This document shows positions 1-64,000 of a stretch of 64,000 nt of DNA, piece by piece. Source of the DNA: Herpetosiphon giganteus. GTDB taxonomy: Bacteria > Chloroflexota > Chloroflexia > Chloroflexales > Herpetosiphonaceae. Position 1 is the stretch's first letter. Each line of letters opens with the position of its first letter. Under the pieces are notes generated by a model. The model was not told the DNA's origin, made no database searches, and saw only the letters and a program-made list of their open reading frames with translations. Location of the stretch: contig NZ_JAFBCZ010000017.1 of the NCBI RefSeq assembly GCF_016907925.1, positions 1 through 64,000 of the forward strand, given 5' to 3'. Made by a program: the position numbers and the translations under genes.

Positions 1-61
1 CATCGAGGACGTTCTGCGTTAAGCCAAGGGGTTTAGGGTTCATCCTTTCGGCATGCATCAT
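1..61 (-). CDS. Possible partial CDS running off the left edge
   Basis: An open frame begins at the ATG whose complement is 59-61 and reads leftwards without a stop to the window edge (20 codons). It starts 14 nt after the stop of the small gene at 76-306 on the same strand, so the two could form an operon. A second in-frame ATG at 41-43 follows a purine-rich GAAAGG. No family can be recognised from so few residues. The ribosome site is weak, so this is a tentative call. Confidence 0.35.
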   Translation of the reverse strand, partial: MMHAERMNPKPLGLTQNVLD

Positions 62-75
62 CACAATCCGTTCAT

Positions 76-306
76 TTAACTAGCAACAGTGGTTACTAGG
101 GCTGCTTGTTCGCTAGTTATCGCTTGCAGTGCTGCTACGCCATCGCGCTCAATTTGCTTGGCAAGATGCAATACATCGGCAGGAAACTCATCAGGATACT
201 CTCCTTGCAGATCTTCAAACCAAACCACGAAGAGTTCAATATGCTCAAGGATTAGTGCGCGTAGCCCTTCGGGCGGCACACAATAAAAGTGTAGTCGAAT
301 GCCCAT
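76..306 (-). CDS. Small acidic hypothetical protein (76 aa)
   Basis: A 76-residue protein rich in Leu, Glu and Ala, with no signal peptide or membrane segment; the middle is strongly acidic. I do not recognise a family. The start is supported by a GAGGAG Shine-Dalgarno sequence about 5 nt upstream of the ATG at 304-306. The overlapping plus-strand frames have no comparable ribosome site and are treated as shadows. It probably shares a transcript with the frame running off the left edge. Confidence 0.6.
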   Translation of the reverse strand: MGIRLHFYCVPPEGLRALILEHIELFVVWFEDLQGEYPDEFPADVLHLAKQIERDGVAALQAITSEQAALVTTVAS

Positions 307-424
307 TGTTTCTCCTCATAAATCAATCAAACGGCTCCTACTGTAGCATGGCACGCTCAGATTCAATTAAGCCTTTTGGCCGAAGATTGCTAAGCAAAAT
401 GCTCAACTAAGATCACAATCCCCC

Positions 425-452
425 TTGACAAATGCAAAAGTATTGATACTAT
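425..452 (+). promoter_or_regulatory. Putative sigma-70 promoter of the TerC leader
   Basis: A perfect -35 hexamer TTGACA (425-430) is followed after 16 nt by TACTAT (447-452) as the -10. The predicted transcription start near 459 places the riboswitch immediately at the 5' end of the RNA, which is the usual arrangement. Confidence 0.6.
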
Positions 453-463
453 ATATCCATACG

Positions 464-572
464 TTCCGTTGGGGAGTAGCCACCTGCATCAACAGGGTTT
501 GCAATCGTCAATCCAGAAGCAATTTCTCGGTTGCAAACAATACGCACTGCGTAATTTGGTCAGACCAACATT
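464..572 (+). ncRNA. yybP-ykoY family (Mn2+) riboswitch
   Basis: The invariant GGGGAGTAGC of this class lies at 471-480. P1 is formed by GTTGG (468-472) with CCAAC (565-569). A short hairpin CCTG/CAGG (483-486/493-496), a longer helix GTTTGCAA/TTGCAAAC (497-504/531-538) with the class-typical GTCAAT inside it, and a hairpin ATACGC/GCGTAAT lead to the 3' loop element CAGACC (561-566). Order and sequence match the known Mn2+-sensing aptamer. The downstream gene is a TerC-family membrane protein, a classic target (compare alx in E. coli). Confidence 0.85.
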
Positions 573-599
573 GGCTTTGATTGCCGTGTTGGTTTTTTT
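565..599 (+). terminator. Riboswitch-controlled intrinsic terminator
   Basis: CCAACA (565-570) can pair with TGTTGG (587-592), followed by seven T residues (593-599). The 5' arm is the same CCAAC used by P1 of the aptamer, so terminator and aptamer are mutually exclusive. Ligand binding that stabilises P1 should let transcription continue into the TerC-family gene (inference: an ON switch). Confidence 0.75.
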
Positions 600-638
600 G
601 TGTCGACCAACCACGGCCTTGCAGGAGGCAATTTCACA

Positions 639-1601
639 ATGGATACGATGGTTTGGATGTGGATTGGCTTTAACGTTTTCGTTTTGGCCATGCTGGCGCT
701 CGATTTAGGCGTGTTTCATCGCTCAGCCCACGAGGTTTCAATCAAAGAAGCAACCTTGTGGAGCGTGGCCTGGATTGGCTTAGCAGCGCTTTTCAACCTC
801 GGGATTTACCTCTTCTGGCAGCAGCTCGTTCCTACAAGTAGCTATACCAACGGCGAAGCAGCCTTGGCCTTTATGACCGGCTATCTGATTGAAAAATCAC
901 TTAGTATTGATAACATTTTTGTGTTTGTGTTGGTATTCGGCAGCTTTGCTGTGCCAGCCAAATATCAGCATCGTGTGTTGTTCTGGGGTGTGCTTGGGGC
1001 TTTGGTAATGCGCGGAGCAATGATTGGCGCTGGCGCGGCCTTGATTCGCGAATTCCACTGGATTATCTACATTTTCGGGGCGTTTCTGATTGTAACGGGG
1101 ATCAAGATGGCATTTCATCAGGAGCAAACGCTTGATCCAAAGAACAATATTTTGGTGCGCAGCTTTCGCCGTTTGATGCCAGTAACTGATGAATACCACG
1201 AAGATAAATTCTTTGTACGCAAAGCTGGCGTATTGATGGCAACGCCGCTGTTCTTGGTGCTGTTGATGATTGAAGCGACAGACTTGATCTTTGCTGTCGA
1301 TTCGATTCCGGCAATCTTTGCAGTGACCCAAGAGCCGTTTTTGGTCTATACCGCGAATGTATTTGCGATTTTGGGCTTGCGTTCGCTCTACTTCGTGCTC
1401 GCCGGAATGGTGCACAAGTTTCATTATCTCAAGCTTGGTTTGGCGTTTGTGCTCAGCTTTGTGGGGGTCAAGATGCTCTTGGTCGAAACCGCATTCAAAA
1501 TTCCTTCGGGGATTGCGCTAGGTGTGGTGGCCACGATTATCGTTGTCGCAATTGGCGCTTCGTTGATTCGTGCGAAGCGTTTGGAAGCTGTCAAAAGCTA
1601 A
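639..1601 (+). CDS. TerC/Alx family integral membrane protein (320 aa)
   Basis: A polytopic membrane protein of the TerC family. Acidic intramembrane positions include D in FVLAMLALDLGVFHR near the N-terminus, the EKSLSIDNIFVF segment and EATDLIFAVDSIPAIFAV, the family's hallmark stretches. Members are implicated in manganese efflux or metal loading of exported proteins. The start at 639 is chosen over the longer frame because AGGAGG lies at 623-628, 10 nt upstream, and the longer frame would begin inside the terminator. Length is normal for the family. The riboswitch upstream fits a manganese-related role. Confidence 0.9.
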   Translation: MDTMVWMWIGFNVFVLAMLALDLGVFHRSAHEVSIKEATLWSVAWIGLAALFNLGIYLFWQQLVPTSSYTNGEAALAFMTGYLIEKSLSIDNIFVFVLVFGSFAVPAKYQHRVLFWGVLGALVMRGAMIGAGAALIREFHWIIYIFGAFLIVTGIKMAFHQEQTLDPKNNILVRSFRRLMPVTDEYHEDKFFVRKAGVLMATPLFLVLLMIEATDLIFAVDSIPAIFAVTQEPFLVYTANVFAILGLRSLYFVLAGMVHKFHYLKLGLAFVLSFVGVKMLLVETAFKIPSGIALGVVATIIVVAIGASLIRAKRLEAVKS

Positions 1602-1614
1602 ACTCTGATTGGGC

Positions 1615-1646
1615 AAGGCCGTGGGTTTCAATAAACCCACGGCCTT
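1615..1646. terminator. Bidirectional terminator
   Basis: Perfect 14-bp inverted repeat (1615-1628 and 1633-1646) with loop CAAT. The arm ends give a T-run on each strand, so it can terminate both the TerC-family gene and the convergent metalloprotease-like gene. Confidence 0.85.
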
Positions 1647-1652
1647 TTTGCG

Positions 1653-3536
1653 TTATTCAGCTAAAGCGTAGATCAAGCCTTGGCTGTAGTAAGTGCGTAA
1701 ATCGACGGTCAATAAGCCTAATTCTGGGCTGGTGGCAACAATTGGCACCGCATTCCAGCCAGCGGTTGGATTGGCGGGATTGTATACCAAAACAGTTGGG
1801 CCATTGCTACTGAATGCGCTTGGATCATAGCTCAATTGCGCATATAACGGTGGTTGGTTGCCAGACCAAGCTAATAAACGTTTATCGCGAATCAAATAGG
1901 GCTGAATTAACATTGGCCATTGTTTGATCGTGTAATTTTGGAGATTGTTCAGGTTGGTGCATAATGGCGCTGGTTGATAGACGGCTATTGTTGTGCCGGT
2001 AATATCAGCAGCAACTTGGGTTTGAAGATCGAGTCCAACCCCACCATCAGCAATTGGCGCATGAATTTCGGCTGTTGCTGGCCCAAAACCACCAGCAATT
2101 TGATACCAGGTGGCAATTGGCGTGTTGAAATCGGTGCTATAGGCATAAATATAATTGTGATAGCTGGCTAAGCCGGCAATTTCATCAGTTCGTAATTGGA
2201 ATGTCGTGCCAAAGCTGCCAGTGTTGCTAATATCAAGCCCTGCAATCGTGCGGCACTTGCCACCAGCAGGACAAAACGCTAAGTTTACCTTTTTACCATG
2301 AACGCCACATTCCTGGCCTTTGACCTCAATCGCATTAATTTGCGGCAATGTGCTGTTGGTATTCAGCATTGGCTTAATTTGTAAATTGGCAACCCAGCGC
2401 TGATTTACTAAGCTAAAGTCGTTTTTAGCGGCTAAGATATTTTGGTTTGGGTAGATTGAATAGACTGTTTTATTGTGCCAATCGCGCGCCAAAATTAGGG
2501 CGCGATCTTTGGCCGAGGTATCGATGCCCAACCAGGCTTCTTGCGTGTTGGCTTGCAGCGTCCCTTGATCAATAATCTGCTGCGGGCTGGCTAAATCGCC
2601 TTTGATGCTAAACCCGAGGGCTTGATTATCGTTGGCTCCATTGTATTCAACGACGCTGCTGGTGCCTTTGGCGCTATTGGGCATGAAATTGACAATTGCC
2701 GTGCCTTGGGGCTGCATAATGCTGGGCGTGCTGCTTGGCACTAAACCATAGAGCATTTCCACCGTTTTCCAATCATTCAGCCCATACATTAAATCTTGTG
2801 GTGTTTGATCGCAATGATACGCAGTGCGTGAGAAACCGCGCAAGTTGCTGGCGCTATAGTGATACGACATCAGCGAATTATGGTTTGTCCGATTACGTGG
2901 CATCTCAGCACTAAGGTCGTTACTGGTTGAACTACAATAGGTATAATTGGCAGTGTTCAAATCGGGCGCATAGCCATCGTGCAGGCCCAAAATATGGTGG
3001 CCAAGCTCGTGACTGATCGTTTGGCTGCCAGCAACATCTGACCAGAGGCCACAACGGGCATTGATGCCGTTCCACAAGCGGCCAAGCATAATTGCTGCGG
3101 GCACAAAATGCACTTTGCCTGCTTGGGTGTTGACGGTACGGAGGCTATTTTCAAAGCCGCCCAAAAAAGCCGTTGGCCGATACTCATTGCTGGCCAAAAT
3201 CCGAATATCAGCATCGTTCCAATGCTCGCCATTGGTATAGACCGAATATTGCTCGACCCAAACTTGGCCTTGGGTCGCTTGATACAAGGTTTGGCTGGTT
3301 TCTTGCAGCGCGGTTTCGAGCACATCTTGCATAGCTGTGTAGGTCAGATCTTTACATGTGCTGCCCTCAGTTGGGCGTAAAAGATCTTGTTGGCCTGGCT
3401 GCCATTCGAGTGAAACAATTAAATGAATGCTTTCAAAAGGGCTGCTCGCCTTCGCAGCATGTGGTTGATTTGCGGTCATCAGCAGGGTTAAACATAAACT
3501 ACTGATGAGGACTAAGCTAAATTTGCGCCAAAACAT
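1653..3536 (-). CDS. Secreted metzincin-like zinc metalloprotease (627 aa)
   Basis: The N-terminus (MFWRKFSLVLISSLCLTLLM...) is a signal peptide with a probable cleavage after an Ala-rich segment near residue 30. The motif HELGHHILGLHDGY matches the extended zinc site HExxHxxGxHD of metzincins. The C-terminal half is probably beta-rich but matches no domain I recognise. The start at 3536 is preferred over the longer frame (3662) because GGAG lies 8 nt upstream and the signal peptide begins there. It diverges from the CHAT gene by 96 nt. Substrate unknown; secretion fits a degradative or predatory lifestyle. Confidence 0.75.
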   Translation of the reverse strand: MFWRKFSLVLISSLCLTLLMTANQPHAAKASSPFESIHLIVSLEWQPGQQDLLRPTEGSTCKDLTYTAMQDVLETALQETSQTLYQATQGQVWVEQYSVYTNGEHWNDADIRILASNEYRPTAFLGGFENSLRTVNTQAGKVHFVPAAIMLGRLWNGINARCGLWSDVAGSQTISHELGHHILGLHDGYAPDLNTANYTYCSSTSNDLSAEMPRNRTNHNSLMSYHYSASNLRGFSRTAYHCDQTPQDLMYGLNDWKTVEMLYGLVPSSTPSIMQPQGTAIVNFMPNSAKGTSSVVEYNGANDNQALGFSIKGDLASPQQIIDQGTLQANTQEAWLGIDTSAKDRALILARDWHNKTVYSIYPNQNILAAKNDFSLVNQRWVANLQIKPMLNTNSTLPQINAIEVKGQECGVHGKKVNLAFCPAGGKCRTIAGLDISNTGSFGTTFQLRTDEIAGLASYHNYIYAYSTDFNTPIATWYQIAGGFGPATAEIHAPIADGGVGLDLQTQVAADITGTTIAVYQPAPLCTNLNNLQNYTIKQWPMLIQPYLIRDKRLLAWSGNQPPLYAQLSYDPSAFSSNGPTVLVYNPANPTAGWNAVPIVATSPELGLLTVDLRTYYSQGLIYALAE

Positions 3537-3632
3537 ACACTCAACTCCTTTAATTAATCCGTAAAAGAGCGTGACACCTGTTACATAGATAAAGACGGAC
3601 GTGCGGCTAAATTCTTTCTGTAGGAGGTTGCT

Positions 3633-6167
3633 ATGACTGCTCTCGATGCTGAGTTTGCGCATCGCGCACTCTTATTGGTGTTTGAACCGTTTGATCCTGA
3701 GCTGTGGCCGCTGATTGCTCCAGCCGCACCAAGCGTCGCCCAACTCCAAGCCGCTGGTTGGTTGCAAACGACCGCCGAAGGCTGGCAGATTCCTGCTGAG
3801 CGCCGCGAACAACTCCAAGCTGAGCCAGCAGCATTGCGGGCTGCTTATCAGCAATTAATTGCTGCTGAATTGGCTCATGCTGCTCACAACCCTGCGCTGG
3901 CAACCCGTTTGTTTGCTGATCTGCGAACCTTTGCCGAATTGCTGATTCGCCAAGCGCCGCATGAATTAGCCGATTTGGTCAAGCAAATTCCCACTGAATT
4001 AGCGCCAAGCACTGCTGATCGCCAGCTGTTGGAGTATTATTGTGGGCTTGCTGCTGGCCTGCATGATCAATATGCAGAAGCATGTACGTTGCTCAGCCAA
4101 TTATTGGCGCAACCAGACCTCGAACCGATGATTCGCGGGCGAGCGCTGAACTCCGATGCCACCTTTGCCCGTTATAGCGGCAACTACGATCGGGCGTTGG
4201 CCAATTATCAGGCTAGTTTTGCGCTTTGGGAAGCCCAGGCTGATCCGGTGCGCCAAGCCTATGTGCTGCTGAACGAAGGCAGTTTGCGCTACCATTTGCA
4301 AGAATATCGAGCTGCTGAGCGCTGCTTGAATAGCAGTTTGGCGACCTTGCAAGCTCAAAATCTGCTCTACCCTCAAGCCTTGGTGCTGATCAATTTGGGT
4401 TTGTTGGCCCGTGATCGCGGCAATTGGGTGCAATCGCTGAGCCATTTTGAGCAAGCAGAAGCGATTTTACAAGCAGAAAATGCCACCGATTTTCTTGGCC
4501 GAATTGCCAATAATCTTGGGGAATTAGCCTTGTTGCAAGGCCAATATGCAGCAGCACGCCAGCATTTTGAGCAAGCCTTAGCCCAGATGAGCAGCCGTGT
4601 GTATCATATTGATGCCTATTTGAATTATGGCTTAGCCTGGCATGTCGAGGGCATGGTTGAACAAGCAGAAATCGCCTATCGCCAAGCACTTGATTTGGTT
4701 GAAAGTGTTGAGCGCCAAGAAATTGCGGCTTTGGTATGGTTTCGCTTAGGCCAAGTTGCGGCGGCGCGCAACGATCATCAACAAGCTGAGCAGCATTATT
4801 TGCAAGCGATTGATTTGATTGAGGCAATGCGTGCGCCAATTTTGGCCGAAAGCCTGCAAATTAGCTTGATGGGGCGTTGGCAACAAGTCTATGAAGGTGC
4901 GATTGCGGCCTATCTGGCTCAAGATAAGCTTGAACAAGCCTTTTTAATGGCCGAAAAAGCGCGAGCACGGGCGCTCAACGATTTGCTAGCCCGCAATGGC
5001 CAAACCAATCAAGCATTTGGCACGATTCCCAGCCTTAGCGATGTGCAACAGGGCTTGGCGCAGGGCAGCCTGATGCTCGATTATATGACGCTTGGCGCGG
5101 TTGGGCCGGAGGCCAGCCTCTTGGCTGCATTGCCAGCGACGGCCAAGGCCTTGCGCAGTTTGTTAATTCAACCAGCAGCAACCTGGCTGTTTGCCATTAC
5201 GACCGATGAGGTTCAAGCCTTCAATTGCCAGCTTGACCCAAATATTCTCTTGGCAACTTCGCCGTTTCAGTGTGATGGGCGGCGCTTTTTACGCCCAGCA
5301 ATTTTGCACCGTCTCGCCCAACGTCTCCTTGGCCCAGCCCAAAATTTCTTGCAACAGGCGCAGCAGGTGGTGGTTGTGCCGCATGGCGCTTTGCATCATG
5401 TGCCGTGGAATGCACTTTTGTTGGGTCAGCTTGGGCTTGATCTGCCAACAACCACGATTCCCAGTGCTGCCAGTTATCTCCAATTAAGCCAACGCCAACC
5501 AAGCCATGCCAGCGAGCCATGTGTGGCCTTGAGCTATGCGGGCGGAGTTGAGCCAGCTTTGGTGCATACGTATGCTGAGGCCGCAGCAGCAGTAGCGGCG
5601 CTTGGTGGCCAGCATTATCCGCTGCCAGCGCCAAATATCGATCAGCAGCTTGGGGATTATCGCATTGTGCATATTGCCTGTCATGGCGTGTTTGTGCTCG
5701 ACCAACCATTGGCCTCGTGGCTACAATTTGGCCCCAATCAGACAGTTTCGGCCTTGGATATATTAACCAACTGGCAGTTGGATGCTGATTTGGTGGTGTT
5801 GAGTGCTTGTCAAAGTGGGGTGAGCGAAATTGTGCGTGGCGATGAGCCATTTGGCTTGGTACGGGCGTTTTTGGCGGTCGGGGCACGGGCGGTTTTGGTT
5901 ACGCTCTGGCCAGTTGACGATGTGGCGAGTGCTGTCTTGATGCAGCTGTTTTATCAGGCCTTGCAAGCGGAATTTGAGCCAGCAGAAGCACTTCAACAGG
6001 CGATTCAACAGATTCGTAGCATGCCGCAGGCACAGGTAAGCATCCCGCTTGCGCCAAGCCAGCAGGGTGAATACCCGTTTGCCGATCCCCATTATTGGGC
6101 AGGCTATCAGTTGATTGGAGTTGGCAACTCGATTTCTAAAGTTAAGCCAGCAACATCGGCTGCTTGA
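3633..6167 (+). CDS. TPR-CHAT domain protein (844 aa)
   Basis: After an N-terminal region of about 130 residues come tetratricopeptide-type helical repeats (roughly 130-420) and a C-terminal CHAT domain, a caspase-like clan CD peptidase fold. The presumed catalytic dyad is His684 in HIACHG and Cys726 in LSACQSG; the conserved tail GDEPFGLVRAFL...VLVTLWPVDD is also present. No signal peptide, so it is probably cytoplasmic. AGGAGG lies 6 nt before the ATG. Its 3' end overlaps the convergent anti-sigma gene by 61 nt. TPR-CHAT proteins such as Csx29 of type III-E CRISPR systems act as regulated proteases; a similar role here is inference. Confidence 0.85.
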   Translation: MTALDAEFAHRALLLVFEPFDPELWPLIAPAAPSVAQLQAAGWLQTTAEGWQIPAERREQLQAEPAALRAAYQQLIAAELAHAAHNPALATRLFADLRTFAELLIRQAPHELADLVKQIPTELAPSTADRQLLEYYCGLAAGLHDQYAEACTLLSQLLAQPDLEPMIRGRALNSDATFARYSGNYDRALANYQASFALWEAQADPVRQAYVLLNEGSLRYHLQEYRAAERCLNSSLATLQAQNLLYPQALVLINLGLLARDRGNWVQSLSHFEQAEAILQAENATDFLGRIANNLGELALLQGQYAAARQHFEQALAQMSSRVYHIDAYLNYGLAWHVEGMVEQAEIAYRQALDLVESVERQEIAALVWFRLGQVAAARNDHQQAEQHYLQAIDLIEAMRAPILAESLQISLMGRWQQVYEGAIAAYLAQDKLEQAFLMAEKARARALNDLLARNGQTNQAFGTIPSLSDVQQGLAQGSLMLDYMTLGAVGPEASLLAALPATAKALRSLLIQPAATWLFAITTDEVQAFNCQLDPNILLATSPFQCDGRRFLRPAILHRLAQRLLGPAQNFLQQAQQVVVVPHGALHHVPWNALLLGQLGLDLPTTTIPSAASYLQLSQRQPSHASEPCVALSYAGGVEPALVHTYAEAAAAVAALGGQHYPLPAPNIDQQLGDYRIVHIACHGVFVLDQPLASWLQFGPNQTVSALDILTNWQLDADLVVLSACQSGVSEIVRGDEPFGLVRAFLAVGARAVLVTLWPVDDVASAVLMQLFYQALQAEFEPAEALQQAIQQIRSMPQAQVSIPLAPSQQGEYPFADPHYWAGYQLIGVGNSISKVKPATSAA

Positions 6168-6805
6168 ACATCGCTAAAGACTGCTTCGCCCCAAACATCG
6201 GTTTCGCTGCTTTGGCGGCCTGAGGCGGCGATCAAATGCACCCCAATTTGGGCCAAATCGGGCCATTCGCGGTCGTGGAGTTGCACTTGCACCCGCACGC
6301 GGCAAACATTTGCTTCCGCTGGGTAAATTGCCAAATTGATCTCACGCAACGGCTGAATGCTTGGCGTGAAGGTCAATTGCAATGGCTGATTGGTTTCGCC
6401 GCGCAAGGCTGGCTGGGCTGGTTGCAACGCGGCAAAGCCATCGAGCAAGCTTTGATTGAGGCTGATTTGGATGTTTTTGCCAACCAAGGCTAGGGCAGAA
6501 GAAACCCGCTCGTACCAACTTGGCGCTTGCTGCAACCAGCCTAAATCTGGTGTTGGCACTGGCAAATTGGTATCGACAGCGGTAAACGAACGATCGAGGG
6601 CGGCGAAATATTCCGCGCAACTGACGCAGGCATCTAAGTGTTGTTGGATGCTGGGTGGTAAGTATTGTTGGGCGATGCTCTGGTTGCGCTCAGTGTAGAT
6701 GGCCAGTTGATCACAGCATGTGTCGCATGTGTGTTGATCAACTGGCGCGACCAAGGTTTGTACCAAATGCTGCATGGCATTCTGGCTCCAGTTTGCTTGA
6801 TTCAT
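6107..6805 (-). CDS. Soluble zinc-finger anti-sigma factor (232 aa)
   Basis: The N-terminal 70 residues carry Cys/His motifs (HTCDTCC and HLDACVSC, the Hx3Cx2C pattern of zinc-binding anti-sigma domains). There is no transmembrane segment; instead the C-terminal 120 residues look like a beta-sandwich (TDVWGEAVF resembles carboxypeptidase-regulatory-like or similar repeats). It lies 62 nt downstream of an ECF sigma gene on the same strand, the usual order sigma then anti-sigma. The 3' end overlaps the convergent TPR-CHAT gene. Assignment as the partner of the sigma factor is inferred from context and the zinc motif. Confidence 0.7.
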   Translation of the reverse strand: MNQANWSQNAMQHLVQTLVAPVDQHTCDTCCDQLAIYTERNQSIAQQYLPPSIQQHLDACVSCAEYFAALDRSFTAVDTNLPVPTPDLGWLQQAPSWYERVSSALALVGKNIQISLNQSLLDGFAALQPAQPALRGETNQPLQLTFTPSIQPLREINLAIYPAEANVCRVRVQVQLHDREWPDLAQIGVHLIAASGRQSSETDVWGEAVFSDVQAADVAGLTLEIELPTPIN

Positions 6806-6867
6806 AGAACGTTCCTACTACAACTAATCAGCGGCTTCAGCATGGAGACGCATGCAAGCGCCTCAAC

Positions 6868-7473
6868 CTATCCTTCTTCGACAAATTCGCGTAAGCGGGC
6901 GATTAATGCAGGATCGCGGCGCAGCGCTGCCAAATTTTTGGCCCGAGTTACCTGAATGTGCGAGGCTAAAACCGGTTTTTGGGCTAATTCACTTTCGGTT
7001 TGCGCCAGCAGATCATCATTTTGCTCGCTGAAATAGCGCCCAACCACCACGCGGCGTGAACGGGCGCTGAGCGGCCCAGCATCGATTACTTCAGTTAGGA
7101 TACCGCGCAGATCATCGAGTTGCAAGGTTTCGATTGGGGCAGCCCATGGCCCATGTTCAGCATCGGGCATGCTGGCGCGGCGGCGATGCTCAGGGCGGCG
7201 CAGCTCGTCGAGCACCGTGCGGCGCACAATTTGCATACACCACTCGCGGAAGGTGGCTGGATTTTGGCATTGCCCAAGATTGCGATGAATTTTGATCAAG
7301 GCTTTTTGGGTGCAATCGGTGGTAATTGCATCGCCATCGGGGTAGGCATGCAACATGGCGTAGGCCACGCGATACAGCATGTGCCAAAGTGTCGTATAGG
7401 CCTCGTGCTGCGCGAGCGAATCTTGTTCAAAGCACGCCGTATAGAGGGCTGTGCTAGTCATAGTATCGTGCAT
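6868..7473 (-). CDS. ECF-type RNA polymerase sigma factor (201 aa)
   Basis: Region 2 is recognisable (YRVAYAMLHAYPDGDAITTDCTQKALIKIHRNL, then FREWCMQIVRRTVLDELRR), matching the ECF sigma-70 core-binding and -10 recognition region. Region 4 (about residues 125-195) is divergent from the canonical form. CCTCCT at 7479-7484 (AGGAGG on the coding strand) sits 5 nt before the ATG at 7471-7473. It is the first gene of a two-gene unit with the zinc-finger anti-sigma gene. Confidence 0.8.
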   Translation of the reverse strand: MHDTMTSTALYTACFEQDSLAQHEAYTTLWHMLYRVAYAMLHAYPDGDAITTDCTQKALIKIHRNLGQCQNPATFREWCMQIVRRTVLDELRRPEHRRRASMPDAEHGPWAAPIETLQLDDLRGILTEVIDAGPLSARSRRVVVGRYFSEQNDDLLAQTESELAQKPVLASHIQVTRAKNLAALRRDPALIARLREFVEEG

Positions 7474-7795
7474 CCAATCCTCCTAATAGACCTTGGTTGG
7501 GGTTGCGAGGGCTGTCTTGCTACGCAGCAACCATTGGTTACGTTGCGAACCAAGCTTGCCTCTGCACATCAGTGCTCCAATTTCATACCCAATCTCGAAC
7601 GAGCGACCTAGCCTAAAAGTCCCCATTTTATCCTAGGCTCTTGATTTATTGCTGAGTTTGAGGCAAATTTAACCCCAAGGGATGAGATAGTAGTAGTAAA
7701 GCTGCTACTTTGGGGGGATAGTGGCATCACCCATAATTATTGCTTGCGTTGCTGATGCCATGCGACACATAACCAATCCATTCGGAGGTTCTCAT
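7474..7795. other. Divergent intergenic region between sigma factor and receiver gene
   Basis: No coding frame is supported in these 320 nt. They hold an inverted repeat TTGGTT/AACCAA (7534-7539/7548-7553), operator-like, and nearer the receiver gene a stem-loop: CCCCAA (7673-7678) with TTGGGG (7710-7715) enclosing AGTAGTAG/CTGCTACT (7689-7696/7702-7709). The latter has no T-run. Promoters for both flanking genes must lie here, but no hexamer pair stands out. Confidence 0.4.
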
Positions 7796-8263
7796 ATGGT
7801 AGGTGCTGCACTTCGGCCAAAACCAACCAGCGTCGCTGCAACCCAGGCCAAAGTTATGGTGATTGAAGATAATGTTGATAGTATGAATTTGGCCTTGTTG
7901 CTGCTGCGCGAGCGGGTTCAAGTGGCTTATTGTAATGCTCGCGCCTCTGGCGATGCCTTTTTCAATTGGTTGAGTTCGCCACAAGTTCAACAAAACCCCT
8001 CCTTAGGAATGCTCGACCTGATTTTACTAGATATTCGGATTCCGCGAGAGAATGGTTACATGGTGCTGCAAAAGTTACACGTCTTGCCCGATTTCAAGCG
8101 CACCAAAATTGTCGCGATGTCGGCCTATAGCAGCCGCGAAGATGTTGAAAAGATGCGCTTGGCTGGCTTCGATGGGTTTGTAGCGAAACCGGTCTCAGTT
8201 AAAACCTTTCCTGATTATATTGTGCGGATTTTGCGTGGCGAAACGATTTGGGATTTGTATTAA
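7796..8263 (+). CDS. Stand-alone response regulator receiver protein (155 aa)
   Basis: A single receiver domain: the acidic pocket VMVIEDN, the phospho-acceptor Asp in LILLDIRIP, the conserved Ser of IVAMSAYS and the Lys of GFVAKPV are all visible. No output domain follows, so it may relay phosphate or act by protein contact (CheY/Spo0F/DivK-like). The ATG at 7796 is preferred to the longer frame from 7721 because GGAGG (7784-7788) is 7 nt upstream. No histidine kinase is adjacent; the orphan kinase at 43152 is one possible partner, without direct evidence. Confidence 0.8.
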   Translation: MVGAALRPKPTSVAATQAKVMVIEDNVDSMNLALLLLRERVQVAYCNARASGDAFFNWLSSPQVQQNPSLGMLDLILLDIRIPRENGYMVLQKLHVLPDFKRTKIVAMSAYSSREDVEKMRLAGFDGFVAKPVSVKTFPDYIVRILRGETIWDLY

Positions 8264-8320
8264 ACCACACGCTGATTCCTCACGTAGCATAGCCTGTACG
8301 ATCTAGCTGGGGAATTGGCG

Positions 8321-9826
8321 ATGGATTATGATCTGATTGTGATTGGCGCAGGCATTGCAGGGTTGTCTGCCGCCGCCCTCTTAGCCAACGATGGCTACCG
8401 CGTGCTCGTGCTTGAGGCGCATATCGAGCCTGGTGGCTGTGCTTCTTCCTATCAACGTAAACGCCCCAATGGCGATCAATATATTTTTGATGTTGGTGCA
8501 ACCGTTTTTGCTGGTTTTCGGCCTGGCGGTGCGCATCATTGGCTTGGTCAAAAATTGGGCTTAACTTGGCCAATTCAGCCCCTCAACCCAGCCATGGAGG
8601 TGTGGTTACCCGATCTGCGGGTGACGCGTTGGGGCGATGAACGTTGGCGTGCAGAGCGTCAGCGGCTTTGCCCAAGCCAAGCGTGGGAAGCAGAGCAATT
8701 TTGGCGCGAGCAAGAACAGGTGGCCGAGGTTGCTTGGCGTTTTGCTGGGCGCATGCCGCCGATGCCGCCAGAATCGCTGGCAGATGTGGGCCGCTTGACC
8801 AGCACAATTCGGCCTGAAATGCTGCATTTACTGCCAGCCTTACCGCGTACCGTCAAACACGTCTTAGATCGCCATAAGCTTGATGATCGGCGCATGCGCG
8901 CCTTTATCGACGGTCAATTATTGATCAGCGCCCAAAGTAGCAATGCTGAATGCGCGTGGCTCTATGGCGCGGTTGCACTCGATTTGGCGCGCATTGGCAC
9001 TTACTACGTGGAAGGCGGCGCTTGGAATTTGGCCAAAACGCTTGAACAAGCGTTAATCAAAGCTGGCGGCGAAATTCGCTATCGCCAAAAAGTTAGCCAA
9101 ATTCAGACTGATCGCGGCCAGATTGTGGGTGTGCAGACGGAGCAAGGCGAGCGTTTGCGAGCGCGGCATGTGATTGCGAATACAACCATGTGGGATCTGG
9201 CCGATTTGCTCGATCAGCCGCCAACTTGGCTGTTGCGGCGCAGAATTGAAGCGGTTCCGCAAGGCTGGGGGGCCACAACGCTCTATTTGGGCATCGACGA
9301 GGCGGCAATTCCCCACGGTTTGGCTGAGCACCACCAAATTATTGCTGATTATGCTCAAGCGCTGGGCGAAGCTAATAGCGTCTTTATTTCGTTACACCCT
9401 GCCGCCGATCGTTCGCGTGCGCCGCAGGGCCAACGTGCGATGACCGTTTCAACCCATACTAATGTGAGTCGCTGGTGGCATTGGCGACAAACCGATCCCG
9501 CGCGTTATCGGGCTGAAAAAGCGGCGATGGCTGAGCGTATGCTCGATACGGTTGAACTAGCGCTGCCCACAATTCGCCAGCATCTTCGCTATCAACAAAT
9601 TGGCACGCCAGTGTCGTTTGCGCGCTATACCCAACGCAAGCGGGGCATGGTTGGCGGCTTGCCGCAGTGGCGCTCAATCTCGGGGTTGCTCAGTTTGGGG
9701 CCGCAAGCTGCAAAGATTAATGGTTTATGGCTGGTGGGCGATAGTACGTTTCCTGGCCAAAGCACCGCGGCGGTGACCCAAAGTGCGATTCAGGTCTATC
9801 AGAAAATTCGCCGTGCTGCTCGTTAA
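8321..9826 (+). CDS. Phytoene desaturase/carotene isomerase-type FAD oxidoreductase (501 aa)
   Basis: An N-terminal dinucleotide-binding fold (VIGAGIAGLSAAALL, then an acidic end of strand two, VLEAHIEPGGCASS) and the C-terminal carotenoid-type FAD segment (GLWLVGDSTFPGQSTAAV) place it in the COG1233 family with CrtI, CrtD and CrtISO enzymes. It probably desaturates or isomerises a carotenoid; the exact step cannot be told. A start at ATG 8321 is preferred over TTG 8315 because GGGGA (8309-8313) is then 7 nt away. No other carotenoid gene lies nearby. Confidence 0.75.
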   Translation: MDYDLIVIGAGIAGLSAAALLANDGYRVLVLEAHIEPGGCASSYQRKRPNGDQYIFDVGATVFAGFRPGGAHHWLGQKLGLTWPIQPLNPAMEVWLPDLRVTRWGDERWRAERQRLCPSQAWEAEQFWREQEQVAEVAWRFAGRMPPMPPESLADVGRLTSTIRPEMLHLLPALPRTVKHVLDRHKLDDRRMRAFIDGQLLISAQSSNAECAWLYGAVALDLARIGTYYVEGGAWNLAKTLEQALIKAGGEIRYRQKVSQIQTDRGQIVGVQTEQGERLRARHVIANTTMWDLADLLDQPPTWLLRRRIEAVPQGWGATTLYLGIDEAAIPHGLAEHHQIIADYAQALGEANSVFISLHPAADRSRAPQGQRAMTVSTHTNVSRWWHWRQTDPARYRAEKAAMAERMLDTVELALPTIRQHLRYQQIGTPVSFARYTQRKRGMVGGLPQWRSISGLLSLGPQAAKINGLWLVGDSTFPGQSTAAVTQSAIQVYQKIRRAAR

Positions 9827-9860
9827 TCGAAATTATGGATTGATGATAATTTTTGATTCT

Positions 9861-9924
9861 CCTCCCTTCCGTCCCTCCGCTGGAGGGAGACGCAGGGGGT
9901 TTTCATCACCCCCAAATATTTGGG
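9861..9924 (+). repeat. Dispersed hairpin repeat, copy 1
   Basis: The core shares CTTCCGTCCC, ACGCAGGGGGTTTTCATC and two hairpins with a second copy at 17132-17194. Here the first hairpin is TCCCTCC/GGAGGGA (9872-9878/9882-9888) and the second GGGGGT/ACCCCC (9895-9900/9908-9913); the 14-bp palindrome CCCAAATATTTGGG (9911-9924) follows. It lies between the 3' ends of two convergent genes. Confidence 0.75.
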
Positions 9925-9964
9925 TTGTGGATTGTTCTGGTGTTTCTATTACCCCTTTAAACAC

Positions 9965-9994
9965 AGTATGCAGGGCTAAGCAACCCTGCATACT
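9965..9994. terminator. Strong stem-loop between convergent genes
   Basis: Perfect 11-bp inverted repeat AGTATGCAGGG (9965-9975) and CCCTGCATACT (9984-9994) with an 8-nt loop, between the flavoenzyme gene and the convergent ppa gene. No long T-run, so termination is likely but not certain. Confidence 0.5.
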
Positions 9995-10041
9995 TAAACC
10001 TTAATCCTGAACCCTAGCCCCTGAATCCTGATCCCTCAAAC

Positions 10042-10578
10042 CTACTCAGGCTTGCGAAAATTGTCGTTGTAGAGTTGAATTGAGTCTTGGATGCGTTGCT
10101 TGGCGGCTTCAGCACCTTGCCATTCGCCAACTTCAACGGTTTTGTTTTCTAAGGCTTTGTATGAGGCAAAGAATTGGGTTACTTCTTTGATGAAGTGTGG
10201 TGGCACATCGCCCAAATCTTTGATATTGGCAAAATATGGGTCGTTGGCTGGAACGGCGAGAATTTTATCGTCGTTTTCGCCGCCGTCGATCATGCCAAAC
10301 ACGCCAACTGGGCGCGCTTCAATCAAGCAGCCAGGAAAGGTTGGGAAGTTGATCAGCAAAATGACATCTAATGGGTCGCCATCATCGCAATAGGTTTGGG
10401 GAATTAAGCCATAATCGCCTGGGTAATAGACTGCTGATGAAAGCACTCGATCAAGCTTGACCAAACCGGTATCTTTATCGATTTCATACTTATTGCGTGA
10501 GCCACGGGGAATTTCAATCACTACGTTAATAATTTCTGGCGCATCGTCGCCAAATGGCACATCATGCCAAATATTCAC
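10042..10578 (-). CDS. ppa: Inorganic pyrophosphatase, family I (178 aa)
   Basis: Hydrolyses pyrophosphate to phosphate and drives biosynthetic reactions. The family I hallmarks are present: IEIPRGSRNKYEID, the YPGDYGLIPQT segment and the metal-binding DGDPLDV with further Asp residues in GENDDKILAV. The best start is the GTG at 10576-10578: GGAGG lies 8 nt upstream, and the protein then begins VNIWHDVPFG, as family members do. The upstream ATG options place this Shine-Dalgarno inside the coding sequence. Length is typical of bacterial enzymes. Confidence 0.92.
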   Translation of the reverse strand: MNIWHDVPFGDDAPEIINVVIEIPRGSRNKYEIDKDTGLVKLDRVLSSAVYYPGDYGLIPQTYCDDGDPLDVILLINFPTFPGCLIEARPVGVFGMIDGGENDDKILAVPANDPYFANIKDLGDVPPHFIKEVTQFFASYKALENKTVEVGEWQGAEAAKQRIQDSIQLYNDNFRKPE

Positions 10579-10616
10579 AGGGAATTCCTCCATACATGGG
10601 TTATCAAAACGGCGCA

Positions 10617-10644
10617 ACTATACCACGTTTTAGGTTGTTTGCAA
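10617..10644 (-). promoter_or_regulatory. Putative ppa promoter
   Basis: On the minus strand TTGCAA (complement of 10639-10644) and TATAGT (complement of 10617-10622) are separated by 16 nt, giving a start site about 30 nt before the proposed GTG codon of ppa. Confidence 0.45.
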
Positions 10645-10761
10645 TGCATTTGACGCACTGCATTGTAGAGAAATATGCCACAAGGGGCTATAATTCACTA
10701 CGTTGTGGCTATTAGGATAGCATACAATCACGCAATAGCTTACTAAACATGGAGCAGCCTC

Positions 10762-12189
10762 ATGCGTTTTCCCATTGTAATTCAAGGCGGCATGGGTGTC
10801 GCCGTATCTGATTGGCGGCTGGCCAAGGCCGTTGCAAGCGCAGGTCAACTTGGTGTAGTTTCTGGGACTGGGATCAATGTAGTGCTTGCTCGGCGTTTGC
10901 AAGAGGGCGATCATGATGGAGCGATGCGCCGAGCGCTAGCGCATTTTCCGATTGCTGGCTATGTCGAGCGCATTCTCGAACGCTATTTTATCGAGGGTGG
11001 CAAGCCTGCTGATCAGCCATATCGGGCTGTGCCGATGTATACTGCCGTCCCATCAAACGAATGGCAGATTTTGAATGTTGTGGCTTCGTTTGTCGAAGTG
11101 TGGTTGGCCAAGGAAGGCCACAAGGGCGTTGTGGGCATCAACTTGCTGGAAAAAGTGCAAATGCCCAATTTATCGGCCTTGTATGGCGCAATGTTGGCCG
11201 AGGTTGATTATGTGCTGATGGGCGCGGGCATTCCGCGCGAGATTCCAGGCGTGCTTGATCAGTTTTCAGTTGGTGAGGCTACTAGCCTGAATATTTACGT
11301 TGAGCAAGCTGGGGCTGACGATAAATTAGCTGTCCATTTTGATCCCAAGCAAATGTTTGATAATCCACCTGCCACGCTCAAGCGCCCAGAATTTTTGGCA
11401 ATTATTGCCTCGAATACCTTGGCGATTGCCTTGGCCAAAAAAGCCACCGGTAAGGTCAATGGCTTTATCGTCGAAGGCCCAACGGCTGGGGGCCATAATG
11501 CACCGCCACGCGGCCAACCAGTCTTTAATGAACGCGGCGAGCCAGTCTATGGTCAGCGCGATGTGGTCGATTTGGTCAAATTGCAGGATTTAGGCTTGCC
11601 CTTCTGGATGGCTGGTTCGTATGGCTCGCCTGAGCGCTTGGCTGAAGCGTTGGCTAGTGGTGCGGTTGGCATTCAAGTTGGCACTGCATTTGCCCTCTCG
11701 AACGACTCAGGGTTTAGCCCGGAAATTCGTCAATCGCTGCTAACCGACATTGCCAACGATAGCCTGACGATTTTTACTGATGCCTTGGCCTCGCCAACTG
11801 GCTTTCCCTTCAAAGTCGCTGAGTTGAACACCACTTTAGCCTTAGAGCCGACCTACAAAGAACGCCCACGGATCTGCGATTTGGGCTATTTGCGGGTGGC
11901 CTACCCGCGCGAAGATGGCACGATGGGCTTTCGCTGCCCAGCAGAGCCAGTCGATCAATATGTGAAAAAAGGCGGCGATATTAACGACACAACTGGGCGT
12001 AAATGCTTGTGCAATGCCTTGTTTGCCAACATTGGTATGCCGCAGCAACGCAAAGAATATACTGAGCAACCCTTGGTGACCTTGGGTGATGATATTAAAA
12101 CTGTCGCCGCTTTGCTTGAAATTCATCCGCAGGGCTTTAGCGCGGTTGATGTATTGGAATATTTGTTGGCAGCAGTGCCCCAACAATAG
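10762..12189 (+). CDS. Nitronate monooxygenase-like FMN protein (475 aa)
   Basis: A TIM-barrel FMN enzyme of the nitronate monooxygenase/2-nitropropane dioxygenase family: IQGGMGVAVSDWRLA at the N-terminus, GFIVEGPTAGGHNAPPRG in the centre and a GAVGIQVGTAFALS phosphate-binding segment. At 475 residues it is longer than typical nitronate monooxygenases (about 310-360), with a C-terminal extension that includes several Cys residues (about 390-430). The physiological substrate is unknown. GGAG lies about 8 nt before the ATG. It diverges from ppa, with a perfect TATAAT at 10689-10694 in the gap but no clear -35. Confidence 0.75.
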   Translation: MRFPIVIQGGMGVAVSDWRLAKAVASAGQLGVVSGTGINVVLARRLQEGDHDGAMRRALAHFPIAGYVERILERYFIEGGKPADQPYRAVPMYTAVPSNEWQILNVVASFVEVWLAKEGHKGVVGINLLEKVQMPNLSALYGAMLAEVDYVLMGAGIPREIPGVLDQFSVGEATSLNIYVEQAGADDKLAVHFDPKQMFDNPPATLKRPEFLAIIASNTLAIALAKKATGKVNGFIVEGPTAGGHNAPPRGQPVFNERGEPVYGQRDVVDLVKLQDLGLPFWMAGSYGSPERLAEALASGAVGIQVGTAFALSNDSGFSPEIRQSLLTDIANDSLTIFTDALASPTGFPFKVAELNTTLALEPTYKERPRICDLGYLRVAYPREDGTMGFRCPAEPVDQYVKKGGDINDTTGRKCLCNALFANIGMPQQRKEYTEQPLVTLGDDIKTVAALLEIHPQGFSAVDVLEYLLAAVPQQ

Positions 12190-12216
12190 CGCCTCCTAGC
12201 TGAATAGATCGATTAA

Positions 12217-12250
12217 AAGCAGCAGCAATCATGGGCGATTACTGCTGCTT
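12217..12250. terminator. Bidirectional terminator-like stem-loop
   Basis: AAGCAGCAG (12217-12225) pairs with CTGCTGCTT (12242-12250); the stem continues with AATC/GATT around loop ATGGGC. On the minus strand it is followed by TTTTAATC. It separates the nitronate monooxygenase-like gene from the convergent small gene. Confidence 0.6.
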
Positions 12251-12255
12251 GATCG

Positions 12256-12486
12256 TTAAGCGGCCAATGTGAGATCTGCCAAGGTAATGCGGCACGCCAT
12301 GCCCTCTAAAACAGCAGTCATCGCCTTATCTGCTTTAATTTGATTGGTCAAGGTGGCAAATAGAAGGTAGGCACAGGCACAAACTTGGGTATCTAACTCA
12401 TTCGATAAATGATCTTGGACGCTGATGCTCATGCTGATGGCATCGATTTTCAAAAATAAATCATCAAGCAATTCGTATACATTCAT
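12256..12486 (-). CDS. Small hypothetical protein (76 aa)
   Basis: A 76-residue, mostly helical protein with a CAC motif in the centre, a further Cys near the C-terminus and a hydrophobic end (ADLTLAA). AAGGAG lies about 8 nt before the ATG, so translation is well supported. I do not recognise a family. It follows the 93-aa gene on the same strand after 27 nt, so the two are probably co-transcribed and may work together. Confidence 0.65.
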   Translation of the reverse strand: MNVYELLDDLFLKIDAISMSISVQDHLSNELDTQVCACAYLLFATLTNQIKADKAMTAVLEGMACRITLADLTLAA

Positions 12487-12513
12487 AACGTACTCCTTTT
12501 TTACTCACTAAAC

Positions 12514-12795
12514 TTAGGCGCAACTGGTCAGCGTGGTGGCTGCAACAACCGACTTTTGGGTTGCGACTAAGGCCTGAATCAAGCGTTGGTTGGCGGGAAT
12601 TTGCTGGCTGAGGCTTAATTGCATAATTTTGATCAAGGCGTTGGCTTGGCGCACTTGCTCAGCAGTGATGGTATTTTGTTCTTGCAGCATAGCCATCAAT
12701 TGTTCTAATTCACGAATTGCTGTTGCCAATGAGGCATGAGGATCGATAATTTCGGCCAATAATTGATTGAAGCGTGCTTCTTGCTCTGGAGTCAT
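12514..12795 (-). CDS. Small helical hypothetical protein (93 aa)
   Basis: A 93-residue protein rich in Gln, Ala, Leu and Glu, predicted to be almost entirely helical and possibly coiled-coil, ending in TTLTSCA. GGAGG precedes the ATG by about 8 nt. No family recognised, no signal peptide or membrane span. It is first in a two-gene unit with the 76-aa protein. Confidence 0.65.
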   Translation of the reverse strand: MTPEQEARFNQLLAEIIDPHASLATAIRELEQLMAMLQEQNTITAEQVRQANALIKIMQLSLSQQIPANQRLIQALVATQKSVVAATTLTSCA

Positions 12796-12893
12796 TGCGT
12801 TTCCTCCGCTAAACCATCGAATCTGTCGCTACTGTATATAGATGCAGAAACAGGCTTTTTTTTGCATGCTGCAATCAAATTCATCAAAATTGG

Positions 12894-13826
12894 CTAAATT
12901 GGGGATTTTACGAGGTTTGCTAATGCGTCAGGCCAGCTTGGATACTCAAAATGAAATCCATGCTCAAGCAAGCGTTGGGGAATAACATTGCGACTTTTGA
13001 GCACTAATTCGGCTTCGGTGCGCAGCATCCATGCGCCGATCTGCATCAGCGGGCTAGGGATAGGCAAGCCAACGCGCATGCCCAAGGCTCGGCGTAAATG
13101 CAGCATAAACTGATGATTTGGCAGTGGTTGGGGTGCGCTGAGATTAATTGGCCCTGCTAGGTTTGGTTGTTCAATCAGCCATGTTATAGCACGCACCAGA
13201 TCATGGCTATGAATCCATGCGACATATTGTTGGCCATTGCCGATTGTTCCACCGAAGCCAGATCGTGCTAAACGACAAAGAATATCGAACACACCACCAC
13301 GATCGTGGCTCATCATCATGCTGGTGCGCAACATAATTTTGCGCGTCTGCGGAGTTTTGGCAGCAACTGCCGCATCCTCCCACGCCTTAACCAGATCAAC
13401 ATTAAACTGCCAACGTGCTGAGGCATTGGTTTCATTGCCCCCAATTGTATGCTGGGCTTCGGTTTGTGGCTCACGGCTATGGGCATAGATGGCTGAGCCG
13501 CTCGCTTGCAGCCAGAGCCAAGGTGGCTTTGAAAGCTGCGCAATTGCTTGCCCAAGCAAGCGTGTGGTCTCGATTCGCGAACGCCAAAGCTCGCTGCGAT
13601 TGGCGGCGGTATAGCGGCAATTAACGCTTTTGCCCGTCAGATTAATCAAAACATCACTAGTTTCCAATTGCTCAACCCAAGGCCCAAGCTGAACCGCATC
13701 CCAACTGATTGTTGTCTGCTTGCTTGCTGAACGCCCCATAATCTGAATAGTATGGCCTTGATTGCGCCAATAGCTGGTTAATAATTGCCCAATCTGACCG
13801 CTGCCGCCAACAATCACAATCCGCAT
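12894..13826 (-). CDS. TIGR01777 family NAD-dependent epimerase (310 aa)
   Basis: The N-terminal MRIVIVGGSGQIGQLL is the glycine-rich NAD(P)-binding turn of an extended short-chain dehydrogenase. The C-terminal segment from ALGMRVGLPIPSPLMQIGAWM to the end fits the DUF1731 tail that defines the TIGR01777/YfcH group. Its substrate is unknown in general. The start at 13826 is chosen because GAGG lies 8 nt upstream and the Rossmann fold begins at once; the longer frame (13976) runs into the MerR gene upstream. It lies 74 nt downstream of the MerR-type gene. Confidence 0.82.
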   Translation of the reverse strand: MRIVIVGGSGQIGQLLTSYWRNQGHTIQIMGRSASKQTTISWDAVQLGPWVEQLETSDVLINLTGKSVNCRYTAANRSELWRSRIETTRLLGQAIAQLSKPPWLWLQASGSAIYAHSREPQTEAQHTIGGNETNASARWQFNVDLVKAWEDAAVAAKTPQTRKIMLRTSMMMSHDRGGVFDILCRLARSGFGGTIGNGQQYVAWIHSHDLVRAITWLIEQPNLAGPINLSAPQPLPNHQFMLHLRRALGMRVGLPIPSPLMQIGAWMLRTEAELVLKSRNVIPQRLLEHGFHFEYPSWPDALANLVKSPI

Positions 13827-13900
13827 TGTCAATACCTCGCAAGGCTTAATAATAAATAAAACATTTGTGCTATACTCTGCTTGATAATTTGAAGTAATAA

Positions 13901-14632
13901 CTAAATAATTGGTAGTGGCGCTAGTGGAAGGTACGTCTTGATATAACTCACTAAGCTGGTGTTTGCTTGCAAACATTCCCAGCTTTGCTGGGCCAAGGCG
14001 GCACGGCGGTGTTCGATGGCGGCAACTGCGCGTTGGGGCTGCTGCTGATCGAGAGTTGCTAAAGTGGTACGAATCGAGCCAAAATCGGCGTTTGCTTGAC
14101 GTAATAAAACAATAATGCGCAAACGGCGCAACTGCCGCTCATCATAATAGCGATATTTATTCGATTGCTGGCGAATTGGCTGCAACAGACCTTGTTGCTC
14201 CCAAAAACGCAAGGCCGAAATTGGCACGCCAACGGCTTTGGCCGCCTCGCCAACCAAAAGCCGTTGCTGCTGGCGCTGGCTGGGTGGTAATTGGTCGGCC
14301 ACCGCTTTGAGCAAGCTCAGCGTCTGATCAAGCTGCTGGCGAATGTTATCGAGCTTGGCGTGATGCTGATTAATCAGATTAAACGCTGTTTGATGATCAG
14401 TTTGGTGGAGCGCCGCCATAATTGTTTGCGCAGCGCGCCAACCATAACCATTGATCATGGACTGGGCAGTGTTTAGCGCATCAATATGTTGCTGGGTATA
14501 GCGGCGATAGCCATTCGGGCCACGTTCGACAGCTGGTAAAAAGCCCTCAGCTTCATAATTGCGCACTTGCTGAACACTGATATTAATCGCTCGCGCCAAA
14601 TCAACGGTACGAAAATAACGCTCAACCTTCAT
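13901..14632 (-). CDS. Tandem-MerR transcriptional regulator (243 aa)
   Basis: Two MerR-type winged-helix domains in one chain. The first (residues 5-75) reads TVDLARAINISVQQVRNYEAEGFLP with NGYRRYTQQHIDAL; the second (about 125-195) reads VGEAAKAVGVPISALRFWEQQGLL with NKYRYYDERQLRRL. Between them is a helical linker where a normal MerR dimerisation helix would be. The duplication is unusual: most MerR proteins have one such domain and an effector domain. AAGG lies 6 nt upstream of the ATG. The epimerase downstream may be co-transcribed. Confidence 0.82.
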   Translation of the reverse strand: MKVERYFRTVDLARAINISVQQVRNYEAEGFLPAVERGPNGYRRYTQQHIDALNTAQSMINGYGWRAAQTIMAALHQTDHQTAFNLINQHHAKLDNIRQQLDQTLSLLKAVADQLPPSQRQQQRLLVGEAAKAVGVPISALRFWEQQGLLQPIRQQSNKYRYYDERQLRRLRIIVLLRQANADFGSIRTTLATLDQQQPQRAVAAIEHRRAALAQQSWECLQANTSLVSYIKTYLPLAPLPII

Positions 14633-14818
14633 GTTAAACCTTCATCTTACACTTGAGGCTTTAATTGGAGATTTGAGTGTGAAAAGCGCCTAAAAAAGCC
14701 TAAAACTCACGAGACTTGCATCTATGTTCTAGAATAACTCTAGATCGTTTGGATAGCAAGTTGATTGCTCGTAACGATTCACATAGCGGCCAGAGATTTG
14801 TAGTTATCAAGGAGTCTG

Positions 14819-17056
14819 ATGATGCAGGATCGAGCGTTTATTGAGGTGTATGGCGCACGCGAAAACAACCTCAAAAATATTTCCTTGAATATTCCTAAAC
14901 AGCGGGTGACAGTATTTACCGGAGTCTCTGGTTCGGGGAAGTCGTCGTTGGTGTTTGATACGATTGCCGCCGAGGCCCAACGCCAACTCAATGAAACCTT
15001 TACTTTTTTTGTGCAGGGCTTTTTGCCCCATTACGGCCAGCCCGATGTTGAACGAATCGAACATCTCAACTCGCCAATTATCATTGACCAAAAGCGGGTT
15101 GGCGGCGGTTCGCGCTCAACGGTTGGGACCTACACCGATATTGCGGTGCTATTACGCTTGCTCTTCTCGCGGGTTGGCAAGCCCTATGTTGGGCCTGGCT
15201 ATGCCTTTTCGTTCAACACGCCGCAAGGCATGTGCCCAGAATGCGAGGGTATTGGCAAGACCGTGCAGCTCGATATGGATAAATTGCTCGACCGCAGCAA
15301 ATCGCTGAATGAGGGTGCAATTTTGCATCCCGAGTTCAAGGTTGGCAAGATGATGTGGAAAATGTATCCGCTTTCGGGCTTGTTTGATAACGATAAACCA
15401 ATTCGCGATTATAGCGAACAAGAGCTACACGCCTTCTTGCATGGTGCTGATATTAAGGTTTCTTGGGGTGAATTTAGCTCGAAATACGAAGGCTTGATCG
15501 AACGCTTTGATCGGATGTATGTTAAAAAAGATGCTGCCGCGATGTCTGATCGCAATCGAGCTGTGTTTGAGCAATTCACAACCTCGCAAACCTGCCCGTT
15601 GTGTCATGGCCAGCGTTTGACCCAAGCTGCGCTGAATTGTCGCATTGCTGGACGCAATATTGCCGAACTTTCCGATTTGGAAGCCACTGATTTAATGAGT
15701 TTCTTGGCTGATTTTACTGATCCGATTGGCGATCGGGTGGCGGCAAAGCTCTTGGAGCGTATCCAGCAGCTGGTTGATATTGGCTTGGGCTATTTGAGTT
15801 TGAGCCGCGAAACCGCCACGCTCTCTGGTGGCGAATCGCAGCGGGTCAAGATGATTCGCCATCTTGGCAATAGCTTGACTGAAATGCTCTACATTCTCGA
15901 TGAGCCAAGCGTGGGCTTGCATGCGCGCGATGTGGCGCGGCTCAATCGCTTGTTGCAACAACTGCGTGATAAAGGCAATACCGTGCTGGTCGTCGAGCAC
16001 GATCCTGATGTGATTGCGATTGCCGACCATATTGTTGATATTGGGCCACGGGCGGGCGTGCACGGCGGCGAGGTTGTATTTGAAGGCAGTTTTGCCGATC
16101 TCAAACGCTCAAAAACCTTGACTGGAACCTATTTGCAACAAGACGTGCCGACCAAACAGCATTCACGCACGCCAACTGGCTATTTGCCAATTGTCAATGC
16201 GAATTTACATAATCTCAGAAATGTGAATGTTAATATTCCGACTGGCGTGTTGACTGTGGTGACTGGTGTGGCTGGCTCTGGCAAAAGCACCTTGATTAAC
16301 GAAGTCTTTTTGAGCCAACATCCAAATGCAATTGTGATCGATCAATCCAAAGTTACCGCCAATAGTCGTTCTGCGCCAGCGACCTACACCGGCATTATGG
16401 ATGATATTCGCCAGACTTTTGCCAAAGCCAATGGTGTGAGTGCCTCGTTATTCAGCTTCAATTCAACTGGAAGCTGCGATAATTGTAATGGCTTGGGCTT
16501 GGTGTATACCGATTTAGCCTTTATGGAAGGCATTTCGTCGACTTGTGAAATTTGCGAAGGCAAGCGCTTCAAAGCAGAAGTGCTGGAATATCAGCTGCGT
16601 GGCAAATCGATCAGCGATGTGCTTGATATGACCGCCGAGGAAGCGCTGGAATTCTTCAGCGAAAAGAAGATCAAGCCGGTGGTGCAAGCCATGAATGACG
16701 TTGGCTTGAGCTACTTGAAGCTTGGCCAGCCACTCAGCACGATCTCTGGTGGCGAAGGCCAGCGGCTCAAATTGGCAACCGAATTGCATAAAAAGGGTAG
16801 CGTCTATGTGATGGACGAGCCAACCACAGGCTTGCACCGCTCGGATATTGGCCTACTGATGCGGATTGTCGATAGCTTGGTTGATGCCAAGAATACGGTG
16901 ATTCTGATCGAACATCACTTGGATATTATTCGCCAAGCAGATTGGATTATCGATATTGGGCCTGATGGAGGCAGTGCTGGTGGCGAAATTATTTTTGAAG
17001 GCCCACCGTTGGCCTTAAAAGATTGCGCCCGCAGCATTACCGCCCAATTTATCTAA
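14819..17056 (+). CDS. Short UvrA paralogue, ABC-class excinuclease-like ATPase (745 aa)
   Basis: Two ABC modules are complete: Walker A GVSGSGKSS and GVAGSGKST, signatures LSGGESQRV and ISGGEGQRL, Walker B YILDEPSVGLH and YVMDEPTTGLH. Zinc-finger cysteines occur as CPECEG, CPLCHG, CDNCNG and CEICEG. At 745 residues it is about 200 shorter than genuine UvrA (about 940), matching the UvrA-like branch that lacks part of the UvrB-binding/insertion regions and includes drug self-resistance proteins of the DrrC type. GGAG (14811-14814) precedes the start. No uvrB or uvrC is nearby. Confidence 0.85.
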   Translation: MMQDRAFIEVYGARENNLKNISLNIPKQRVTVFTGVSGSGKSSLVFDTIAAEAQRQLNETFTFFVQGFLPHYGQPDVERIEHLNSPIIIDQKRVGGGSRSTVGTYTDIAVLLRLLFSRVGKPYVGPGYAFSFNTPQGMCPECEGIGKTVQLDMDKLLDRSKSLNEGAILHPEFKVGKMMWKMYPLSGLFDNDKPIRDYSEQELHAFLHGADIKVSWGEFSSKYEGLIERFDRMYVKKDAAAMSDRNRAVFEQFTTSQTCPLCHGQRLTQAALNCRIAGRNIAELSDLEATDLMSFLADFTDPIGDRVAAKLLERIQQLVDIGLGYLSLSRETATLSGGESQRVKMIRHLGNSLTEMLYILDEPSVGLHARDVARLNRLLQQLRDKGNTVLVVEHDPDVIAIADHIVDIGPRAGVHGGEVVFEGSFADLKRSKTLTGTYLQQDVPTKQHSRTPTGYLPIVNANLHNLRNVNVNIPTGVLTVVTGVAGSGKSTLINEVFLSQHPNAIVIDQSKVTANSRSAPATYTGIMDDIRQTFAKANGVSASLFSFNSTGSCDNCNGLGLVYTDLAFMEGISSTCEICEGKRFKAEVLEYQLRGKSISDVLDMTAEEALEFFSEKKIKPVVQAMNDVGLSYLKLGQPLSTISGGEGQRLKLATELHKKGSVYVMDEPTTGLHRSDIGLLMRIVDSLVDAKNTVILIEHHLDIIRQADWIIDIGPDGGSAGGEIIFEGPPLALKDCARSITAQFI

Positions 17057-17131
17057 TTGAATTGATTTGGAAGCCAATGGCAATCTGGATCGATTTATAG
17101 CAGGAATGCAGGTAAACCACCAAGCGAATAT

Positions 17132-17194
17132 TAGGGGGTGCAGGGGGATGAAAACCCCCTGCGTTTCCCGCCTTGAGGCGGGACGGAAGGGTGG
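17132..17194 (-). repeat. Dispersed hairpin repeat, copy 2
   Basis: Reverse-oriented copy of the element at 9861. Hairpins: CAGGGGG/CCCCCTG (17141-17147/17155-17161) and TCCCGCC/GGCGGGA (17166-17172/17177-17183). Relative to copy 1, a T-A pair in the latter stem has become G-C, so both arms changed together. It is also between convergent gene ends. Confidence 0.75.
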
Positions 17195-17215
17195 TAGATC
17201 GAATAGATCTACCAC
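17191..17215. terminator. Stem-loop between convergent genes
   Basis: Perfect 10-bp inverted repeat GTGGTAGATC/GATCTACCAC (17191-17200/17206-17215) with a 5-nt loop, between the UvrA-like gene and the end of kdpC. No T-run; it may be a terminator or part of the adjoining repeat. Confidence 0.4.
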
Positions 17216-17249
17216 GATTGTAAAACACATATCCGAAAACTAAGCAGCG

Positions 17250-17831
17250 TTAATCAAGCGCCTTGATTTGATCAAGCGCCATGTTCAATTGCAACACATT
17301 AACCCGTGGCTCGCCCAAAATCCCAAGTGTTGGTTGGCTGGTATGTTGCTCCACCAATTGTTGAATTTGGCTGGGCGTTAGGCCTCGTGCCGTGGCGACC
17401 CGCTGCACTTGATAGCTAGCCGCAGCAGGCGAGATTTCAGGGTCTAGCCCGCTGGCCGAGGCCGTAACTAAATCGACCGGAATTGGCAATTGGTTGCTGG
17501 GATCGGCAGCTTTGAGTGCATCGATGCGGGCTTGAACCGCTTCGGCCAAGCTTGGATTGAGCGGGCCGTAGTTCGAGCCGCTGGAAGCAGCTGCGTTGTA
17601 GGGCACTGGGCCAGTTGCTGAAAGGCGGCCCCAAAAATAACCAGCTTGGTCAAATTGTTGGCCGACTAAGGCTGAGCCACGTTGCACGCCTGCTTGTTCA
17701 ATCAGGCTGCCATTGGCTTGGCTCGGAAACGCCACTTGGGCAATTACTGTCACCAACGCTGGATAGATAATTCCGGTCAAAACGCTAAAGATGATGATTG
17801 CGGCCAAAGCTGGCCGAAGAAATGTACGCAT
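17250..17831 (-). CDS. kdpC: Potassium-transporting ATPase subunit C
   Basis: KdpC, the single-span accessory subunit that stabilises the KdpFABC potassium pump and affects ATP binding. The N-terminal transmembrane helix (about residues 8-30, [18 protein letters not shown]) is followed by the conserved [17 protein letters not shown] and SGSNYGPLN segments and [19 protein letters not shown]. Length (193 aa) is normal. Its ATG overlaps the stop of the 87-aa protein upstream (TAATG), indicating translational coupling. Confidence 0.95.
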
Positions 17832-18094
17832 TATTGATGTTCCTCGTCGTTAATCCAACGATAATTAATTGCTTGCTGATCGCGCCGAACGTACTGCAAA
17901 TGGCCGTGGGCAGGCGTGGCCGAATGCCGCCACGCCCAGCTGCTGATTGCTGCATAACCCACGATCAAGACAACGATTGATAATGTGATAGTTAGAATGT
18001 GGCTCAAGCCTTGAATTTGAATTTCGCCAATGCTCAATATGATTCCAGCACAAATCAGATCGAGCCAAACATGCGAGACTTGATGGCGTTGCAT
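17831..18094 (-). CDS. Extra small membrane protein inserted between kdpB and kdpC (87 aa)
   Basis: Two hydrophobic stretches (about residues 9-28 and 31-55) followed by a charged tail that includes HATPAHGH-type His residues near 60-65. It starts 10 nt after the kdpB stop with an AGGA ribosome site and its stop overlaps the kdpC start as TAATG, so it is a genuine operon member. The standard order is kdpF-A-B-C with nothing between B and C. It is not KdpF, which is found separately at the head of the operon. Function unknown; a pump accessory role is inference. Confidence 0.7.
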
Positions 18095-18104
18095 TATCGT
18101 GTTC

Positions 18105-20198
18105 CTAGACTAGGCCCAAGCCCACTAACAGCAGATCGATCAGTTTGATGCCGATAAATGGCACAATCAAGCCGCCAAGCCCATAGATCAGCAAGTTGCT
18201 GCGTAAGGCTTGAGCTGCGGCGACCGCCCGATAGCGTACCCCGCGCAAGGCCAGCGGAATCAGAAACACAATAATTAAGGCATTGAAAATCACCGCCGAG
18301 ATAATGGCGCTTTCTGGCGAAGCCAAGCCCATAATGTTGAGTTTATTCAACACTGGATAGGTGCTGGCAAACGCCGCCGGAATAATCGCAAAATATTTGG
18401 CAATATCGTTGGCAATTGAAAAGGTGGTCAAGGCACCACGAGTCATCAACAATTGCTTGCCAATCTCAACAACTTCGATCAACTTAGTCGGGTTGGAATC
18501 GAGATCGACCATATTGCCAGCTTCTTTGGCGGCGTTGGTGCCAGTATTCATCGCCATGGCTACATCTGCTTGCGCCAAGGCTGGTGCGTCGTTGGTGCCA
18601 TCGCCAGTCATCGCCACCAAGCGCCCGCCAGCTTGATATTCGCGAATCAGGCTCAGTTTGGCTTCGGGCGTGGCCTCGGCCAAAAAGTCGTCAACACCTG
18701 CTTCGGCAGCGATTGCTGCGGCAGTCAAGGGATTATCGCCAGTGATCATGACGGTTTTGATGCCCATGCGGCGCAGTTCGCCGAAGCGCTCTTTCATTCC
18801 ACCCTTGACAATATCTTTGAGCTGGATAACCCCCAAGGCTCGTTTGCCATCGGCAACGACTAACGGCGTACCGCCAGCGCGGGCAATCGTTTCGACATTG
18901 GCGCGCACATCGCTTGGCAAAACCGATTGTTGTTCGCGCAAATAACGCTCGATGGCATCAACCGCGCCTTTGCGAATTTGGCGACCTGCGATGTTGATGC
19001 CGCTCATGCGGGTTTGGGCAGTGAAAGCCACAAATTCTGCATCTAATTTGGCGGCTTGACGCTCGCCAATTTGGTAGTGCTCGTTGGCAAGCAGCACAAT
19101 CGAACGGCCTTCAGGCGTTTCGTCGGCCAGCGAAGCAAGTTGGGCTGCATCGGCCAATTCGCGAATATCCACGCCTGCTGCTGGCAAAAAGTTGGTAGCT
19201 TGGCGATTGCCCAAGGTGATGGTGCCAGTTTTATCCAATAGCAACACATCAACATCACCTGCTGCTTCGACTGCCCGCCCCGACATGGCGATGACATTGG
19301 CTTGAATCATGCGATCCATGCCCGCGATGCCAATTGCTGAGAGCAAACCGCCAATTGTGGTCGGAATCAAACAGACCAGCAAGGCGACCAAGGCCGTGAC
19401 TGTAATTGGCAAGGCTTGGCTGCTTGGATCAAGTGCCTTGACCGCTGCGACGCTATAAATCGAGAAGGGCAAAAGCGTCGCAGTTGCCATCAAAAAGATG
19501 ATGGTTAATGCAGTCAGCAAAATGTTGAGCGCAATTTCGTTAGGCGTTTTTTGGCGTTTTGCACCTTCGACCATCGCAATCATGCGGTCGAGAAAGGTTT
19601 CGCCTGGATTGGCGCTAATTTGTACTACCAGCCAATCGGAAAGCACCCGCGTACCGCCAGTTACTGCTGAGCGATCGCCGCCGCTTTCGCGAATGACCGG
19701 TGCGCTTTCGCCAGTGATTGCGCTTTCGTCGACCGCCGCCACGCCTTCGATCACATCGCCATCGCCTGCGATCGTTTCGCCAGCGCTGACCAAAATGTAA
19801 TCGCCTTTGCGCAAGGCGCTCGCGGCCACAGTTGTTTGCTTGCTGGTGCGTTGCGCAGAACTTAATTTAATTGCCTGCACATCGCGGCGCGATTGACGTA
19901 AGGTGTCTGCTTGGGCTTTGCCGCGACCTTCGGCCATGGCCTCGGCAAAATTGGCAAACAGCAAGGTCAACCAGAGCCAGCCAGCAATTGCCAAGCTAAA
20001 GTTGGGCGATGTTTCGCCGCCAGCAATTAATGCCTGCAACCATAAACCAGTCGTAAAAATCGCCCCAACAAAGACCACAAACATCACCGGATTGCGCACT
20101 TGCAAACGTGGATCGAATTTGAGCACGGCTGCTTTGAGCGCTGGCCCAACAATCGCCCGATCAAACAACGAGCGGTTTTTAGGAAGTGTATGATTCAT
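18105..20198 (-). CDS. kdpB: Potassium-transporting P-type ATPase subunit B
   Basis: KdpB, the catalytic P-type ATPase of the KdpFABC high-affinity potassium pump in the cytoplasmic membrane. Visible: [22 protein letters not shown] of the actuator region, the phosphorylation motif [10 protein letters not shown], the nucleotide-binding segment, the hinge [21 protein letters not shown], and about seven membrane helices. At 697 residues it is close to the usual size (E. coli 682). It starts 10 nt after the kdpA stop with AAGG upstream of the ATG. Confidence 0.97.
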
Positions 20199-20208
20199 CG
20201 TTCTTGCC

Positions 20209-21948
20209 TTATAAACTCATCAATAAATGTTCAACGATCGGGCCAAGCGCCAAGGCGGGAATAAAAGTCAGCGCCCCAACAATCAACACCACCCCAATCA
20301 ACAAGCCAACAAACAAGGGCGTATGGGTTGGCAACGTGCCAGCGCTTTGCGGAATCAGCTTTTTATTGGCTAATCCACCAGCAATCGCCAAGGTCGGCAC
20401 AATCAGCCAGAAGCGTGAGACGAGCATGGCGATGCCAAGCCAAGTGTTGTAGAACGGCGTGTTTGCTCCAAGGCCCGCGAAGGCGCTGCCGTTATTGTTG
20501 GCGGCAGAAGTTGCTGCATACAGCACTTCGCTAAATCCATGTGCGCCGCTATTGAACACGGTGGCTTTGCCAGCGTCGCTGCTCACGGCAATCGCGGTGA
20601 TCAACAAGGTCGTGACACACGGAATTAAGATAATCAGCGCAGCCATTTTCATCTCAAAGGCTTCGATTTTCTTGCCCAAATATTCAGGTGTGCGGCCAAC
20701 CATCAAGCCAGCCACAAACACCGTGATGATTGCAAAAATCAGCATGCCATACAGGCCAGAGCCAACCCCGCCGAAAACCACCTCGCCAAGCTGCATCAAA
20801 ACCATTGGCGCTAAACCACCAAGCGGCGTGTATGAATCGTGCATCGAATTGACCGAGCCATTGGAAGCGGCGGTAGTGACGGTCGCCCACAAGGCCGAAT
20901 TGACGATGCCAAAGCGAGTTTCTTTGCCTTCCATATTGCCGCCCGCTTGCAGCGCCGAAGCGTGGTCGTCAACGCCAAGCTTTTGATAGAGCGGATTGCC
21001 AGCTTGTTCAGCGCCAACAGCCAGCGCCGTGAACCCAAGCAAAATAATCGTCATCGTTGCGAGAATCGCCCAGCCTTGGCGTTTATCGCCGACCATAATC
21101 CCGAAGGTATAACAGAGCGCCGCTGGAATCAAAACAATGCTCAACAGTTCGAACAAGTTGCTGAGCGGCGTAGGATTTTCCAAGGGATGCGCCGAATTAA
21201 CATTGAAAAAGCCACCGCCATTCGTGCCAAGTTGTTTGATCGCAATTTGCGAAGCGGCGGGGCCAAGCGCAATCGTTTGTTGGCTGATGGTTTGGCCATC
21301 GGCGTTGCCAATTGGCTGAAGTAACTCGACCGTTTGCGAAGCATTGAACGTTTGGACCACGCCTTGCGACACCAAAACCAGCGAGAGCGTCAGCGCTAAT
21401 GGCAACAAAATATAGAGCGTTGAACGCGTCAAATCGACCCAGAAATTGCCAATTGTGCTGCTCGAACGGCGCGTAATGCCACGAATCAGACCAATCAACA
21501 CGGCCATGCCCGTTGCAGCTGAAACAAAATTCTGCACCGTCAGGCCAAGCATCTGAGTCAAATAACTCATCGTCGTTTCGCCAGCATAGCCCTGCCAGTT
21601 GGTGTTGCTGACAAAACTGGCAGCAGTATTGAAGGCCGAATCGGCGCTAATTGCTGGCAGTTGTTGCGGATTGAGTGGCAGCCAAACTTGTATCCGTTGC
21701 AAGCCATAGAGCAGCAACAAGCCCAAGCCATTGAACCCGAGCAAGGCCACGGCATAGTGTTTCCAGTTCATTTCGGTTTTTGCGTCGATACCCAAGAGCC
21801 GATAGATCAAGCGCTCGATTGGGCCAAAAACCCGTTGCATAGGCGGCGTTTCGCCGTAAACTTTGGCCATATAGCGACCCAATGGGATGACACAAGCCAA
21901 AAGCACCAGCAAAAAGCTGCCAATTTGAATGATGATATTGCTGATCAT
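20209..21948 (-). CDS. kdpA: Potassium-transporting ATPase subunit A
   Basis: KdpA, the potassium-selective channel-like subunit of the pump, related to Trk/Ktr transporters. Multiple membrane helices and filter-like Gly-rich segments are visible ([41 protein letters not shown], the four pseudo-filters). The start at 21948 is preferred to the longer frame: GAGG is 8 nt upstream, the protein begins with a membrane helix, and the ATG overlaps the kdpF stop as TAATG. Length 579 aa is normal. Confidence 0.96.
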
Positions 21949-22037
21949 TAAAACACCTCGGGCTGCATCAACGCCCAAAAGAGATAAATTACTAAACCAA
22001 GCGTTACGAGGGCCGCAATTAAATACAAGGTGCTCAT
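21948..22037 (-). CDS. kdpF: Potassium-transporting ATPase subunit F (29 aa)
   Basis: A 29-residue single-span peptide, MSTLYLIAALVTLGLVIYLF followed by WALMQPEVF, with the size and the xLxxPExF ending of KdpF (E. coli ends INAEAF). It is translated from an ATG at 22035-22037 preceded by GGGGAG, and its stop overlaps the kdpA start (TAATG). KdpF is a small stabilising subunit of the KdpFABC complex. Too short for usual ORF calling. Confidence 0.9.
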   Translation of the reverse strand: MSTLYLIAALVTLGLVIYLFWALMQPEVF

Positions 22038-22126
22038 TGCTTACTCCCCAAGGCGGCACACAGCCGCACAATTGCCCATGTCAAGAGCACGAATATGCCA
22101 ATTAATCCCAGAAACCAAACATCCAT
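22034..22126 (-). CDS. Small membrane peptide upstream of kdpF (30 aa)
   Basis: A 30-residue frame (MDVWFLGLIGIFVLLTWAIV then RLCAALGSKQ) with one transmembrane helix and a positively charged end containing Cys. GAGG lies 6 nt before the ATG at 22124-22126, and the stop overlaps the kdpF start as ATGA. Similar tiny single-span peptides occur in front of kdpF in many kdp operons; the role is unknown. Translational coupling with kdpF is evident from the overlap. Confidence 0.7.
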   Translation of the reverse strand: MDVWFLGLIGIFVLLTWAIVRLCAALGSKQ

Positions 22127-22178
22127 AATGAACCTCAATCAAACGTGATTAACCTGCAACTATTCAACCAGAAAAGAC

Positions 22179-22229
22179 CTCAAGCAGGCATCAAGATTGA
22201 TCAAAACCAGATCAAGAAAGTATCAAGAT
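22179..22229 (-). promoter_or_regulatory. Five phased direct repeats upstream of kdp operon (candidate KdpE sites)
   Basis: On the plus strand CTCAAGCA, ATCAAGAT, ATCAAAAC, ATCAAGAA and ATCAAGAT start at 22179, 22190, 22200, 22211 and 22222: spacings 11, 10, 11, 11, one per helical turn. On the transcribed strand they read as TTGAT-type units. OmpR/PhoB-class regulators, to which KdpE belongs, bind such tandem half-sites. The nearest repeat is about 50 nt upstream of the first start codon. Confidence 0.5.
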
Positions 22230-22230
22230 A

Positions 22231-22265
22231 GAAGGATGAAGGATGAAGGATGAAGGATGAAGGAT
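22231..22265. repeat. Tandem repeat of 7 bp (GAAGGAT x5)
   Basis: Five perfect head-to-tail GAAGGAT units, followed by GAATG; a related run AAGGATGGGGGATGAAGGATGAATGG occurs as a degenerate trace near 22323-22346. Such tracts vary readily by slippage. Confidence 0.85.
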
Positions 22266-22396
22266 GAATGTAAAAGGCAGAAGGCAAAAAGAACATAGAG
22301 CATAGAACATAACCAAATTATGAAGGATGGGGGATGAAGGATGAATGGCAAAAGGCAGAAGGAGAAATCAAAAGCAAAAGGCAAAAAGGGACTCGA

Positions 22397-22570
22397 TTTT
22401 AACGCAGAGGCGCAGAGGATGAAGGGCTATTGGCTTTGGGCTATCGGAACATGCTTCGTGGAATTCGTGGCTAAAAAGCTTTAGCTGCGCAATCTGTGGC
22501 GAAAAATCAACCTTTGCGGCCTTCGCAGTTCCAATCCTCCGTGCGCTTCGTGCCCTTCGTGGATCAACTT
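22397..22570 (+). repeat. Dispersed intergenic repeat, copy A
   Basis: Begins TTTTAACGCAGAGGCGCAG and ends near CCCTTCGTGGATCAA. It shares these ends and the inner segments GGCTTTGGGCTAT, CGTGGAATTCGTGGC and TTCGTG-type repeats with copy B at 24738-24899. The sequence is full of short TTCGTGG/TTCGCGG words. It lies directly upstream of the permease gene. Confidence 0.7.
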
Positions 22571-22639
22571 TGGGCTTGGTGTTTTCAGCACTGAGATTTT
22601 CGGGTATCATGGCAGCAGTTGAACCAACGAGGTATCCCC

Positions 22640-23716
22640 ATGGCTGTTGTCAGCGTCAATGCTCAATCCAAAACCCAACGTAAATGGTTCCTGTTTTTCG
22701 CTCCGATAATTGGCATTATTGGGCTGTGGCTGGCAAGCGGTTGGCTTGTGCCCAGCAACTTAGCCCCATTAACCAATAAACTGCAAGGCTTGGTTACGAC
22801 CTTCCAAGGGATTTTTATCGAAGCCTTGCCCTTTTTGAGCGCAGGCGTGATTGTCTCGGTGTTAATTGGCGAGTTTGTGAAGCCCCAGCATTTGGCCAGT
22901 TTTGTGCCGCAAAATGCCTTTGGCGCTTCAATGTTTGGCTCGCTCTTAGGTTTGTTGTTTCCGGTCTGCGAGTGTGGCGCGATTCCGACTAGTCGGCGCT
23001 TGTTGCGCAAAGGCGCACCAGCCCCGATGGGAATTGCCTTTGCCTTGGCGGCTCCGGTGGTCAATCCCATTGTGTTGATCTCAACCTCAATTGCCTTTGG
23101 TGATGTGCGTTGGGCCTTGGCTCGGGTTGGCTTTACGATTGTGATTGCTTTGACGATTGGCTTGATTATCGGCGCGGGAATTAAACGCGAGTCGATTCTC
23201 ACGCCACTTTCGCTGACTGCCGACGATGATCACGACCATAGTCATTGCGACCACGATCATGGCACATGCGACCACACTCACGACCAACCAAAAGGTCGTT
23301 TGGCGGGCTTAATTGCCCATGGCAGCACCGAATTTTTCGAAATGGCCCAATATTTGGTGATTGGCTCGTTGCTGGCGGCCACCATGCAAACCTTCATCCC
23401 CCAATCAGCCTTATTGTCTTTGAACGATAGTAGCATTGGCTTTTTTGCGCCGTTAGTCGGGATTGTAGTGCTGATGTTGGTGGCAGTACTGCTTTCGGTT
23501 TGTTCAACCGTCGATGCCTTTTTGGCGCTTTCGTTCCTTGGCTTGTTCCATCCTGGGGCGGTCATGGCCTTCTTGGTATTCGGCCCGATGATCGATATTA
23601 AAAGCACGTTGATGCTGACCTCAACCTTCCGGCGCTCAGCGGTGGTGGCGATGGTCGTGCTGGCAGCGTTATTTGCAATTATCGCTGGCTTGATCAGCTA
23701 TGTTGTTTTGGTGTGA
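22640..23716 (+). CDS. COG0701/UPF0718 permease with His-rich loop (358 aa)
   Basis: A polytopic membrane protein of the predicted permease family (DUF318/ArsP-like). The conserved FPVCECGAIP and FALAAPVVNPIVL segments and the later SVCSTVDAFLALSFL are visible. A cytoplasmic or external loop of about 20 residues is rich in His, Asp and Cys (coded by 23221-23283), suggesting divalent metal binding. Start 22640 has GAGG 7 nt upstream. The next gene, 8 nt downstream, is the usual partner TIGR03943, so the pair is an operon. Substrate not known. Confidence 0.85.
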   Translation: MAVVSVNAQSKTQRKWFLFFAPIIGIIGLWLASGWLVPSNLAPLTNKLQGLVTTFQGIFIEALPFLSAGVIVSVLIGEFVKPQHLASFVPQNAFGASMFGSLLGLLFPVCECGAIPTSRRLLRKGAPAPMGIAFALAAPVVNPIVLISTSIAFGDVRWALARVGFTIVIALTIGLIIGAGIKRESILTPLSLTADDDHDHSHCDHDHGTCDHTHDQPKGRLAGLIAHGSTEFFEMAQYLVIGSLLAATMQTFIPQSALLSLNDSSIGFFAPLVGIVVLMLVAVLLSVCSTVDAFLALSFLGLFHPGAVMAFLVFGPMIDIKSTLMLTSTFRRSAVVAMVVLAALFAIIAGLISYVVLV

Positions 23717-23724
23717 GGTGTTGA

Positions 23725-24420
23725 ATGCAACGTCAAGTGCTTGAGCGTTGGCTCTCGATTGCGGTCATGTTTGGCTTGGGAGCCATGATTATTTTCAAAT
23801 GGCAAACCAACCGCTTGAATTTGTATATTCATCCGCGCTATACTAGCTTGTTGGTAGCGACGGCGATTGTGTTGCTGCTGGCGGCGCTGGGCATGGCCCT
23901 GACCAAAGCGCCGGCAATTCCCAAACGCATGTTGGCCTTGCTGACGATTCCGGTGGCCTTTGCCTTGCTGGTTCCTGCTCGTCCATTGGGGGCAAATTTG
24001 GTCTCTGGCAAGGCCTTAAATGCCAATTCGAGCGATAATTTGCTCGCCCGCTGGAAAACCAATTTATCCGATGATAGCAAAAGCTGGACGTTGCTTGAGT
24101 GGACGACCGCCGTGCGCCAGAGCGACCTTGCGGTGTTGCGCGATAAGCAAGCAGCCTTCGAGGGCTTTGTCTATCGCACTCCCGACTTGCCCGCCGATGA
24201 AGTGCTGGTTGGGCGCTACGTTGTTACATGCTGCACCGCCGATGGCACCGCCTTATCGTTGCGGGTGAAGGCCAGCAACGGCGCAGATTTTGCCAACGAT
24301 CAATGGGTGCGGGTTGAAGGAACATTCGTGCCAGTTGAAATTAATGGCTCGGTAGTGCCGCAAATTGCAGGAACCTTAGTATCAATTGAGATGCCAAGTT
24401 CACCTTATTTGTATCCATAA
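23725..24420 (+). CDS. TIGR03943 family membrane protein (231 aa)
   Basis: Two or three N-terminal membrane helices, then a soluble domain with the characteristic RYVVTCCTADGTALSLRV segment and an ENGxVP-like end (EINGSVVPQIAGTLVSIEMP). This family is genetically paired with COG0701 permeases, as here (8 nt apart). It probably forms a complex with the permease; substrate unknown (zinc and other metals have been suggested for relatives). Confidence 0.82.
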   Translation: MQRQVLERWLSIAVMFGLGAMIIFKWQTNRLNLYIHPRYTSLLVATAIVLLLAALGMALTKAPAIPKRMLALLTIPVAFALLVPARPLGANLVSGKALNANSSDNLLARWKTNLSDDSKSWTLLEWTTAVRQSDLAVLRDKQAAFEGFVYRTPDLPADEVLVGRYVVTCCTADGTALSLRVKASNGADFANDQWVRVEGTFVPVEINGSVVPQIAGTLVSIEMPSSPYLYP

Positions 24421-24438
24421 ATTGCTGAGGAGTTTACG

Positions 24439-24702
24439 ATGAAACCATGGCTTCGCCGAACGATCATTTTTTCAGGGATTAGCCTGTTGTTGGGTGCAAT
24501 TTTCAAGGAATTTTCGCAACCACGCGGCTTGCGGGTTGGTGAAGGCAAAGTTTTGGGCGTTCCCTACAGCCTGCGCCTGCCAAATGGCAGCGATTTACGC
24601 CAACGCTATTGGAATGCAGACGGCAGCCCAGTTGCTCCACCACTGCTTGGGGTTGGCTTTTATCCCAATATCCCAGCCTTGTTGCGTAAGTTGCAAAAGT
24701 AA
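24439..24702 (+). CDS. Small membrane-anchored protein, DUF5808-like (87 aa)
   Basis: An N-terminal hydrophobic helix (residues 8-25) is followed by VPYSLRLPNGSDLRQRYWNADG and GVGFYPNIPALLRK, which resembles the small DUF5808-type domain (PY-x-LR-P...LR-x-R-x-WN-x-D...GVG). GAGG lies about 8 nt before the ATG. It follows the TIGR03943 gene by 18 nt and may be third in that operon. Function unknown. Confidence 0.65.
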   Translation: MKPWLRRTIIFSGISLLLGAIFKEFSQPRGLRVGEGKVLGVPYSLRLPNGSDLRQRYWNADGSPVAPPLLGVGFYPNIPALLRKLQK

Positions 24703-24737
24703 CCGAGGGTTCAGTAATTAGGGATCAGGGATCAGAA

Positions 24738-24899
24738 TTTAACGCAGAGGCGCAGAGGATGGCTATAGGCTTTGGGCTATTGGCTAGCGGAAGATTTTTC
24801 GGGCAATTCGTGGAATTCGTGGCGAAAAAAGCTTCGTGTGCTTCGCGTTCTTCGCGGTTGCGGCCCTTCGTGTTCCTTCGTGACTTTCGTGGATCAATT
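24738..24899 (+). repeat. Dispersed intergenic repeat, copy B
   Basis: Begins ATTTAACGCAGAGGCGCAG and ends TTTCGTGGATCAA, as copy A (22397-22570) does. Internally it carries GGCTTTGGGCTATTGGCTA, TTCGTGGAATTCGTGGCG and several TTCGCGTTC/TTCGTG words. It ends 16 nt before the start of the next gene and precedes it in the same orientation as copy A does its gene. Confidence 0.7.
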
Positions 24900-24915
24900 G
24901 TGGAGATCGGTAGTT

Positions 24916-25866
24916 ATGACCAGTGTTGCGATTATTGCCAATCCAGCCTCAAGTAAAGACATTCGGCGGGTGGTCAGCCATGCGTCGAGTGTCTCGAACA
25001 ACGAAAAAACCAGCATTGTGCGGCGGGTATTGCAAGGCTTGGCGGCTACGCCAGTTGATGAAGTTTGGTATTTGCCCGACCATGCTGGGATTGTGCGCAA
25101 CGCTGCTGAACGCCAACAATTGCCATTTCGTTTAATTCCATTCGAGGGTCAGTGGCACGATCATGCCGATGATACAACCTTGGCCGCCCAATTGGCCGAG
25201 CAGCAAGGCATTGACTGTTTGATCACGCTTGGCGGTGATGGCACAGCTCGGGCTGCGATCAAAGGCTCGCGCTCAATCCCGATTTTGGCGCTTTCGATTG
25301 GTACCAACAATGCCTTTCCCCAAACAATGGAGCCAACCTTAGCGGGCTTGGCGGCTGGTAGCGTGGCATGTTTTGCACCTGAGGCTATCAAGCGCCATTC
25401 CTTGCTCGAAATCTATCGCAACCACGAATTACTTGACATAGCGTTGGTTGATGTGGCGAGTGTTGCCGATAGCCTTGGTGGGCGGGCAGTTTGGGAAATT
25501 AGCAAAGTGCAACAGGTGGTTACCACACGCTTAACCCCGGGTACGGTTGGGCTTTCCGCGATTGGCGGTCATGCTGGAGTTGCGCCTGCCGAGGCGCAAG
25601 CGGTGCATGTGCTGCTTGGGGCTGGGCGCAGCATCAACGTGCCAATTGCCCCAGGGATGATTACGCCAGTGCCAATTGCTGAGCACAGCTATTTGCCCGC
25701 TGGGCAACGGATTGCGCTGCGTAGTGGCGCGATTGCGCTTGATGGCGAGCGCGAATGGATGGCGCGGGCTGGCGAAGACTGGCAGGTTGGAGTCATTGCC
25801 AAAGGCGTGATAACCGTTGATCTTGCTGCCGCTTTGGCTGCATTCGCCCAACAGCAAGCGAGGTAA
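24916..25866 (+). CDS. ATP-NAD/AcoX kinase-like protein (316 aa)
   Basis: A diacylglycerol/NAD-kinase fold protein: the nucleotide-binding LITLGGDGTARAA followed by IPILALSIGTNNAFP matches the GGDGT and G(T)NN motifs of the COG3199 ATP-NAD kinase family, associated in other bacteria with acetoin operons (AcoX). NAD kinase activity is likely but not certain, since COG3199 members are poorly characterised. ATG 24916 is chosen because the upstream part of the longer frame is made of the dispersed repeat; GGAG sits 10 nt upstream. The DUF951 gene follows after 4 nt. Confidence 0.8.
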   Translation: MTSVAIIANPASSKDIRRVVSHASSVSNNEKTSIVRRVLQGLAATPVDEVWYLPDHAGIVRNAAERQQLPFRLIPFEGQWHDHADDTTLAAQLAEQQGIDCLITLGGDGTARAAIKGSRSIPILALSIGTNNAFPQTMEPTLAGLAAGSVACFAPEAIKRHSLLEIYRNHELLDIALVDVASVADSLGGRAVWEISKVQQVVTTRLTPGTVGLSAIGGHAGVAPAEAQAVHVLLGAGRSINVPIAPGMITPVPIAEHSYLPAGQRIALRSGAIALDGEREWMARAGEDWQVGVIAKGVITVDLAAALAAFAQQQAR

Positions 25867-25870
25867 GTTT

Positions 25871-26101
25871 GTGGCCCGTTTAGATTTAGCCCTTGACGAC
25901 ATTGTGCAACTGCGCAAACCACATCCCTGTGGCGGCTATCGCTGGCGGGTCACCCGCTTAGGAGCCGATATTGGCTTGCGCTGTATGACCTGCGAGCATA
26001 AAGTGATGCTGCCACGTGCCACTGTCGAGCAACGCACCAAAGCCCATTTCGATCCTGAAGGCCAACCCAAGCCTGCGCCAAACGCCGACAAAGCCCCATA
26101 A
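25871..26101 (+). CDS. DUF951 family protein (76 aa)
   Basis: Contains LDLALDDIVQLRKPHPCGGYRWRVTRLG and IGLRCMTCEHKVMLPRATVEQR (listed here in parts: KPHPCG, RVGAD-like RLGAD, CMTCEHKVMLPR), which are the conserved blocks of DUF951, including the CxxC pair. The start is the GTG at 25871-25873: GAGG lies 7 nt upstream, 4 nt after the stop of the kinase-like gene, whereas the longer ATG frame overlaps that gene by 50 nt. Function unknown; the family is common next to chromosome-partition or ribosome genes in Firmicutes. Confidence 0.85.
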   Translation: MARLDLALDDIVQLRKPHPCGGYRWRVTRLGADIGLRCMTCEHKVMLPRATVEQRTKAHFDPEGQPKPAPNADKAP

Positions 26102-26119
26102 ATGTATGGGGCTTTTTTT
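26092..26119 (+). terminator. Intrinsic terminator
   Basis: AGCCCCATA (26092-26100) pairs with TATGGGGCT (26105-26113), loop AATG, followed by a run of seven T. It ends the kinase-like/DUF951 transcript; the 5' arm overlaps the last codons of the DUF951 gene. Confidence 0.9.
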
Positions 26120-26130
26120 ATGCACGATGA

Positions 26131-26421
26131 TTATGTGCGTGGATTCCACTCAAAAATTGTTGGCGCATTGATAGCTTGGTTATTGATCCAGGTATTAATC
26201 AACAAGGCGAGGGCAAACCAGCCGCTACTTTGGTGTTTATAGATATTGATTGTTTGAATCAGTGCGATTAGTGCAGTTTGATTGATAGGGCTAGTTTGAC
26301 TAAATTCATGCCACGTTTCTAGGCTTGTAAGCGCTGCATTCCAGCGCAAGTCTTGAGGATCAATGGCATACATCGATTGAAAATAGGTGCGTAAACCTGC
26401 ATATGAGTCGAGATCAAGCAT
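26131..26421 (-). CDS. Hypothetical protein (96 aa)
   Basis: A 96-residue cytoplasmic protein rich in aromatic residues (Trp at several positions, e.g. LRWNAAL, LETWHEF, SSGWFAL), probably all-helical. AGGAG lies 5 nt before the ATG. No family recognised. It stands alone, convergent with the DUF951 gene, and no other frame in this interval is better supported. Confidence 0.6.
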   Translation of the reverse strand: MLDLDSYAGLRTYFQSMYAIDPQDLRWNAALTSLETWHEFSQTSPINQTALIALIQTINIYKHQSSGWFALALLINTWINNQAINAPTIFEWNPRT

Positions 26422-26556
26422 CGCGCTCCTGTCTTTAAATCAGCCTATTCCTATGCCAAATCGTAGTTTTTTCAACCACTTTAAATACTCATCAACCCCC
26501 AACATTGGATTGCCAGATTTCTAGTACAATAGTACCACCTGTGAAGGAGGTGGCGT

Positions 26557-26949
26557 ATGCTTGAACGACCTTGTTGGCAGTGCCAAACTGGCAATAACCT
26601 CGATCAAACTCATTGCGTAGGCTGTGGGGCCGATTTGGCGCAACCAACCACAACAACCAGCCTTGCAACCAAGGCTCCAACCAGCTTAACCTCGCGCTTG
26701 CGTCAATCACCAATTTTGCGCAGCCCTGTGGCGAAATCGGTCGCGCTTGGCTTGGCGGCATTGGCGGTCGATCTTGGCTCGAACTTGCTGAGCAAGCGTC
26801 AAAAGCCTGCTGCACCAACCACGGCCTTGGCAACTCGGCCATCAGCTGCGCAGCGGGTCTTTTTGCGTCAACGCGAGTGGCAGGAGTTTGATGAGCAGGG
26901 AACCTTGCGTCGCCATGTTGTGGAGCGTCTGATCATTCGCGATGAATAA
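26557..26949 (+). CDS. Zinc-ribbon protein (130 aa)
   Basis: The N-terminus is a zinc ribbon with two CxxC knuckles (CWQC and CVGC, residues 6-24). A Thr-rich linker, a weak hydrophobic stretch (VALGLAALAVDLGSNLL) and a charged C-terminus follow. GAAGGAGG precedes the ATG by 6 nt. The stop lies 8 nt inside the next gene, so it is translationally coupled to the isopentenyl phosphate kinase. Function not known; a TACAAT -10-like element lies at 26525-26530. Confidence 0.7.
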   Translation: MLERPCWQCQTGNNLDQTHCVGCGADLAQPTTTTSLATKAPTSLTSRLRQSPILRSPVAKSVALGLAALAVDLGSNLLSKRQKPAAPTTALATRPSAAQRVFLRQREWQEFDEQGTLRRHVVERLIIRDE

Positions 26950-27745
26950 GCCAATCTTTATCAAACTTGGCGGCTCGATGTTGACCGATAAAACCAGCGC
27001 CGAACGCTTGGTCGACCAAACACTCAAGCAGGTTGTGACCGATTTATCTGCTTGGCGACAGGCCCATCCTACCCAGCCGATTTTGCTTGGCCATGGTGGC
27101 GGCTCGTTTGGCCATTATTGGGCTGAACGCTACCACACGGCGCAAGGCATTATCGACGACCAAAGCTGGTGGGGCGTGGCGCGGGTGGCCGATGCGATGG
27201 CACGGCTCAATCGGGCGGTTGTCGGGGCATGCCTTGATGCTGAATTGCCAGCGATTGGCATCCAGCCGATGGCCTCGGGCTTTGCTAAGGCGGGCGAGAT
27301 TCAACAAATTGGCACGCAGCAAATCGCAACGCTGTTGGCTGCGGGAACGATTCCAGTGGTCTATGGTGATGTTTTGCTCGATACCGTTCAAGGCTGCACA
27401 ATCGCTTCGACCGAACGGATTTTTAGTGCCTTGGTAAGCACACTCCAACCAAGCCGAATCATTTTACTTGGCGAACAGGCCGTCTACGATGCCGACCCCC
27501 GCCAAAACGCCGCTGCCCAACCAATTTCTTTGATTAATCGGACAAACTACGCTACCATTATTGCTCGGCTCGGTGGCTCGCATGGCGTTGATGTCACCGG
27601 AGGCATGCGCAATAAAGTTGAAGCAATGTGGCAATTAGTCCAACACGCACCACAGCTCGAAATTTGGATTTGTGGTCCTCAACAGTTGCACTCTGCGTTA
27701 TCAGGACAATTAAACGGCCCTGGCACAATCATCAAGCTCGATTAA
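26942..27745 (+). CDS. Isopentenyl phosphate kinase, archaeal type (267 aa)
   Basis: An amino-acid-kinase-fold enzyme that phosphorylates isopentenyl phosphate to isopentenyl diphosphate in the alternative (archaeal) mevalonate pathway. FIKLGGSMLTDK gives the N-terminal phosphate-binding Lys/Gly motif, and LGHGGGSFGHYW the loop with the His that defines the IPK family; VTGGMRNKVEAMW is the C-terminal conserved block. The Chloroflexota relative Roseiflexus castenholzii is known to use phosphomevalonate decarboxylase plus IPK. The ATG overlaps the previous stop by 8 nt. Confidence 0.88.
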   Translation: MNKPIFIKLGGSMLTDKTSAERLVDQTLKQVVTDLSAWRQAHPTQPILLGHGGGSFGHYWAERYHTAQGIIDDQSWWGVARVADAMARLNRAVVGACLDAELPAIGIQPMASGFAKAGEIQQIGTQQIATLLAAGTIPVVYGDVLLDTVQGCTIASTERIFSALVSTLQPSRIILLGEQAVYDADPRQNAAAQPISLINRTNYATIIARLGGSHGVDVTGGMRNKVEAMWQLVQHAPQLEIWICGPQQLHSALSGQLNGPGTIIKLD

Positions 27746-27793
27746 TGCCCTGTGTGCTGATCGCTATGATTTGCTATGCCTTTGGAGGTTTTT

Positions 27794-28258
27794 ATGCAAC
27801 GGCTTAAATTATTCACATGGTGTCTATTTTTATTGGTTGGCTGTGGCCAAATTGCGGTCGAACCCAAGCCAGCTCCACCAGAATCGATCACCAGTGATGA
27901 TTATGATGTTGCGGTGGTAAGCGTCGATTTCGACCCTGCCTTGCAAGGTTCGCGCTTGCCAATTAGCGATAAATACGCGGTTTTGGTTGCTTTGGAAAAT
28001 CGCGGCCTGCTAACCGCCTATAATGTCAAAGTTAATGCGCGGTTGCGCCGCACGAGTGATGATATACTTATACTGAGTGGTAGTAGAAGCGTCAATGAGT
28101 TGGCTCCTGGCCAAATCGTGGTCGTACGGATCGAGCCTGAGGGAGCGATACCAGCCAACGCCGATGTTTATAGCTTGATTGTGCGCGCCGAACCACTTAG
28201 CCAAGAAACCCTTACCAGCAATAACACGCGCGAATTTACCATCCGCGTTGAGCCATAG
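27794..28258 (+). CDS. Lipoprotein with CARDB-like domain (154 aa)
   Basis: Signal peptide with lipobox LVGC (Cys about residue 17), so it is lipid-anchored at the outer face of the membrane. The rest is a beta-sandwich with conserved ALENRGLLTAYNVKV and TSNNTREFTIRV, like the CARDB adhesion-type domain. The start at 27794 is preferred to 27776 because GGAGG (27784-27788) is 5 nt upstream. It is followed by two DUF881 genes on the same strand, 15 nt later. Confidence 0.72.
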   Translation: MQRLKLFTWCLFLLVGCGQIAVEPKPAPPESITSDDYDVAVVSVDFDPALQGSRLPISDKYAVLVALENRGLLTAYNVKVNARLRRTSDDILILSGSRSVNELAPGQIVVVRIEPEGAIPANADVYSLIVRAEPLSQETLTSNNTREFTIRVEP

Positions 28259-28273
28259 CCTGCGGGAGCACCT

Positions 28274-29023
28274 ATGCGTCAACTATTACCCCAAAACCGT
28301 GCCATTTTGTCGCTGTTCGCTTTGCTTTTCGGTGGGTTGTTTGTCGGCATGCTGATGTCGGTCAAGCCCCAAGTGGCACTTTCGAGTAGTAGTAGTTCGC
28401 GCAATAGCTCGGCTAGCCTTAGCGTCGATCGCATTGGCACGCTGCGCGAGCATCAGCAAGAATTAAACGCTGAGCTTAGCCGCCTGCGCGATGAACAAGC
28501 AGATTTGCAAAAGCAATCGACCTCCAGCCAAAGCAACTTCGAGGAAATTCGCACTCAAATCGATCAGCAACAACAGCTTGCGGCCTTAGTTGCCATGCGC
28601 GGGCCTGGAGTTGTTGTAACCCTGAATGATAGTAATGCCAATTCGTTGCCCGATGAAGTTGCCGACGTGAATCGCTATATCATCCATCAGCAACAGCTCG
28701 TCACCTTGGTTGGCGTGCTGTGGAGCAATGGTGCTGAAGCAATTGCGATCAACGATCAACGGATTACTGATCAAACCTCAATTTACTGCGTTGGCTCAAC
28801 AATTCTAATTAATCAAGAGTTGATGGCTCCGCCTTTTACGATTCGGGCCATTGGCGACCCCACCAGTTTGGCTAATGCAGCCAGTAATTCTTCATTGCTC
28901 ACCGATTTGTGGAGCCGCCAGCGCGAATATGGCATTGGCGTGGATGTCAAGCAAAAAGCCCAAGTCCAAGTGCCAGCCTACACCGGCCCCTTGGCCAACC
29001 GCCACATGGAGGTTGCGCCATGA
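28274..29023 (+). CDS. DUF881 family protein, first copy (249 aa)
   Basis: One N-terminal transmembrane helix (about residues 11-28), a Ser-rich stretch, a coiled coil (about 55-95, REHQQELNAELSRLRDEQ) and a C-terminal DUF881 domain with GPGVVVTLNDS, SNGAEAIAINDQRIT and APPFTIRAIGDP. DUF881 proteins are extracytoplasmic, often near division or cell-surface genes. GGGAG precedes the ATG. The gene overlaps the next DUF881 gene by 4 nt (ATGA). Confidence 0.85.
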   Translation: MRQLLPQNRAILSLFALLFGGLFVGMLMSVKPQVALSSSSSSRNSSASLSVDRIGTLREHQQELNAELSRLRDEQADLQKQSTSSQSNFEEIRTQIDQQQQLAALVAMRGPGVVVTLNDSNANSLPDEVADVNRYIIHQQQLVTLVGVLWSNGAEAIAINDQRITDQTSIYCVGSTILINQELMAPPFTIRAIGDPTSLANAASNSSLLTDLWSRQREYGIGVDVKQKAQVQVPAYTGPLANRHMEVAP

Positions 29024-29727
29024 AGTCGCTGCGAATTCGGCGCGGCATTTTGCGCCAAAGCCTGCTGACCTTGATGTGTATGTTGATTGGCTTTGCAGTC
29101 GTAACCCAACTGCGAACCTATGAAAATATTGCCAACGATGTGGTGAAGCTTTCGCCTGAGCAACGCGCCGAATTGATGATTAGCCTGATTGACCGTAATG
29201 CGGCGACCGAGCGCGAAATCAATGGCTTGCGCCAACAAAACGACGAGTATCGCCGCACCCAATCGAATGGTACCAGCACGCTCGATCAATTGGCTGGCGA
29301 TTTAAATCGCTATAAATTGCATACTGGCGCGGTGCAAGTCCAAGGCGCTGGGGTCACAATTACGATTAATTATCCCTTGCGTGCCGCCGATGTGATTGCC
29401 TTGACCAACGAAGTGCGCAATGCAAGCGCTGAAGCAATTGCCATCAACGGACGGCGAATTATTGCCCGCACTCGGATCGAAGAAGATGATAACGCCGAAT
29501 TGTATCTTGATGGCGAAATTCAGCACGCACCCTACACGATTCAAGCAATTGGCGATAAAGAAACCTTGATGGGCGCATTAAATCGAGTTGGTGGCCTGAT
29601 TCGGATTTGGAATGAGATCGACGGCGTTGATATTACGATCGAGCAAACTGGTGTCATCACCATGCCACGCGTCAGTAACCAGCCTGAATTTCGCTATGCC
29701 CAACCAGCACCCAAAGACGGCCAATAG
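29020..29727 (+). CDS. DUF881 family protein, second copy (235 aa)
   Basis: Paralogue of the preceding gene with the same layout: transmembrane helix (residues 12-30), coiled-coil region (50-85) and DUF881 domain with GAGVTITINYP, SAEAIAINGRRI and APYTIQAIGDKETL. ATG 29020 is chosen because GGAGG is at 29008-29012 and it overlaps the upstream stop as ATGA; the frame from 28909 lies inside the first copy. The tandem pair suggests a heteromeric partner set. Confidence 0.85.
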   Translation: MKSLRIRRGILRQSLLTLMCMLIGFAVVTQLRTYENIANDVVKLSPEQRAELMISLIDRNAATEREINGLRQQNDEYRRTQSNGTSTLDQLAGDLNRYKLHTGAVQVQGAGVTITINYPLRAADVIALTNEVRNASAEAIAINGRRIIARTRIEEDDNAELYLDGEIQHAPYTIQAIGDKETLMGALNRVGGLIRIWNEIDGVDITIEQTGVITMPRVSNQPEFRYAQPAPKDGQ

Positions 29728-29821
29728 TTGGGCCATTTTGGCTCAAAATAGGCTGCCATAGCCGCACATCCTTTGGTACAATAGTGCAAACATCATTGCA
29801 CATCAAAGGAGATCGTTCGGA

Positions 29822-30979
29822 ATGGTTCACCAAGCACAGGTCGTCATTATTGGGGCAGGCATCATTGGGGCTTCCGTTGCCTACCATCTTGCTGCGCGGG
29901 GCTGTACCGAGGTAGTGGTGTTAGAAAAAGAGGCGGTTGAGGTTACTGGCTCAACTGCTCGTTCTGCGGCTGGGGTTCGCCATCAGTTCTCATCACGCAC
30001 CAATATCTTACTTTCCCAATATAGTATCGAACGCTACAAACATTTTACCGAAGAAATTGGCGGCCATGCCGAATTGCATCAACATGGCTATCTCTTTTTG
30101 TTTAATGATCAGGCCGCATGGCAAGCCTATCAAGCAGTGATCGAGTTGCAACAGAGCCTCAAGGTGCCCGTCGAGGTGCTGACACCAGAACAAGCGGCTG
30201 GCTACATTCCCGAATTAAACATTAGCGATCTTGTTGGCGCAACCTATTGCGCCGAAGATGGCTTTGTCGATCCCCATGGAATTGCCATGGGCTACTTGAA
30301 TAAAGCCCGCGCCTTGGGTGTGAAAGTGCTGCGCGACGCACCAGCGCTCGGCTTTGAATTTGCCGATGATCAGGTCGTGGCGGTGCAAACTCCGCAAGGC
30401 AGCATTCGCTGCAACTATGTGGTCAATGCTGCTGGCCCATATGCTGGCGAAGTTGGCAAAACCGCTGGCTTTGAGATTCCAATCAAGCCCTATCGCCGCT
30501 GTATTTACGTTTCCGATCCATTTCCTGCCTTGCCCAAAGATATTCCCTTGACGATTGATGTTGGCACGGGAGCCTACATTCGCAAAGAACAAGATACGGT
30601 TTTGATGGGCTTGAGCAATCATAACGAGCCATCATCACACGATACCACGGTTGATTGGGATTGGCTGGATACGGTCTTGGAAGCAATGCTTAATCGTTTT
30701 CCAATTTTGGAGCGCGCTGGCCTCTCTGAGCGTCAATCGTGGGCTGGCTCGTATGAAATTACGCCCGATCACCTGCCAATTCTTGGGCGCATGCCCAATT
30801 GCCCCAACTGGCTGAATGCCGCTGGATTTAGCGGCCATGGCGTGATGCATGCTCCGGCAACGGGCTTGCTGATTGCCGAGGAAATTCTTGATGGCCGCGC
30901 TCACTCAATTGATATTGACGAGTTGCGGATCGAACGCTTTGCTGCTGGCGAATTGCACGCCGAACGCAATGTGATCTAG
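29822..30979 (+). CDS. DAO-family FAD-dependent oxidoreductase (385 aa)
   Basis: A D-amino-acid-oxidase/sarcosine-oxidase type flavoprotein: VVIIGAGIIGASVAYHLAARG is the FAD-binding dinucleotide fold (given here as its core GAGIIGASVAYHL), followed by VVVLEKEAV and the ARSAAGVRHQFSS segment; the C-terminus holds PDHLPILGRMPN and GFSGHGVMHAPATG, typical of the family. Similar proteins are dimethylglycine/sarcosine or proline dehydrogenase beta subunits; the exact substrate is open. GGAG lies 9 nt upstream of the ATG. Stands alone. Confidence 0.82.
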   Translation: MVHQAQVVIIGAGIIGASVAYHLAARGCTEVVVLEKEAVEVTGSTARSAAGVRHQFSSRTNILLSQYSIERYKHFTEEIGGHAELHQHGYLFLFNDQAAWQAYQAVIELQQSLKVPVEVLTPEQAAGYIPELNISDLVGATYCAEDGFVDPHGIAMGYLNKARALGVKVLRDAPALGFEFADDQVVAVQTPQGSIRCNYVVNAAGPYAGEVGKTAGFEIPIKPYRRCIYVSDPFPALPKDIPLTIDVGTGAYIRKEQDTVLMGLSNHNEPSSHDTTVDWDWLDTVLEAMLNRFPILERAGLSERQSWAGSYEITPDHLPILGRMPNCPNWLNAAGFSGHGVMHAPATGLLIAEEILDGRAHSIDIDELRIERFAAGELHAERNVI

Positions 30980-31045
30980 GGGTGTTTCAAGCCTGCGTCG
31001 TGCTTAGCGAGCGGCGCAGGCTTGCTGGAGTGGTGAGCAACGCCT

Positions 31046-31942
31046 ATGCAGAGCATCGACAAACTTTTTGTAAACCGCGAAAAACAAACTGCTGGCTTTA
31101 TTAAAATGCTCCAAGGCCAAACTCCCAAACGGATCATGATGATCGAGGCTAGCGGGGGATTGGGCAAATCGTGGACTGTCGAATTTATGCGGGCTGAATG
31201 CCAACGGCAGGGCATTCCGAATGCTGAAATTGATTTTGCCGATAGTATTGTGTTTGATTTTTTGGCCTTGTTGCGGCGAGCGCGCGATGGCTTTGGCGTT
31301 GCAGCCTTCAATCTCTTTACCCAAGCAATTAACGAGGTAACTCAGCCAACCGTGCGGATTGAAACTGGAGTTGCCAATACCAATGCAATTAATAATTTGC
31401 TTGGTCAAAGTAACACCTTCTCTGGCTCGAATGTCAATGTTGGCGAAGTTGTTGCTGGTAATGTAATCAAAGATAATTCGTTTGTGATTAATGCCGATAA
31501 TGCGGTGGTGCGCCAAGCCTTACAAGACCGCTTGAGCGGCGCTTTTTTTGAATGTTTAGCGGCGCTGACCAGCCAAGGCCCGCTCTGTTTTTTCTTCGAT
31601 ACCTACGATAAAGTGACGGTTGAAGCCGAAGCGTGGCTGATGGGCCAACTGCTGCCGCAGATTCGCGATGGCTTGATTAAAAACGTGGTCGTGGTAATCG
31701 CTGGGCGTTCTGTGCCAAAATTAGATAGTCAATGGGATCATCTGATTGCCCGAACTGGGTTAGATTTATTATCCGAGCCGCATGTGAAGGAATATTTGGT
31801 GCAGCGGCGTGGGCTAGACGATGATCCAAATGTGATCAAAGCCTTATTTCAAGGTAGCACTGGCCAGCCCCAATTGCTCGCGATGTTGGCCGATAATATT
31901 CTGCGATCGCAAGCGAGCGGAGGCGACGATGACTGGCTCTGA
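31046..31942 (+). CDS. P-loop NTPase of STAND-like type (298 aa)
   Basis: A small ATPase: Walker A EASGGLGKSW (34-43), Walker B PLCFFFDTYDK (179-189) and IAGRSVP (218-224), a sensor-1-like Arg. Residues 105-150 form an insert rich in Val, Gly and Asn (NVGEVVAGNVIKDNSFVIN) that resembles the short G-x-NVxxGxI beta-helix-like repeats seen in some STAND proteins. There is no TPR/effector part: it is encoded by the next gene, which overlaps by 14 nt. The pair resembles a STAND ATPase (ATPase, winged helix, TPR) split in two; function not known. Confidence 0.75.
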   Translation: MQSIDKLFVNREKQTAGFIKMLQGQTPKRIMMIEASGGLGKSWTVEFMRAECQRQGIPNAEIDFADSIVFDFLALLRRARDGFGVAAFNLFTQAINEVTQPTVRIETGVANTNAINNLLGQSNTFSGSNVNVGEVVAGNVIKDNSFVINADNAVVRQALQDRLSGAFFECLAALTSQGPLCFFFDTYDKVTVEAEAWLMGQLLPQIRDGLIKNVVVVIAGRSVPKLDSQWDHLIARTGLDLLSEPHVKEYLVQRRGLDDDPNVIKALFQGSTGQPQLLAMLADNILRSQASGGDDDWL

Positions 31943-34900
31943 ACCCCATCAATGCCCCAGTTGCGAACAGCTTTTGCGGCCAACCAGCCTGTTTTGCCCA
32001 CGCTGTGGTACGCCGACTATGCCAACCTTTAGCAATGCATTGCAACTTTCGATTACCCAAATTCTGGCAAGCATGAAGCCCGGCCAAGCAGAAGTGATGC
32101 GCCGCTGTGCAGTTCCGCGCTGGTTTGATGCAGAAATTTTGGCGGTGCTGCGCGATCGCGACGATGGCAATAATGCCAATATTTTGCAACAAGTAGCCGA
32201 ATATAGTTTTGTGCGCCAAATTGGCGAGGGCCGCTATGCCTTTATCGACGATGTGCGCCACTATTTGCTTGGCAATTGGCGCTTGCACCCTGATGAATTG
32301 CGCCAAATCCATGAACGCTTGTATAAATATTTTAAGCAGCGGGTGGAGTCAACCGTTGTCGAAAACCGTGCGACATGGCGACGTGAATTTGTATCCTATG
32401 ATTTGATGCTGGCCTCGGCTATAACTACAAACCAGCACGATCCATCTGATAATGAGTCTGCTCTCGCTAAATATGTAAAAGCGCTTAAAAGTTTTCGTGA
32501 TTTGTTCGAAGAAGCCTTCAATGCCCATCGCATGGCCGAAGCTGAGGCAATTTTGCTTGCTGCCGAGGAGCAAAGTAGCGTCCTAACTCCGTTGGTGCGC
32601 GATTGGCTGCTCTATTATCGCGGCAAGATGAACTTTGCCATGGTGCGGCTCGACGAGGCGATCGAGTGTTTTGAAATTTTGTTGAAGCGTGATGATCTCG
32701 ATCCTGAGCTGCAAGTGTTGCTGGCGAATAGTTTGGGTGATGTGCAGGTTGAGGCTGGGCAGTGGTCGGCCTCAATTTTATCGTATCAAAAGGCCTTGGC
32801 AACCCCAAAAATTGAGCTAGCCCAACAGGCCGAAGCCCACCTTGGCATCGCCGATGCCTATAATGAAATTGCGGTTAGTGCCGGTGGTTGGCATCAACCA
32901 CAAATTCAGAAATACCCAATCGCACGCGCCTTGGCCAAGGTTTTTCAATCGATTGCGATTATTCCGATGTTTATTTTGGTCAGCGTTTTGCGCCGTTTGG
33001 GGGCGGCTGTGCCCAAGCCATTGATTTTACTGCGTTACCAAAATTGGCTGCTGGCACGCATTTTTCGGGCCTCGCGCGAAGAAACCATGGCTGCCTATCG
33101 AATCTTTCGCCAACAAGACGATCAAATGAATATGATTCGTTGCGAGATGCGCTTAATCGATATTGATGTGCTGTTTGGCAGCGTCGATGAAGCCATTGAG
33201 TTGGCCAAGCAAAGCCTCGAACGGCCCGGCTGCGAAGAACCCTATCGTAAGGCGCGGGTGCAAGTGACGCTGGCGCGAGCATTAATCGCCAAACGCGATT
33301 TTGTCCAAGCAATCGATATGCTCAATCAAGCCTTGACGGTGTTTCGGGCGGTCGATGATGGCCGTTGGGAGGCACGGGCGCTGACGGCACTTGGACGGGC
33401 TTTGCAGGAATCTGGCCAAGCGGAAGCAGCCCTCAAAACTTATCAAGCAGGCTTGGCGCGGGCGCGAGGCATTGGCTCGGTGCTGAGTCGCGAACGTATT
33501 TTATACGAGCTGCGCACCTGGCGACGCTCGGAATTAACCTACCCCAGCGAAATTAGCACAATCTTGCGCGATGAGCCGACCCAACGCTTTGTGGCGCGCT
33601 TTCCGCGCTTTCTGTTGCCCTATTTGCAAGTTGGCCAAACCTTGCTGATTCCCTTAATTTTGGTCTTTGCGGCTATTGTCGCGCCGACGGTTGGCAATCA
33701 AACGATTGTCCAAGCCAGCAGCAATTTGGTCTTGCCTGCGGCTGATGTCTATATTTTTCCGTGGTATCGGCTGATTATCTCGCCGTTGATTATGCTGGTG
33801 GCAACGGGTGTTGGCTATAGTGTGTTGGGTTTGATTGTGCTTTGGTATATGCCAATGACCCAGTTGCGCAATAATCAGCCAACCGTGCACACGCTTACGC
33901 CCGATGAGTTGATTCATTACGATTCGTCTGGGCATGAATCGCATCGGATCAAATGGGCTGATGTGACCGAAATTATCACCGCTGATCGGCGGGTTTGGAA
34001 ACGCCCGTTGATGGTGTTTTCGCGGAGTTTTGTGCGCTCGACGATGCAGCCATTGCTGCGGGTTGATGGGATTACGGGCTGGTACAACAGCGTGATCTAT
34101 TTGATTGAGAAGCGTGCTCGGGAAGCTGGGGCGCAGATTAGCTATCTGAGCGCCGATATTAGCTTGTTGCGCAGCAGTTGGGGCGTGGTGATTGGGCTTG
34201 GCACGCTGTTGTTGAGCCTGATCATTGCCAGCGTTAATGGCTGGATTCCGAATCTTGCTGCATTTTTGCCAGCAACCTTCTACTCAATTCTTCAATTGGT
34301 TGGCTTTAGCGGGGTTTTGCTGATTGGCCCAACCATCTTCTGGACGGTGATTCGCCCGCTGCGGCTGGATAATGAATTTGCCTTGGATGAGCGTTTGCCC
34401 AGTTTGGCGGCGATGATTGGCTTGATCGTGATGGTGCTGTTTATCATCACCGATGGCGCGATTGTGCGGGTGCCAATTTTCAGCGTTTCGCTCTTTATCG
34501 CTGGAGTTTATGTGTTTAGCGAGGGCATCTATCAGCTTGGGGTGCGACGTGGCAAGGATCGGCGCTGGCGCACGGGCGTAACCTTCGTTGGTTTTGGCTT
34601 GTTGCTTGGGGCAATGCTGATTGTACGCGAAACGGTTTGGCGCGAGTTTTATCATGCTCGTTCGTATGCCTACGCCATTCAGGGCAACGAGGCGGCGGCG
34701 GCTGATGATCGCTTGCGCGAAGTGGCCCAAACCACAATTCTGTTTGAGCGGCCTATGGCTTTAGAGCAAGCAGTGCTGGCCAGCCAAAGCAGCGATTGGG
34801 AGCAAGCCGACCAGCAATACACGGCAATTGTTAATAACCGCGACTACGATGCGCGAACGCAGGCCTTGGCCTACCACAACTGGGCCTTGACCGAGCTTGC

Positions 34901-35171
34901 GCGCTGCAAAAAAAATAGCTGTAACGAAGCAGAATTGGCGCGGATTGCCCAGTTCGAAGCCACGGCGATTGAATTAATTGATCAAGCAATCAGCCAGCAC
35001 AATGCCAATCCAGAAGAGCGGGCGGTGTTGCTTGAGGCCCAAGGCGCTGCTTATATCGAAGTTGGCCAAATTCCGGCGGCGATTCAAAAATTAACCGAAG
35101 CCTTGGCTAGCACCCGTGAACCTCAAGCCCAGCAACGAATTCGTGAGCTGTTGAATTCGCTGCAACGCTAA
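31929..35171 (+). CDS. Zinc-ribbon/winged-helix/TPR/membrane protein (1080 aa)
   Basis: Domains in order: zinc ribbon with Cys 9, 12, 23, 26; a winged-helix-like region (about 40-135) such as follows the ATPase in STAND proteins; TPR-type helical repeats (about 200-540); then membrane helices near 568-588, 612-642, 752-772, 778-800, 826-846, 850-868 and 885-900, with a PH-like soluble segment between (about 655-745); and a final TPR-like part (905-1080). GGAGG lies 5 nt before the ATG, inside the upstream ATPase gene. The two are translationally coupled and likely one complex. No such protein is recognised by name. Confidence 0.7.
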   Translation: MTGSEPHQCPSCEQLLRPTSLFCPRCGTPTMPTFSNALQLSITQILASMKPGQAEVMRRCAVPRWFDAEILAVLRDRDDGNNANILQQVAEYSFVRQIGEGRYAFIDDVRHYLLGNWRLHPDELRQIHERLYKYFKQRVESTVVENRATWRREFVSYDLMLASAITTNQHDPSDNESALAKYVKALKSFRDLFEEAFNAHRMAEAEAILLAAEEQSSVLTPLVRDWLLYYRGKMNFAMVRLDEAIECFEILLKRDDLDPELQVLLANSLGDVQVEAGQWSASILSYQKALATPKIELAQQAEAHLGIADAYNEIAVSAGGWHQPQIQKYPIARALAKVFQSIAIIPMFILVSVLRRLGAAVPKPLILLRYQNWLLARIFRASREETMAAYRIFRQQDDQMNMIRCEMRLIDIDVLFGSVDEAIELAKQSLERPGCEEPYRKARVQVTLARALIAKRDFVQAIDMLNQALTVFRAVDDGRWEARALTALGRALQESGQAEAALKTYQAGLARARGIGSVLSRERILYELRTWRRSELTYPSEISTILRDEPTQRFVARFPRFLLPYLQVGQTLLIPLILVFAAIVAPTVGNQTIVQASSNLVLPAADVYIFPWYRLIISPLIMLVATGVGYSVLGLIVLWYMPMTQLRNNQPTVHTLTPDELIHYDSSGHESHRIKWADVTEIITADRRVWKRPLMVFSRSFVRSTMQPLLRVDGITGWYNSVIYLIEKRAREAGAQISYLSADISLLRSSWGVVIGLGTLLLSLIIASVNGWIPNLAAFLPATFYSILQLVGFSGVLLIGPTIFWTVIRPLRLDNEFALDERLPSLAAMIGLIVMVLFIITDGAIVRVPIFSVSLFIAGVYVFSEGIYQLGVRRGKDRRWRTGVTFVGFGLLLGAMLIVRETVWREFYHARSYAYAIQGNEAAAADDRLREVAQTTILFERPMALEQAVLASQSSDWEQADQQYTAIVNNRDYDARTQALAYHNWALTELARCKKNSCNEAELARIAQFEATAIELIDQAISQHNANPEERAVLLEAQGAAYIEVGQIPAAIQKLTEALASTREPQAQQRIRELLNSLQR

Positions 35172-35172
35172 A

Positions 35173-35868
35173 TTACTCTATTGCCAAGCGATAGCCAACC
35201 CCAGGCTCGGTCAATAAATAGCGTGGTCGGGCGGGATCGGCCTCAAGTTTATGCCGCAATTGACCCATATACACCCGTAGATAGTGGTTTTCTTCGGTAT
35301 AGGCTGGCCCCCACACCTCGCGCAAAAGCTGGCGGTGGGTCAGCACTTTGCCTGCGTGTTGCACCAACGTGGTCAATAATTTATATTCGTTGGGTGTCAG
35401 ATGCACCTCTTCTTCGGCCACAAACACCTGCCTTCGCACCAAATCGACGCGCAAACTGCCAACCTGAAAGATTGGCTCGCTTTTTTCGCCAGTTTGGTGG
35501 TGCAGATGGCGCAAGGCAACCCGTAAGCGCGCCAACAATTCGCCCATGCCAAACGGCTTGGTCAAGTAATCGTCTGCGCCTGCATCGAGCGCGGCAATTT
35601 TATCGTCCTCGCGACCACGCGCTGAAAGCACGATAATCGGCGTATTTGTCCATTCACGCAAGCGCTTGGTGACCTGCAATCCATCCATATCGGGCAGGCC
35701 CAAATCTAAAATGATGATTGCTGGGCGTTGCATAGCCGCTTGCAATAAGCCATCCTCGCCATTTTCCGCCTCGATCAGCGTATAGCCATGGCTTGGCAGC
35801 GAGGCGCGCAGAAAACGCCGAATTGGCGCTTCATCTTCAATCACTAAAACACTGATCGCGTTTGACAT
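35173..35868 (-). CDS. kdpE: Response regulator KdpE (OmpR/PhoB family)
   Basis: Receiver domain with VIEDEAPIRRFLR, phospho-acceptor Asp in ILDLGLPDMDGL and Lys in YLTKPFGMGE, followed by an OmpR-type winged helix (LTPNEYKLLTTLVQHAGKV, then LRVYMGQLRHKLEADP). It activates kdpFABC on low potassium or turgor stress; the phased repeats at 22179-22229 are candidate sites. Start ATG 35868 fits better than TTG 35871; AAGG precedes it. It follows kdpD by 5 nt. Confidence 0.92.
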   Translation of the reverse strand: MSNAISVLVIEDEAPIRRFLRASLPSHGYTLIEAENGEDGLLQAAMQRPAIIILDLGLPDMDGLQVTKRLREWTNTPIIVLSARGREDDKIAALDAGADDYLTKPFGMGELLARLRVALRHLHHQTGEKSEPIFQVGSLRVDLVRRQVFVAEEEVHLTPNEYKLLTTLVQHAGKVLTHRQLLREVWGPAYTEENHYLRVYMGQLRHKLEADPARPRYLLTEPGVGYRLAIE

Positions 35869-35873
35869 CAACC

Positions 35874-38561
35874 TTATTCCTCGTCGATTTGCGGCGGTTG
35901 GCCGTCGATTGGCAGGGTGAAGGCAAAGATTGTGCCGCCTGCTGGGCGATTTTCAGCCCAAATTGTACCACCATGGGCTTCGATAATGCCGCGACAGATC
36001 GTTAGCCCCAGCCCAACCCCGCTGCTTGCTGAACGATTGGTTTGCAAGCGAAAAAATTTTTCGAAGATCGTTTCCTGCGCACTGGCTGGGATGCCAGGCC
36101 CATGGTCGGCAATCTGAACCTCGATCATCGCCACCTCTTGGACGGCGCGAATTTCGATTGGGCTGCTGCTCGGCGTATATTTGAGGCAATTTTCGAGCAA
36201 ATTGACCAGCACTTGCTCGATTAACACGCTATCAAAGGCCACAACGGCTTGTTCTGGCACATCGATGCTCATTGGACGTTGCTCGATCTGCGGGCTTAAG
36301 CGCGCAAGGGCTGTGCCGATCACTTCTTCGAGCGCTTGCCATTCTTTATGCACCTGCACCGCGCCTGCTTCCAAGCGCGTCATATCGAGCAAATTGCTTA
36401 ATAAGCGGTTAAGCCGTTCGCCCTCATCGGCAATCATCTGAATCAGTTCCTGCTGTACTTGCTGATCAAGCTGATTATTCTGATCAAGCAAGGTGCTGGC
36501 TGCGCCGCTAATTGCGGCCAACGGCGTGCGCAGATCGTGGGAAACTGAGCTGAGCAGCGAGTTGCGCATGCGCTCGGTTTCAATTTGCACGCTGGCGGCT
36601 TGGGCTTCCTCGGCGAGGTGAGCGCGTTCGATTGCGACGGTGGTTTGGTTGGCAAAGGTTTCGAGCAAATGGCCATGGCTTGGGTCGAGCAAACGGCGTG
36701 GTTGTTCTGGTTGTAAGGCTAATACGCCGACAATTCCACGAGTGGCAACTAAGGGCAGATACATGGCTTGGGCGCTGGGCAAGGTGTCGCTGTGCATGCC
36801 CGCTTTTTGCTGATGATCATAGACCCATTGGGCGGTGATGAGTTCGCGTTGGTCGTTGATAAAGCCTGCTTGTTGACCAACAATCGCCCGTACTTGGCCC
36901 TTGGCATTGGGCAGCAAAATCGCTGCTTGGCCTTCAAAGACGCTGCTAATATGCTGAACCGCAGTTTGCAGCAAATTATCCAAGCCGCGAATACTGGCAA
37001 ATTCACGAGTCATTGCATAAAGCGCGGCGGTGCGGCGCTCGCGTTGGCGGGCAGTTTCGGCCTGCGCCTGAATTTGCACCGTTAATGTGCTAATGGTTAA
37101 GGCGACGACCAACATCACCAGAAAGGTCAACAGATATTGCACATCGGAGACGGCAAAGGTCAAATAGGGCTGCACGAAGAAAAAATCGAATGCTGCGACA
37201 CTCAACAGCGAGGCGCAGATCGCTGGCCCGCGTCCGTAGCGCGCCGCGACCCAGGTTACGCCTAGCAGGTAGAGCATAATCAAATTCGATAATTCGAGAT
37301 GTGGAAAAATACCCTGAGCCACAATCGTACACAGGCCAATAATACCAATCGATTTGACATAATTTATGGTTGCTGGTTTGGGTTGCTGGCTTGGCTTGGT
37401 TGAGGTGCTATGGGTGTCGTCGTGTTCGCCGCTAATCACATAGACATCAATTTCGCCGCTTTGGCGAATCAATTGATCGACGATTGATCCGAACAGTAAT
37501 TCGCGCCAACGGGGCTGGGCTGGCTTGCCCACAACGATTTTTGAAACATTGCGTTGGCGGGCATAGCGCAATATTTCTTCGCCCGGGTTGATGCCGCCAA
37601 GGGTCACAATTTGCGCGCCCAAACTTTCGGCTAAGCGTAAGGTTGCGGTTACGCGGTCGCGATCGGCCTCGCTAAGCCGCAGCTGTTTGGGCGTTTCCAC
37701 GTAGGCCACAATCCACTCGGCGCGTAGATCGGTGGCCATGCGGCGGGTTGCGCGCACCAAACGCTCGGAAAGCGGGCTTGGCCCAACGCCAACCAACAAG
37801 CGTTCGCGAGTTGGCCAAGTCGTAGGAATCGCGTGATCTGAGCGATAGCGCTGCATTTGGGCATCGACTCGATCCGCAGTGCGGCGCAGGGCCAACTCGC
37901 GCAGCGCAATCAAATTGCCTTTGCGAAAAAAATTGCGCGCTGCTTGGGCTGCTTGGCTGGCGATGTAAATTTTGCCTTCGTTCAAGCGCCCAAGCAATTC
38001 ATCAGGCGGCAGATCGATTAACTCCACTTCATCGGCGGATTCAAGCACTGCATCGGGCACCGTTTCGCGCACAATTACGCCAGTAACTTGGGCCACAAGA
38101 TCGTTGAGGCTGGCCAGATGCTGCACATTAACGGTGGTATAGACATCAATGCCCGCATGCAACAGCTCGTCAATATCCTGCCAGCGTTTGGCATGGCGCG
38201 AATTGGGCGGGTTGCTATGGGCCAATTCATCGACCAAAATCAAGCTTGGCTTGCGCGCCAAAGCCGCATCAAGATCAAACTCGCGCAGGGTTGTGCCGCG
38301 ATATTCAACTTGCAAGGCTGGCAGCTGAGGCAAACCAACCAAGAGCGCATCGGTTTCGGCGCGGCCATGGGTTTCGATATAGCCAACCAGCACCGCAACC
38401 CCTTCGGCGTGGCGTTGTTGGGCGGCTTGGAGCATTGCATAGGTTTTGCCAACCCCTGCTGCCGCCCCAAAAAAGACCTTTAATCGCCCACGTTGCGCTT
38501 GTTGGCTGGTATGTTGAATTCGTTCAAGCAGATGATCAGGGTTTGGGCGTTGATGTTCCAT
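35874..38561 (-). CDS. kdpD: Sensor histidine kinase KdpD (895 aa)
   Basis: A membrane histidine kinase for potassium/turgor sensing. The N-terminal KdpD domain has the P-loop GAAAGVGKT (32-40) and LVDELAHSN; a universal-stress-like domain (about 250-370) follows with the KIVVGKP segment; four closely packed helices of DUF4118 (about 400-500); a GAF-like region; the H-box SVSHDLRTPLAAI and the ATP-binding domain (GPGIPASAQETIFEKFFR, GLGLTICRGI). Length is typical. The ATG at 38561 is preferred to a TTG 36 nt upstream since the conserved part begins there and AAGG lies about 11 nt upstream. It overlaps no other gene and leads kdpE. Confidence 0.95.
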   Translation of the reverse strand: MEHQRPNPDHLLERIQHTSQQAQRGRLKVFFGAAAGVGKTYAMLQAAQQRHAEGVAVLVGYIETHGRAETDALLVGLPQLPALQVEYRGTTLREFDLDAALARKPSLILVDELAHSNPPNSRHAKRWQDIDELLHAGIDVYTTVNVQHLASLNDLVAQVTGVIVRETVPDAVLESADEVELIDLPPDELLGRLNEGKIYIASQAAQAARNFFRKGNLIALRELALRRTADRVDAQMQRYRSDHAIPTTWPTRERLLVGVGPSPLSERLVRATRRMATDLRAEWIVAYVETPKQLRLSEADRDRVTATLRLAESLGAQIVTLGGINPGEEILRYARQRNVSKIVVGKPAQPRWRELLFGSIVDQLIRQSGEIDVYVISGEHDDTHSTSTKPSQQPKPATINYVKSIGIIGLCTIVAQGIFPHLELSNLIMLYLLGVTWVAARYGRGPAICASLLSVAAFDFFFVQPYLTFAVSDVQYLLTFLVMLVVALTISTLTVQIQAQAETARQRERRTAALYAMTREFASIRGLDNLLQTAVQHISSVFEGQAAILLPNAKGQVRAIVGQQAGFINDQRELITAQWVYDHQQKAGMHSDTLPSAQAMYLPLVATRGIVGVLALQPEQPRRLLDPSHGHLLETFANQTTVAIERAHLAEEAQAASVQIETERMRNSLLSSVSHDLRTPLAAISGAASTLLDQNNQLDQQVQQELIQMIADEGERLNRLLSNLLDMTRLEAGAVQVHKEWQALEEVIGTALARLSPQIEQRPMSIDVPEQAVVAFDSVLIEQVLVNLLENCLKYTPSSSPIEIRAVQEVAMIEVQIADHGPGIPASAQETIFEKFFRLQTNRSASSGVGLGLTICRGIIEAHGGTIWAENRPAGGTIFAFTLPIDGQPPQIDEE

Positions 38562-38675
38562 CGAAAAAAAGCCTTCGCTATTGGTAGAAAATGTCAAGTT
38601 TTAAGCGTTGGTTTGCGCTAAGCTGCATTCATCGAATAGTGATTGGATCAATCATCAAACCAAAGGAGGTATGTG

Positions 38676-39791
38676 ATGGATGGACTGAATAAACCACATT
38701 CACGGCGTAGATTTCTCGCCAGTAGCGGCTTGGCAGCTGTCGCCGCAAGTAGCCTGTTGGGCGATCAAAACCACGTAGCTGCGGCCCCAAATTCTAGCCC
38801 AACCATATTTGATCAAATGGCGCTGCCACCAAGCGCCAAAATCAGCATTCGTTGTCTGCGTGCGCTGACCTTGCTAACGATGAGCGCCAAACTGGCAGAT
38901 CAGGTATTTAGCGCTGAAGTCTACGCCGTTGGCCTTAAAGATTTTACAACCAATTTGCAAGCCTTGGTTGGTTGGGGCACAAGCGACCTTGTGAGCTATC
39001 GGCCAAATCCTGACGAGAGCCTGCCAGCGCGGCCATGGTGGTGGCCCAAGCGGCGTTTGCGGCTCTATGCTGGGCAAATTCCAAGCCATGAGCCAATTCC
39101 TGAGGCTGGCGGCTTGGTCTTGGATCTGCTGCGCAGCCTCGACAGTTATAACATCGCTTTTTATTCCGATCAGCTTGAATTTGCCGAACTAAGCCAAAAT
39201 TTGGCCTTGGCCGAATTGCAAACCCAAACTCAACGCCTCGTTGATAGCCAAAGCATGGCTGGATTATACCTAGGCGATGATATTTGCCCGTGGTGGTGGC
39301 CAATTCCCCGCCCAAATTGGTGGGTTGATTTGGCCGAGAATGGCTTGGCCGTGCCGCCGATTCCTATTCCACCGTGCGATGTACGCGAGCTTGCAATGAA
39401 TTTGCAACGTAATTTGCTCCAAATGGCGGTTGCCGAACGCTATAGCGATAGCGCACGCGGAGCCTATCGGCTTGATACGTTGCGTCCATTCATTCACGAT
39501 CAAGCCAACCAGCTTGCTCGTTATGCTGGCACGCTGACTGGCTGGCTGGCGGAAGATATGTTTGATCGTCCTCCACCAACGCCCCTTTTTGAAACCGATA
39601 ATCTGCTCGACGAGCTTGATGGCTTGGTCGATCGCCCGCCACCGCAGCCCTATCGCTTGCAACTTGCCGACCAAATTATGCAAGCCATGCATATCGTTGG
39701 CGTGGCCTGTCATATTCGCAACAAGCAGCTGGCTGGGCGCTTGCAAACTGCCGCCCTCAATCAAATCAAAGATCTAGCCTATCAGATCTAA
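38676..39791 (+). CDS. Tat-exported hypothetical protein with PWWWP motifs (371 aa)
   Basis: A twin-arginine signal SRRRFLASSGLAAVAASS (about residues 9-26) indicates export of a folded protein by the Tat route. The mature part is largely helical and carries two unusual proline/tryptophan-rich motifs, PWWWP at residues 120-124 (in ARPWWWPKRR) and 205-209 (in CPWWWPIPRPNWW). No cofactor motif is recognised. AAGGAGG (38663-38669) lies 6 nt before the ATG at 38676, which decides the start over 38643. Its 3' end overlaps the convergent cbiA by 26 nt. Confidence 0.7.
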   Translation: MDGLNKPHSRRRFLASSGLAAVAASSLLGDQNHVAAAPNSSPTIFDQMALPPSAKISIRCLRALTLLTMSAKLADQVFSAEVYAVGLKDFTTNLQALVGWGTSDLVSYRPNPDESLPARPWWWPKRRLRLYAGQIPSHEPIPEAGGLVLDLLRSLDSYNIAFYSDQLEFAELSQNLALAELQTQTQRLVDSQSMAGLYLGDDICPWWWPIPRPNWWVDLAENGLAVPPIPIPPCDVRELAMNLQRNLLQMAVAERYSDSARGAYRLDTLRPFIHDQANQLARYAGTLTGWLAEDMFDRPPPTPLFETDNLLDELDGLVDRPPPQPYRLQLADQIMQAMHIVGVACHIRNKQLAGRLQTAALNQIKDLAYQI

Positions 39792-41172
39792 ATTGTGATC
39801 CCTCAACCCAAGCATGGCAGGTTGCAACAAAACGCTGCGCCATGCTTGGGTTGGCGAGCCAGTGCAGATGAATATAACTTGCCAGCAAATTGCCCGCCTG
39901 ATAGCCTTCGTGATGCTGGGTTGTGCCATCAGGCGCAATTACGCGATAGGCGGCCTTGCTTGGCTCGGGGTTTTCCCAACGCGAATAATGAAATTCATGG
40001 CCGCGCACGTGGTTATTGGCACTGAACAAGGGATTATCGTGGCAGCTGCTGATGCTGCGATAGCCCAAACTCACTCGCTGTTGCATGCTGCTTGCGCCAG
40101 GCAACAAACCAACCATCGGCCAGCATTCGCCTGCGTGGTCAACAATCGCCTCGGTCAAATACATCAATCCGCCACACTCTGCATAAATTGGCATGTTGCG
40201 CGCATGAGCTTGACGTAATGCAACTAACATCGCCTGATTCGCGCTCAACTCGGTAGCATACAGCTCAGGATAGCCGCCGCTCAAAATAATTCCTGCGCAA
40301 CCAGCAGGCAATTGTTGATCGGCGATTGGGCTAAATAATGCCACATCAGCTCCTGCTGCTTGCAAACATTCGTGCAGCTCAGGGTAGATAAAGCTAAACG
40401 CTGCATCATAGGCCACTGCAATCACTGGCCGCTGTGAATATTCAACCGTGGGCGATGCTAATGGCTCAAGATCGATTGCTGGCGCAGTTTGGGCCAATTC
40501 AAGCAAGCGATCAAGCTGGCAGGTGCTGTTTAATATTGTCGCAACCGATTCAAGTGTTGCCAAAATAGTCTGCTTAGCAGAATCAGCAGTTACGAGGCCA
40601 AGATGGCGTTCAGGCAGCTTGAATTGAGCTTGGCGCGGCAAATAGCCCAAGCATGGAATCTTAGTGTGTTGCTCAATCGCGCTAGCGCATAAATCGGCGT
40701 GGCGCGCGCTGCCAACTTTGTTCAACAACACCGCACCGATTTGCACCTGCGGATCGAAGTGCTGAAAGCCAGCGACTAAGGCCGCTGCACTGCGGGCCAT
40801 TCCGCCAGCATCAACCACTAAAACGACAGGCGCTTGCAATAAACGGGCAATATGGGCGGTGCTACCTGTATCATCCAACGCGCCATAGCCGTCGAACAGG
40901 CCCATCACACCCTCAATAACCGCGAGATCGGCGTTGGCGGCGATGTGGCAAAAGTGGCGTTGCAATTGCTCAGCGCCGAATAACCACGCATCTAAATTGC
41001 GGCATTGGCGCTGAGCAACGAGGCTATGATGGCCTGGATCAATATAATCGGGGCCGCATTTGAAGGGCTGAATGCTTAAGCCACGCTGGCGCAGCGCCCC
41101 AATCAAGCCAGCAGTTAACAAAGTTTTGCCGCTGCCACTATGGGCGGCAGCAATAATCACACGCGCAGTCAA
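39766..41172 (-). CDS. cbiA: Cobyrinate a,c-diamide synthase (468 aa)
   Basis: Glutamine-dependent amidation of cobyrinic acid in cobalamin synthesis. The N-terminal P-loop-like SGSGKTLLTAGLIGAL, the FKCGPDYIDPGHH block and VIEGVMGLFDG are typical; the C-terminal class I glutamine amidotransferase domain has GIILSGGYPE, the catalytic Cys in YAECGGLMYL and a final HxH pair (YIHLHW). The start is a TTG at 41170-41172 preceded by GGAG at 6-7 nt. A cobalamin riboswitch is not visible upstream. Other cob genes are not in the window. Confidence 0.93.
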   Translation of the reverse strand: MTARVIIAAAHSGSGKTLLTAGLIGALRQRGLSIQPFKCGPDYIDPGHHSLVAQRQCRNLDAWLFGAEQLQRHFCHIAANADLAVIEGVMGLFDGYGALDDTGSTAHIARLLQAPVVLVVDAGGMARSAAALVAGFQHFDPQVQIGAVLLNKVGSARHADLCASAIEQHTKIPCLGYLPRQAQFKLPERHLGLVTADSAKQTILATLESVATILNSTCQLDRLLELAQTAPAIDLEPLASPTVEYSQRPVIAVAYDAAFSFIYPELHECLQAAGADVALFSPIADQQLPAGCAGIILSGGYPELYATELSANQAMLVALRQAHARNMPIYAECGGLMYLTEAIVDHAGECWPMVGLLPGASSMQQRVSLGYRSISSCHDNPLFSANNHVRGHEFHYSRWENPEPSKAAYRVIAPDGTTQHHEGYQAGNLLASYIHLHWLANPSMAQRFVATCHAWVEGSQFRSDRLDL

Positions 41173-41194
41173 ACGACGCTCCTATCCACAAAAA

Positions 41195-41223
41195 AACCAA
41201 GCATCATTGGCTGATGCTTGGTT
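41195..41223 (-). terminator. Intrinsic terminator after MFS gene
   Basis: On the minus strand a 12-bp stem (complements of 41212-41223 and 41195-41206) closes a 5-nt loop, followed by a run of T residues. It ends the MFS transporter transcript before cbiA, so the two genes are probably not one operon. Confidence 0.85.
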
Positions 41224-41244
41224 GAACCAATGAATCGAATGGAA

Positions 41245-42648
41245 TTAGCTATGGGTTGCGGCTGCTTCCTCAGGCAATTGATTGCCAGCATCGTGAATCG
41301 CCTTGGTGGTGTTGGTCAAAAAGAGAATCACAATCCCACCAACAAACAAGACAATTAACGAGAGAATTGCTTGGCGATACGAGCCTGTTTCAGCGACCAC
41401 CCGCGCAAAAATAAACGGCCCAATCCACGATGTGCCCCGCTCGGAGATTTCGTAAATGCCATAGAAGCCAGCCTCGCGGCCATGCGGAATCATGCGCGAG
41501 AACAAAGCGCGAGAGAGTGATTGCGAGCCACCAAGCACCAAGGCGATGGCTGCACCCATAAACCAAGCTTGCAGCACACTATCAAGCAAGGCATAGGCAT
41601 ACACAATCACGCCTGTCCAAATAAACAGCGAGATCAAAATCGCCGTTTTGGTGCCGACTTTACGCGAAACCCGCTCAAAGCCCAACGCACCGCCAAAAGC
41701 CACAAACTGAATCATCAGCACCAAGCCAAGCAAGAACGATTGTGAATCATCCTCTGGTAAGCCTTTGGCTTTGAAGAGTTCGTTGGACAGAAACACCGCT
41801 GACATGCCGATGACTGTTTGAATGCCATCGTTGTAGAGCAAATAGGCGATTAAGAAGCGCAAGGTTTGGGGCAAACGCTTAAGTTCGCGGAACGTCGTCC
41901 AGAGTTCGCGCATACTGACCGTCAGATAATGTTGGCCTTCTGGCACTTTGCGACTGGCAGCGCGATTTTTGAGCCGCTTGATGCCAAAGTAGCCAAAAAT
42001 ACCCCACCATAAGCCTGCCGATGCCAATGAAATGCGCACCGCCAGCGCCGTCGTGAGGCCAATTTGCTCGGCAAATGTTACCAACGCAAGGTTGATGGCC
42101 AACAGCACCCCGCCGCCAATATAACCAAAGGCAAAGCCTTGGCTCGAAACCTTATCGCGCATATCCTCGGTGGTAATTTCGTTGAGGAAGGCATTGTAGA
42201 AGACGATTGAAGCCCCAAAGCTGAGATTGGCCACCACAAAGGCCAGCGCCGCGAAAAGATAGGTTGCGGGCGTGGCAATAAACAACATCGTTGTGGCAGC
42301 AGCGCCCAACAAACAAAAGAACATCAACAATTGCTTTTTAATATTGGTGTAGTCGGCCAATGCGCCGAGTAATGGCAAAAAGAGAAATTGGAGCAACACC
42401 GATAACGAAACTGCATCGGGGTAGAGCGATTCGGCGGTAACGGTATAGATGCCCAAATTGAGCACTATATTACTACCCGTACCCTCAACCGCCTTTACGG
42501 CCAAGGCTTCCAAAAATGGCCCAAATAAGGCAGCAATCACAGTTGTGGTGAAACCTGAGTTTGCCCAGTCGTAAAGCCGCCAACCTGCGATCTCCCGTCG
42601 ATCATTAACTGGATGAGCTGAAGCTGTGCTAGGAACTAAATCGGCCAC
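41245..42648 (-). CDS. MFS transporter, UMF1/Atg22-like family (467 aa)
   Basis: About 12 transmembrane helices. The N-terminal IAGWRLYDWANSGFTTTV motif is characteristic of the UMF1 (unidentified major facilitator, Atg22-related) family; a second conserved segment is near GGSQSLSRALFSRMIPHGREAGFYGIYE (GGSQSLSRA.. and EAGFYG). The start is a GTG at 42648 with AAGGAG 7 nt upstream; the upstream TTG at 42672 has none. Substrate unknown; relatives export amino acids or peptides in fungi. Confidence 0.87.
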   Translation of the reverse strand: MADLVPSTASAHPVNDRREIAGWRLYDWANSGFTTTVIAALFGPFLEALAVKAVEGTGSNIVLNLGIYTVTAESLYPDAVSLSVLLQFLFLPLLGALADYTNIKKQLLMFFCLLGAAATTMLFIATPATYLFAALAFVVANLSFGASIVFYNAFLNEITTEDMRDKVSSQGFAFGYIGGGVLLAINLALVTFAEQIGLTTALAVRISLASAGLWWGIFGYFGIKRLKNRAASRKVPEGQHYLTVSMRELWTTFRELKRLPQTLRFLIAYLLYNDGIQTVIGMSAVFLSNELFKAKGLPEDDSQSFLLGLVLMIQFVAFGGALGFERVSRKVGTKTAILISLFIWTGVIVYAYALLDSVLQAWFMGAAIALVLGGSQSLSRALFSRMIPHGREAGFYGIYEISERGTSWIGPFIFARVVAETGSYRQAILSLIVLFVGGIVILFLTNTTKAIHDAGNQLPEEAAATHS

Positions 42649-43151
42649 TGGTGGTCTCCTTGTGCCATGCAAGAGGAATGAATGTGTGTTCCGTGGGTGT
42701 GGGCCTAAGTATAGCCGATTGTGGCATTTTTCGGATACATCGAAGGGTACAGCCCGAGGATGATGCTTTGCTAAAGCACAGGTTAAACATTAACCTGATC
42801 GTGCAAATGCCATTGCTGGAGCTGGTTGCAATAATTGTGATATTGGATAAAGCCGATATTGCCTGCTAAAAGCCTAGCCCAATCAGATTTTTTCGTGGGT
42901 TGATGGGCACAATTGCAGCGCACACTCCCTGCTTAGATTAATGGAAACGCTACCGACATTTAATCGTGGCCGTTTTGAGCCTCAATTGCATTGTATACTA
43001 GCGAGCGATAGGCAAAAATACTAATTAAAACCAGCATTATTGATCGACGATGAAGCTAAATTAATCGTCTTGATGAGCTTGGATTATTCACACATCATCA
43101 GCGTTGCTGGTTGATTGTGGTTTGAGCAATGGTGCTAGAAAGTGAGTAACT
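42649..43151. other. Divergent intergenic region with two adjacent palindromes
   Basis: Just over 500 nt without a supported gene, between the divergent MFS and histidine kinase genes. Two neighbouring inverted repeats stand out: TGCTTT/AAAGCA (42764-42769/42773-42778) and AGGTTAA/TTAACCT (42780-42786/42790-42796). A perfect TATACT lies at 42994-42999, a possible -10 for the kinase gene, without a good -35. A 72-aa frame there lacks a ribosome site and is not called. Confidence 0.5.
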
Positions 43152-44408
43152 ATGAATCAGCATGACCCTGATCGCGCTGCTGAACAGGAGGTATTAGAGC
43201 GTTTAGCAATGCTGAGTACAATGCAATTTGATGATGTTGATCGGGCAATCCAAACCTATCTGGCAGTTGCATGTGAGGTCGCTGGTACCAAAACTGCACT
43301 AATCGGCGACCTTAATCGAACCCATCAATATATTCGGGCAATTTACCCAGCCTCGACTGGCAATTTGGCAGCGGGCAGTATTTTGGCGCGTGAAGATACC
43401 TTTTGTCAGTATATCGATGTGACTGCTCAGCCGCTGGTTGTGGGCGATGCAGCAAGCGATCAGCGGGTGCAACCATTGCTTTCGCGGCTTGAAACCCCAA
43501 TTCGGGCCTACTTGGGCGTGCCGATTCCCGCCTCGACCGCAGCCCTGACTCCAACCTTGTGTACCTTTGATCCACAGGCCCATCGCTTTACGCCAGTTCA
43601 TGTGGCAGCGCTTAAATTATTGGCCCATCAAATTGCACGTTGGATGCCGGAGTTACGTGCTCCCGCCACCGATGAACCACCCGTTGCCTTGGCCAATATG
43701 AGCGTGGCAGAACTGAATCAGATTGTCGCTCATGATATTCGTAATCCCCTGCATTTTTTGCAAGGCACGCTCGAATTATTGCAAAGCGAGCCTGCGCTGA
43801 TTCCTGATCCTACATTGGGTAGTTTGTTGCCCCAAGCCTATGGCTCGGTGCTGCACATTCAACGGCTGGTGCGCGATTTGGTTGATGCCACGACGTTAAT
43901 GACCGGATCGCTCTCATTTGTGCGCCATACAATCGAGCTTGGCTCATTAATTGAAGAGATTACTGCGGTTGCCAAAAGTACGCTCAACCCACGCTGTAGC
44001 TTGGTTGTTGCAATCGAGCCAGATCTGCCAACCCTGATTAGCGATCGCGATCGAGTTTGGCAGGTATTGCACAATTTGATCAGCAATGCTGTGCGCTACA
44101 CCGAAACAGGCACAATTACGGTGCGCACGCGAGCCAACAATCATCAAACCATTCGGATTGAAATTGAAGATACTGGGCCTGGCATTGATCCTGTTGATAT
44201 TGAGCGGATTTGGGAGCGTCATGCACGGGCCAGCAGCGTTGCCCATGGTTGGGGCTTGGGTTTAGCGATTGTGCGTTCGCTCGTGTTGGCCTTGGGCGGC
44301 CAAGTTGGGGTCGAAAGCACTGTTGGCGAGGGTAGTTGCTTTTGGGTGGTGTTGCCAGTGGTTCGCACCGAGCCAGCCTTGGTCGATTATCAGCCGTGGC
44401 GTTCGTAG
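43152..44408 (+). CDS. GAF-domain sensor histidine kinase (418 aa)
   Basis: Cytoplasmic kinase with no membrane helix. An N-terminal GAF domain (about residues 20-170; ILAREDTFCQYID is typical of GAF in kinases of this kind), the H-box IVAHDIRNPLHFL (phospho-acceptor His) and the ATP-binding domain (N-box LHNLISNAVRYTETG, G1 DTGPGIDPVD, G2 GWGLGLAIV). It is an orphan kinase: no receiver gene is adjacent, and the stand-alone receiver at 7796 is one possible partner. Expression is divergent from the MFS gene. Confidence 0.87.
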   Translation: MNQHDPDRAAEQEVLERLAMLSTMQFDDVDRAIQTYLAVACEVAGTKTALIGDLNRTHQYIRAIYPASTGNLAAGSILAREDTFCQYIDVTAQPLVVGDAASDQRVQPLLSRLETPIRAYLGVPIPASTAALTPTLCTFDPQAHRFTPVHVAALKLLAHQIARWMPELRAPATDEPPVALANMSVAELNQIVAHDIRNPLHFLQGTLELLQSEPALIPDPTLGSLLPQAYGSVLHIQRLVRDLVDATTLMTGSLSFVRHTIELGSLIEEITAVAKSTLNPRCSLVVAIEPDLPTLISDRDRVWQVLHNLISNAVRYTETGTITVRTRANNHQTIRIEIEDTGPGIDPVDIERIWERHARASSVAHGWGLGLAIVRSLVLALGGQVGVESTVGEGSCFWVVLPVVRTEPALVDYQPWRS

Positions 44409-44438
44409 TTTTTAATGGATGCTCTCAATCCCAGCCCT

Positions 44439-44567
44439 CATAGGTGTTAAATTAAGCCACGATATGCGTGGGGGCGACATGGAAAGACCGCGTGGTATGC
44501 TGGAAGCAATTACCCAACCAGCAGCACGCGGGTCTTTCCATGCATTTTATCTACCACACCACCTATG
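44439..44567. repeat. Palindromic intergenic element
   Basis: A 129-nt inverted-repeat structure: outer arms CATAGGTG/CACCTATG (44439-44446/44560-44567) and longer inner arms (44478-44503 and 44518-44542) sharing CATGGAAAGACC and GGGTCTTTCCATG-type ends plus GCTGG/CCAGC near the loop. The inner arms are about 25 nt with one or two mismatches around a 14-nt loop. It looks like a small palindromic repeat, perhaps a decayed miniature element, but only one copy is in the window. Confidence 0.45.
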
Positions 44568-44692
44568 CCCCTCACCCTTTCATGCGAACGACCGATTGAC
44601 AAGCTATAGCGTGAGCTTCTAGACTAAGGAAGCTGCTTAATTGATTGAGCAGCACACGGAATCCTCATTTTGGTGCATAACCGGAGTTATGA

Positions 44693-45094
44693 ATGAACCA
44701 CGCAACCAGCGACGACATTGCGGCAATTCAGCAGGCAGCCCTCGACTATTTGGAATCCCAGCATACGCTCAACCCAGAACAAATGCAGCGCAGTATTCAT
44801 CCGCGCATGGTCAAACGGACGGTTTGGACGCATCGCGCCACGGGCAAGGAATATTTGCGCGAAGCCAGCGCCGAAGAGATGATTTTGCTGGCGGCAAGTT
44901 ATAATCAGGCAGGCGATAAATTTCCGTCGAATCCACAAAAAACTGTTGAAATTCTCGATGTGCAAGGAGTTGTTGCCAGCGTGAAGCTAACAGCCGATGA
45001 GTGGATCGATTACATGCACATTGTCAAAATTAATGATCACTGGACGGTGGTCAATGTGCTGTGGGCCTATCACGATCTTGCTGCCCATCGCTAA
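44693..45094 (+). CDS. NTF2-like/lumazine-binding-type protein (133 aa)
   Basis: A small cone-fold protein of the SnoaL/NTF2 superfamily, similar to putative lumazine-binding proteins: ALDYLESQHTLNPEQMQRSIHP at the start and ASVKLTADEWIDYMHIVKINDHWTVVNVLW at the end (key pieces: DYMHIVKI, WTVVNVLW). The fold usually binds small hydrophobic ligands or helps dimerisation. Alone between a palindromic element and the STAND gene; a stem-loop follows it. Confidence 0.75.
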   Translation: MNHATSDDIAAIQQAALDYLESQHTLNPEQMQRSIHPRMVKRTVWTHRATGKEYLREASAEEMILLAASYNQAGDKFPSNPQKTVEILDVQGVVASVKLTADEWIDYMHIVKINDHWTVVNVLWAYHDLAAHR

Positions 45095-45113
45095 TCAGCG
45101 AGCATTGCACCAT

Positions 45114-45137
45114 CGCTGAGTGGGCAACCACTCAGCG
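45114..45137 (+). terminator. Terminator-like stem-loop
   Basis: CGCTGAGTGG (45114-45123) pairs with CCACTCAGCG (45128-45137), loop GCAA, a GNRA-type tetraloop. A TTATTTTTG run follows after a few bases, weak for a terminator. It sits between the NTF2-like gene and the STAND gene. Confidence 0.5.
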
Positions 45138-45168
45138 AAACTTATTTTTGTAATTGGAGAGAAGCAGA

Positions 45169-48100
45169 ATGTCAATCAATGAGCACGAACTGCGGGCAGC
45201 AGCGATGCATCGCGAAAGCGCGCGCTTGCTTCAGCTTCGTTTAGCGGGCTTTGTCGGACGAGTGGCCGAACAAGCTGCGATTAATCAGTTAATTGCCCAA
45301 ACTCGCCCGACTGGCGGCTATGTCTTGGTGACGGGCGGTGCTGGCGAAGGCAAAAGCAGCCTGATCGCCCAATTAATCGTGCGTGCAGGTTTGGAGCATA
45401 CGCCGCATCATTTTATTGCGCTGACCCCGGGCCGCGCCTATCAAATCGACTTGTTGCGCAGCATCGTTGCCCAATTAATGCTTAAACACAATCTGACTAA
45501 TGGCTATTTTCCCGCCGACAGTTACCCTGCGCTGCGCTTGGAATTTGGGCGCATACTGCAAACGCTCTCGGAGAGCGGCATTGCCGAAACGATCTATCTT
45601 GATGGCTTGGATCAGCTGCAACCAGAAGTTGATGGTAGCCGCGATTTGACGTTTTTGCCTTTGCATCTGCCGCCGGGGATTGTAATTGTGCTTGGTGCAC
45701 GACCCAACGAGAGCCTTGCAAGCCTGGCGCTTGAGCAGGGCGTGATCTATAACGTGCCGCCATTGAGCGATGCCGATGCGATTACCCGTTGGCAAACGCT
45801 TCAACCAGGGCTTGACCCAGCCTTGTTGAGGCAATTAGCCGACTCGCTCAAGGGCAATGCCTTGTTGGTGGAGTTAGCAGCGCGGGCTATGAGCGCAATG
45901 CCCGCTGCCGAAGTCGTGCCCATCATCGATCAAAGCATTGCTGTGCCAACCAATCTGTTTCGGTTGAGCTTGGCGCGGATTCAAGGCCTCGCGCCAACCG
46001 AATGGCACACGATTACGCGACCAAGTTTGGCGGTTTTGTTAGTGACGCACGAGCCATTGCAGCCAGCCGTGCTCGCGTCACTGATAGACCAGCCAGTCGA
46101 AGCGCTGTTGGAGCCGATCGCGTTGCTGGCAGGTTGGGTCAGTGTTGCCGCCGATCAGCGCTTAGCCTTGCAGCATTTGTTGTTTCACGATTATTTGCTA
46201 GCGCACGAATTTACGGCCCTTGAACTGCGTGAATGGCATAGCCGCATGGCCGACTGGTGTGGGGCTGAGCTTGATGCAATTTGGCAGGATAGCAGCGAGC
46301 CAGTTGAACAGGCGCGACGCTGGTATGCGCGCCAGCATTACATCACCCACTTGGCGCAAGCAGAGCGTTGGGCTGACTTGTGGCAGGTGGTCGATGCAGG
46401 CGATTACGGGGCGCAGAAAATACGTTTTGAGCCAAGCACGCGCTTGTATGGCCTCGATTTGGATCGGGCGCGCGAAAGTGTGATTGCGGCGGGCCAGAGC
46501 CTTGAACAGCAGCTTGAATTGTTGCCGCGACTATGGCGCTATAGCCTGCTGCGCACCAGCCTCACCAGCCATGCCGATCAATGGCATCATGATCACTTTG
46601 TGATTCTTGCAGTGGTTGGGCGGGTAGCCGAAGCCTTGGCCCAGATTGAGATTTGCTCAGATCCAATGCGCCAAATTGAATTATGGCCGCTCGTTATTCC
46701 CTATGCAGAGCCAGAGCGCCGCTTGACGATTTTGCAGCGCATGGAGCAAGTTGCCCGTAGTATGCACAATCATCGAGAACGTGATTATGCGCTGCATCAG
46801 CTTGCGCTAGCCTATGCTAACAACGCCATGCCGGATCAGGCATTGTCAATGGCGCGCACGCTTGATGATACTCGTGATGAAACCTTGGCTCATTGCGCAG
46901 AAACGGCAATTAATCAAGCTGATTTAGCCCAAGCTGCCAACATTGTTAAGCAGATTCAAATTCCAAAGTATCGGCTTAAGAGTGCAGTGCTTTTGGCGAC
47001 GGCGTTAATTGCGGTTGCTGAATTTGCGCAAGCACGCCAAGTATTAACCGAAACTATTCCATTTGCTTATTCTGAGCATGTGGTGATACTCAACGCTATG
47101 CTTGCAACGGTCGAGTGGCGCGTTGGCAACCAGCACCAAGCCCAAGCATTATTAATTAAGGCCCAAGCCAGAAACGAACGATTAAGCCGCGAAGCGCAAC
47201 TCTTGGCGCTACCAGCGTTGATTAAGGGTTACTTGAATCAAGGGAATTTGCTTAAAGCTCGGAGTTTACATACTGCAATCGAATCAGATCGTTTTCGGCG
47301 CGAACTGGTTTTGATCTCTATTGAGCATGCTGATATAGCAACTGCCGTTGAGTTAGCGGCTACAATTACTCATTGGCATCGCAGCGATCCTGCGTATGCT
47401 GCGCTTGCTGACTGGTACTGCAACAATGCTGAGCCTGATCGTGCCGAAACAATGATTCAACTGATTGTTGATCCCCATCAGCGAGTTGAATGCTATTGTT
47501 CGTTGGCGCGCAGCTATGGCAACTATGTGCAAATTGAGGAGTTGCTTGAAGCTGTACGGCTGGAATTACGCGAGATTGTGAAGAATCACAATACAGTAAA
47601 AAGTTTGCTGTGCATCGCCAATACCTATGCTGAGCATGCCATGCACAATCAGTCAAAGAGTGTGTTTGAGCAGGTATTAACCATAATTGTCGATTCAGCA
47701 ATGTTAAGCTCGCTGCCAACTGAACAAATGCATCAATTGTTGGAGCTTGCTCAAATCGCTAAGCGCTATAACTATGGAGATCTCTATCCGCGAATTGTCC
47801 AAGCGGCCTTATTAATTGCTCAGCACGAGGCTTTCGTCTATTCTTTGGAATTTGAGAAAGCCAAGATCTATCTCAACCATGGTGCTATTGATTCGGTGCG
47901 CCAGATTATTGACCAAAATATCTCGCCATATTTGGCGGTTAACCTTTTCCAAATGCTCGCAACCAAGGCCAGCGAGCAGCATAATCATTCCCTCGTGCAA
48001 AGCTGCCTGCTTGCAGCTTTGCCGTATGCTCAAGCAGCCGATTCTGCCTATCATCAGATTCGATTGCTGTGTGACCTTGCTACTATAGCTTTGAAGAGCG

Positions 48101-49494
48101 AGCTTGAAGCGCTCGGTAAAACCATGCTCGATGAGGCTCGCCAACTGCTGGCAACGATCGAAGCTGAAAATGAGCAAACTTGGGCAGGATCGAAGCTTGT
48201 ACAAAGCTACCATGACTATGGACTATTAGCAGAAACGAGTGCTATTCTGCAATCTATGAGGAATCATGAATCTCAAACGAGAATCATAACCGAAATTAGC
48301 CATTGCTACGCTGCTAATGGTGAGCTTGAGCAAGCCTATACAATGCTTAATTTGGCGCAAGCCCAGCCCGAAACTTATGCTAGGAACCTATGCCAAATTG
48401 TCATTAAAAGCCATGAACAAGGCCTAGCCACCATTGCCGCCCGATATTATAGTGAACTGCTTGCACTATGTAATGGATTGCCTCGACCAGTTCAAGCGCT
48501 GAAATGGGTTTCCAACCTTGCACTTGCCCAAATCAACTATGGTGCTAATCAATATTTGATGAATCTCTTGGAAACTATTCGCAATGCCGATATAACGGGT
48601 TTGGCGGAATATGAATATATCGGAATGCTGTGTGAAATTGCTAAGGCCTACGCGAAGCAAGGCAATTACCCTGTATTTATTGATTGGTTGCGCTATGCGC
48701 ATACGATTGCGCAATCGATTGTTAGCCAAACCCGACCCAAAGTTGTTGCTTACCGCTACGTTGAGGCAACCTATATTAATCATGCTCCTGACGAAGATAC
48801 CCAAGTATTTTTGACTGATCTGCTAAGCCTCGCCGATGGCATCAAACCAAGCAGCTATGCAGACGATCTGTTTAATTGCTTGACTGAGATTTGTACTGCT
48901 TATGCTGTGCGTGGCCATGCTGAGTTTTTTGCCAAAGCCTATCAGTATGCATTGCAAATTTCAGAGGTTCAGAAACGTGTGCAGGCGCTTAGAACGCTTG
49001 CGAATGGCTATGCCGATGTTGATAATCGGGTTGCACTCCAAGCGCTGATTGCTGAAATACACCAAATGGCTCTTAATTTGGGGCTTGAAACTATCGCCAT
49101 GACCTATGCCAAACGTGGCGATTTGGCCTTTGCTCAAGCACTAATTGCGGCTGGCGAGCCTTGGGAAGAAAAAGATTTAGTCTTGGAATATTTAGTGCCA
49201 GCATTGTTGCAAGCTGCTGATCCTATTAGTGCCTATCAGCTTGTACCGAGCTTTGATTCGCTAGCCAAACGAACCGAAGCTCTACGGCAGATTGTTACTT
49301 ACTATGTTGAACAGCAACAAATCGTCGAAAGTATCCAGCTGATTTATGTTGTATGGCGTAATTGCGCTGCCTTCGATGAACTATGGGAACTGCGCACAAT
49401 CGTGGAAGCGCTTGATTCCACCAACCCTTGGCTCTCGATCGCCTTGCTCGATGGCGTTCCATGGGTCGAGCAGCAAGTTGAGCGTTATGGCTAA
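45169..49494 (+). CDS. STAND-class NTPase with long helical-repeat tail (1441 aa)
   Basis: Near the N-terminus FVGR (28-31) precedes Walker A GGAGEGKSS (56-64) and Walker B TIYLDGLDQL (141-150), followed by a GARPNES sensor: a STAND (signal-transduction ATPase with numerous domains) layout. The winged-helix-like region runs to about 350; from there about 1090 residues are TPR- or HEAT-like helical repeats, many starting with A-x-x-Y-A or LAxAY. No effector domain is visible, so this may be a scaffold or a regulator whose repeats sense a ligand. ATG 45169 has GGAGAG 7 nt upstream. Codon use shifts from GC-rich to AT-richer after about 46,800. Confidence 0.75.
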   Translation: MSINEHELRAAAMHRESARLLQLRLAGFVGRVAEQAAINQLIAQTRPTGGYVLVTGGAGEGKSSLIAQLIVRAGLEHTPHHFIALTPGRAYQIDLLRSIVAQLMLKHNLTNGYFPADSYPALRLEFGRILQTLSESGIAETIYLDGLDQLQPEVDGSRDLTFLPLHLPPGIVIVLGARPNESLASLALEQGVIYNVPPLSDADAITRWQTLQPGLDPALLRQLADSLKGNALLVELAARAMSAMPAAEVVPIIDQSIAVPTNLFRLSLARIQGLAPTEWHTITRPSLAVLLVTHEPLQPAVLASLIDQPVEALLEPIALLAGWVSVAADQRLALQHLLFHDYLLAHEFTALELREWHSRMADWCGAELDAIWQDSSEPVEQARRWYARQHYITHLAQAERWADLWQVVDAGDYGAQKIRFEPSTRLYGLDLDRARESVIAAGQSLEQQLELLPRLWRYSLLRTSLTSHADQWHHDHFVILAVVGRVAEALAQIEICSDPMRQIELWPLVIPYAEPERRLTILQRMEQVARSMHNHRERDYALHQLALAYANNAMPDQALSMARTLDDTRDETLAHCAETAINQADLAQAANIVKQIQIPKYRLKSAVLLATALIAVAEFAQARQVLTETIPFAYSEHVVILNAMLATVEWRVGNQHQAQALLIKAQARNERLSREAQLLALPALIKGYLNQGNLLKARSLHTAIESDRFRRELVLISIEHADIATAVELAATITHWHRSDPAYAALADWYCNNAEPDRAETMIQLIVDPHQRVECYCSLARSYGNYVQIEELLEAVRLELREIVKNHNTVKSLLCIANTYAEHAMHNQSKSVFEQVLTIIVDSAMLSSLPTEQMHQLLELAQIAKRYNYGDLYPRIVQAALLIAQHEAFVYSLEFEKAKIYLNHGAIDSVRQIIDQNISPYLAVNLFQMLATKASEQHNHSLVQSCLLAALPYAQAADSAYHQIRLLCDLATIALKSELEALGKTMLDEARQLLATIEAENEQTWAGSKLVQSYHDYGLLAETSAILQSMRNHESQTRIITEISHCYAANGELEQAYTMLNLAQAQPETYARNLCQIVIKSHEQGLATIAARYYSELLALCNGLPRPVQALKWVSNLALAQINYGANQYLMNLLETIRNADITGLAEYEYIGMLCEIAKAYAKQGNYPVFIDWLRYAHTIAQSIVSQTRPKVVAYRYVEATYINHAPDEDTQVFLTDLLSLADGIKPSSYADDLFNCLTEICTAYAVRGHAEFFAKAYQYALQISEVQKRVQALRTLANGYADVDNRVALQALIAEIHQMALNLGLETIAMTYAKRGDLAFAQALIAAGEPWEEKDLVLEYLVPALLQAADPISAYQLVPSFDSLAKRTEALRQIVTYYVEQQQIVESIQLIYVVWRNCAAFDELWELRTIVEALDSTNPWLSIALLDGVPWVEQQVERYG

Positions 49495-49543
49495 TGTAAG
49501 CCTGTTGCTGCTCAGAGAGATCTGATTTGTAATTAAATGATCT

Positions 49544-49572
49544 GCGGCAGGATCAACCGATGATCCTGCCGC
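49544..49572. terminator. Stem-loop between convergent genes
   Basis: Perfect 12-bp stem: GCGGCAGGATCA (49544-49555) and TGATCCTGCCGC (49561-49572) with loop ACCGA. It separates the STAND gene from the giant secreted protein gene. T-runs are short on both sides. Confidence 0.6.
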
Positions 49573-49601
49573 TTGTGATTGCTCGATGAACAGGCTTGAG
49601 G

Positions 49602-52600
49602 TTAGGGCATACTTGCCCAGGTAACTGCTGCATCAAAGAGCGTCCAAGCATCGTTGGTTGGGCTAGCAGTATCAATCCAGAATAAGCCTACCCGACGGGC
49701 ATTAACACTAAACCCACCAAGCATAGCTGCATTACGTTCATAGGCGAAATAGGGTTTATTGGTGCTTGCATTACTTGCCGATCCGATTGTAATGGCATTG
49801 CCATTTGGTACGCCAAAAGGAATATTAACCGCATTCGAATAGATATTAACGGTGCCACTTAAGCCACCTGCTAAGGCATGAGTAGCATTACTGATGAAGA
49901 TACTGCTCCCTGATGTATAGCCATAATCGCTGCCTGACGTTGTGTTGGTCATTGCCATATCATCATAGAGCGCATATTCCCAAATGATAACTGGTACTGT
50001 TACGGCCTTGAATTTGGTATTAACATTGGTTGCGGAAACAGATGATGAAATAAGCACTAGCGTTTTTCCATTGGAATCACTGCTTGTTGCTAAGCCAGCA
50101 CTGATTGGGGTAACGCTGTAGCCGAGTGTTTCCAAGCGTGTTTTAACCGCTGCATCGCCAGAATTTAGACTATTGGCATTGTTAACAACAAACAATGCTG
50201 TTTTAGCGCTTGGCGTAGTGGTTACAACTGGAGTGCTTGGAGGCGTAGTGGTGCTGGTTGGTGGTACGCTTGTGGCGGTACTTGATGCTGGGTTGCTCGG
50301 GGTTGCGGTTGCACCATTAATACATGGATACCCGCCAAGCGCCCAAGTAATAGCAGCATTGACTAATGTTGTTCCACTTGGTTCCAAGACGATTGCAGTA
50401 TTATCATTGAGAAATAAACCAACCCGCCGTGCTGGTGCTGGGCTAAGGTTATCTTTCAATAGAGCGCAGGCTTCGTAGCCGAACAAGACACTTCGATTGG
50501 AGCCGCCAGCACGCGCAACCACCACTGCATTTGAATTTGGCTCACCAAAGGTTAGAGCTTGGCCGTTGGATGTCAGCGTTACGCTGCCACTCAGGCCACC
50601 TGCAAGCGGATGGCTGCTGTTAACGATCGTGCCGGTTGTAACATTTTCGGTTGTGCCTTGATCTTGCCCAACAGTGGCTCCAGTCAGCTTCATATCGTCG
50701 AACAACGCCATATCCCAGACGAGAACTGGCACATCAGCATGCAGAAATTTGGTTGTGACGTTGCCCGAAGTGACGGTTGATGAAACTACAATCAGTTTTT
50801 TGCCGTTGGCATCGCTGCTTTGCGCATCGCTATCTTTTTTTACCAAAACACTATAGCCGCGTGCCTCCAGCAAACTTTTGATCACGGTATCGGATGGGTT
50901 GAGGCTGGTCGAACCAGCAACAAATAAGATTGTTCCGCCTGCTGGGGTTGCCGTTGGCAAGCTACTGGTGGCGGTTGGGCTGGCGATAACCGTGGTTGCC
51001 GTTGGCAAGCTACTGGTGGCGGTTGGGCTGGCGATAACCGTGGTTGCCGTTGGATTTGGCGCAGTAGGAGCTGTCATGGCCCACGTGACTGCTGCATCAA
51101 ACAGTTGCCAGCCTTGGTTTGTTAATTGATTCGTATTCAGATCGCCGAAAAAGATGCCGACTCTACGGGCTGGTGCGGTTAATCCAACCATGGATGTGCC
51201 GCTTTCGTAGCCCCAAATTACGCGTTTAGTCGAGTTTCCAGCTGCATAGGCAATATTAATCGCACTTGTTGGCAGATTGCCGCCATAGCTCATTGTTTGG
51301 GCCGAGGTATAAACACTAATCGTTCCATTCAGCCCAGCAGCCAAGTCATGCGAAGCATTGGTGATCGTAAGTTGGGTTCCTGCTGCGGTAACTCCAAAGT
51401 GGGTTCCATTGGTGCTGCCCGTCATTTGCATATCGTCGAAGATTGCATTTTCCCAAACTAGCACTGGAATAGGTGTATCGCGGAACATACTGCCGATCTT
51501 GGTTGAAGCGACCGATGATGAAACGAGGACTAGTTTAATCCCATTGCTTGCATCAGCAGCAGTGACGCTATTGTGATCTCTGGTAATCACATTTAATCCC
51601 AATTGCTGTTCTAAACGATCGATTACAGCAGCGTCATTTGCGCTAGCTGGCGAGCCAGTAACAAATAAAACACTATTGGCTGGTAATGGGGTTGCCGTGG
51701 GAATAGGCACATCATTGGCTTTAATTGTAATCGTCAAGTTGCGTTTTGCCCCAAGTTCGGCATGGGATGGATTGGCAATGACGATATTGAAGGTTTCGGC
51801 ACTTTCCAGTTCGTTGTCATCAATAATTGGAATATCTAGGTAGACGACGCGTTCGTAAGAAAGTGGCGGCATTGTGATTACACCAGTTTGGTGGATATAA
51901 TCTTGGCCTGCTAAGGCAGTGCCATCAATGGTCTGATACGTAAGAGTTATTGGTTGTGACGCAGGCGCATTCATACTCAGCCCGATTGGAATTTGAATTG
52001 TCGCCTGTTCATTGATGCTCGTGGTTGTGTTACCGAGTTCAATTGTATCATTCGTAAGAATCACGATTTCGGTTGAAGCGACAGCCGTTGTATTAATTGG
52101 ATTCTCTAAGCGGATGAACAAGCGTTCATCTGGCTCGGCCCAGCGATCATCGATAAGCGGTAGGGTTAATGTCTGAACAGTCGTATACGGTGGGAAGGTG
52201 AGCGTCCCGCTTATTGGCGTATAGTCTAGCAATGGGGTTGCTGCATTTGTGCCATTATAGGCAAGTGTTCGGTAATCAACCGTGACTGTTACTGCACGTG
52301 GTTGGGCCAAGGTGAGTGGCAATTCTACCAATTGCTGCCATTCATCAAGATACAAACGTGGATATGGACTCAATGCAAGTTCATCATTTTTACTGATTGT
52401 AACGTTGCTGGTTATCGTAGCTCCAACTTGGGCATTTTGAACACCTGTTAGGCTGATACTGAAGGTTTCATCGGCTTCGTATTGGTTGTCATCCGGTATA
52501 TAGAAATAGAGGGTGGCGGTTGTTTGCCCTGGTTCGATAACTACTGGTGCGATGGAATGATAATAATCTTCGCCCTCGAGCGCACTTCCCGCAGTAACGC

Positions 52601-55600
52601 TATAGGTTACGGAAACTGGCTTGGTTGCTGGAGCATTCAGTTCAATCTGCACCAGTGCTGGTTGCCCCTCGCTCACAGTATACGAATCTGCTTTGATATT
52701 CACTTGGTCATTTGGTTGAATCGTAATAGTTGTTTGGCTTGTCCCAGCCTGAATCTGGTTGGAATTCGTTAAGTGCAGCGTGAAGGATTCAGCAGCCTCA
52801 GCCAAATTGTCATCAAGAATTGGAATGGCAATATGCTGGCTAGCTACCCCTTCAAAAAAGCTGATTGTGCCTGTTTGCGCCACAAAGTCGCTGCCTGCTT
52901 GAGCCGTGCCTGCTTGGGTTGTATAGCTAAGCGTGATCGGCTGCGTGGTTTCAGTGCGAGTTACAGGAACAAGCACCGAACGCCCTTCATTCGTCAAGAT
53001 TGGTTGCGTTGGCAGATCAATGCGATCGCTGGCTTGAATCGTTACCGATACCGCAGCTGTCCTGATCGTACCCGTCGTCGGCTGACTGATTTGAACTGAG
53101 AAGGTTTCGGCAGCTTCAAGCACTTGATCATCAATAATCGGAATAATAATTATTTGATTGCTAAACCCTGGCTCGAAGCGTAACGTTCCGCTGACCGCCT
53201 GAAAGTCGCTATTGATTGTAGCAGTAGCTTCATGGACGCTATAGCTTACCGTGATTGGGGTTGTTTCAATTTGACTTAAATTGACAGGAATTGCAAGCGT
53301 CTTACCTTCTTCAGTTGTGATTGGATTACGAGGAAGATCAATCGAGATCGGTTTGATCGCTGAGAATGGTTGGAGGCCAATCCGGCGGATTGGTTCATGG
53401 GCTGAATTCCAGCCATTGAGCACCAACCAAACAGGTTCGTCGCTCGCCATATAATATTGGGCAGTAAAGCGTCGGTCACGGGCAACGCCATCGCCGTGTA
53501 GGCCATCATCGTAGGCTTGAATCACCGCAGCAAGGCTGCCATCGGCGTGCTGTAATTCAAAGGTTGGGCTGAGTACTTTTCCCACAACCTCAAAGTTTAA
53601 GGTGTTGGTTTGCTCATAGGTTAAAATGGTTGGTTGGTTCACCACGAGTTGTAACGGCGATTGAACCCAAACATTGGTGACTGCGGTTCCATCACCATCG
53701 AGCTGGGTTGACCATGTTCCAGGTAGCGGGTTTTCGATGCTATAGGCTTGAATGTTGCTCAGTTCGGTTATGTTTGCTTGATCACTCGTTATTGCTTGAT
53801 TGGCCGGATTCTTGAGCGTAAAACTGCTATTGCCCTGTGTTGTGGTATTCAACACCTGCACCATGCTCACGCTGGAGTCAATCGGGAAGGAACGTGTTGT
53901 TGGGCCATTGATTGGCCGATTTACATAATCGGCAGCGATCTGAAATTGGCTTGTTGTGAGTGCCAAACGGGTTGCTGCTGCAAGTTCATACGGACGAATT
54001 GGCAGAAACAGTCCCCCAGTTTGCTCGCTCAAGGACTGCATTTCAGCGCGGCCCATTATTTGCTGGCCAGCGATGATTGGAGCCAATGAACGCTGATTGT
54101 TGGCTGGTTGTTGATCAGCTTGGGTTGAATCTGCTGCTGCACGTGATCCTAATGGTTCACAATCGTTTTGAAAGTAAACAATGGGTCGAATACCCCGCTG
54201 GTTAAGCAGCTTGTATACCTCCCTGTGTTCACGATATGTGCCAAAAAAGCCAGCATCAGTATAGATATGTAAGTCTGCGTTCGTAGTATGTTGGGCTGTT
54301 TCGCGCACTGCACCAAGATAGTTCTCTGGGCAATCGCCACCACTAGCAGCTTCCAAGGCCGCAATTTGGGCTTTGAAATCTTGGGCATTGAAACTGCCGC
54401 GATAATTAACATCGTCTTTGAAGGTCGTTAATAGGTATTCACTCACATTTAATGGCGTGGATGGAGTATCAATCACTTCGGTAATGATTGATTTTACCTC
54501 CTGCAAATCGTCGGCCATGCTGGCAGTATCGTCAATGACGAATGCAATAGGCCCTTGTATGGTTAGCGAAAATGTTGATTCATTGACACTATTTGGTTCA
54601 TTAATCTGATTCAACTGTGGTGCTGCAACATTACTCACAACTAAGGCCGCTTGGGTTGCGCCTGCTGGAGCTACATAATTAATTTCGCCAATTCCTTGTT
54701 GATTAATTGTCAAGGGTTGGACTTCAAGGCTATCGCCCTGGTTCGTAACGACCTCTGTAACAAGGCTGACTTTAAATTGGCCTGACCCAGCTGTTTGCTT
54801 GAAGGCGAGCTTATATTGACCAGTATGCGGAACGGTGATCCATTTCGAAGCATAGTGATCATTTAAGGTGACTGAAATGAACTTTCGCTTCAGGAGTCGC
54901 TCATGGTCAATTAGTGGTTCCAAACCAGCATCGAGGATGCGCGTTTGATAAGCACTGCCCTCTTGAAAACAATAGCGGCTGACCGTAGCACAATCCTTCA
55001 TAAAACGCAGGCTAATCGCATAGCGATGATAAAACTCGTTGAATTCGGCTTCGCTAGCAAAACTATGCACAAAACTATACAGGCCACTTTGCCCAGCAGC
55101 AATTCCATTCCATAAATTCTTAATTTTTGCCATGCCCCCATAGTGCTCATGGGCATATTGCAGCATTAACCATTGGCGAAATTTATTATCAAGTCGATTA
55201 TTTTCATTATCAGCTAACGCAGTTTCGATAATTGGATAGCCATAGATATGGTTTGCGTTGATGGTGGTGTCAACTTGCTCCTCCATATACATACTTGTCG
55301 ATTCAAACCAGAGCGTATGGGCAAAAGGATCGTTATCGCCCATGCCAAGCTGAATCATATGGTGGAACTCATGGGCAATTGCTGCCCTTAAATACGCATT
55401 GGCCTTTAATGTTCCATTGTAATCCGACTCAAAGCGTGAATAGTCATTGGTCAGGAGCATGCAAGTTGCCATTGCGCCTGTTGCTTGGTTTACAACCCCA
55501 ACAAATGGGCCATAGTTGGTATCATCAGCAACAGCATTTGGTACAACCCGCCCATAGCCGTTGGTTTCTAGGCCAATATAGACAAGCTGTTTTCCATTCC

Positions 55601-55940
55601 ATTCAGGGTCTCTGTCTATATCAATGACTGGTGGCTCTGGCCAGTTGGCTGTTTCGGCAGCATATACAGCTTCTAGAGTATTTGTATAATCTGCTAGGGT
55701 TAGCCCTTCAATATCGACATTGCCTTCAGCATCAGTAATGATAGGATCGACTAAGATTAAGAAATGAGGTGTTAATTTAATATTGGACGGGTTATAGGTC
55801 GTTGGGTCACACATGGTCTCAGGGCTTTGTTGCTGACGCTGTTGTTTTGGTAATGCTTCTTGGGCGTTTATCTGGCTTGGCAGATAGCTACTCAGAAGTG
55901 CGATCAGCCCGAAGAGTGAAATGAACCTAATCCTTTTCAT
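49602..55940 (-). CDS. Giant secreted multidomain protein (2112 aa)
   Basis: A signal peptide (cleavage likely after SQINA, residue 25) leads into a metallopeptidase-like domain with AHEFHHMIQLG (HExxH at 190-194) and WFESTSMYMEE (Glu 213). A VWA-like segment follows near 465-640 with a MIDAS-like DxTxS (470-474). Five Calx-beta domains (about 920-1500) each contain the EGxxxxxxV and IIDDxxxExxExF motifs. The C-terminus holds three copies of a 160-190-residue domain (LFVTGS..., LVxVSSxV, PVLVWExAxxDDMxMTG) separated by Thr/Pro linkers, with a 48-bp tandem duplication in one linker. ATG 55940 has GGAGG 5 nt upstream. Role in adhesion or predation is inference. Confidence 0.8.
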   Translation of the reverse strand: MKRIRFISLFGLIALLSSYLPSQINAQEALPKQQRQQQSPETMCDPTTYNPSNIKLTPHFLILVDPIITDAEGNVDIEGLTLADYTNTLEAVYAAETANWPEPPVIDIDRDPEWNGKQLVYIGLETNGYGRVVPNAVADDTNYGPFVGVVNQATGAMATCMLLTNDYSRFESDYNGTLKANAYLRAAIAHEFHHMIQLGMGDNDPFAHTLWFESTSMYMEEQVDTTINANHIYGYPIIETALADNENNRLDNKFRQWLMLQYAHEHYGGMAKIKNLWNGIAAGQSGLYSFVHSFASEAEFNEFYHRYAISLRFMKDCATVSRYCFQEGSAYQTRILDAGLEPLIDHERLLKRKFISVTLNDHYASKWITVPHTGQYKLAFKQTAGSGQFKVSLVTEVVTNQGDSLEVQPLTINQQGIGEINYVAPAGATQAALVVSNVAAPQLNQINEPNSVNESTFSLTIQGPIAFVIDDTASMADDLQEVKSIITEVIDTPSTPLNVSEYLLTTFKDDVNYRGSFNAQDFKAQIAALEAASGGDCPENYLGAVRETAQHTTNADLHIYTDAGFFGTYREHREVYKLLNQRGIRPIVYFQNDCEPLGSRAAADSTQADQQPANNQRSLAPIIAGQQIMGRAEMQSLSEQTGGLFLPIRPYELAAATRLALTTSQFQIAADYVNRPINGPTTRSFPIDSSVSMVQVLNTTTQGNSSFTLKNPANQAITSDQANITELSNIQAYSIENPLPGTWSTQLDGDGTAVTNVWVQSPLQLVVNQPTILTYEQTNTLNFEVVGKVLSPTFELQHADGSLAAVIQAYDDGLHGDGVARDRRFTAQYYMASDEPVWLVLNGWNSAHEPIRRIGLQPFSAIKPISIDLPRNPITTEEGKTLAIPVNLSQIETTPITVSYSVHEATATINSDFQAVSGTLRFEPGFSNQIIIIPIIDDQVLEAAETFSVQISQPTTGTIRTAAVSVTIQASDRIDLPTQPILTNEGRSVLVPVTRTETTQPITLSYTTQAGTAQAGSDFVAQTGTISFFEGVASQHIAIPILDDNLAEAAESFTLHLTNSNQIQAGTSQTTITIQPNDQVNIKADSYTVSEGQPALVQIELNAPATKPVSVTYSVTAGSALEGEDYYHSIAPVVIEPGQTTATLYFYIPDDNQYEADETFSISLTGVQNAQVGATITSNVTISKNDELALSPYPRLYLDEWQQLVELPLTLAQPRAVTVTVDYRTLAYNGTNAATPLLDYTPISGTLTFPPYTTVQTLTLPLIDDRWAEPDERLFIRLENPINTTAVASTEIVILTNDTIELGNTTTSINEQATIQIPIGLSMNAPASQPITLTYQTIDGTALAGQDYIHQTGVITMPPLSYERVVYLDIPIIDDNELESAETFNIVIANPSHAELGAKRNLTITIKANDVPIPTATPLPANSVLFVTGSPASANDAAVIDRLEQQLGLNVITRDHNSVTAADASNGIKLVLVSSSVASTKIGSMFRDTPIPVLVWENAIFDDMQMTGSTNGTHFGVTAAGTQLTITNASHDLAAGLNGTISVYTSAQTMSYGGNLPTSAINIAYAAGNSTKRVIWGYESGTSMVGLTAPARRVGIFFGDLNTNQLTNQGWQLFDAAVTWAMTAPTAPNPTATTVIASPTATSSLPTATTVIASPTATSSLPTATPAGGTILFVAGSTSLNPSDTVIKSLLEARGYSVLVKKDSDAQSSDANGKKLIVVSSTVTSGNVTTKFLHADVPVLVWDMALFDDMKLTGATVGQDQGTTENVTTGTIVNSSHPLAGGLSGSVTLTSNGQALTFGEPNSNAVVVARAGGSNRSVLFGYEACALLKDNLSPAPARRVGLFLNDNTAIVLEPSGTTLVNAAITWALGGYPCINGATATPSNPASSTATSVPPTSTTTPPSTPVVTTTPSAKTALFVVNNANSLNSGDAAVKTRLETLGYSVTPISAGLATSSDSNGKTLVLISSSVSATNVNTKFKAVTVPVIIWEYALYDDMAMTNTTSGSDYGYTSGSSIFISNATHALAGGLSGTVNIYSNAVNIPFGVPNGNAITIGSASNASTNKPYFAYERNAAMLGGFSVNARRVGLFWIDTASPTNDAWTLFDAAVTWASMP
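50950..51045 (-). repeat. 48-bp in-frame tandem duplication
   Basis: Two perfect 48-bp units (50950-50997, 50998-51045) in the linker between C-terminal domains 1 and 2 of the giant secreted protein. Each codes 16 residues of Thr/Ala/Ser/Pro-rich linker (TATTVIASPTATSSLP), so it lengthens the linker without changing the frame. Confidence 0.95.
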
Positions 55941-55962
55941 AACTTCCTCCCAAAATGAATAC

Positions 55963-56460
55963 TTATGGCGTTGGCGTGCGTTCCAGTAACGGTGTGATCG
56001 TGACAACCTGGCCCTGCTGACAGTGCAGCTTTGATTGAAAACGGATGCTATTTAACTCCTGTTGTACACAGGGGCTAAACGTACAGAATTTCTCTCGTGT
56101 GTCTAGAAACGTGTCGCGCTCAAATCCCCGTTCGCGTGGGTTCCAAGGGTCTCTATGATTGCCACGGAGTGCGTCAGGATACTTCTCGCGATAATCCACG
56201 AGATATATCTGGTAAAGATAGAACTGATCGCGGCTAATCCGGCCTTCGGCAAAGGCTTGCCGTAAAATATCCATTGAATACATGGTTGTTTGCATGGCGC
56301 GTTGGGTGGCTATGGGCACGGGCACAATCGCATTGCCACACACATCGGTTGTGGTTGGGCGCGCGAACCATGTTTCGGGCAGGATGGCACCGATAACGAT
56401 GCCGCTGAGCAGCAATCCAAGGCCAGCAAGCAACCAGCGCAGATGTTTAATTTTGCCCAT
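55963..56460 (-). CDS. Membrane-anchored hypothetical protein (165 aa)
   Basis: One N-terminal transmembrane helix (about residues 9-29, LLAGLGLLLSGIVIGAIL) and a mostly polar outer part with several Cys (e.g. TDVCGNAIVP, KFCTFSPCVQQEL, KLHCQQG). AAGGAAG lies about 8 nt before the ATG at 56460; the longer frame to 56538 has no site. It is 22 nt upstream of the giant secreted protein gene, so the two are co-transcribed; it may help its export or anchoring. No family recognised. Confidence 0.65.
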   Translation of the reverse strand: MGKIKHLRWLLAGLGLLLSGIVIGAILPETWFARPTTTDVCGNAIVPVPIATQRAMQTTMYSMDILRQAFAEGRISRDQFYLYQIYLVDYREKYPDALRGNHRDPWNPRERGFERDTFLDTREKFCTFSPCVQQELNSIRFQSKLHCQQGQVVTITPLLERTPTP

Positions 56461-56797
56461 CAACGGCTTCCTTTCTGCTATTGCAGCCCAAAGCATTGCC
56501 AATGCGGGCACAAATGCATGCGATGAACTGTTGCGCATCTGCCCACACCATGCTGCATAATTAACCCAAACCCGTTTATGGGTGGATTGAGCATGAGTAG
56601 TGACGATTGCTATGAATTTGGCAACATTGATTGAGTTAGTGTATGGGGAAATCCCCTTCTTTCACGGTATAGAGTAGTTGATCGCTTGGGATTTGTCAAT
56701 CATTTTTAAGTTTCAATTTTGGTATAGATTTGGCTGGGTTTAAATGCTAAAGGCAGCCAAAAATCCAGCAGCCAAGCGCAATTCGCAAAGGAGTATT
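56461..56797. other. Divergent intergenic region without gene
   Basis: About 340 nt, AT-rich towards the right. It contains a short inverted repeat GGGGA/TCCCC (56645-56649/56652-56656). Hexamers TTGTCA (56693) and TATAGA (56723) are present but 24 nt apart. No gene or RNA is supported. Confidence 0.5.
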
Positions 56798-57475
56798 ATG
56801 CAGCCTAGCTATTACTTACAACGGCCAAGCTTGCCAAACGAGCCGAGCCAAATTGCCCAATTCGAGGCAATTTGGGCCACAATCGAAGCATCGTCCACGC
56901 CAATCGACCTAACCGCGTTGGTTGATTCGCCGCGCTGGCAATTTTTGGCCTATCTTGCAGAATACAAGCCGGTGCTGTTTCATGGCTCTGGCAACCCAAA
57001 TTTAGGTACACTTGTGCCTCGTCAAGCAAGCGATATTGTCGAATTTGGCAATCAGTTGGCAGTGTATGCGGCCTCCGATGGCATTTGGCCAATTTTTTAT
57101 GCCATCCTTGAGCGCGGCCAAGCAGAGGTTTCGTTGTTGAATGCCTGTTTTCGCAGCCTGAATGACGATGGGAGCTTCGCTGATCCCCATTATTTCTTCT
57201 CCATCGATGACCAAGCGCATCAGCGCCAGCCATGGCGGGCAGGCACGATTTACATTCTGCCGCAAGCTGGTTTCGTGGCCAAACCACGCAGTTATAAACG
57301 TGGCATGACATTGCAAATTATGGAATGGGCGAGTGGGCACGAGGTTGCGCCAATTGCCAAACTTACGGTTGAACCCCACGATTTTCCATTTCTCAATCAG
57401 GTGCGTAGCCACAATCTTGCAACCCTCATCGAGCGTGCCACCGCCAATCCAGCTGGCTTTCCTTGGCTTGAATAG
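56798..57475 (+). CDS. Unrecognised protein (225 aa), possibly ADP-ribosyltransferase-like
   Basis: A 225-residue cytoplasmic protein. The central segment LFHGSGNPNLGTLVPRQ followed by LAVYAASDGIWPIFYAIL resembles the HGS...L.P.....VYAT...A..FA pattern of ART-like folds (RNA 2'-phosphotransferase, DUF3990-type), but no catalytic triad can be assigned. AAAGGAG lies 5 nt before ATG 56798; the longer frame (56744) lacks a site. The photolyase/monooxygenase pair follows after 44 nt. Confidence 0.55.
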   Translation: MQPSYYLQRPSLPNEPSQIAQFEAIWATIEASSTPIDLTALVDSPRWQFLAYLAEYKPVLFHGSGNPNLGTLVPRQASDIVEFGNQLAVYAASDGIWPIFYAILERGQAEVSLLNACFRSLNDDGSFADPHYFFSIDDQAHQRQPWRAGTIYILPQAGFVAKPRSYKRGMTLQIMEWASGHEVAPIAKLTVEPHDFPFLNQVRSHNLATLIERATANPAGFPWLE

Positions 57476-57493
57476 CCCAACGCTTGGTATAAT
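57463..57493 (+). promoter_or_regulatory. Putative promoter of FMO-type gene
   Basis: A perfect TATAAT (57488-57493) with TTGGCT (57463-57468) 19 nt upstream, at the end of the preceding gene. The start site would be about 20 nt before the ATG at 57520. Confidence 0.45.
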
Positions 57494-57519
57494 GGGTTAT
57501 TGGTTTGATGAGGTTGGCA

Positions 57520-59001
57520 ATGCAAACACTTGATTTTGATGTGTTGATTGTTGGGGCTGGTTTATCAGGCATTAGTGCAGCCTATTATTTGCAAACTCGC
57601 TGCCCAACCAAACGCTATGCTATTTTGGAAGGTCGCACGGCCATTGGCGGCACGTGGGATCTCTTTCGCTATCCTGGCATTCGCTCGGATTCGGATATGT
57701 ACACGCTGGGCTACGCCTTTCGGCCTTGGCACAGCTCCAAGGCGATTGCCGATGGAGCCTCGATTTTGCAGTATATTCGCGAAACCGCCCAAATTTATGG
57801 CATTGATCAGCAGATTCGCTTTAGGCAGATGGTGCGGCGGGTTAGTTGGTCGTCGGAGCAAGCGCTTTGGACGGTCGAGGTTGAGCGCTTGGCTGAAGGC
57901 GATAGCGTGCAATATCGCTGTAATTTTCTCTATATGTGCGGCGGCTACTACGATTATAGCCAAGGCTACACGCCAGAATGGCCGAGTTTAAGCCAATTCC
58001 AAGGGCGGGTGGTGCATCCCCAAGCCTGGCCACAGCAGCTCGATTATCGCGATCAACGGGTGGTTGTGATTGGTAGTGGGGCAACCGCAATTACCTTGGT
58101 GCCAGCAATGGCTAAGCAAGCAGCCCATGTGACCATGCTCCAACGTTCGCCAAGCTATGTTGTGGCTCAGCCCGCCCATGATCAAAGTGCTGAGCGCATT
58201 CGGCGGTGGTTGCCAGCCAAATTGGCCTTTCATGTGATTCGCTGGCGCGCGATTATCCAAAGTATTTTCTATTATGTGTTGATGCGTAGTTTGCCGAGCA
58301 TTGCCAAACGGGCCTTGATCAAGATGGCGCAACAGGAGCTTGGCACGAGCTACGATGCCAAACTGCACTTTACGCCAAATTACAATCCATGGGATCAACG
58401 GCTTTGTTTAGCGCCCGATGGCGATTTTTTCAAAGCCTTGAAAGCGGGCCACGCCAGCGTTGTGACCGACCAGATTGAGCATTTCACGCCAACCGGCATT
58501 CAGCTTAAATCGGGCCAAACCTTGAGCGCTGATCTGATTGTGACCGCTACCGGCCTGAATTTGCGCTTGCTCAGCGGAATTGAAGTGCTGGTTGATGGAC
58601 GCAAGGTTGAGCTGGGCACAACTCTGAATTACAAAGGCATGATGCTCAGTGATGTGCCAAATTTGGCCTTGGCCTTTGGCTATACCAACGCTTCGTGGAC
58701 GCTCAAATGCGAATTAACCTCGATGTATGTTTGTCGGTTGCTGAATTATATGGATCGCCATGGCTATGCGTATTGTGTGCCCAAGAATTTTAACCCAGCC
58801 ATGGCCACCGAGCCAGCGCTGAATTTTACTTCCAGTTATGTGCAACGAGTGCTCAGCCATTTGCCACGCCAAGGCCGCAACCGCCCGTGGAAGCTCTATC
58901 AAAATTATCTGCTCGATCTGCTCATGTTGCGGCTGGGCACGCTTGATGATGGCAATATGGAATTTTTGCGGCCTTGGCCAAGCCAACGGCAGGTTGAATA
59001 A
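57520..59001 (+). CDS. Flavin-containing/Baeyer-Villiger-type monooxygenase (493 aa)
   Basis: The N-terminal LIVGAGLSGISAAYYL is the FAD-binding fold, VVVIGSGATAITLVPAM the NADPH-binding fold, and FQGRVVHPQAW matches the FxGxxxHxxxW fingerprint of Baeyer-Villiger/FMO enzymes. It would oxidise a ketone or heteroatom using NADPH and oxygen. Start ATG 57520 has GAGG 6 nt upstream; the TTG at 57505 does not. Its stop directly abuts the convergent photolyase stop. Confidence 0.88.
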   Translation: MQTLDFDVLIVGAGLSGISAAYYLQTRCPTKRYAILEGRTAIGGTWDLFRYPGIRSDSDMYTLGYAFRPWHSSKAIADGASILQYIRETAQIYGIDQQIRFRQMVRRVSWSSEQALWTVEVERLAEGDSVQYRCNFLYMCGGYYDYSQGYTPEWPSLSQFQGRVVHPQAWPQQLDYRDQRVVVIGSGATAITLVPAMAKQAAHVTMLQRSPSYVVAQPAHDQSAERIRRWLPAKLAFHVIRWRAIIQSIFYYVLMRSLPSIAKRALIKMAQQELGTSYDAKLHFTPNYNPWDQRLCLAPDGDFFKALKAGHASVVTDQIEHFTPTGIQLKSGQTLSADLIVTATGLNLRLLSGIEVLVDGRKVELGTTLNYKGMMLSDVPNLALAFGYTNASWTLKCELTSMYVCRLLNYMDRHGYAYCVPKNFNPAMATEPALNFTSSYVQRVLSHLPRQGRNRPWKLYQNYLLDLLMLRLGTLDDGNMEFLRPWPSQRQVE

Positions 59002-60468
59002 TTATGCTTCCGTTGGTTGCTGCAAGGCTTCGCGATAGGCGGCGAGTGCTCGTTCGCGGGCAAAACCATGATCAACCAACGGCGCTGGATAATCGCGGCC
59101 AATCACACAGCCAAGATGTTCTTGCAGGGTTTGCGGCATTGTCCATGGCTCGTGAATGTAGCGATCGGGCACGTTGGCCAGCTCGGGCACAAAGCGCCGA
59201 ATGTATGTGCCTTGCGGATCGTGCTTTTTGCTCTGGGCAATTGGGTTGAAAATGCGAAAATAGGGCTGAGCCGATGGCCCGCTGGAGCCTGCCGCCCACT
59301 GCCAGCCGCCATTATTAGCAGTAGGGTCTGCATCGCATAATTGCTGCATGAAATAGCGCTCCCCCCACCGCCAATCGATCAACAGGTCTTTGACTAAAAA
59401 CGAGGCGCTGATCATGCGCACTCGATTGTGCATCCACGCCGTTTGGTTGAGCTGGCGCTGGCCTGCATCGACAATTGGATAGCCAGTTTGGCCCTGTTGC
59501 CATGCGTTAAATTCGGCAGGATCGTTGCGCCATTCAATCTGGTCGTAGCGTGGATCGAGCGACTGTTTGAGCATCTGCGGATTGTGGTAGATCAATTGGG
59601 TGTAATAATCGCGCCATGCCAATTCCTTGATCCAGGTATCGACTCCTTGGCGCTGCTCAGCGGTTAGTGGCTCGGTCAGCAGATCGACGGCGCGTTGCAG
59701 ACATTGACGTATCGAAATGCTGCCCATGCGTAAATCGACCGAAAGCTGCGAGGTGCCAGCTTCGGCGGGCAGTTCGCGAGCATGGTCATATTTCAAGACC
59801 GATAAACTGCGCCGCCGATCAAAAAATTGGCTCAAACGCTGTTGGGCTGCTGCTTCACCAACCGTAGGTAGCGTTTGCTGCAATTCAAAACCCAAATCGG
59901 CCAACTGCGGAATTGATAGGCTGCTTAAATCGCTTGCTGGGGAAACAAGCTTGGTGGGGGCTGACACCAATTGCTCGGCCTGTGCATAAGCCAATTCGCT
60001 CCAGCGCTTGACATATGATCCAAACACCAGATAGGGCTTTTGCTGGCCCTTGGTTTTTAGCCCTTCAGGCTCGACTAAAACGCTATCGTGAAACGAATGG
60101 GCTTGCAGGCCCTCTTGGCGCAACCAGTGTTTGACCGCAGTATCCCGCTTAATCGCATACGGCAAATAATCGCGATTCCAATATACGCCGCTGGCTTGAG
60201 TTTCATGCACGAGGGTTTGCAATTCGGCTAGCGGTTGGCCATGGCGCACAATCAAGCGGCTGCCCAACTGGCGCAAATCGTGGTCAAGCGCTGCCAGCAT
60301 GGCGAGGGTCACGCCAGTTAAGGCTGCTCCCACATAGCCATCGTGCAAAATTGCATCATCGAAAATAAAAACCGGAATAACCTCGCCAGCGCTTGCCACA
60401 ACCGCAGCATGCAAGGCACGATGATCAGCCAAGCGTAAATCTCGTCGGAACCAACAAATAACAGGCAT
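59002..60468 (-). CDS. phr: Deoxyribodipyrimidine photolyase, cryptochrome/photolyase class I (488 aa)
   Basis: Light-driven repair of cyclobutane pyrimidine dimers. The N-terminal WFRRDLRLADHRAL is the antenna-domain signature; the FAD-binding C-terminal half holds ELAWRDYYTQLIY, GQTGYPIVDAGQRQL, MHNRVRMISASFLVKDL and NNGGWQWAAGSSG with SAQPYFRIFNP. Size is typical. ATG 60468 is preferred to the longer frame since it starts the conserved part, with GGGAG 7 nt upstream. The Shine-Dalgarno lies inside the terminator of the upstream gene. Confidence 0.93.
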   Translation of the reverse strand: MPVICWFRRDLRLADHRALHAAVVASAGEVIPVFIFDDAILHDGYVGAALTGVTLAMLAALDHDLRQLGSRLIVRHGQPLAELQTLVHETQASGVYWNRDYLPYAIKRDTAVKHWLRQEGLQAHSFHDSVLVEPEGLKTKGQQKPYLVFGSYVKRWSELAYAQAEQLVSAPTKLVSPASDLSSLSIPQLADLGFELQQTLPTVGEAAAQQRLSQFFDRRRSLSVLKYDHARELPAEAGTSQLSVDLRMGSISIRQCLQRAVDLLTEPLTAEQRQGVDTWIKELAWRDYYTQLIYHNPQMLKQSLDPRYDQIEWRNDPAEFNAWQQGQTGYPIVDAGQRQLNQTAWMHNRVRMISASFLVKDLLIDWRWGERYFMQQLCDADPTANNGGWQWAAGSSGPSAQPYFRIFNPIAQSKKHDPQGTYIRRFVPELANVPDRYIHEPWTMPQTLQEHLGCVIGRDYPAPLVDHGFARERALAAYREALQQPTEA

Positions 60469-60517
60469 AAAAAAACTCCCCAACTGTACGCAGCATACTA
60501 CGCACAATTGGGAAGTT
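60469..60517 (-). terminator. Terminator of the upstream protease gene, fused to the photolyase leader
   Basis: On the minus strand AACTTCCCAATTGTGCG (complement of 60501-60517) pairs imperfectly with CGTACAGTTGGGGAGTT (60474-60490), followed by seven T that run directly into the photolyase ATG. The GGGGAG in the 3' arm is also the photolyase ribosome site. Confidence 0.65.
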
Positions 60518-60535
60518 GGATGGTTATTAATGAGC

Positions 60536-62743
60536 TTATTGCTTGCTTGCGATTGGCAAGTAGACCTTTTGCTCACTTGGCGTTGGCGTGACGCTGACGC
60601 TTGGTGTCACGCTTGCGGTTGGGGTAACGCTTGCGGTTGGAGTTGCAGTGTTGGTTGCGGTTGGGCTAACCGTTGCTGGCGTTGGGGTTGGCGTGCGGGT
60701 TGGGGTCGTGGTTGCCGTTGCCGTTGGGGTAATTGGCGTTGGCGTGATGTTGACCCCGTTGATCGTAAAGTTGGCGTTGGAAATATCAAAGAAGATATTA
60801 TCTGCACAACGCACTTTGATCCGCGCAGCAGCTGCATTGACGTTTGGTGCAACGACAGTTTCGCTGCCATCGTTGGGCGTATTGCTCACTAAGGCATTGA
60901 AGCTCGTGCCGCCATCGGTTGAGAGCAAAATATTCACATTGGCACAGTTAATTGGGGCCGCAGTGGTATTGGCTACATCCCAGGTGACGGTTTCGTTAGC
61001 ATCACCTGTCCAAGCAATTGCTGTATTTGGCGCAGTTACTTGGAAGGGGCCAGCGCTATTGTTGACCGTCAGCACAGCCGTATCCAAGCCATAGCCACCA
61101 GCCCCAGCGTGATTGTCACGCACAGTCAAGCGGAAGGTCAAGGTGCGGTTGGTGGTTGGCAATGCTTCGCCAATGGTGCTGGTGTTGTTCAAAATGTCGC
61201 TGAGCTTAGGCAGGGTACGCACATTGCTCACTGTTGAATTGAAACTGCGGAAGATTGGGCGCGTGCCATTATCGGTATTTGGTGGCGAAGCAGCCCCCAA
61301 ATCATATTGTTCCCAATCGTAGGTCAGGCTATTGTCTTCTGCATCGGTTGCGCTGGCGGTCAATTCAAATGGCGTGTTCGCAGGAATCGTGTAATCGCTG
61401 CCTGCGTTGGCGACTGGTGGCGTATTGCCAGTTTGTTGGGTCGTGCCACAGGTTGCGCCGCCGCCAGTGGTAATGAAGGCCGAAATTTCTTCCAAGCTCT
61501 TGACGTGGAAATCGAAATCGCTGTTTGGTTGCAAGTTTTCAGCGCCACAAATACCGGCATAAGCCATAATTGTCGAGCCGCTGCCTGGTTCGTAGGCTGC
61601 ACCGCTTGAGCGATTGCCACCGCCACAACTGCCAGTTGTGCCGTTGAAGGTATGGTTGCCGCCAAATTGATGGCCAATTTCGTGGGCGACATAATCTACA
61701 TCAAACGCGTCGCCAACTGGCGAGCCTGAGCCAGTTACGCCGCGCGCTTTGTTGCTGGTTGAACAGACTGAGCGTAATGAGGCAACGCCACCGCCGCCAG
61801 TGCTGAACACATGGCCAATATCATAGTTGGCGCTGCCGATCACACTGGTTAAGTTAGTTTGGTTTTGGCCAAGCATGGTGCTGCCGCTATTGTTGGTGTA
61901 GGGGTCGCTGCTGGCGTTGGTATAGACAATCAGGTCGTTGTTGGCGATCAATTCCATGCGCACTGAGAGATCGCGTTCGTAGATGCCGTTAACGCGGTTC
62001 ATGCTGGTGACGATTGCCGCCATTGCGCCGCTGACTGTGCCACCATGGAAGGCGGTATATTCGCCAGTGGCGGCCATGGCTAGGCGATAGGTGCGCAAGG
62101 TTTCGCCGATTGAATAGCGTTCTGGCACGGTTAATGGGGCGTTATCCAACAGATTTGGCTCGAAATCGATGCCGGTGCGTTCGGCCAACTTAGTGGGATC
62201 AGCCATAAAGTTACGGCTATCGTACACAATATAGTTGCTGGTATCGTTGCGGCTGTAGGGGTCGATAAAAATCCGACCTGATTCGCTCAAAATCATGCCG
62301 TGAAAGCCGCGTGGCGTAAGATCAAGCCGCGCGCTGGTGGTTGGTTGATCGATTGATTGCGCCAAGAAGGTGCGAATTTCAGGGAACTTGGCGGCCAAAG
62401 CTGGAGCCATAATTGGCGATTCGACGACGCGGAATTTGCCAAATTGGCCATTGGGCAAGGGCAAATCCAAAATCAGCCCCGATTTTTGAACTTTGGTTTG
62501 GGCTTCTTGGGGCACGCGGCTCAAGTGTTGTTCGAGCAAAGCCAAATCGAGGCTAACCGTGCGATAGACCGTTGGAATGATTTCGCGCGAGCCTTTTTGT
62601 TGAATGCTCTGTTCAGCAACATTCGCCCATAGCCCATCAGATGAGCTGACGCTGGGTGTGAACATTGCAGTTGCCGTGATCACACTAATTAGGGCAATGC
62701 TCACCACTGCAAAAATGATCACCCATGAACGACCAAAACGCAT
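60536..62743 (-). CDS. Secreted reprolysin-like zinc metalloprotease (735 aa)
   Basis: A membrane-type signal (WVIIFAVVSIALISVITATAM), a prodomain, and an M12B/reprolysin-like catalytic domain with HEIGHQFGGNH (HExxHxxGxxH) and a Met-turn STIMAYAG. A PKD-like domain (PPVANAGSDYTIPANTPFEL) and a second beta-sandwich follow, then a Thr/Pro linker with TATPT- and VTPTASVTP-type repeats and the tail EQKVYLPIASKQ. Many Chloroflexota exoproteins end in such a VYLP motif, presumably a sorting signal. ATG 62743 has AAGG 7 nt upstream. A terminator precedes the photolyase downstream. Confidence 0.87.
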   Translation of the reverse strand: MRFGRSWVIIFAVVSIALISVITATAMFTPSVSSSDGLWANVAEQSIQQKGSREIIPTVYRTVSLDLALLEQHLSRVPQEAQTKVQKSGLILDLPLPNGQFGKFRVVESPIMAPALAAKFPEIRTFLAQSIDQPTTSARLDLTPRGFHGMILSESGRIFIDPYSRNDTSNYIVYDSRNFMADPTKLAERTGIDFEPNLLDNAPLTVPERYSIGETLRTYRLAMAATGEYTAFHGGTVSGAMAAIVTSMNRVNGIYERDLSVRMELIANNDLIVYTNASSDPYTNNSGSTMLGQNQTNLTSVIGSANYDIGHVFSTGGGGVASLRSVCSTSNKARGVTGSGSPVGDAFDVDYVAHEIGHQFGGNHTFNGTTGSCGGGNRSSGAAYEPGSGSTIMAYAGICGAENLQPNSDFDFHVKSLEEISAFITTGGGATCGTTQQTGNTPPVANAGSDYTIPANTPFELTASATDAEDNSLTYDWEQYDLGAASPPNTDNGTRPIFRSFNSTVSNVRTLPKLSDILNNTSTIGEALPTTNRTLTFRLTVRDNHAGAGGYGLDTAVLTVNNSAGPFQVTAPNTAIAWTGDANETVTWDVANTTAAPINCANVNILLSTDGGTSFNALVSNTPNDGSETVVAPNVNAAAARIKVRCADNIFFDISNANFTINGVNITPTPITPTATATTTPTRTPTPTPATVSPTATNTATPTASVTPTASVTPSVSVTPTPSEQKVYLPIASKQ

Positions 62744-62844
62744 AGATATTCCTTTCCACAAAACAGCAAGGCCTATTATACAACTAATTAAGCGATGATT
62801 AAGCGGCTGCTAGTGTGGATTGGCTGGGTGCTAAACCCTCGCAA

Positions 62845-62870
62845 GATGCTACCAAAAGCAAGGTAGCATC
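62845..62870. other. Stem-loop between protease and VOC genes
   Basis: GATGCTACC (62845-62853) and GGTAGCATC (62862-62870) form a perfect 9-bp stem with an 8-nt loop. No T-run follows on either strand, so it may be a weak terminator of the VOC gene or a stability element. Confidence 0.45.
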
Positions 62871-62889
62871 CTGCATTGTGATAAGCGAA

Positions 62890-63399
62890 TTACTGGGCTT
62901 TAGGTTGGGCTAAACGAGGCATAAATTCCATCAACGTTGTATGAATATAGCTCAATTCTGGCGATTCAGTATCCCAGCTATCACCCTCGGATGAGCTTGA
63001 TTCCCACGTCGGTTCAGCTTCGAGCACCTGATACACCCACCACAGATTGTGCCATGGGTCGAGGATGCGCGAGAATAGCTCGCCAAAGATTGGGGTTGGC
63101 TCGGTCACAATCGTGGCTCCATTGGCAACTGCGGTTTGCAACGTTTGGGCCACATCGGCAACATAAATTTGCAAAAAGCTTGGTGTCCATGGCCAATCTG
63201 GCTTACGATCAACCACCATCACGGTCGAATCGCCAAGTTTAAATTCAGAGTGCAGCCAGAGGCCGTCAGTATCAAGCGTATGGGCCGCTTCAACTGCTTG
63301 CGCCCCAAAAACCGCTTGCAGAAATTGGCTCAAGTGCTGAGCGTCATTAGTAATAATAAATGGATTGACGGTGGCATAGCCTGCTGGTACATAACCCAT
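62890..63399 (-). CDS. VOC (glyoxalase/bleomycin-resistance) superfamily protein (169 aa)
   Basis: The paired beta-alpha-beta-beta-beta units of the VOC fold are visible: VNPFIITNDAQHLSQFLQAVFGAQ at the start, LQIYVADVAQTLQTAVANGA in the middle and the PhnB-like GELFSRILDPWHNLWWVYQ. Metal ligands cannot be fixed with certainty. A Ser/Glu/Asp-rich linker and a short tail follow. AAGGAG precedes the ATG. It diverges from a WYL-type regulator 85 nt away, a common arrangement that suggests local control. Confidence 0.82.
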   Translation of the reverse strand: MGYVPAGYATVNPFIITNDAQHLSQFLQAVFGAQAVEAAHTLDTDGLWLHSEFKLGDSTVMVVDRKPDWPWTPSFLQIYVADVAQTLQTAVANGATIVTEPTPIFGELFSRILDPWHNLWWVYQVLEAEPTWESSSSEGDSWDTESPELSYIHTTLMEFMPRLAQPKAQ

Positions 63400-63484
63400 T
63401 GCATGTGCTCCTTGCTGATTGATTTGATAGGTTGAGCATAAGCTAGAATTAGGACAGAATTGGCCCTAATTTGGAGCAAGTACG

Positions 63485-64000
63485 ATGTATTCACCAACGA
63501 TGCGGCTTTTGGCTGTGCTCGAACTTTTGCAAGCGCGGCAGCAAATCAGCGGGGCCGAGCTGGCCCAACGGCTTGAAGTTGACCAGCGCACCGTGCGCCG
63601 CTATATTCAACAACTGCAAGATATGGGCATTCCGGTTGAGGCCGAACGTGGAATTTATGGCGCATATCAGCTTAAGCCTGCTCAGCGCGTGCCACCACTC
63701 TTATTTACTGAATCGGAAACGCTGGCGCTGACATTGGGCTTATTAACCATTCGCGAGTTACAGTTTCCGGTTGATCGGGCGATTGTTGAAACAACCTTAG
63801 CCAAAATTGAACGGGTATTGCCAGCACATCTTATTCAGCATGCTCGGGCAATTCAGTCGGCAATTAGCATTCAGCATGACTTTCATCGCCAGCGGATCGA
63901 GCCTGCTTGGCTGATGCAATTGAGTTTGGCGGCGCTGCATCAGCAACAAGTGCAGCTTGAATATAGCTCATATAGCGAGCAGTTAAGTACCCGCAGCATC
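63485..64000 (+). CDS. HTH/WYL-type (YafY-like) transcriptional regulator, partial
   Basis: The frame is open from the ATG at 63485 to the window end (172 codons seen). It begins with a DeoR-type winged helix, ISGAELAQRLEVDQRTVRRY then LQDMGIPVEAERG, and continues into a region rich in L and Q that precedes a WYL domain in this family. GGAG (63473-63476) is 8 nt upstream of the ATG. It is divergent from the VOC gene, so it may regulate it. The C-terminus is cut off by the window. Confidence 0.85.
   Translation, partial: MYSPTMRLLAVLELLQARQQISGAELAQRLEVDQRTVRRYIQQLQDMGIPVEAERGIYGAYQLKPAQRVPPLLFTESETLALTLGLLTIRELQFPVDRAIVETTLAKIERVLPAHLIQHARAIQSAISIQHDFHRQRIEPAWLMQLSLAALHQQQVQLEYSSYSEQLSTRSI

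Follow-up and report, generated by a model that had tools for sequence, protein, structure and literature searches.

Can a TPR-CHAT protease control an ECF sigma factor in a setting that has nothing to do with CRISPR? To our knowledge, proteolytic release of ECF sigma factors proceeds via membrane-bound anti-sigma factors, and the only CHAT protease for which cleavage of a sigma inhibitor has been shown is a CRISPR accessory. Bacteria of the Herpetosiphon group are filamentous, predatory-type soil bacteria. In the window analyzed here, a 64,000-nucleotide stretch of Herpetosiphon giganteus DNA, a TPR-CHAT gene converges on an ECF sigma gene and the anti-sigma gene that follows it. A first-pass annotation, made from the letters alone, had proposed that the protease may cleave the soluble anti-sigma factor and thereby control the sigma factor.

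Gene anatomy of the locus

The TPR-CHAT, anti-sigma and ECF sigma reading frames were found at the positions assigned to them at first pass (Table 1), and the CHAT and anti-sigma genes share 61 bp in a tail-to-tail overlap. Behind the TPR repeats, the CHAT domain matched PF12770 with 170 bits (cut-off 24). The complete His684/Cys726 dyad described earlier was confirmed, both residues being invariant across nine homologues and across 14 in a second alignment. The HG and catalytic-Cys motifs of Csx29 align with these two residues. Structure comparison of the model gave Csx29 as the best match (Z 27) and also returned separase. The NCBIfam Csx29 model NF041237 scored 39 bits, far below its cut-off of 300. 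Judged by sequence and model, the protein is a CHAT cysteine protease (PF12770, separase/Csx29-like) with predicted proteolytic activity. It also gave weak PADLOC BovA matches.

The sigma factor scored 29.5 bits with PF04542 (cut-off 24) and 42.2 bits with TIGR02937, just below the cut-off of 42.9. It has regions 2 and 4 only, in about 200 residues, with a conserved C-terminal HTH-like motif, and by these sequence features it is an ECF sigma factor (sigma-70 group 4). A search of a plasmid collection with the sigma factor gave no match, so there is no sign of plasmid spread.

Table 1. Features of the TPR-CHAT/ECF sigma locus (window positions).
Feature	Position	Strand	Basis and remarks
Exported HExxH metallopeptidase, 627 aa, predicted sigma target	1653..3536	-	Weak Reprolysin_5 match; start set by homology
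Zinc-peptidase motif of metallopeptidase, HELGHHILGLHD	2976..3011	-	HExxH motif, present in all homologues
ECF-type promoter AGAAAG-N16-CGTC in CHAT/peptidase gap, towards peptidase	3594..3619	-	Same site in other loci
TPR-CHAT protein, 844 aa	3633..6167	+	Starts with a short winged-helix-like part, then has a TPR superhelix (residues ~65-430) and the CHAT protease domain; model pLDDT 85.7
CHAT domain, residues 557-829	5301..6119	+	PF12770; whole-genome match 174 bits
Catalytic His684 codon	5682..5684	+	Invariant in alignments A2, A4, A5
Catalytic Cys726 codon	5808..5810	+	Invariant in A2, A4, A5; aligned with Csx29 Cys
Soluble zinc-type anti-sigma factor, 232 aa	6107..6805	-	Profile, gene context, model; 3' end overlaps CHAT gene
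C-terminal beta-sandwich of anti-sigma, residues 142-226	6128..6382	-	Model pLDDT >90 over most; conserved W-P-L ... TDxWGxAxF motif
Linker VPTPDLGWL (residues 83-91) joining zinc domain to beta-sandwich	6533..6559	-	Conserved in A3 and paralogues
Hx3Cx2C zinc motif (H56, C60, C63) in anti-sigma domain	6617..6640	-	Nearly invariant in alignment A3; lost in homologue L050
ECF-type promoter GGATAGGT-N15-CGTCT in sigma/anti-sigma gap, towards anti-sigma	6847..6873	-	Conserved in 6/6 aligned Herpetosiphon sequences; same site in 13/16 loci
ECF sigma factor, 201 aa	6868..7473	-	PF04542, TIGR02937; homologues in 18 loci

No Pfam or NCBIfam model recognized the anti-sigma factor, so its identity is argued from profile and context. 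A profile derived from it matched, in a search of the phylum, small zf-HC2-like proteins whose genes are preceded by an ECF sigma gene in 19/19 loci examined, and a zf-HC2 match was confirmed for one of them. Used at full length across the phylum, the profile matched mostly the zinc domain alone. Kyte-Doolittle analysis found no membrane helix in the window protein (maximum 19-residue mean 0.91) or in 18 homologues (at most 1.47). With an Hx3Cx2C helical domain encoded beside an ECF sigma gene, the protein is, by motif and model, a class I zinc anti-sigma factor (ASDI/ZAS), in agreement with its first-pass assignment as soluble and zinc-binding, and it probably binds the neighboring sigma factor.

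In the structure model of the anti-sigma factor (pLDDT 82), a beta-sandwich comes after a helical anti-sigma domain, with a low-confidence linker at residues 83-91. This conserved, exposed segment (consensus PxPDLxFL) may serve for recognition or cleavage. The beta-sandwich had earlier been put forward as a possible place of cleavage, which found no support here; the linker is no weaker a candidate. Foldseek and VIA-align comparisons of the anti-sigma factor gave only weak beta-sandwich matches, of MATH/TRAF and Ig kinds (highest Z 7.2; E values of 2e-3 or more), and we treated them as uninformative. The anti-sigma factor had no match in the PDB and no detectable relatedness to Csx30.

Linkage and co-occurrence

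Conserved linkage in other genomes, on which the first-pass proposal had been made to depend, was clearly present. A TPR-CHAT gene lies beside the sigma/anti-sigma pair in 15 of the 18 Chloroflexota sigma loci, which include Chloroflexia and Anaerolineae, and a zinc anti-sigma gene adjoins the sigma gene in 17 of them. Among 82 genomes of the order, a strong TPR-CHAT match (>900 bits) occurs in 15 and the sigma factor in 14 of the same 15, the one exception being due to a contig end; the remaining 67 have neither. Fisher's test gave p 7e-15 by genome and 5e-7 by genus, both uncorrected for phylogeny. In one genome (G006) CHAT is kept although it lies on a different contig from the sigma gene.

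Passive synteny was rejected as the cause of this linkage, since the linkage outlives changes in gene order (L088-L090, L036/L043, L091) and paralogues repeat the pairing. The genome that contains the window carries three complete sigma/anti-sigma/TPR-CHAT sets, each with its own gene order (contigs C17, C15 and C29), two of them outside the window. Four of the 12 CHAT genes in this genome lie at most 3 kb from an ECF sigma gene, versus 0.41 expected (p 9e-4).

Predicted promoters and regulon

A bipartite ECF-type promoter, GGAAAGGT-N15-CGTCTTA, precedes the anti-sigma and secreted protease genes and never CHAT or sigma. The pattern was derived upstream of the peptidase, where it was discovered in 10/12 loci (shuffle maximum 3), and was then tested at other positions. 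It is present in the sigma/anti-sigma gap in 13/16 loci, towards CHAT in 0/14 and upstream of sigma in 0/16, against a reverse-strand background of one match in about 227 kb. Genome-wide, four module-bearing relatives had 3-10 matches each, versus 2 in total for ten relatives without the module; the strict pattern gave no match in the genomes of the module-bearing relatives G006, G429 and G433. Both Herpetosiphon sites are variants, and the strict pattern is not conserved as such there. Because the promoter stands at the anti-sigma and secreted peptidase genes and not at CHAT, CHAT would act upstream of the regulon.

The metallopeptidase is linked to the sigma factor in 12/18 loci and is the fourth conserved partner of the module; all homologues have a signal peptide and an HExxH motif. 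Its mechanically defined reading frame, which extends to 3662, begins too early, and the homology-based start was used. In relatives, the sigma-type promoter is also found at subtilases and other exported proteins. The regulon predicted from these sites consists of exported proteases, not redox genes.

Proposed mechanism and alternative explanations

We consider it probable that the locus encodes an ECF sigma circuit that is CRISPR-independent, cytoplasmic and gated by a protease. In the resting state, the sigma factor would be held by the soluble zinc-type anti-sigma factor. A signal from the cytoplasm, probably a peptide or protein held by the TPR superhelix, would activate the CHAT cysteine protease. 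Its cut in the anti-sigma factor, most likely placed in the conserved, exposed linker that joins the sigma-binding zinc domain to the beta-sandwich, would free the sigma factor. The sigma factor would then transcribe the exported metallopeptidase and, in relatives, subtilases and further exported proteins too, as well as the anti-sigma factor, by which the response would shut itself off. The protease-controlled circuit suggested at first pass has gained linkage, co-occurrence and a promoter that places the anti-sigma factor and the peptidase, but not CHAT, under the sigma factor; its cleavage step we infer by analogy to Csx29/Csx30.

Control without cutting would be conceivable if the TPR repeats docked the beta-sandwich, which is a separate conserved domain and a possible docking module, with CHAT as a sensor or scaffold. 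Myxobacterial DdvA may work in this way: it is a CHAT-domain protein (PDB 8rot/8rw5, titled transmembrane anti-sigma factor) that matches the TPR-CHAT model over almost its full length. For a mere scaffold, however, a His/Cys dyad that is invariant in all module homologues is unexpected, and we regard this reading as rather unlikely. The nearly invariant Hx3Cx2C motif would also suit an RsrA/ChrR-type redox or zinc sensor that releases the sigma factor on its own, and oxidation sensing is frequent among soluble zinc-type anti-sigma factors (PMC7406223, PMC8999054). CHAT would then be a co-inherited modulator that clears freed anti-sigma or ends the response. Such a role appears improbable, since locus L050 has lost Hx3Cx2C from its anti-sigma factor yet keeps the entire module, and the predicted regulon contains exported proteases rather than redox genes.

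We give least credence to the idea that CHAT cleaves the sigma factor or another target and so keeps the system inactive, much as peptidases in the ECF54 gene context were suggested to degrade the sigma factor (PMC8999054), or that it is a defense or cell-death effector merely sharing the locus. In favor are the occurrence of CHAT domains in the Borvo defense system and the weak BovA matches. An effector would be expected in the sigma regulon, yet the promoter never faces CHAT; ECF54 is described without the anti-sigma factor that is nearly always present here; and the module has no conserved defense genes. Counted against the protease-gated circuit itself are the lack of detectable homology between the anti-sigma factor and Csx30, the more distant sigma/anti-sigma relatives L094 and L096, near which no CHAT gene was found, and the scope for redox control through the zinc motif or for docking or sensing by CHAT.

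For the Herpetosiphon group and many of its distant relatives, the results suggest a CRISPR-free, caspase-like enzyme as the switch for secreted-protease production, acting most likely through cleavage of an inhibitor. In predatory or polymer-degrading filamentous bacteria, the circuit would tie an internal cue to secreted-protease output. This widespread CRISPR-free trio, with its predicted promoter and targets, is a testable system for the function of bacterial TPR-CHAT proteases, and it hints at the origin of the CRISPR version. More tentatively, and with somewhat less than even confidence, we propose that TPR-CHAT proteins are general CRISPR-independent ECF sigma activators acting through cleavage of soluble zinc anti-sigma factors. 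The Chloroflexota modules would then represent an older free-standing form, later captured by type III-E systems (Csx29/Csx30) and fused in DdvA.

Comparison with known systems

We rate the module as a new form of protease-controlled ECF signaling that is free of CRISPR, with related cases known in Csx29, ECF54 and DdvA. It shares a TPR-CHAT cysteine protease, a sigma inhibitor and an ECF sigma factor with the type III-E CRISPR Csx29/Csx30/CASP-sigma system (CASP, Craspase), in which Csx29 was shown to cleave the sigma inhibitor (PMC10028731), and Csx29 is the best match to the window protein in sequence as well as structure. Unlike in type III-E, the window module has no Cas7-11, Csx30 or Csx31 neighbors and no nearby repeat array. 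Neither Cas7-11 nor Csx30 was found beside the CHAT gene in the window or in relatives, no CRISPR array was found in window positions 1-20000, and RAMP proteins of this genome are confined to two different contigs, C19 and C52; the locus is CRISPR-free, as first described. Its inhibitor is a short zinc-type anti-sigma factor, and its regulon is predicted to comprise exported proteases, whereas that of type III-E is cas1.

The mostly actinobacterial ECF54 group has CHAT, subtilase and carboxypeptidase genes in its context (PMC8999054). Compared by described gene context, both have an ECF sigma gene near CHAT and subtilase genes, and modules of the window type have the sigma promoter at subtilases and the metallopeptidase; the secreted subtilases of ECF54 contexts may be targets, not regulators. 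The difference is the Pfam-invisible zinc-type anti-sigma factor found here in 17/18 loci. EACC2-caspase systems (Kaur et al., 2021, PMC8195603) likewise have caspase-type protease genes adjoining an ECF sigma factor and a TPR protein, but use the caspase family instead of CHAT, with trypsin-like and pore-forming effectors and no zinc anti-sigma factor described. RsrA, ChrR and the zf-HC2 class I proteins resemble the window anti-sigma factor in their N-terminal Hx3Cx2C domain, a gene directly after that of the ECF sigma factor and no membrane helix. ChrR also has an extra C-terminal domain, but the beta-sandwich in the window protein is of a type not in Pfam, and the regular pairing with TPR-CHAT sets it apart from RsrA and ChrR. 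Finally, Myxococcus xanthus DdvA, the anti-sigma factor of the ECF sigma factor DdvS (PDB 8rot, 991 aa), combines anti-sigma function and a TPR-CHAT-like fold in one transmembrane protein, whereas in the window these are divided between two separate soluble proteins.

Composition of the module

The genes for a TPR-CHAT protein, an anti-sigma factor and an ECF sigma factor were all confirmed at the positions named in the first-pass annotation. The sigma factor scores above the PF04542 cut-off and marginally below that of TIGR02937. The anti-sigma gene starts 62 bp behind it, and its 3' end shares 61 bp with that of the convergent CHAT gene. Its 232-residue product contains Hx3Cx2C and matches no Pfam model. 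A profile built from 18 homologues matches small zinc-domain proteins across Chloroflexota, directly behind an ECF sigma gene in all 19 loci checked, and one of two matches scanned scores E 6e-4 with zf-HC2, slightly below that model's cut-off. Because the matches adjoin ECF sigma genes and one comes near zf-HC2, the protein is assigned as a predicted anti-sigma domain, by profile and genomic context. No membrane helix was found in it, consistent with its earlier description as soluble. The structural model (pLDDT 82) places a low-confidence linker, in which the PxPDLxFL motif is conserved, between a helical domain and a C-terminal beta-sandwich with weak, uninformative structural neighbours. 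Zinc is not essential to the module arrangement, since the L050 family member has lost Hx3Cx2C and retains an intact module.

The 844-residue TPR-CHAT protein contains TPR repeats and a CHAT domain (170 bits, Pfam). His684 and Cys726, previously proposed as the CHAT dyad, are indeed invariant among all aligned homologues of the module and line up with the matching motif residues in Csx29. By model comparison the fold is Csx29-like (Z 27) and separase-like, and the TPR superhelix resembles the peptide-binding Rap and NprR proteins.

Coordinates of module genes and associated features (L, genomic loci; C, contigs; G000, the window's genome)
Feature	Location	Remark
Exported peptidase	window 1653-3536 (-)	Divergent from CHAT; start of the listed ORF (3662) is too far upstream
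TPR-CHAT	window 3633-6167 (+)	
TPR-CHAT first ~60 residues	window 3633-3815	Winged-helix look, type found near STAND NTPases
Predicted anti-sigma	window 6107-6805 (-)	
ECF sigma	window 6868-7473 (-)	
Response-regulator receiver protein	window 7721-8263	Divergent from sigma; conserved non-coding block between the two in Herpetosiphon
Anti-sigma family member	L050:2655-3404	
Twin-arginine-signal protein, family unrecognised	L032:5656-6861; L036:10953-12122	Behind peptidase, same sigma promoter
Paralogous CHAT-sigma-anti-sigma module	L029:101-2416 and L030:7002-13328	
Third sigma/anti-sigma/TPR-CHAT set, window's genome	L125:6482-11044 (G000:C29)	Co-directional
Further CHAT gene	L125:3004-4902 (-)	~1.6 kb upstream of C29-set sigma

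Linkage and co-occurrence

A sigma-profile scan of Chloroflexota (one genome per species, genes called mechanically) gave 18 loci, from Herpetosiphon, Oscillochloris, Ardenticatenaceae, Caldilineaceae and other Anaerolineae. The genomes in the sample are for the most part relatives of one another, and many are MAGs. The linkage expected if a TPR-CHAT protease acts on the anti-sigma, as first proposed, was found: a TPR-CHAT gene adjoins sigma/anti-sigma in 15 of the 18 loci. Two of the others (L049, L051) are short contigs; in the third, L044, a transposon-type gene adjoins the anti-sigma and CHAT is kept on another contig of the same genome (G006:C4). The module stays together while gene order varies: sigma-anti-sigma-convergent CHAT is the order in most loci, CHAT-peptidase-sigma-anti-sigma occurs in L088-L090 and L036/L043, and L091 has sigma-anti-sigma-CHAT, co-directional. 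The peptidase is within reach in 12/18 loci, and all its homologues have HExxH, an Asp at fixed distance and a signal peptide.

Among 82 genomes of the order, 15 have full-length TPR-CHAT (>900 bits), and 14 of these, but no others, also have sigma; 67 have neither. In the fifteenth, G007, the contig stops 143 bp short of the anti-sigma gene. One genus has both in two species and neither in two. Fisher tests, uncorrected for shared descent, give p = 7e-15 when genomes are counted and 5e-7 when genera are counted. Of the 12 CHAT genes in the window's genome, 4 have an ECF sigma gene no more than 3 kb away (0.41 expected), and paralogous sets occur on C15 (CHAT-sigma-anti-sigma) and C29 (sigma-anti-sigma-CHAT). 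The C15-type module of H. aurantiacus has a divergent exported HExxH peptidase, which shows a weak CLCA-like motif.

Promoter motif and proposed mechanism

Searching the region before the peptidase gene for dyads gave GGAAAG-N17-CGTC (core GAAAG-N17-CGTC) in 10/12 loci (shuffle maximum 3). Applied to other gaps, the motif was found between sigma and anti-sigma in 13/16 loci and pointing at the peptidase in 11/14, but never pointing at CHAT (0/14) or upstream of sigma (0/16); on the reverse strand it matched once in ~227 kb. Its spread is partly phylogenetic; the 13/0 contrast nevertheless lies within loci. In Herpetosiphon each of the two sites is a variant that is conserved between species; together they account for two of three matches when the 64-kb window is scanned under relaxed criteria. 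Genome-wide matches numbered 8, 10, 6 and 3 in G021, G024, G046 and G007, where the reversed pattern matched 0, 0, 1 and 0 times; ten relatives lacking the module had 2 altogether. The strict pattern had no genome-wide matches in module-bearing Herpetosiphon, G006, G429 or G433. Most open genes downstream of the motif encode exported proteins, among them subtilases with I9 propeptides. In G024, other exported proteins (GEVED-like, ChW repeats; L119, L121, L123, L124) carry the promoter, three of these genes in a tandem array on C1070.

The sigma factor would thus drive the anti-sigma gene, as negative feedback, and the exported proteases, but not CHAT. On this prediction CHAT more probably acts upstream of sigma, as a regulator, than downstream, as an effector. 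For Csx29, cleavage of a sigma inhibitor has been demonstrated, and it lifts the inhibition (PMC10028731). By analogy, the simplest reading, which we moderately favour, is that activated TPR-CHAT would cut the anti-sigma. A peptide signal to TPR-CHAT is a plausible guess, given the resemblance to Rap and NprR.

Relation to known systems

In its proposed working the module resembles the Csx29/Csx30/CASP-sigma circuit, to which it does not belong: TPR-CHAT scores 39 against the Csx29 family cut-off of 300, Cas7-11 and Csx30 neighbours are absent from the window and from relatives, no CRISPR array was found in window positions 1-20000, and type III RAMP proteins are encoded on other contigs (G000:C19, G000:C52), unlinked to the locus. 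ECF54 was described with CHAT and subtilase genes and without an anti-sigma (PMC8999054), whereas 17 of our 18 sigma loci have one. The comparison suggests that subtilases can be targets of such sigma systems and that an anti-sigma can be missed in such contexts, since Pfam does not recognise the window type. In Myxococcus xanthus the anti-sigma factor DdvA (PDB 8rot) has a CHAT domain of its own, which independently links anti-sigma function to TPR-CHAT. Given the precedents of the Csx29 circuit, ECF54 and DdvA, the module is a variant on existing systems rather than a new kind.
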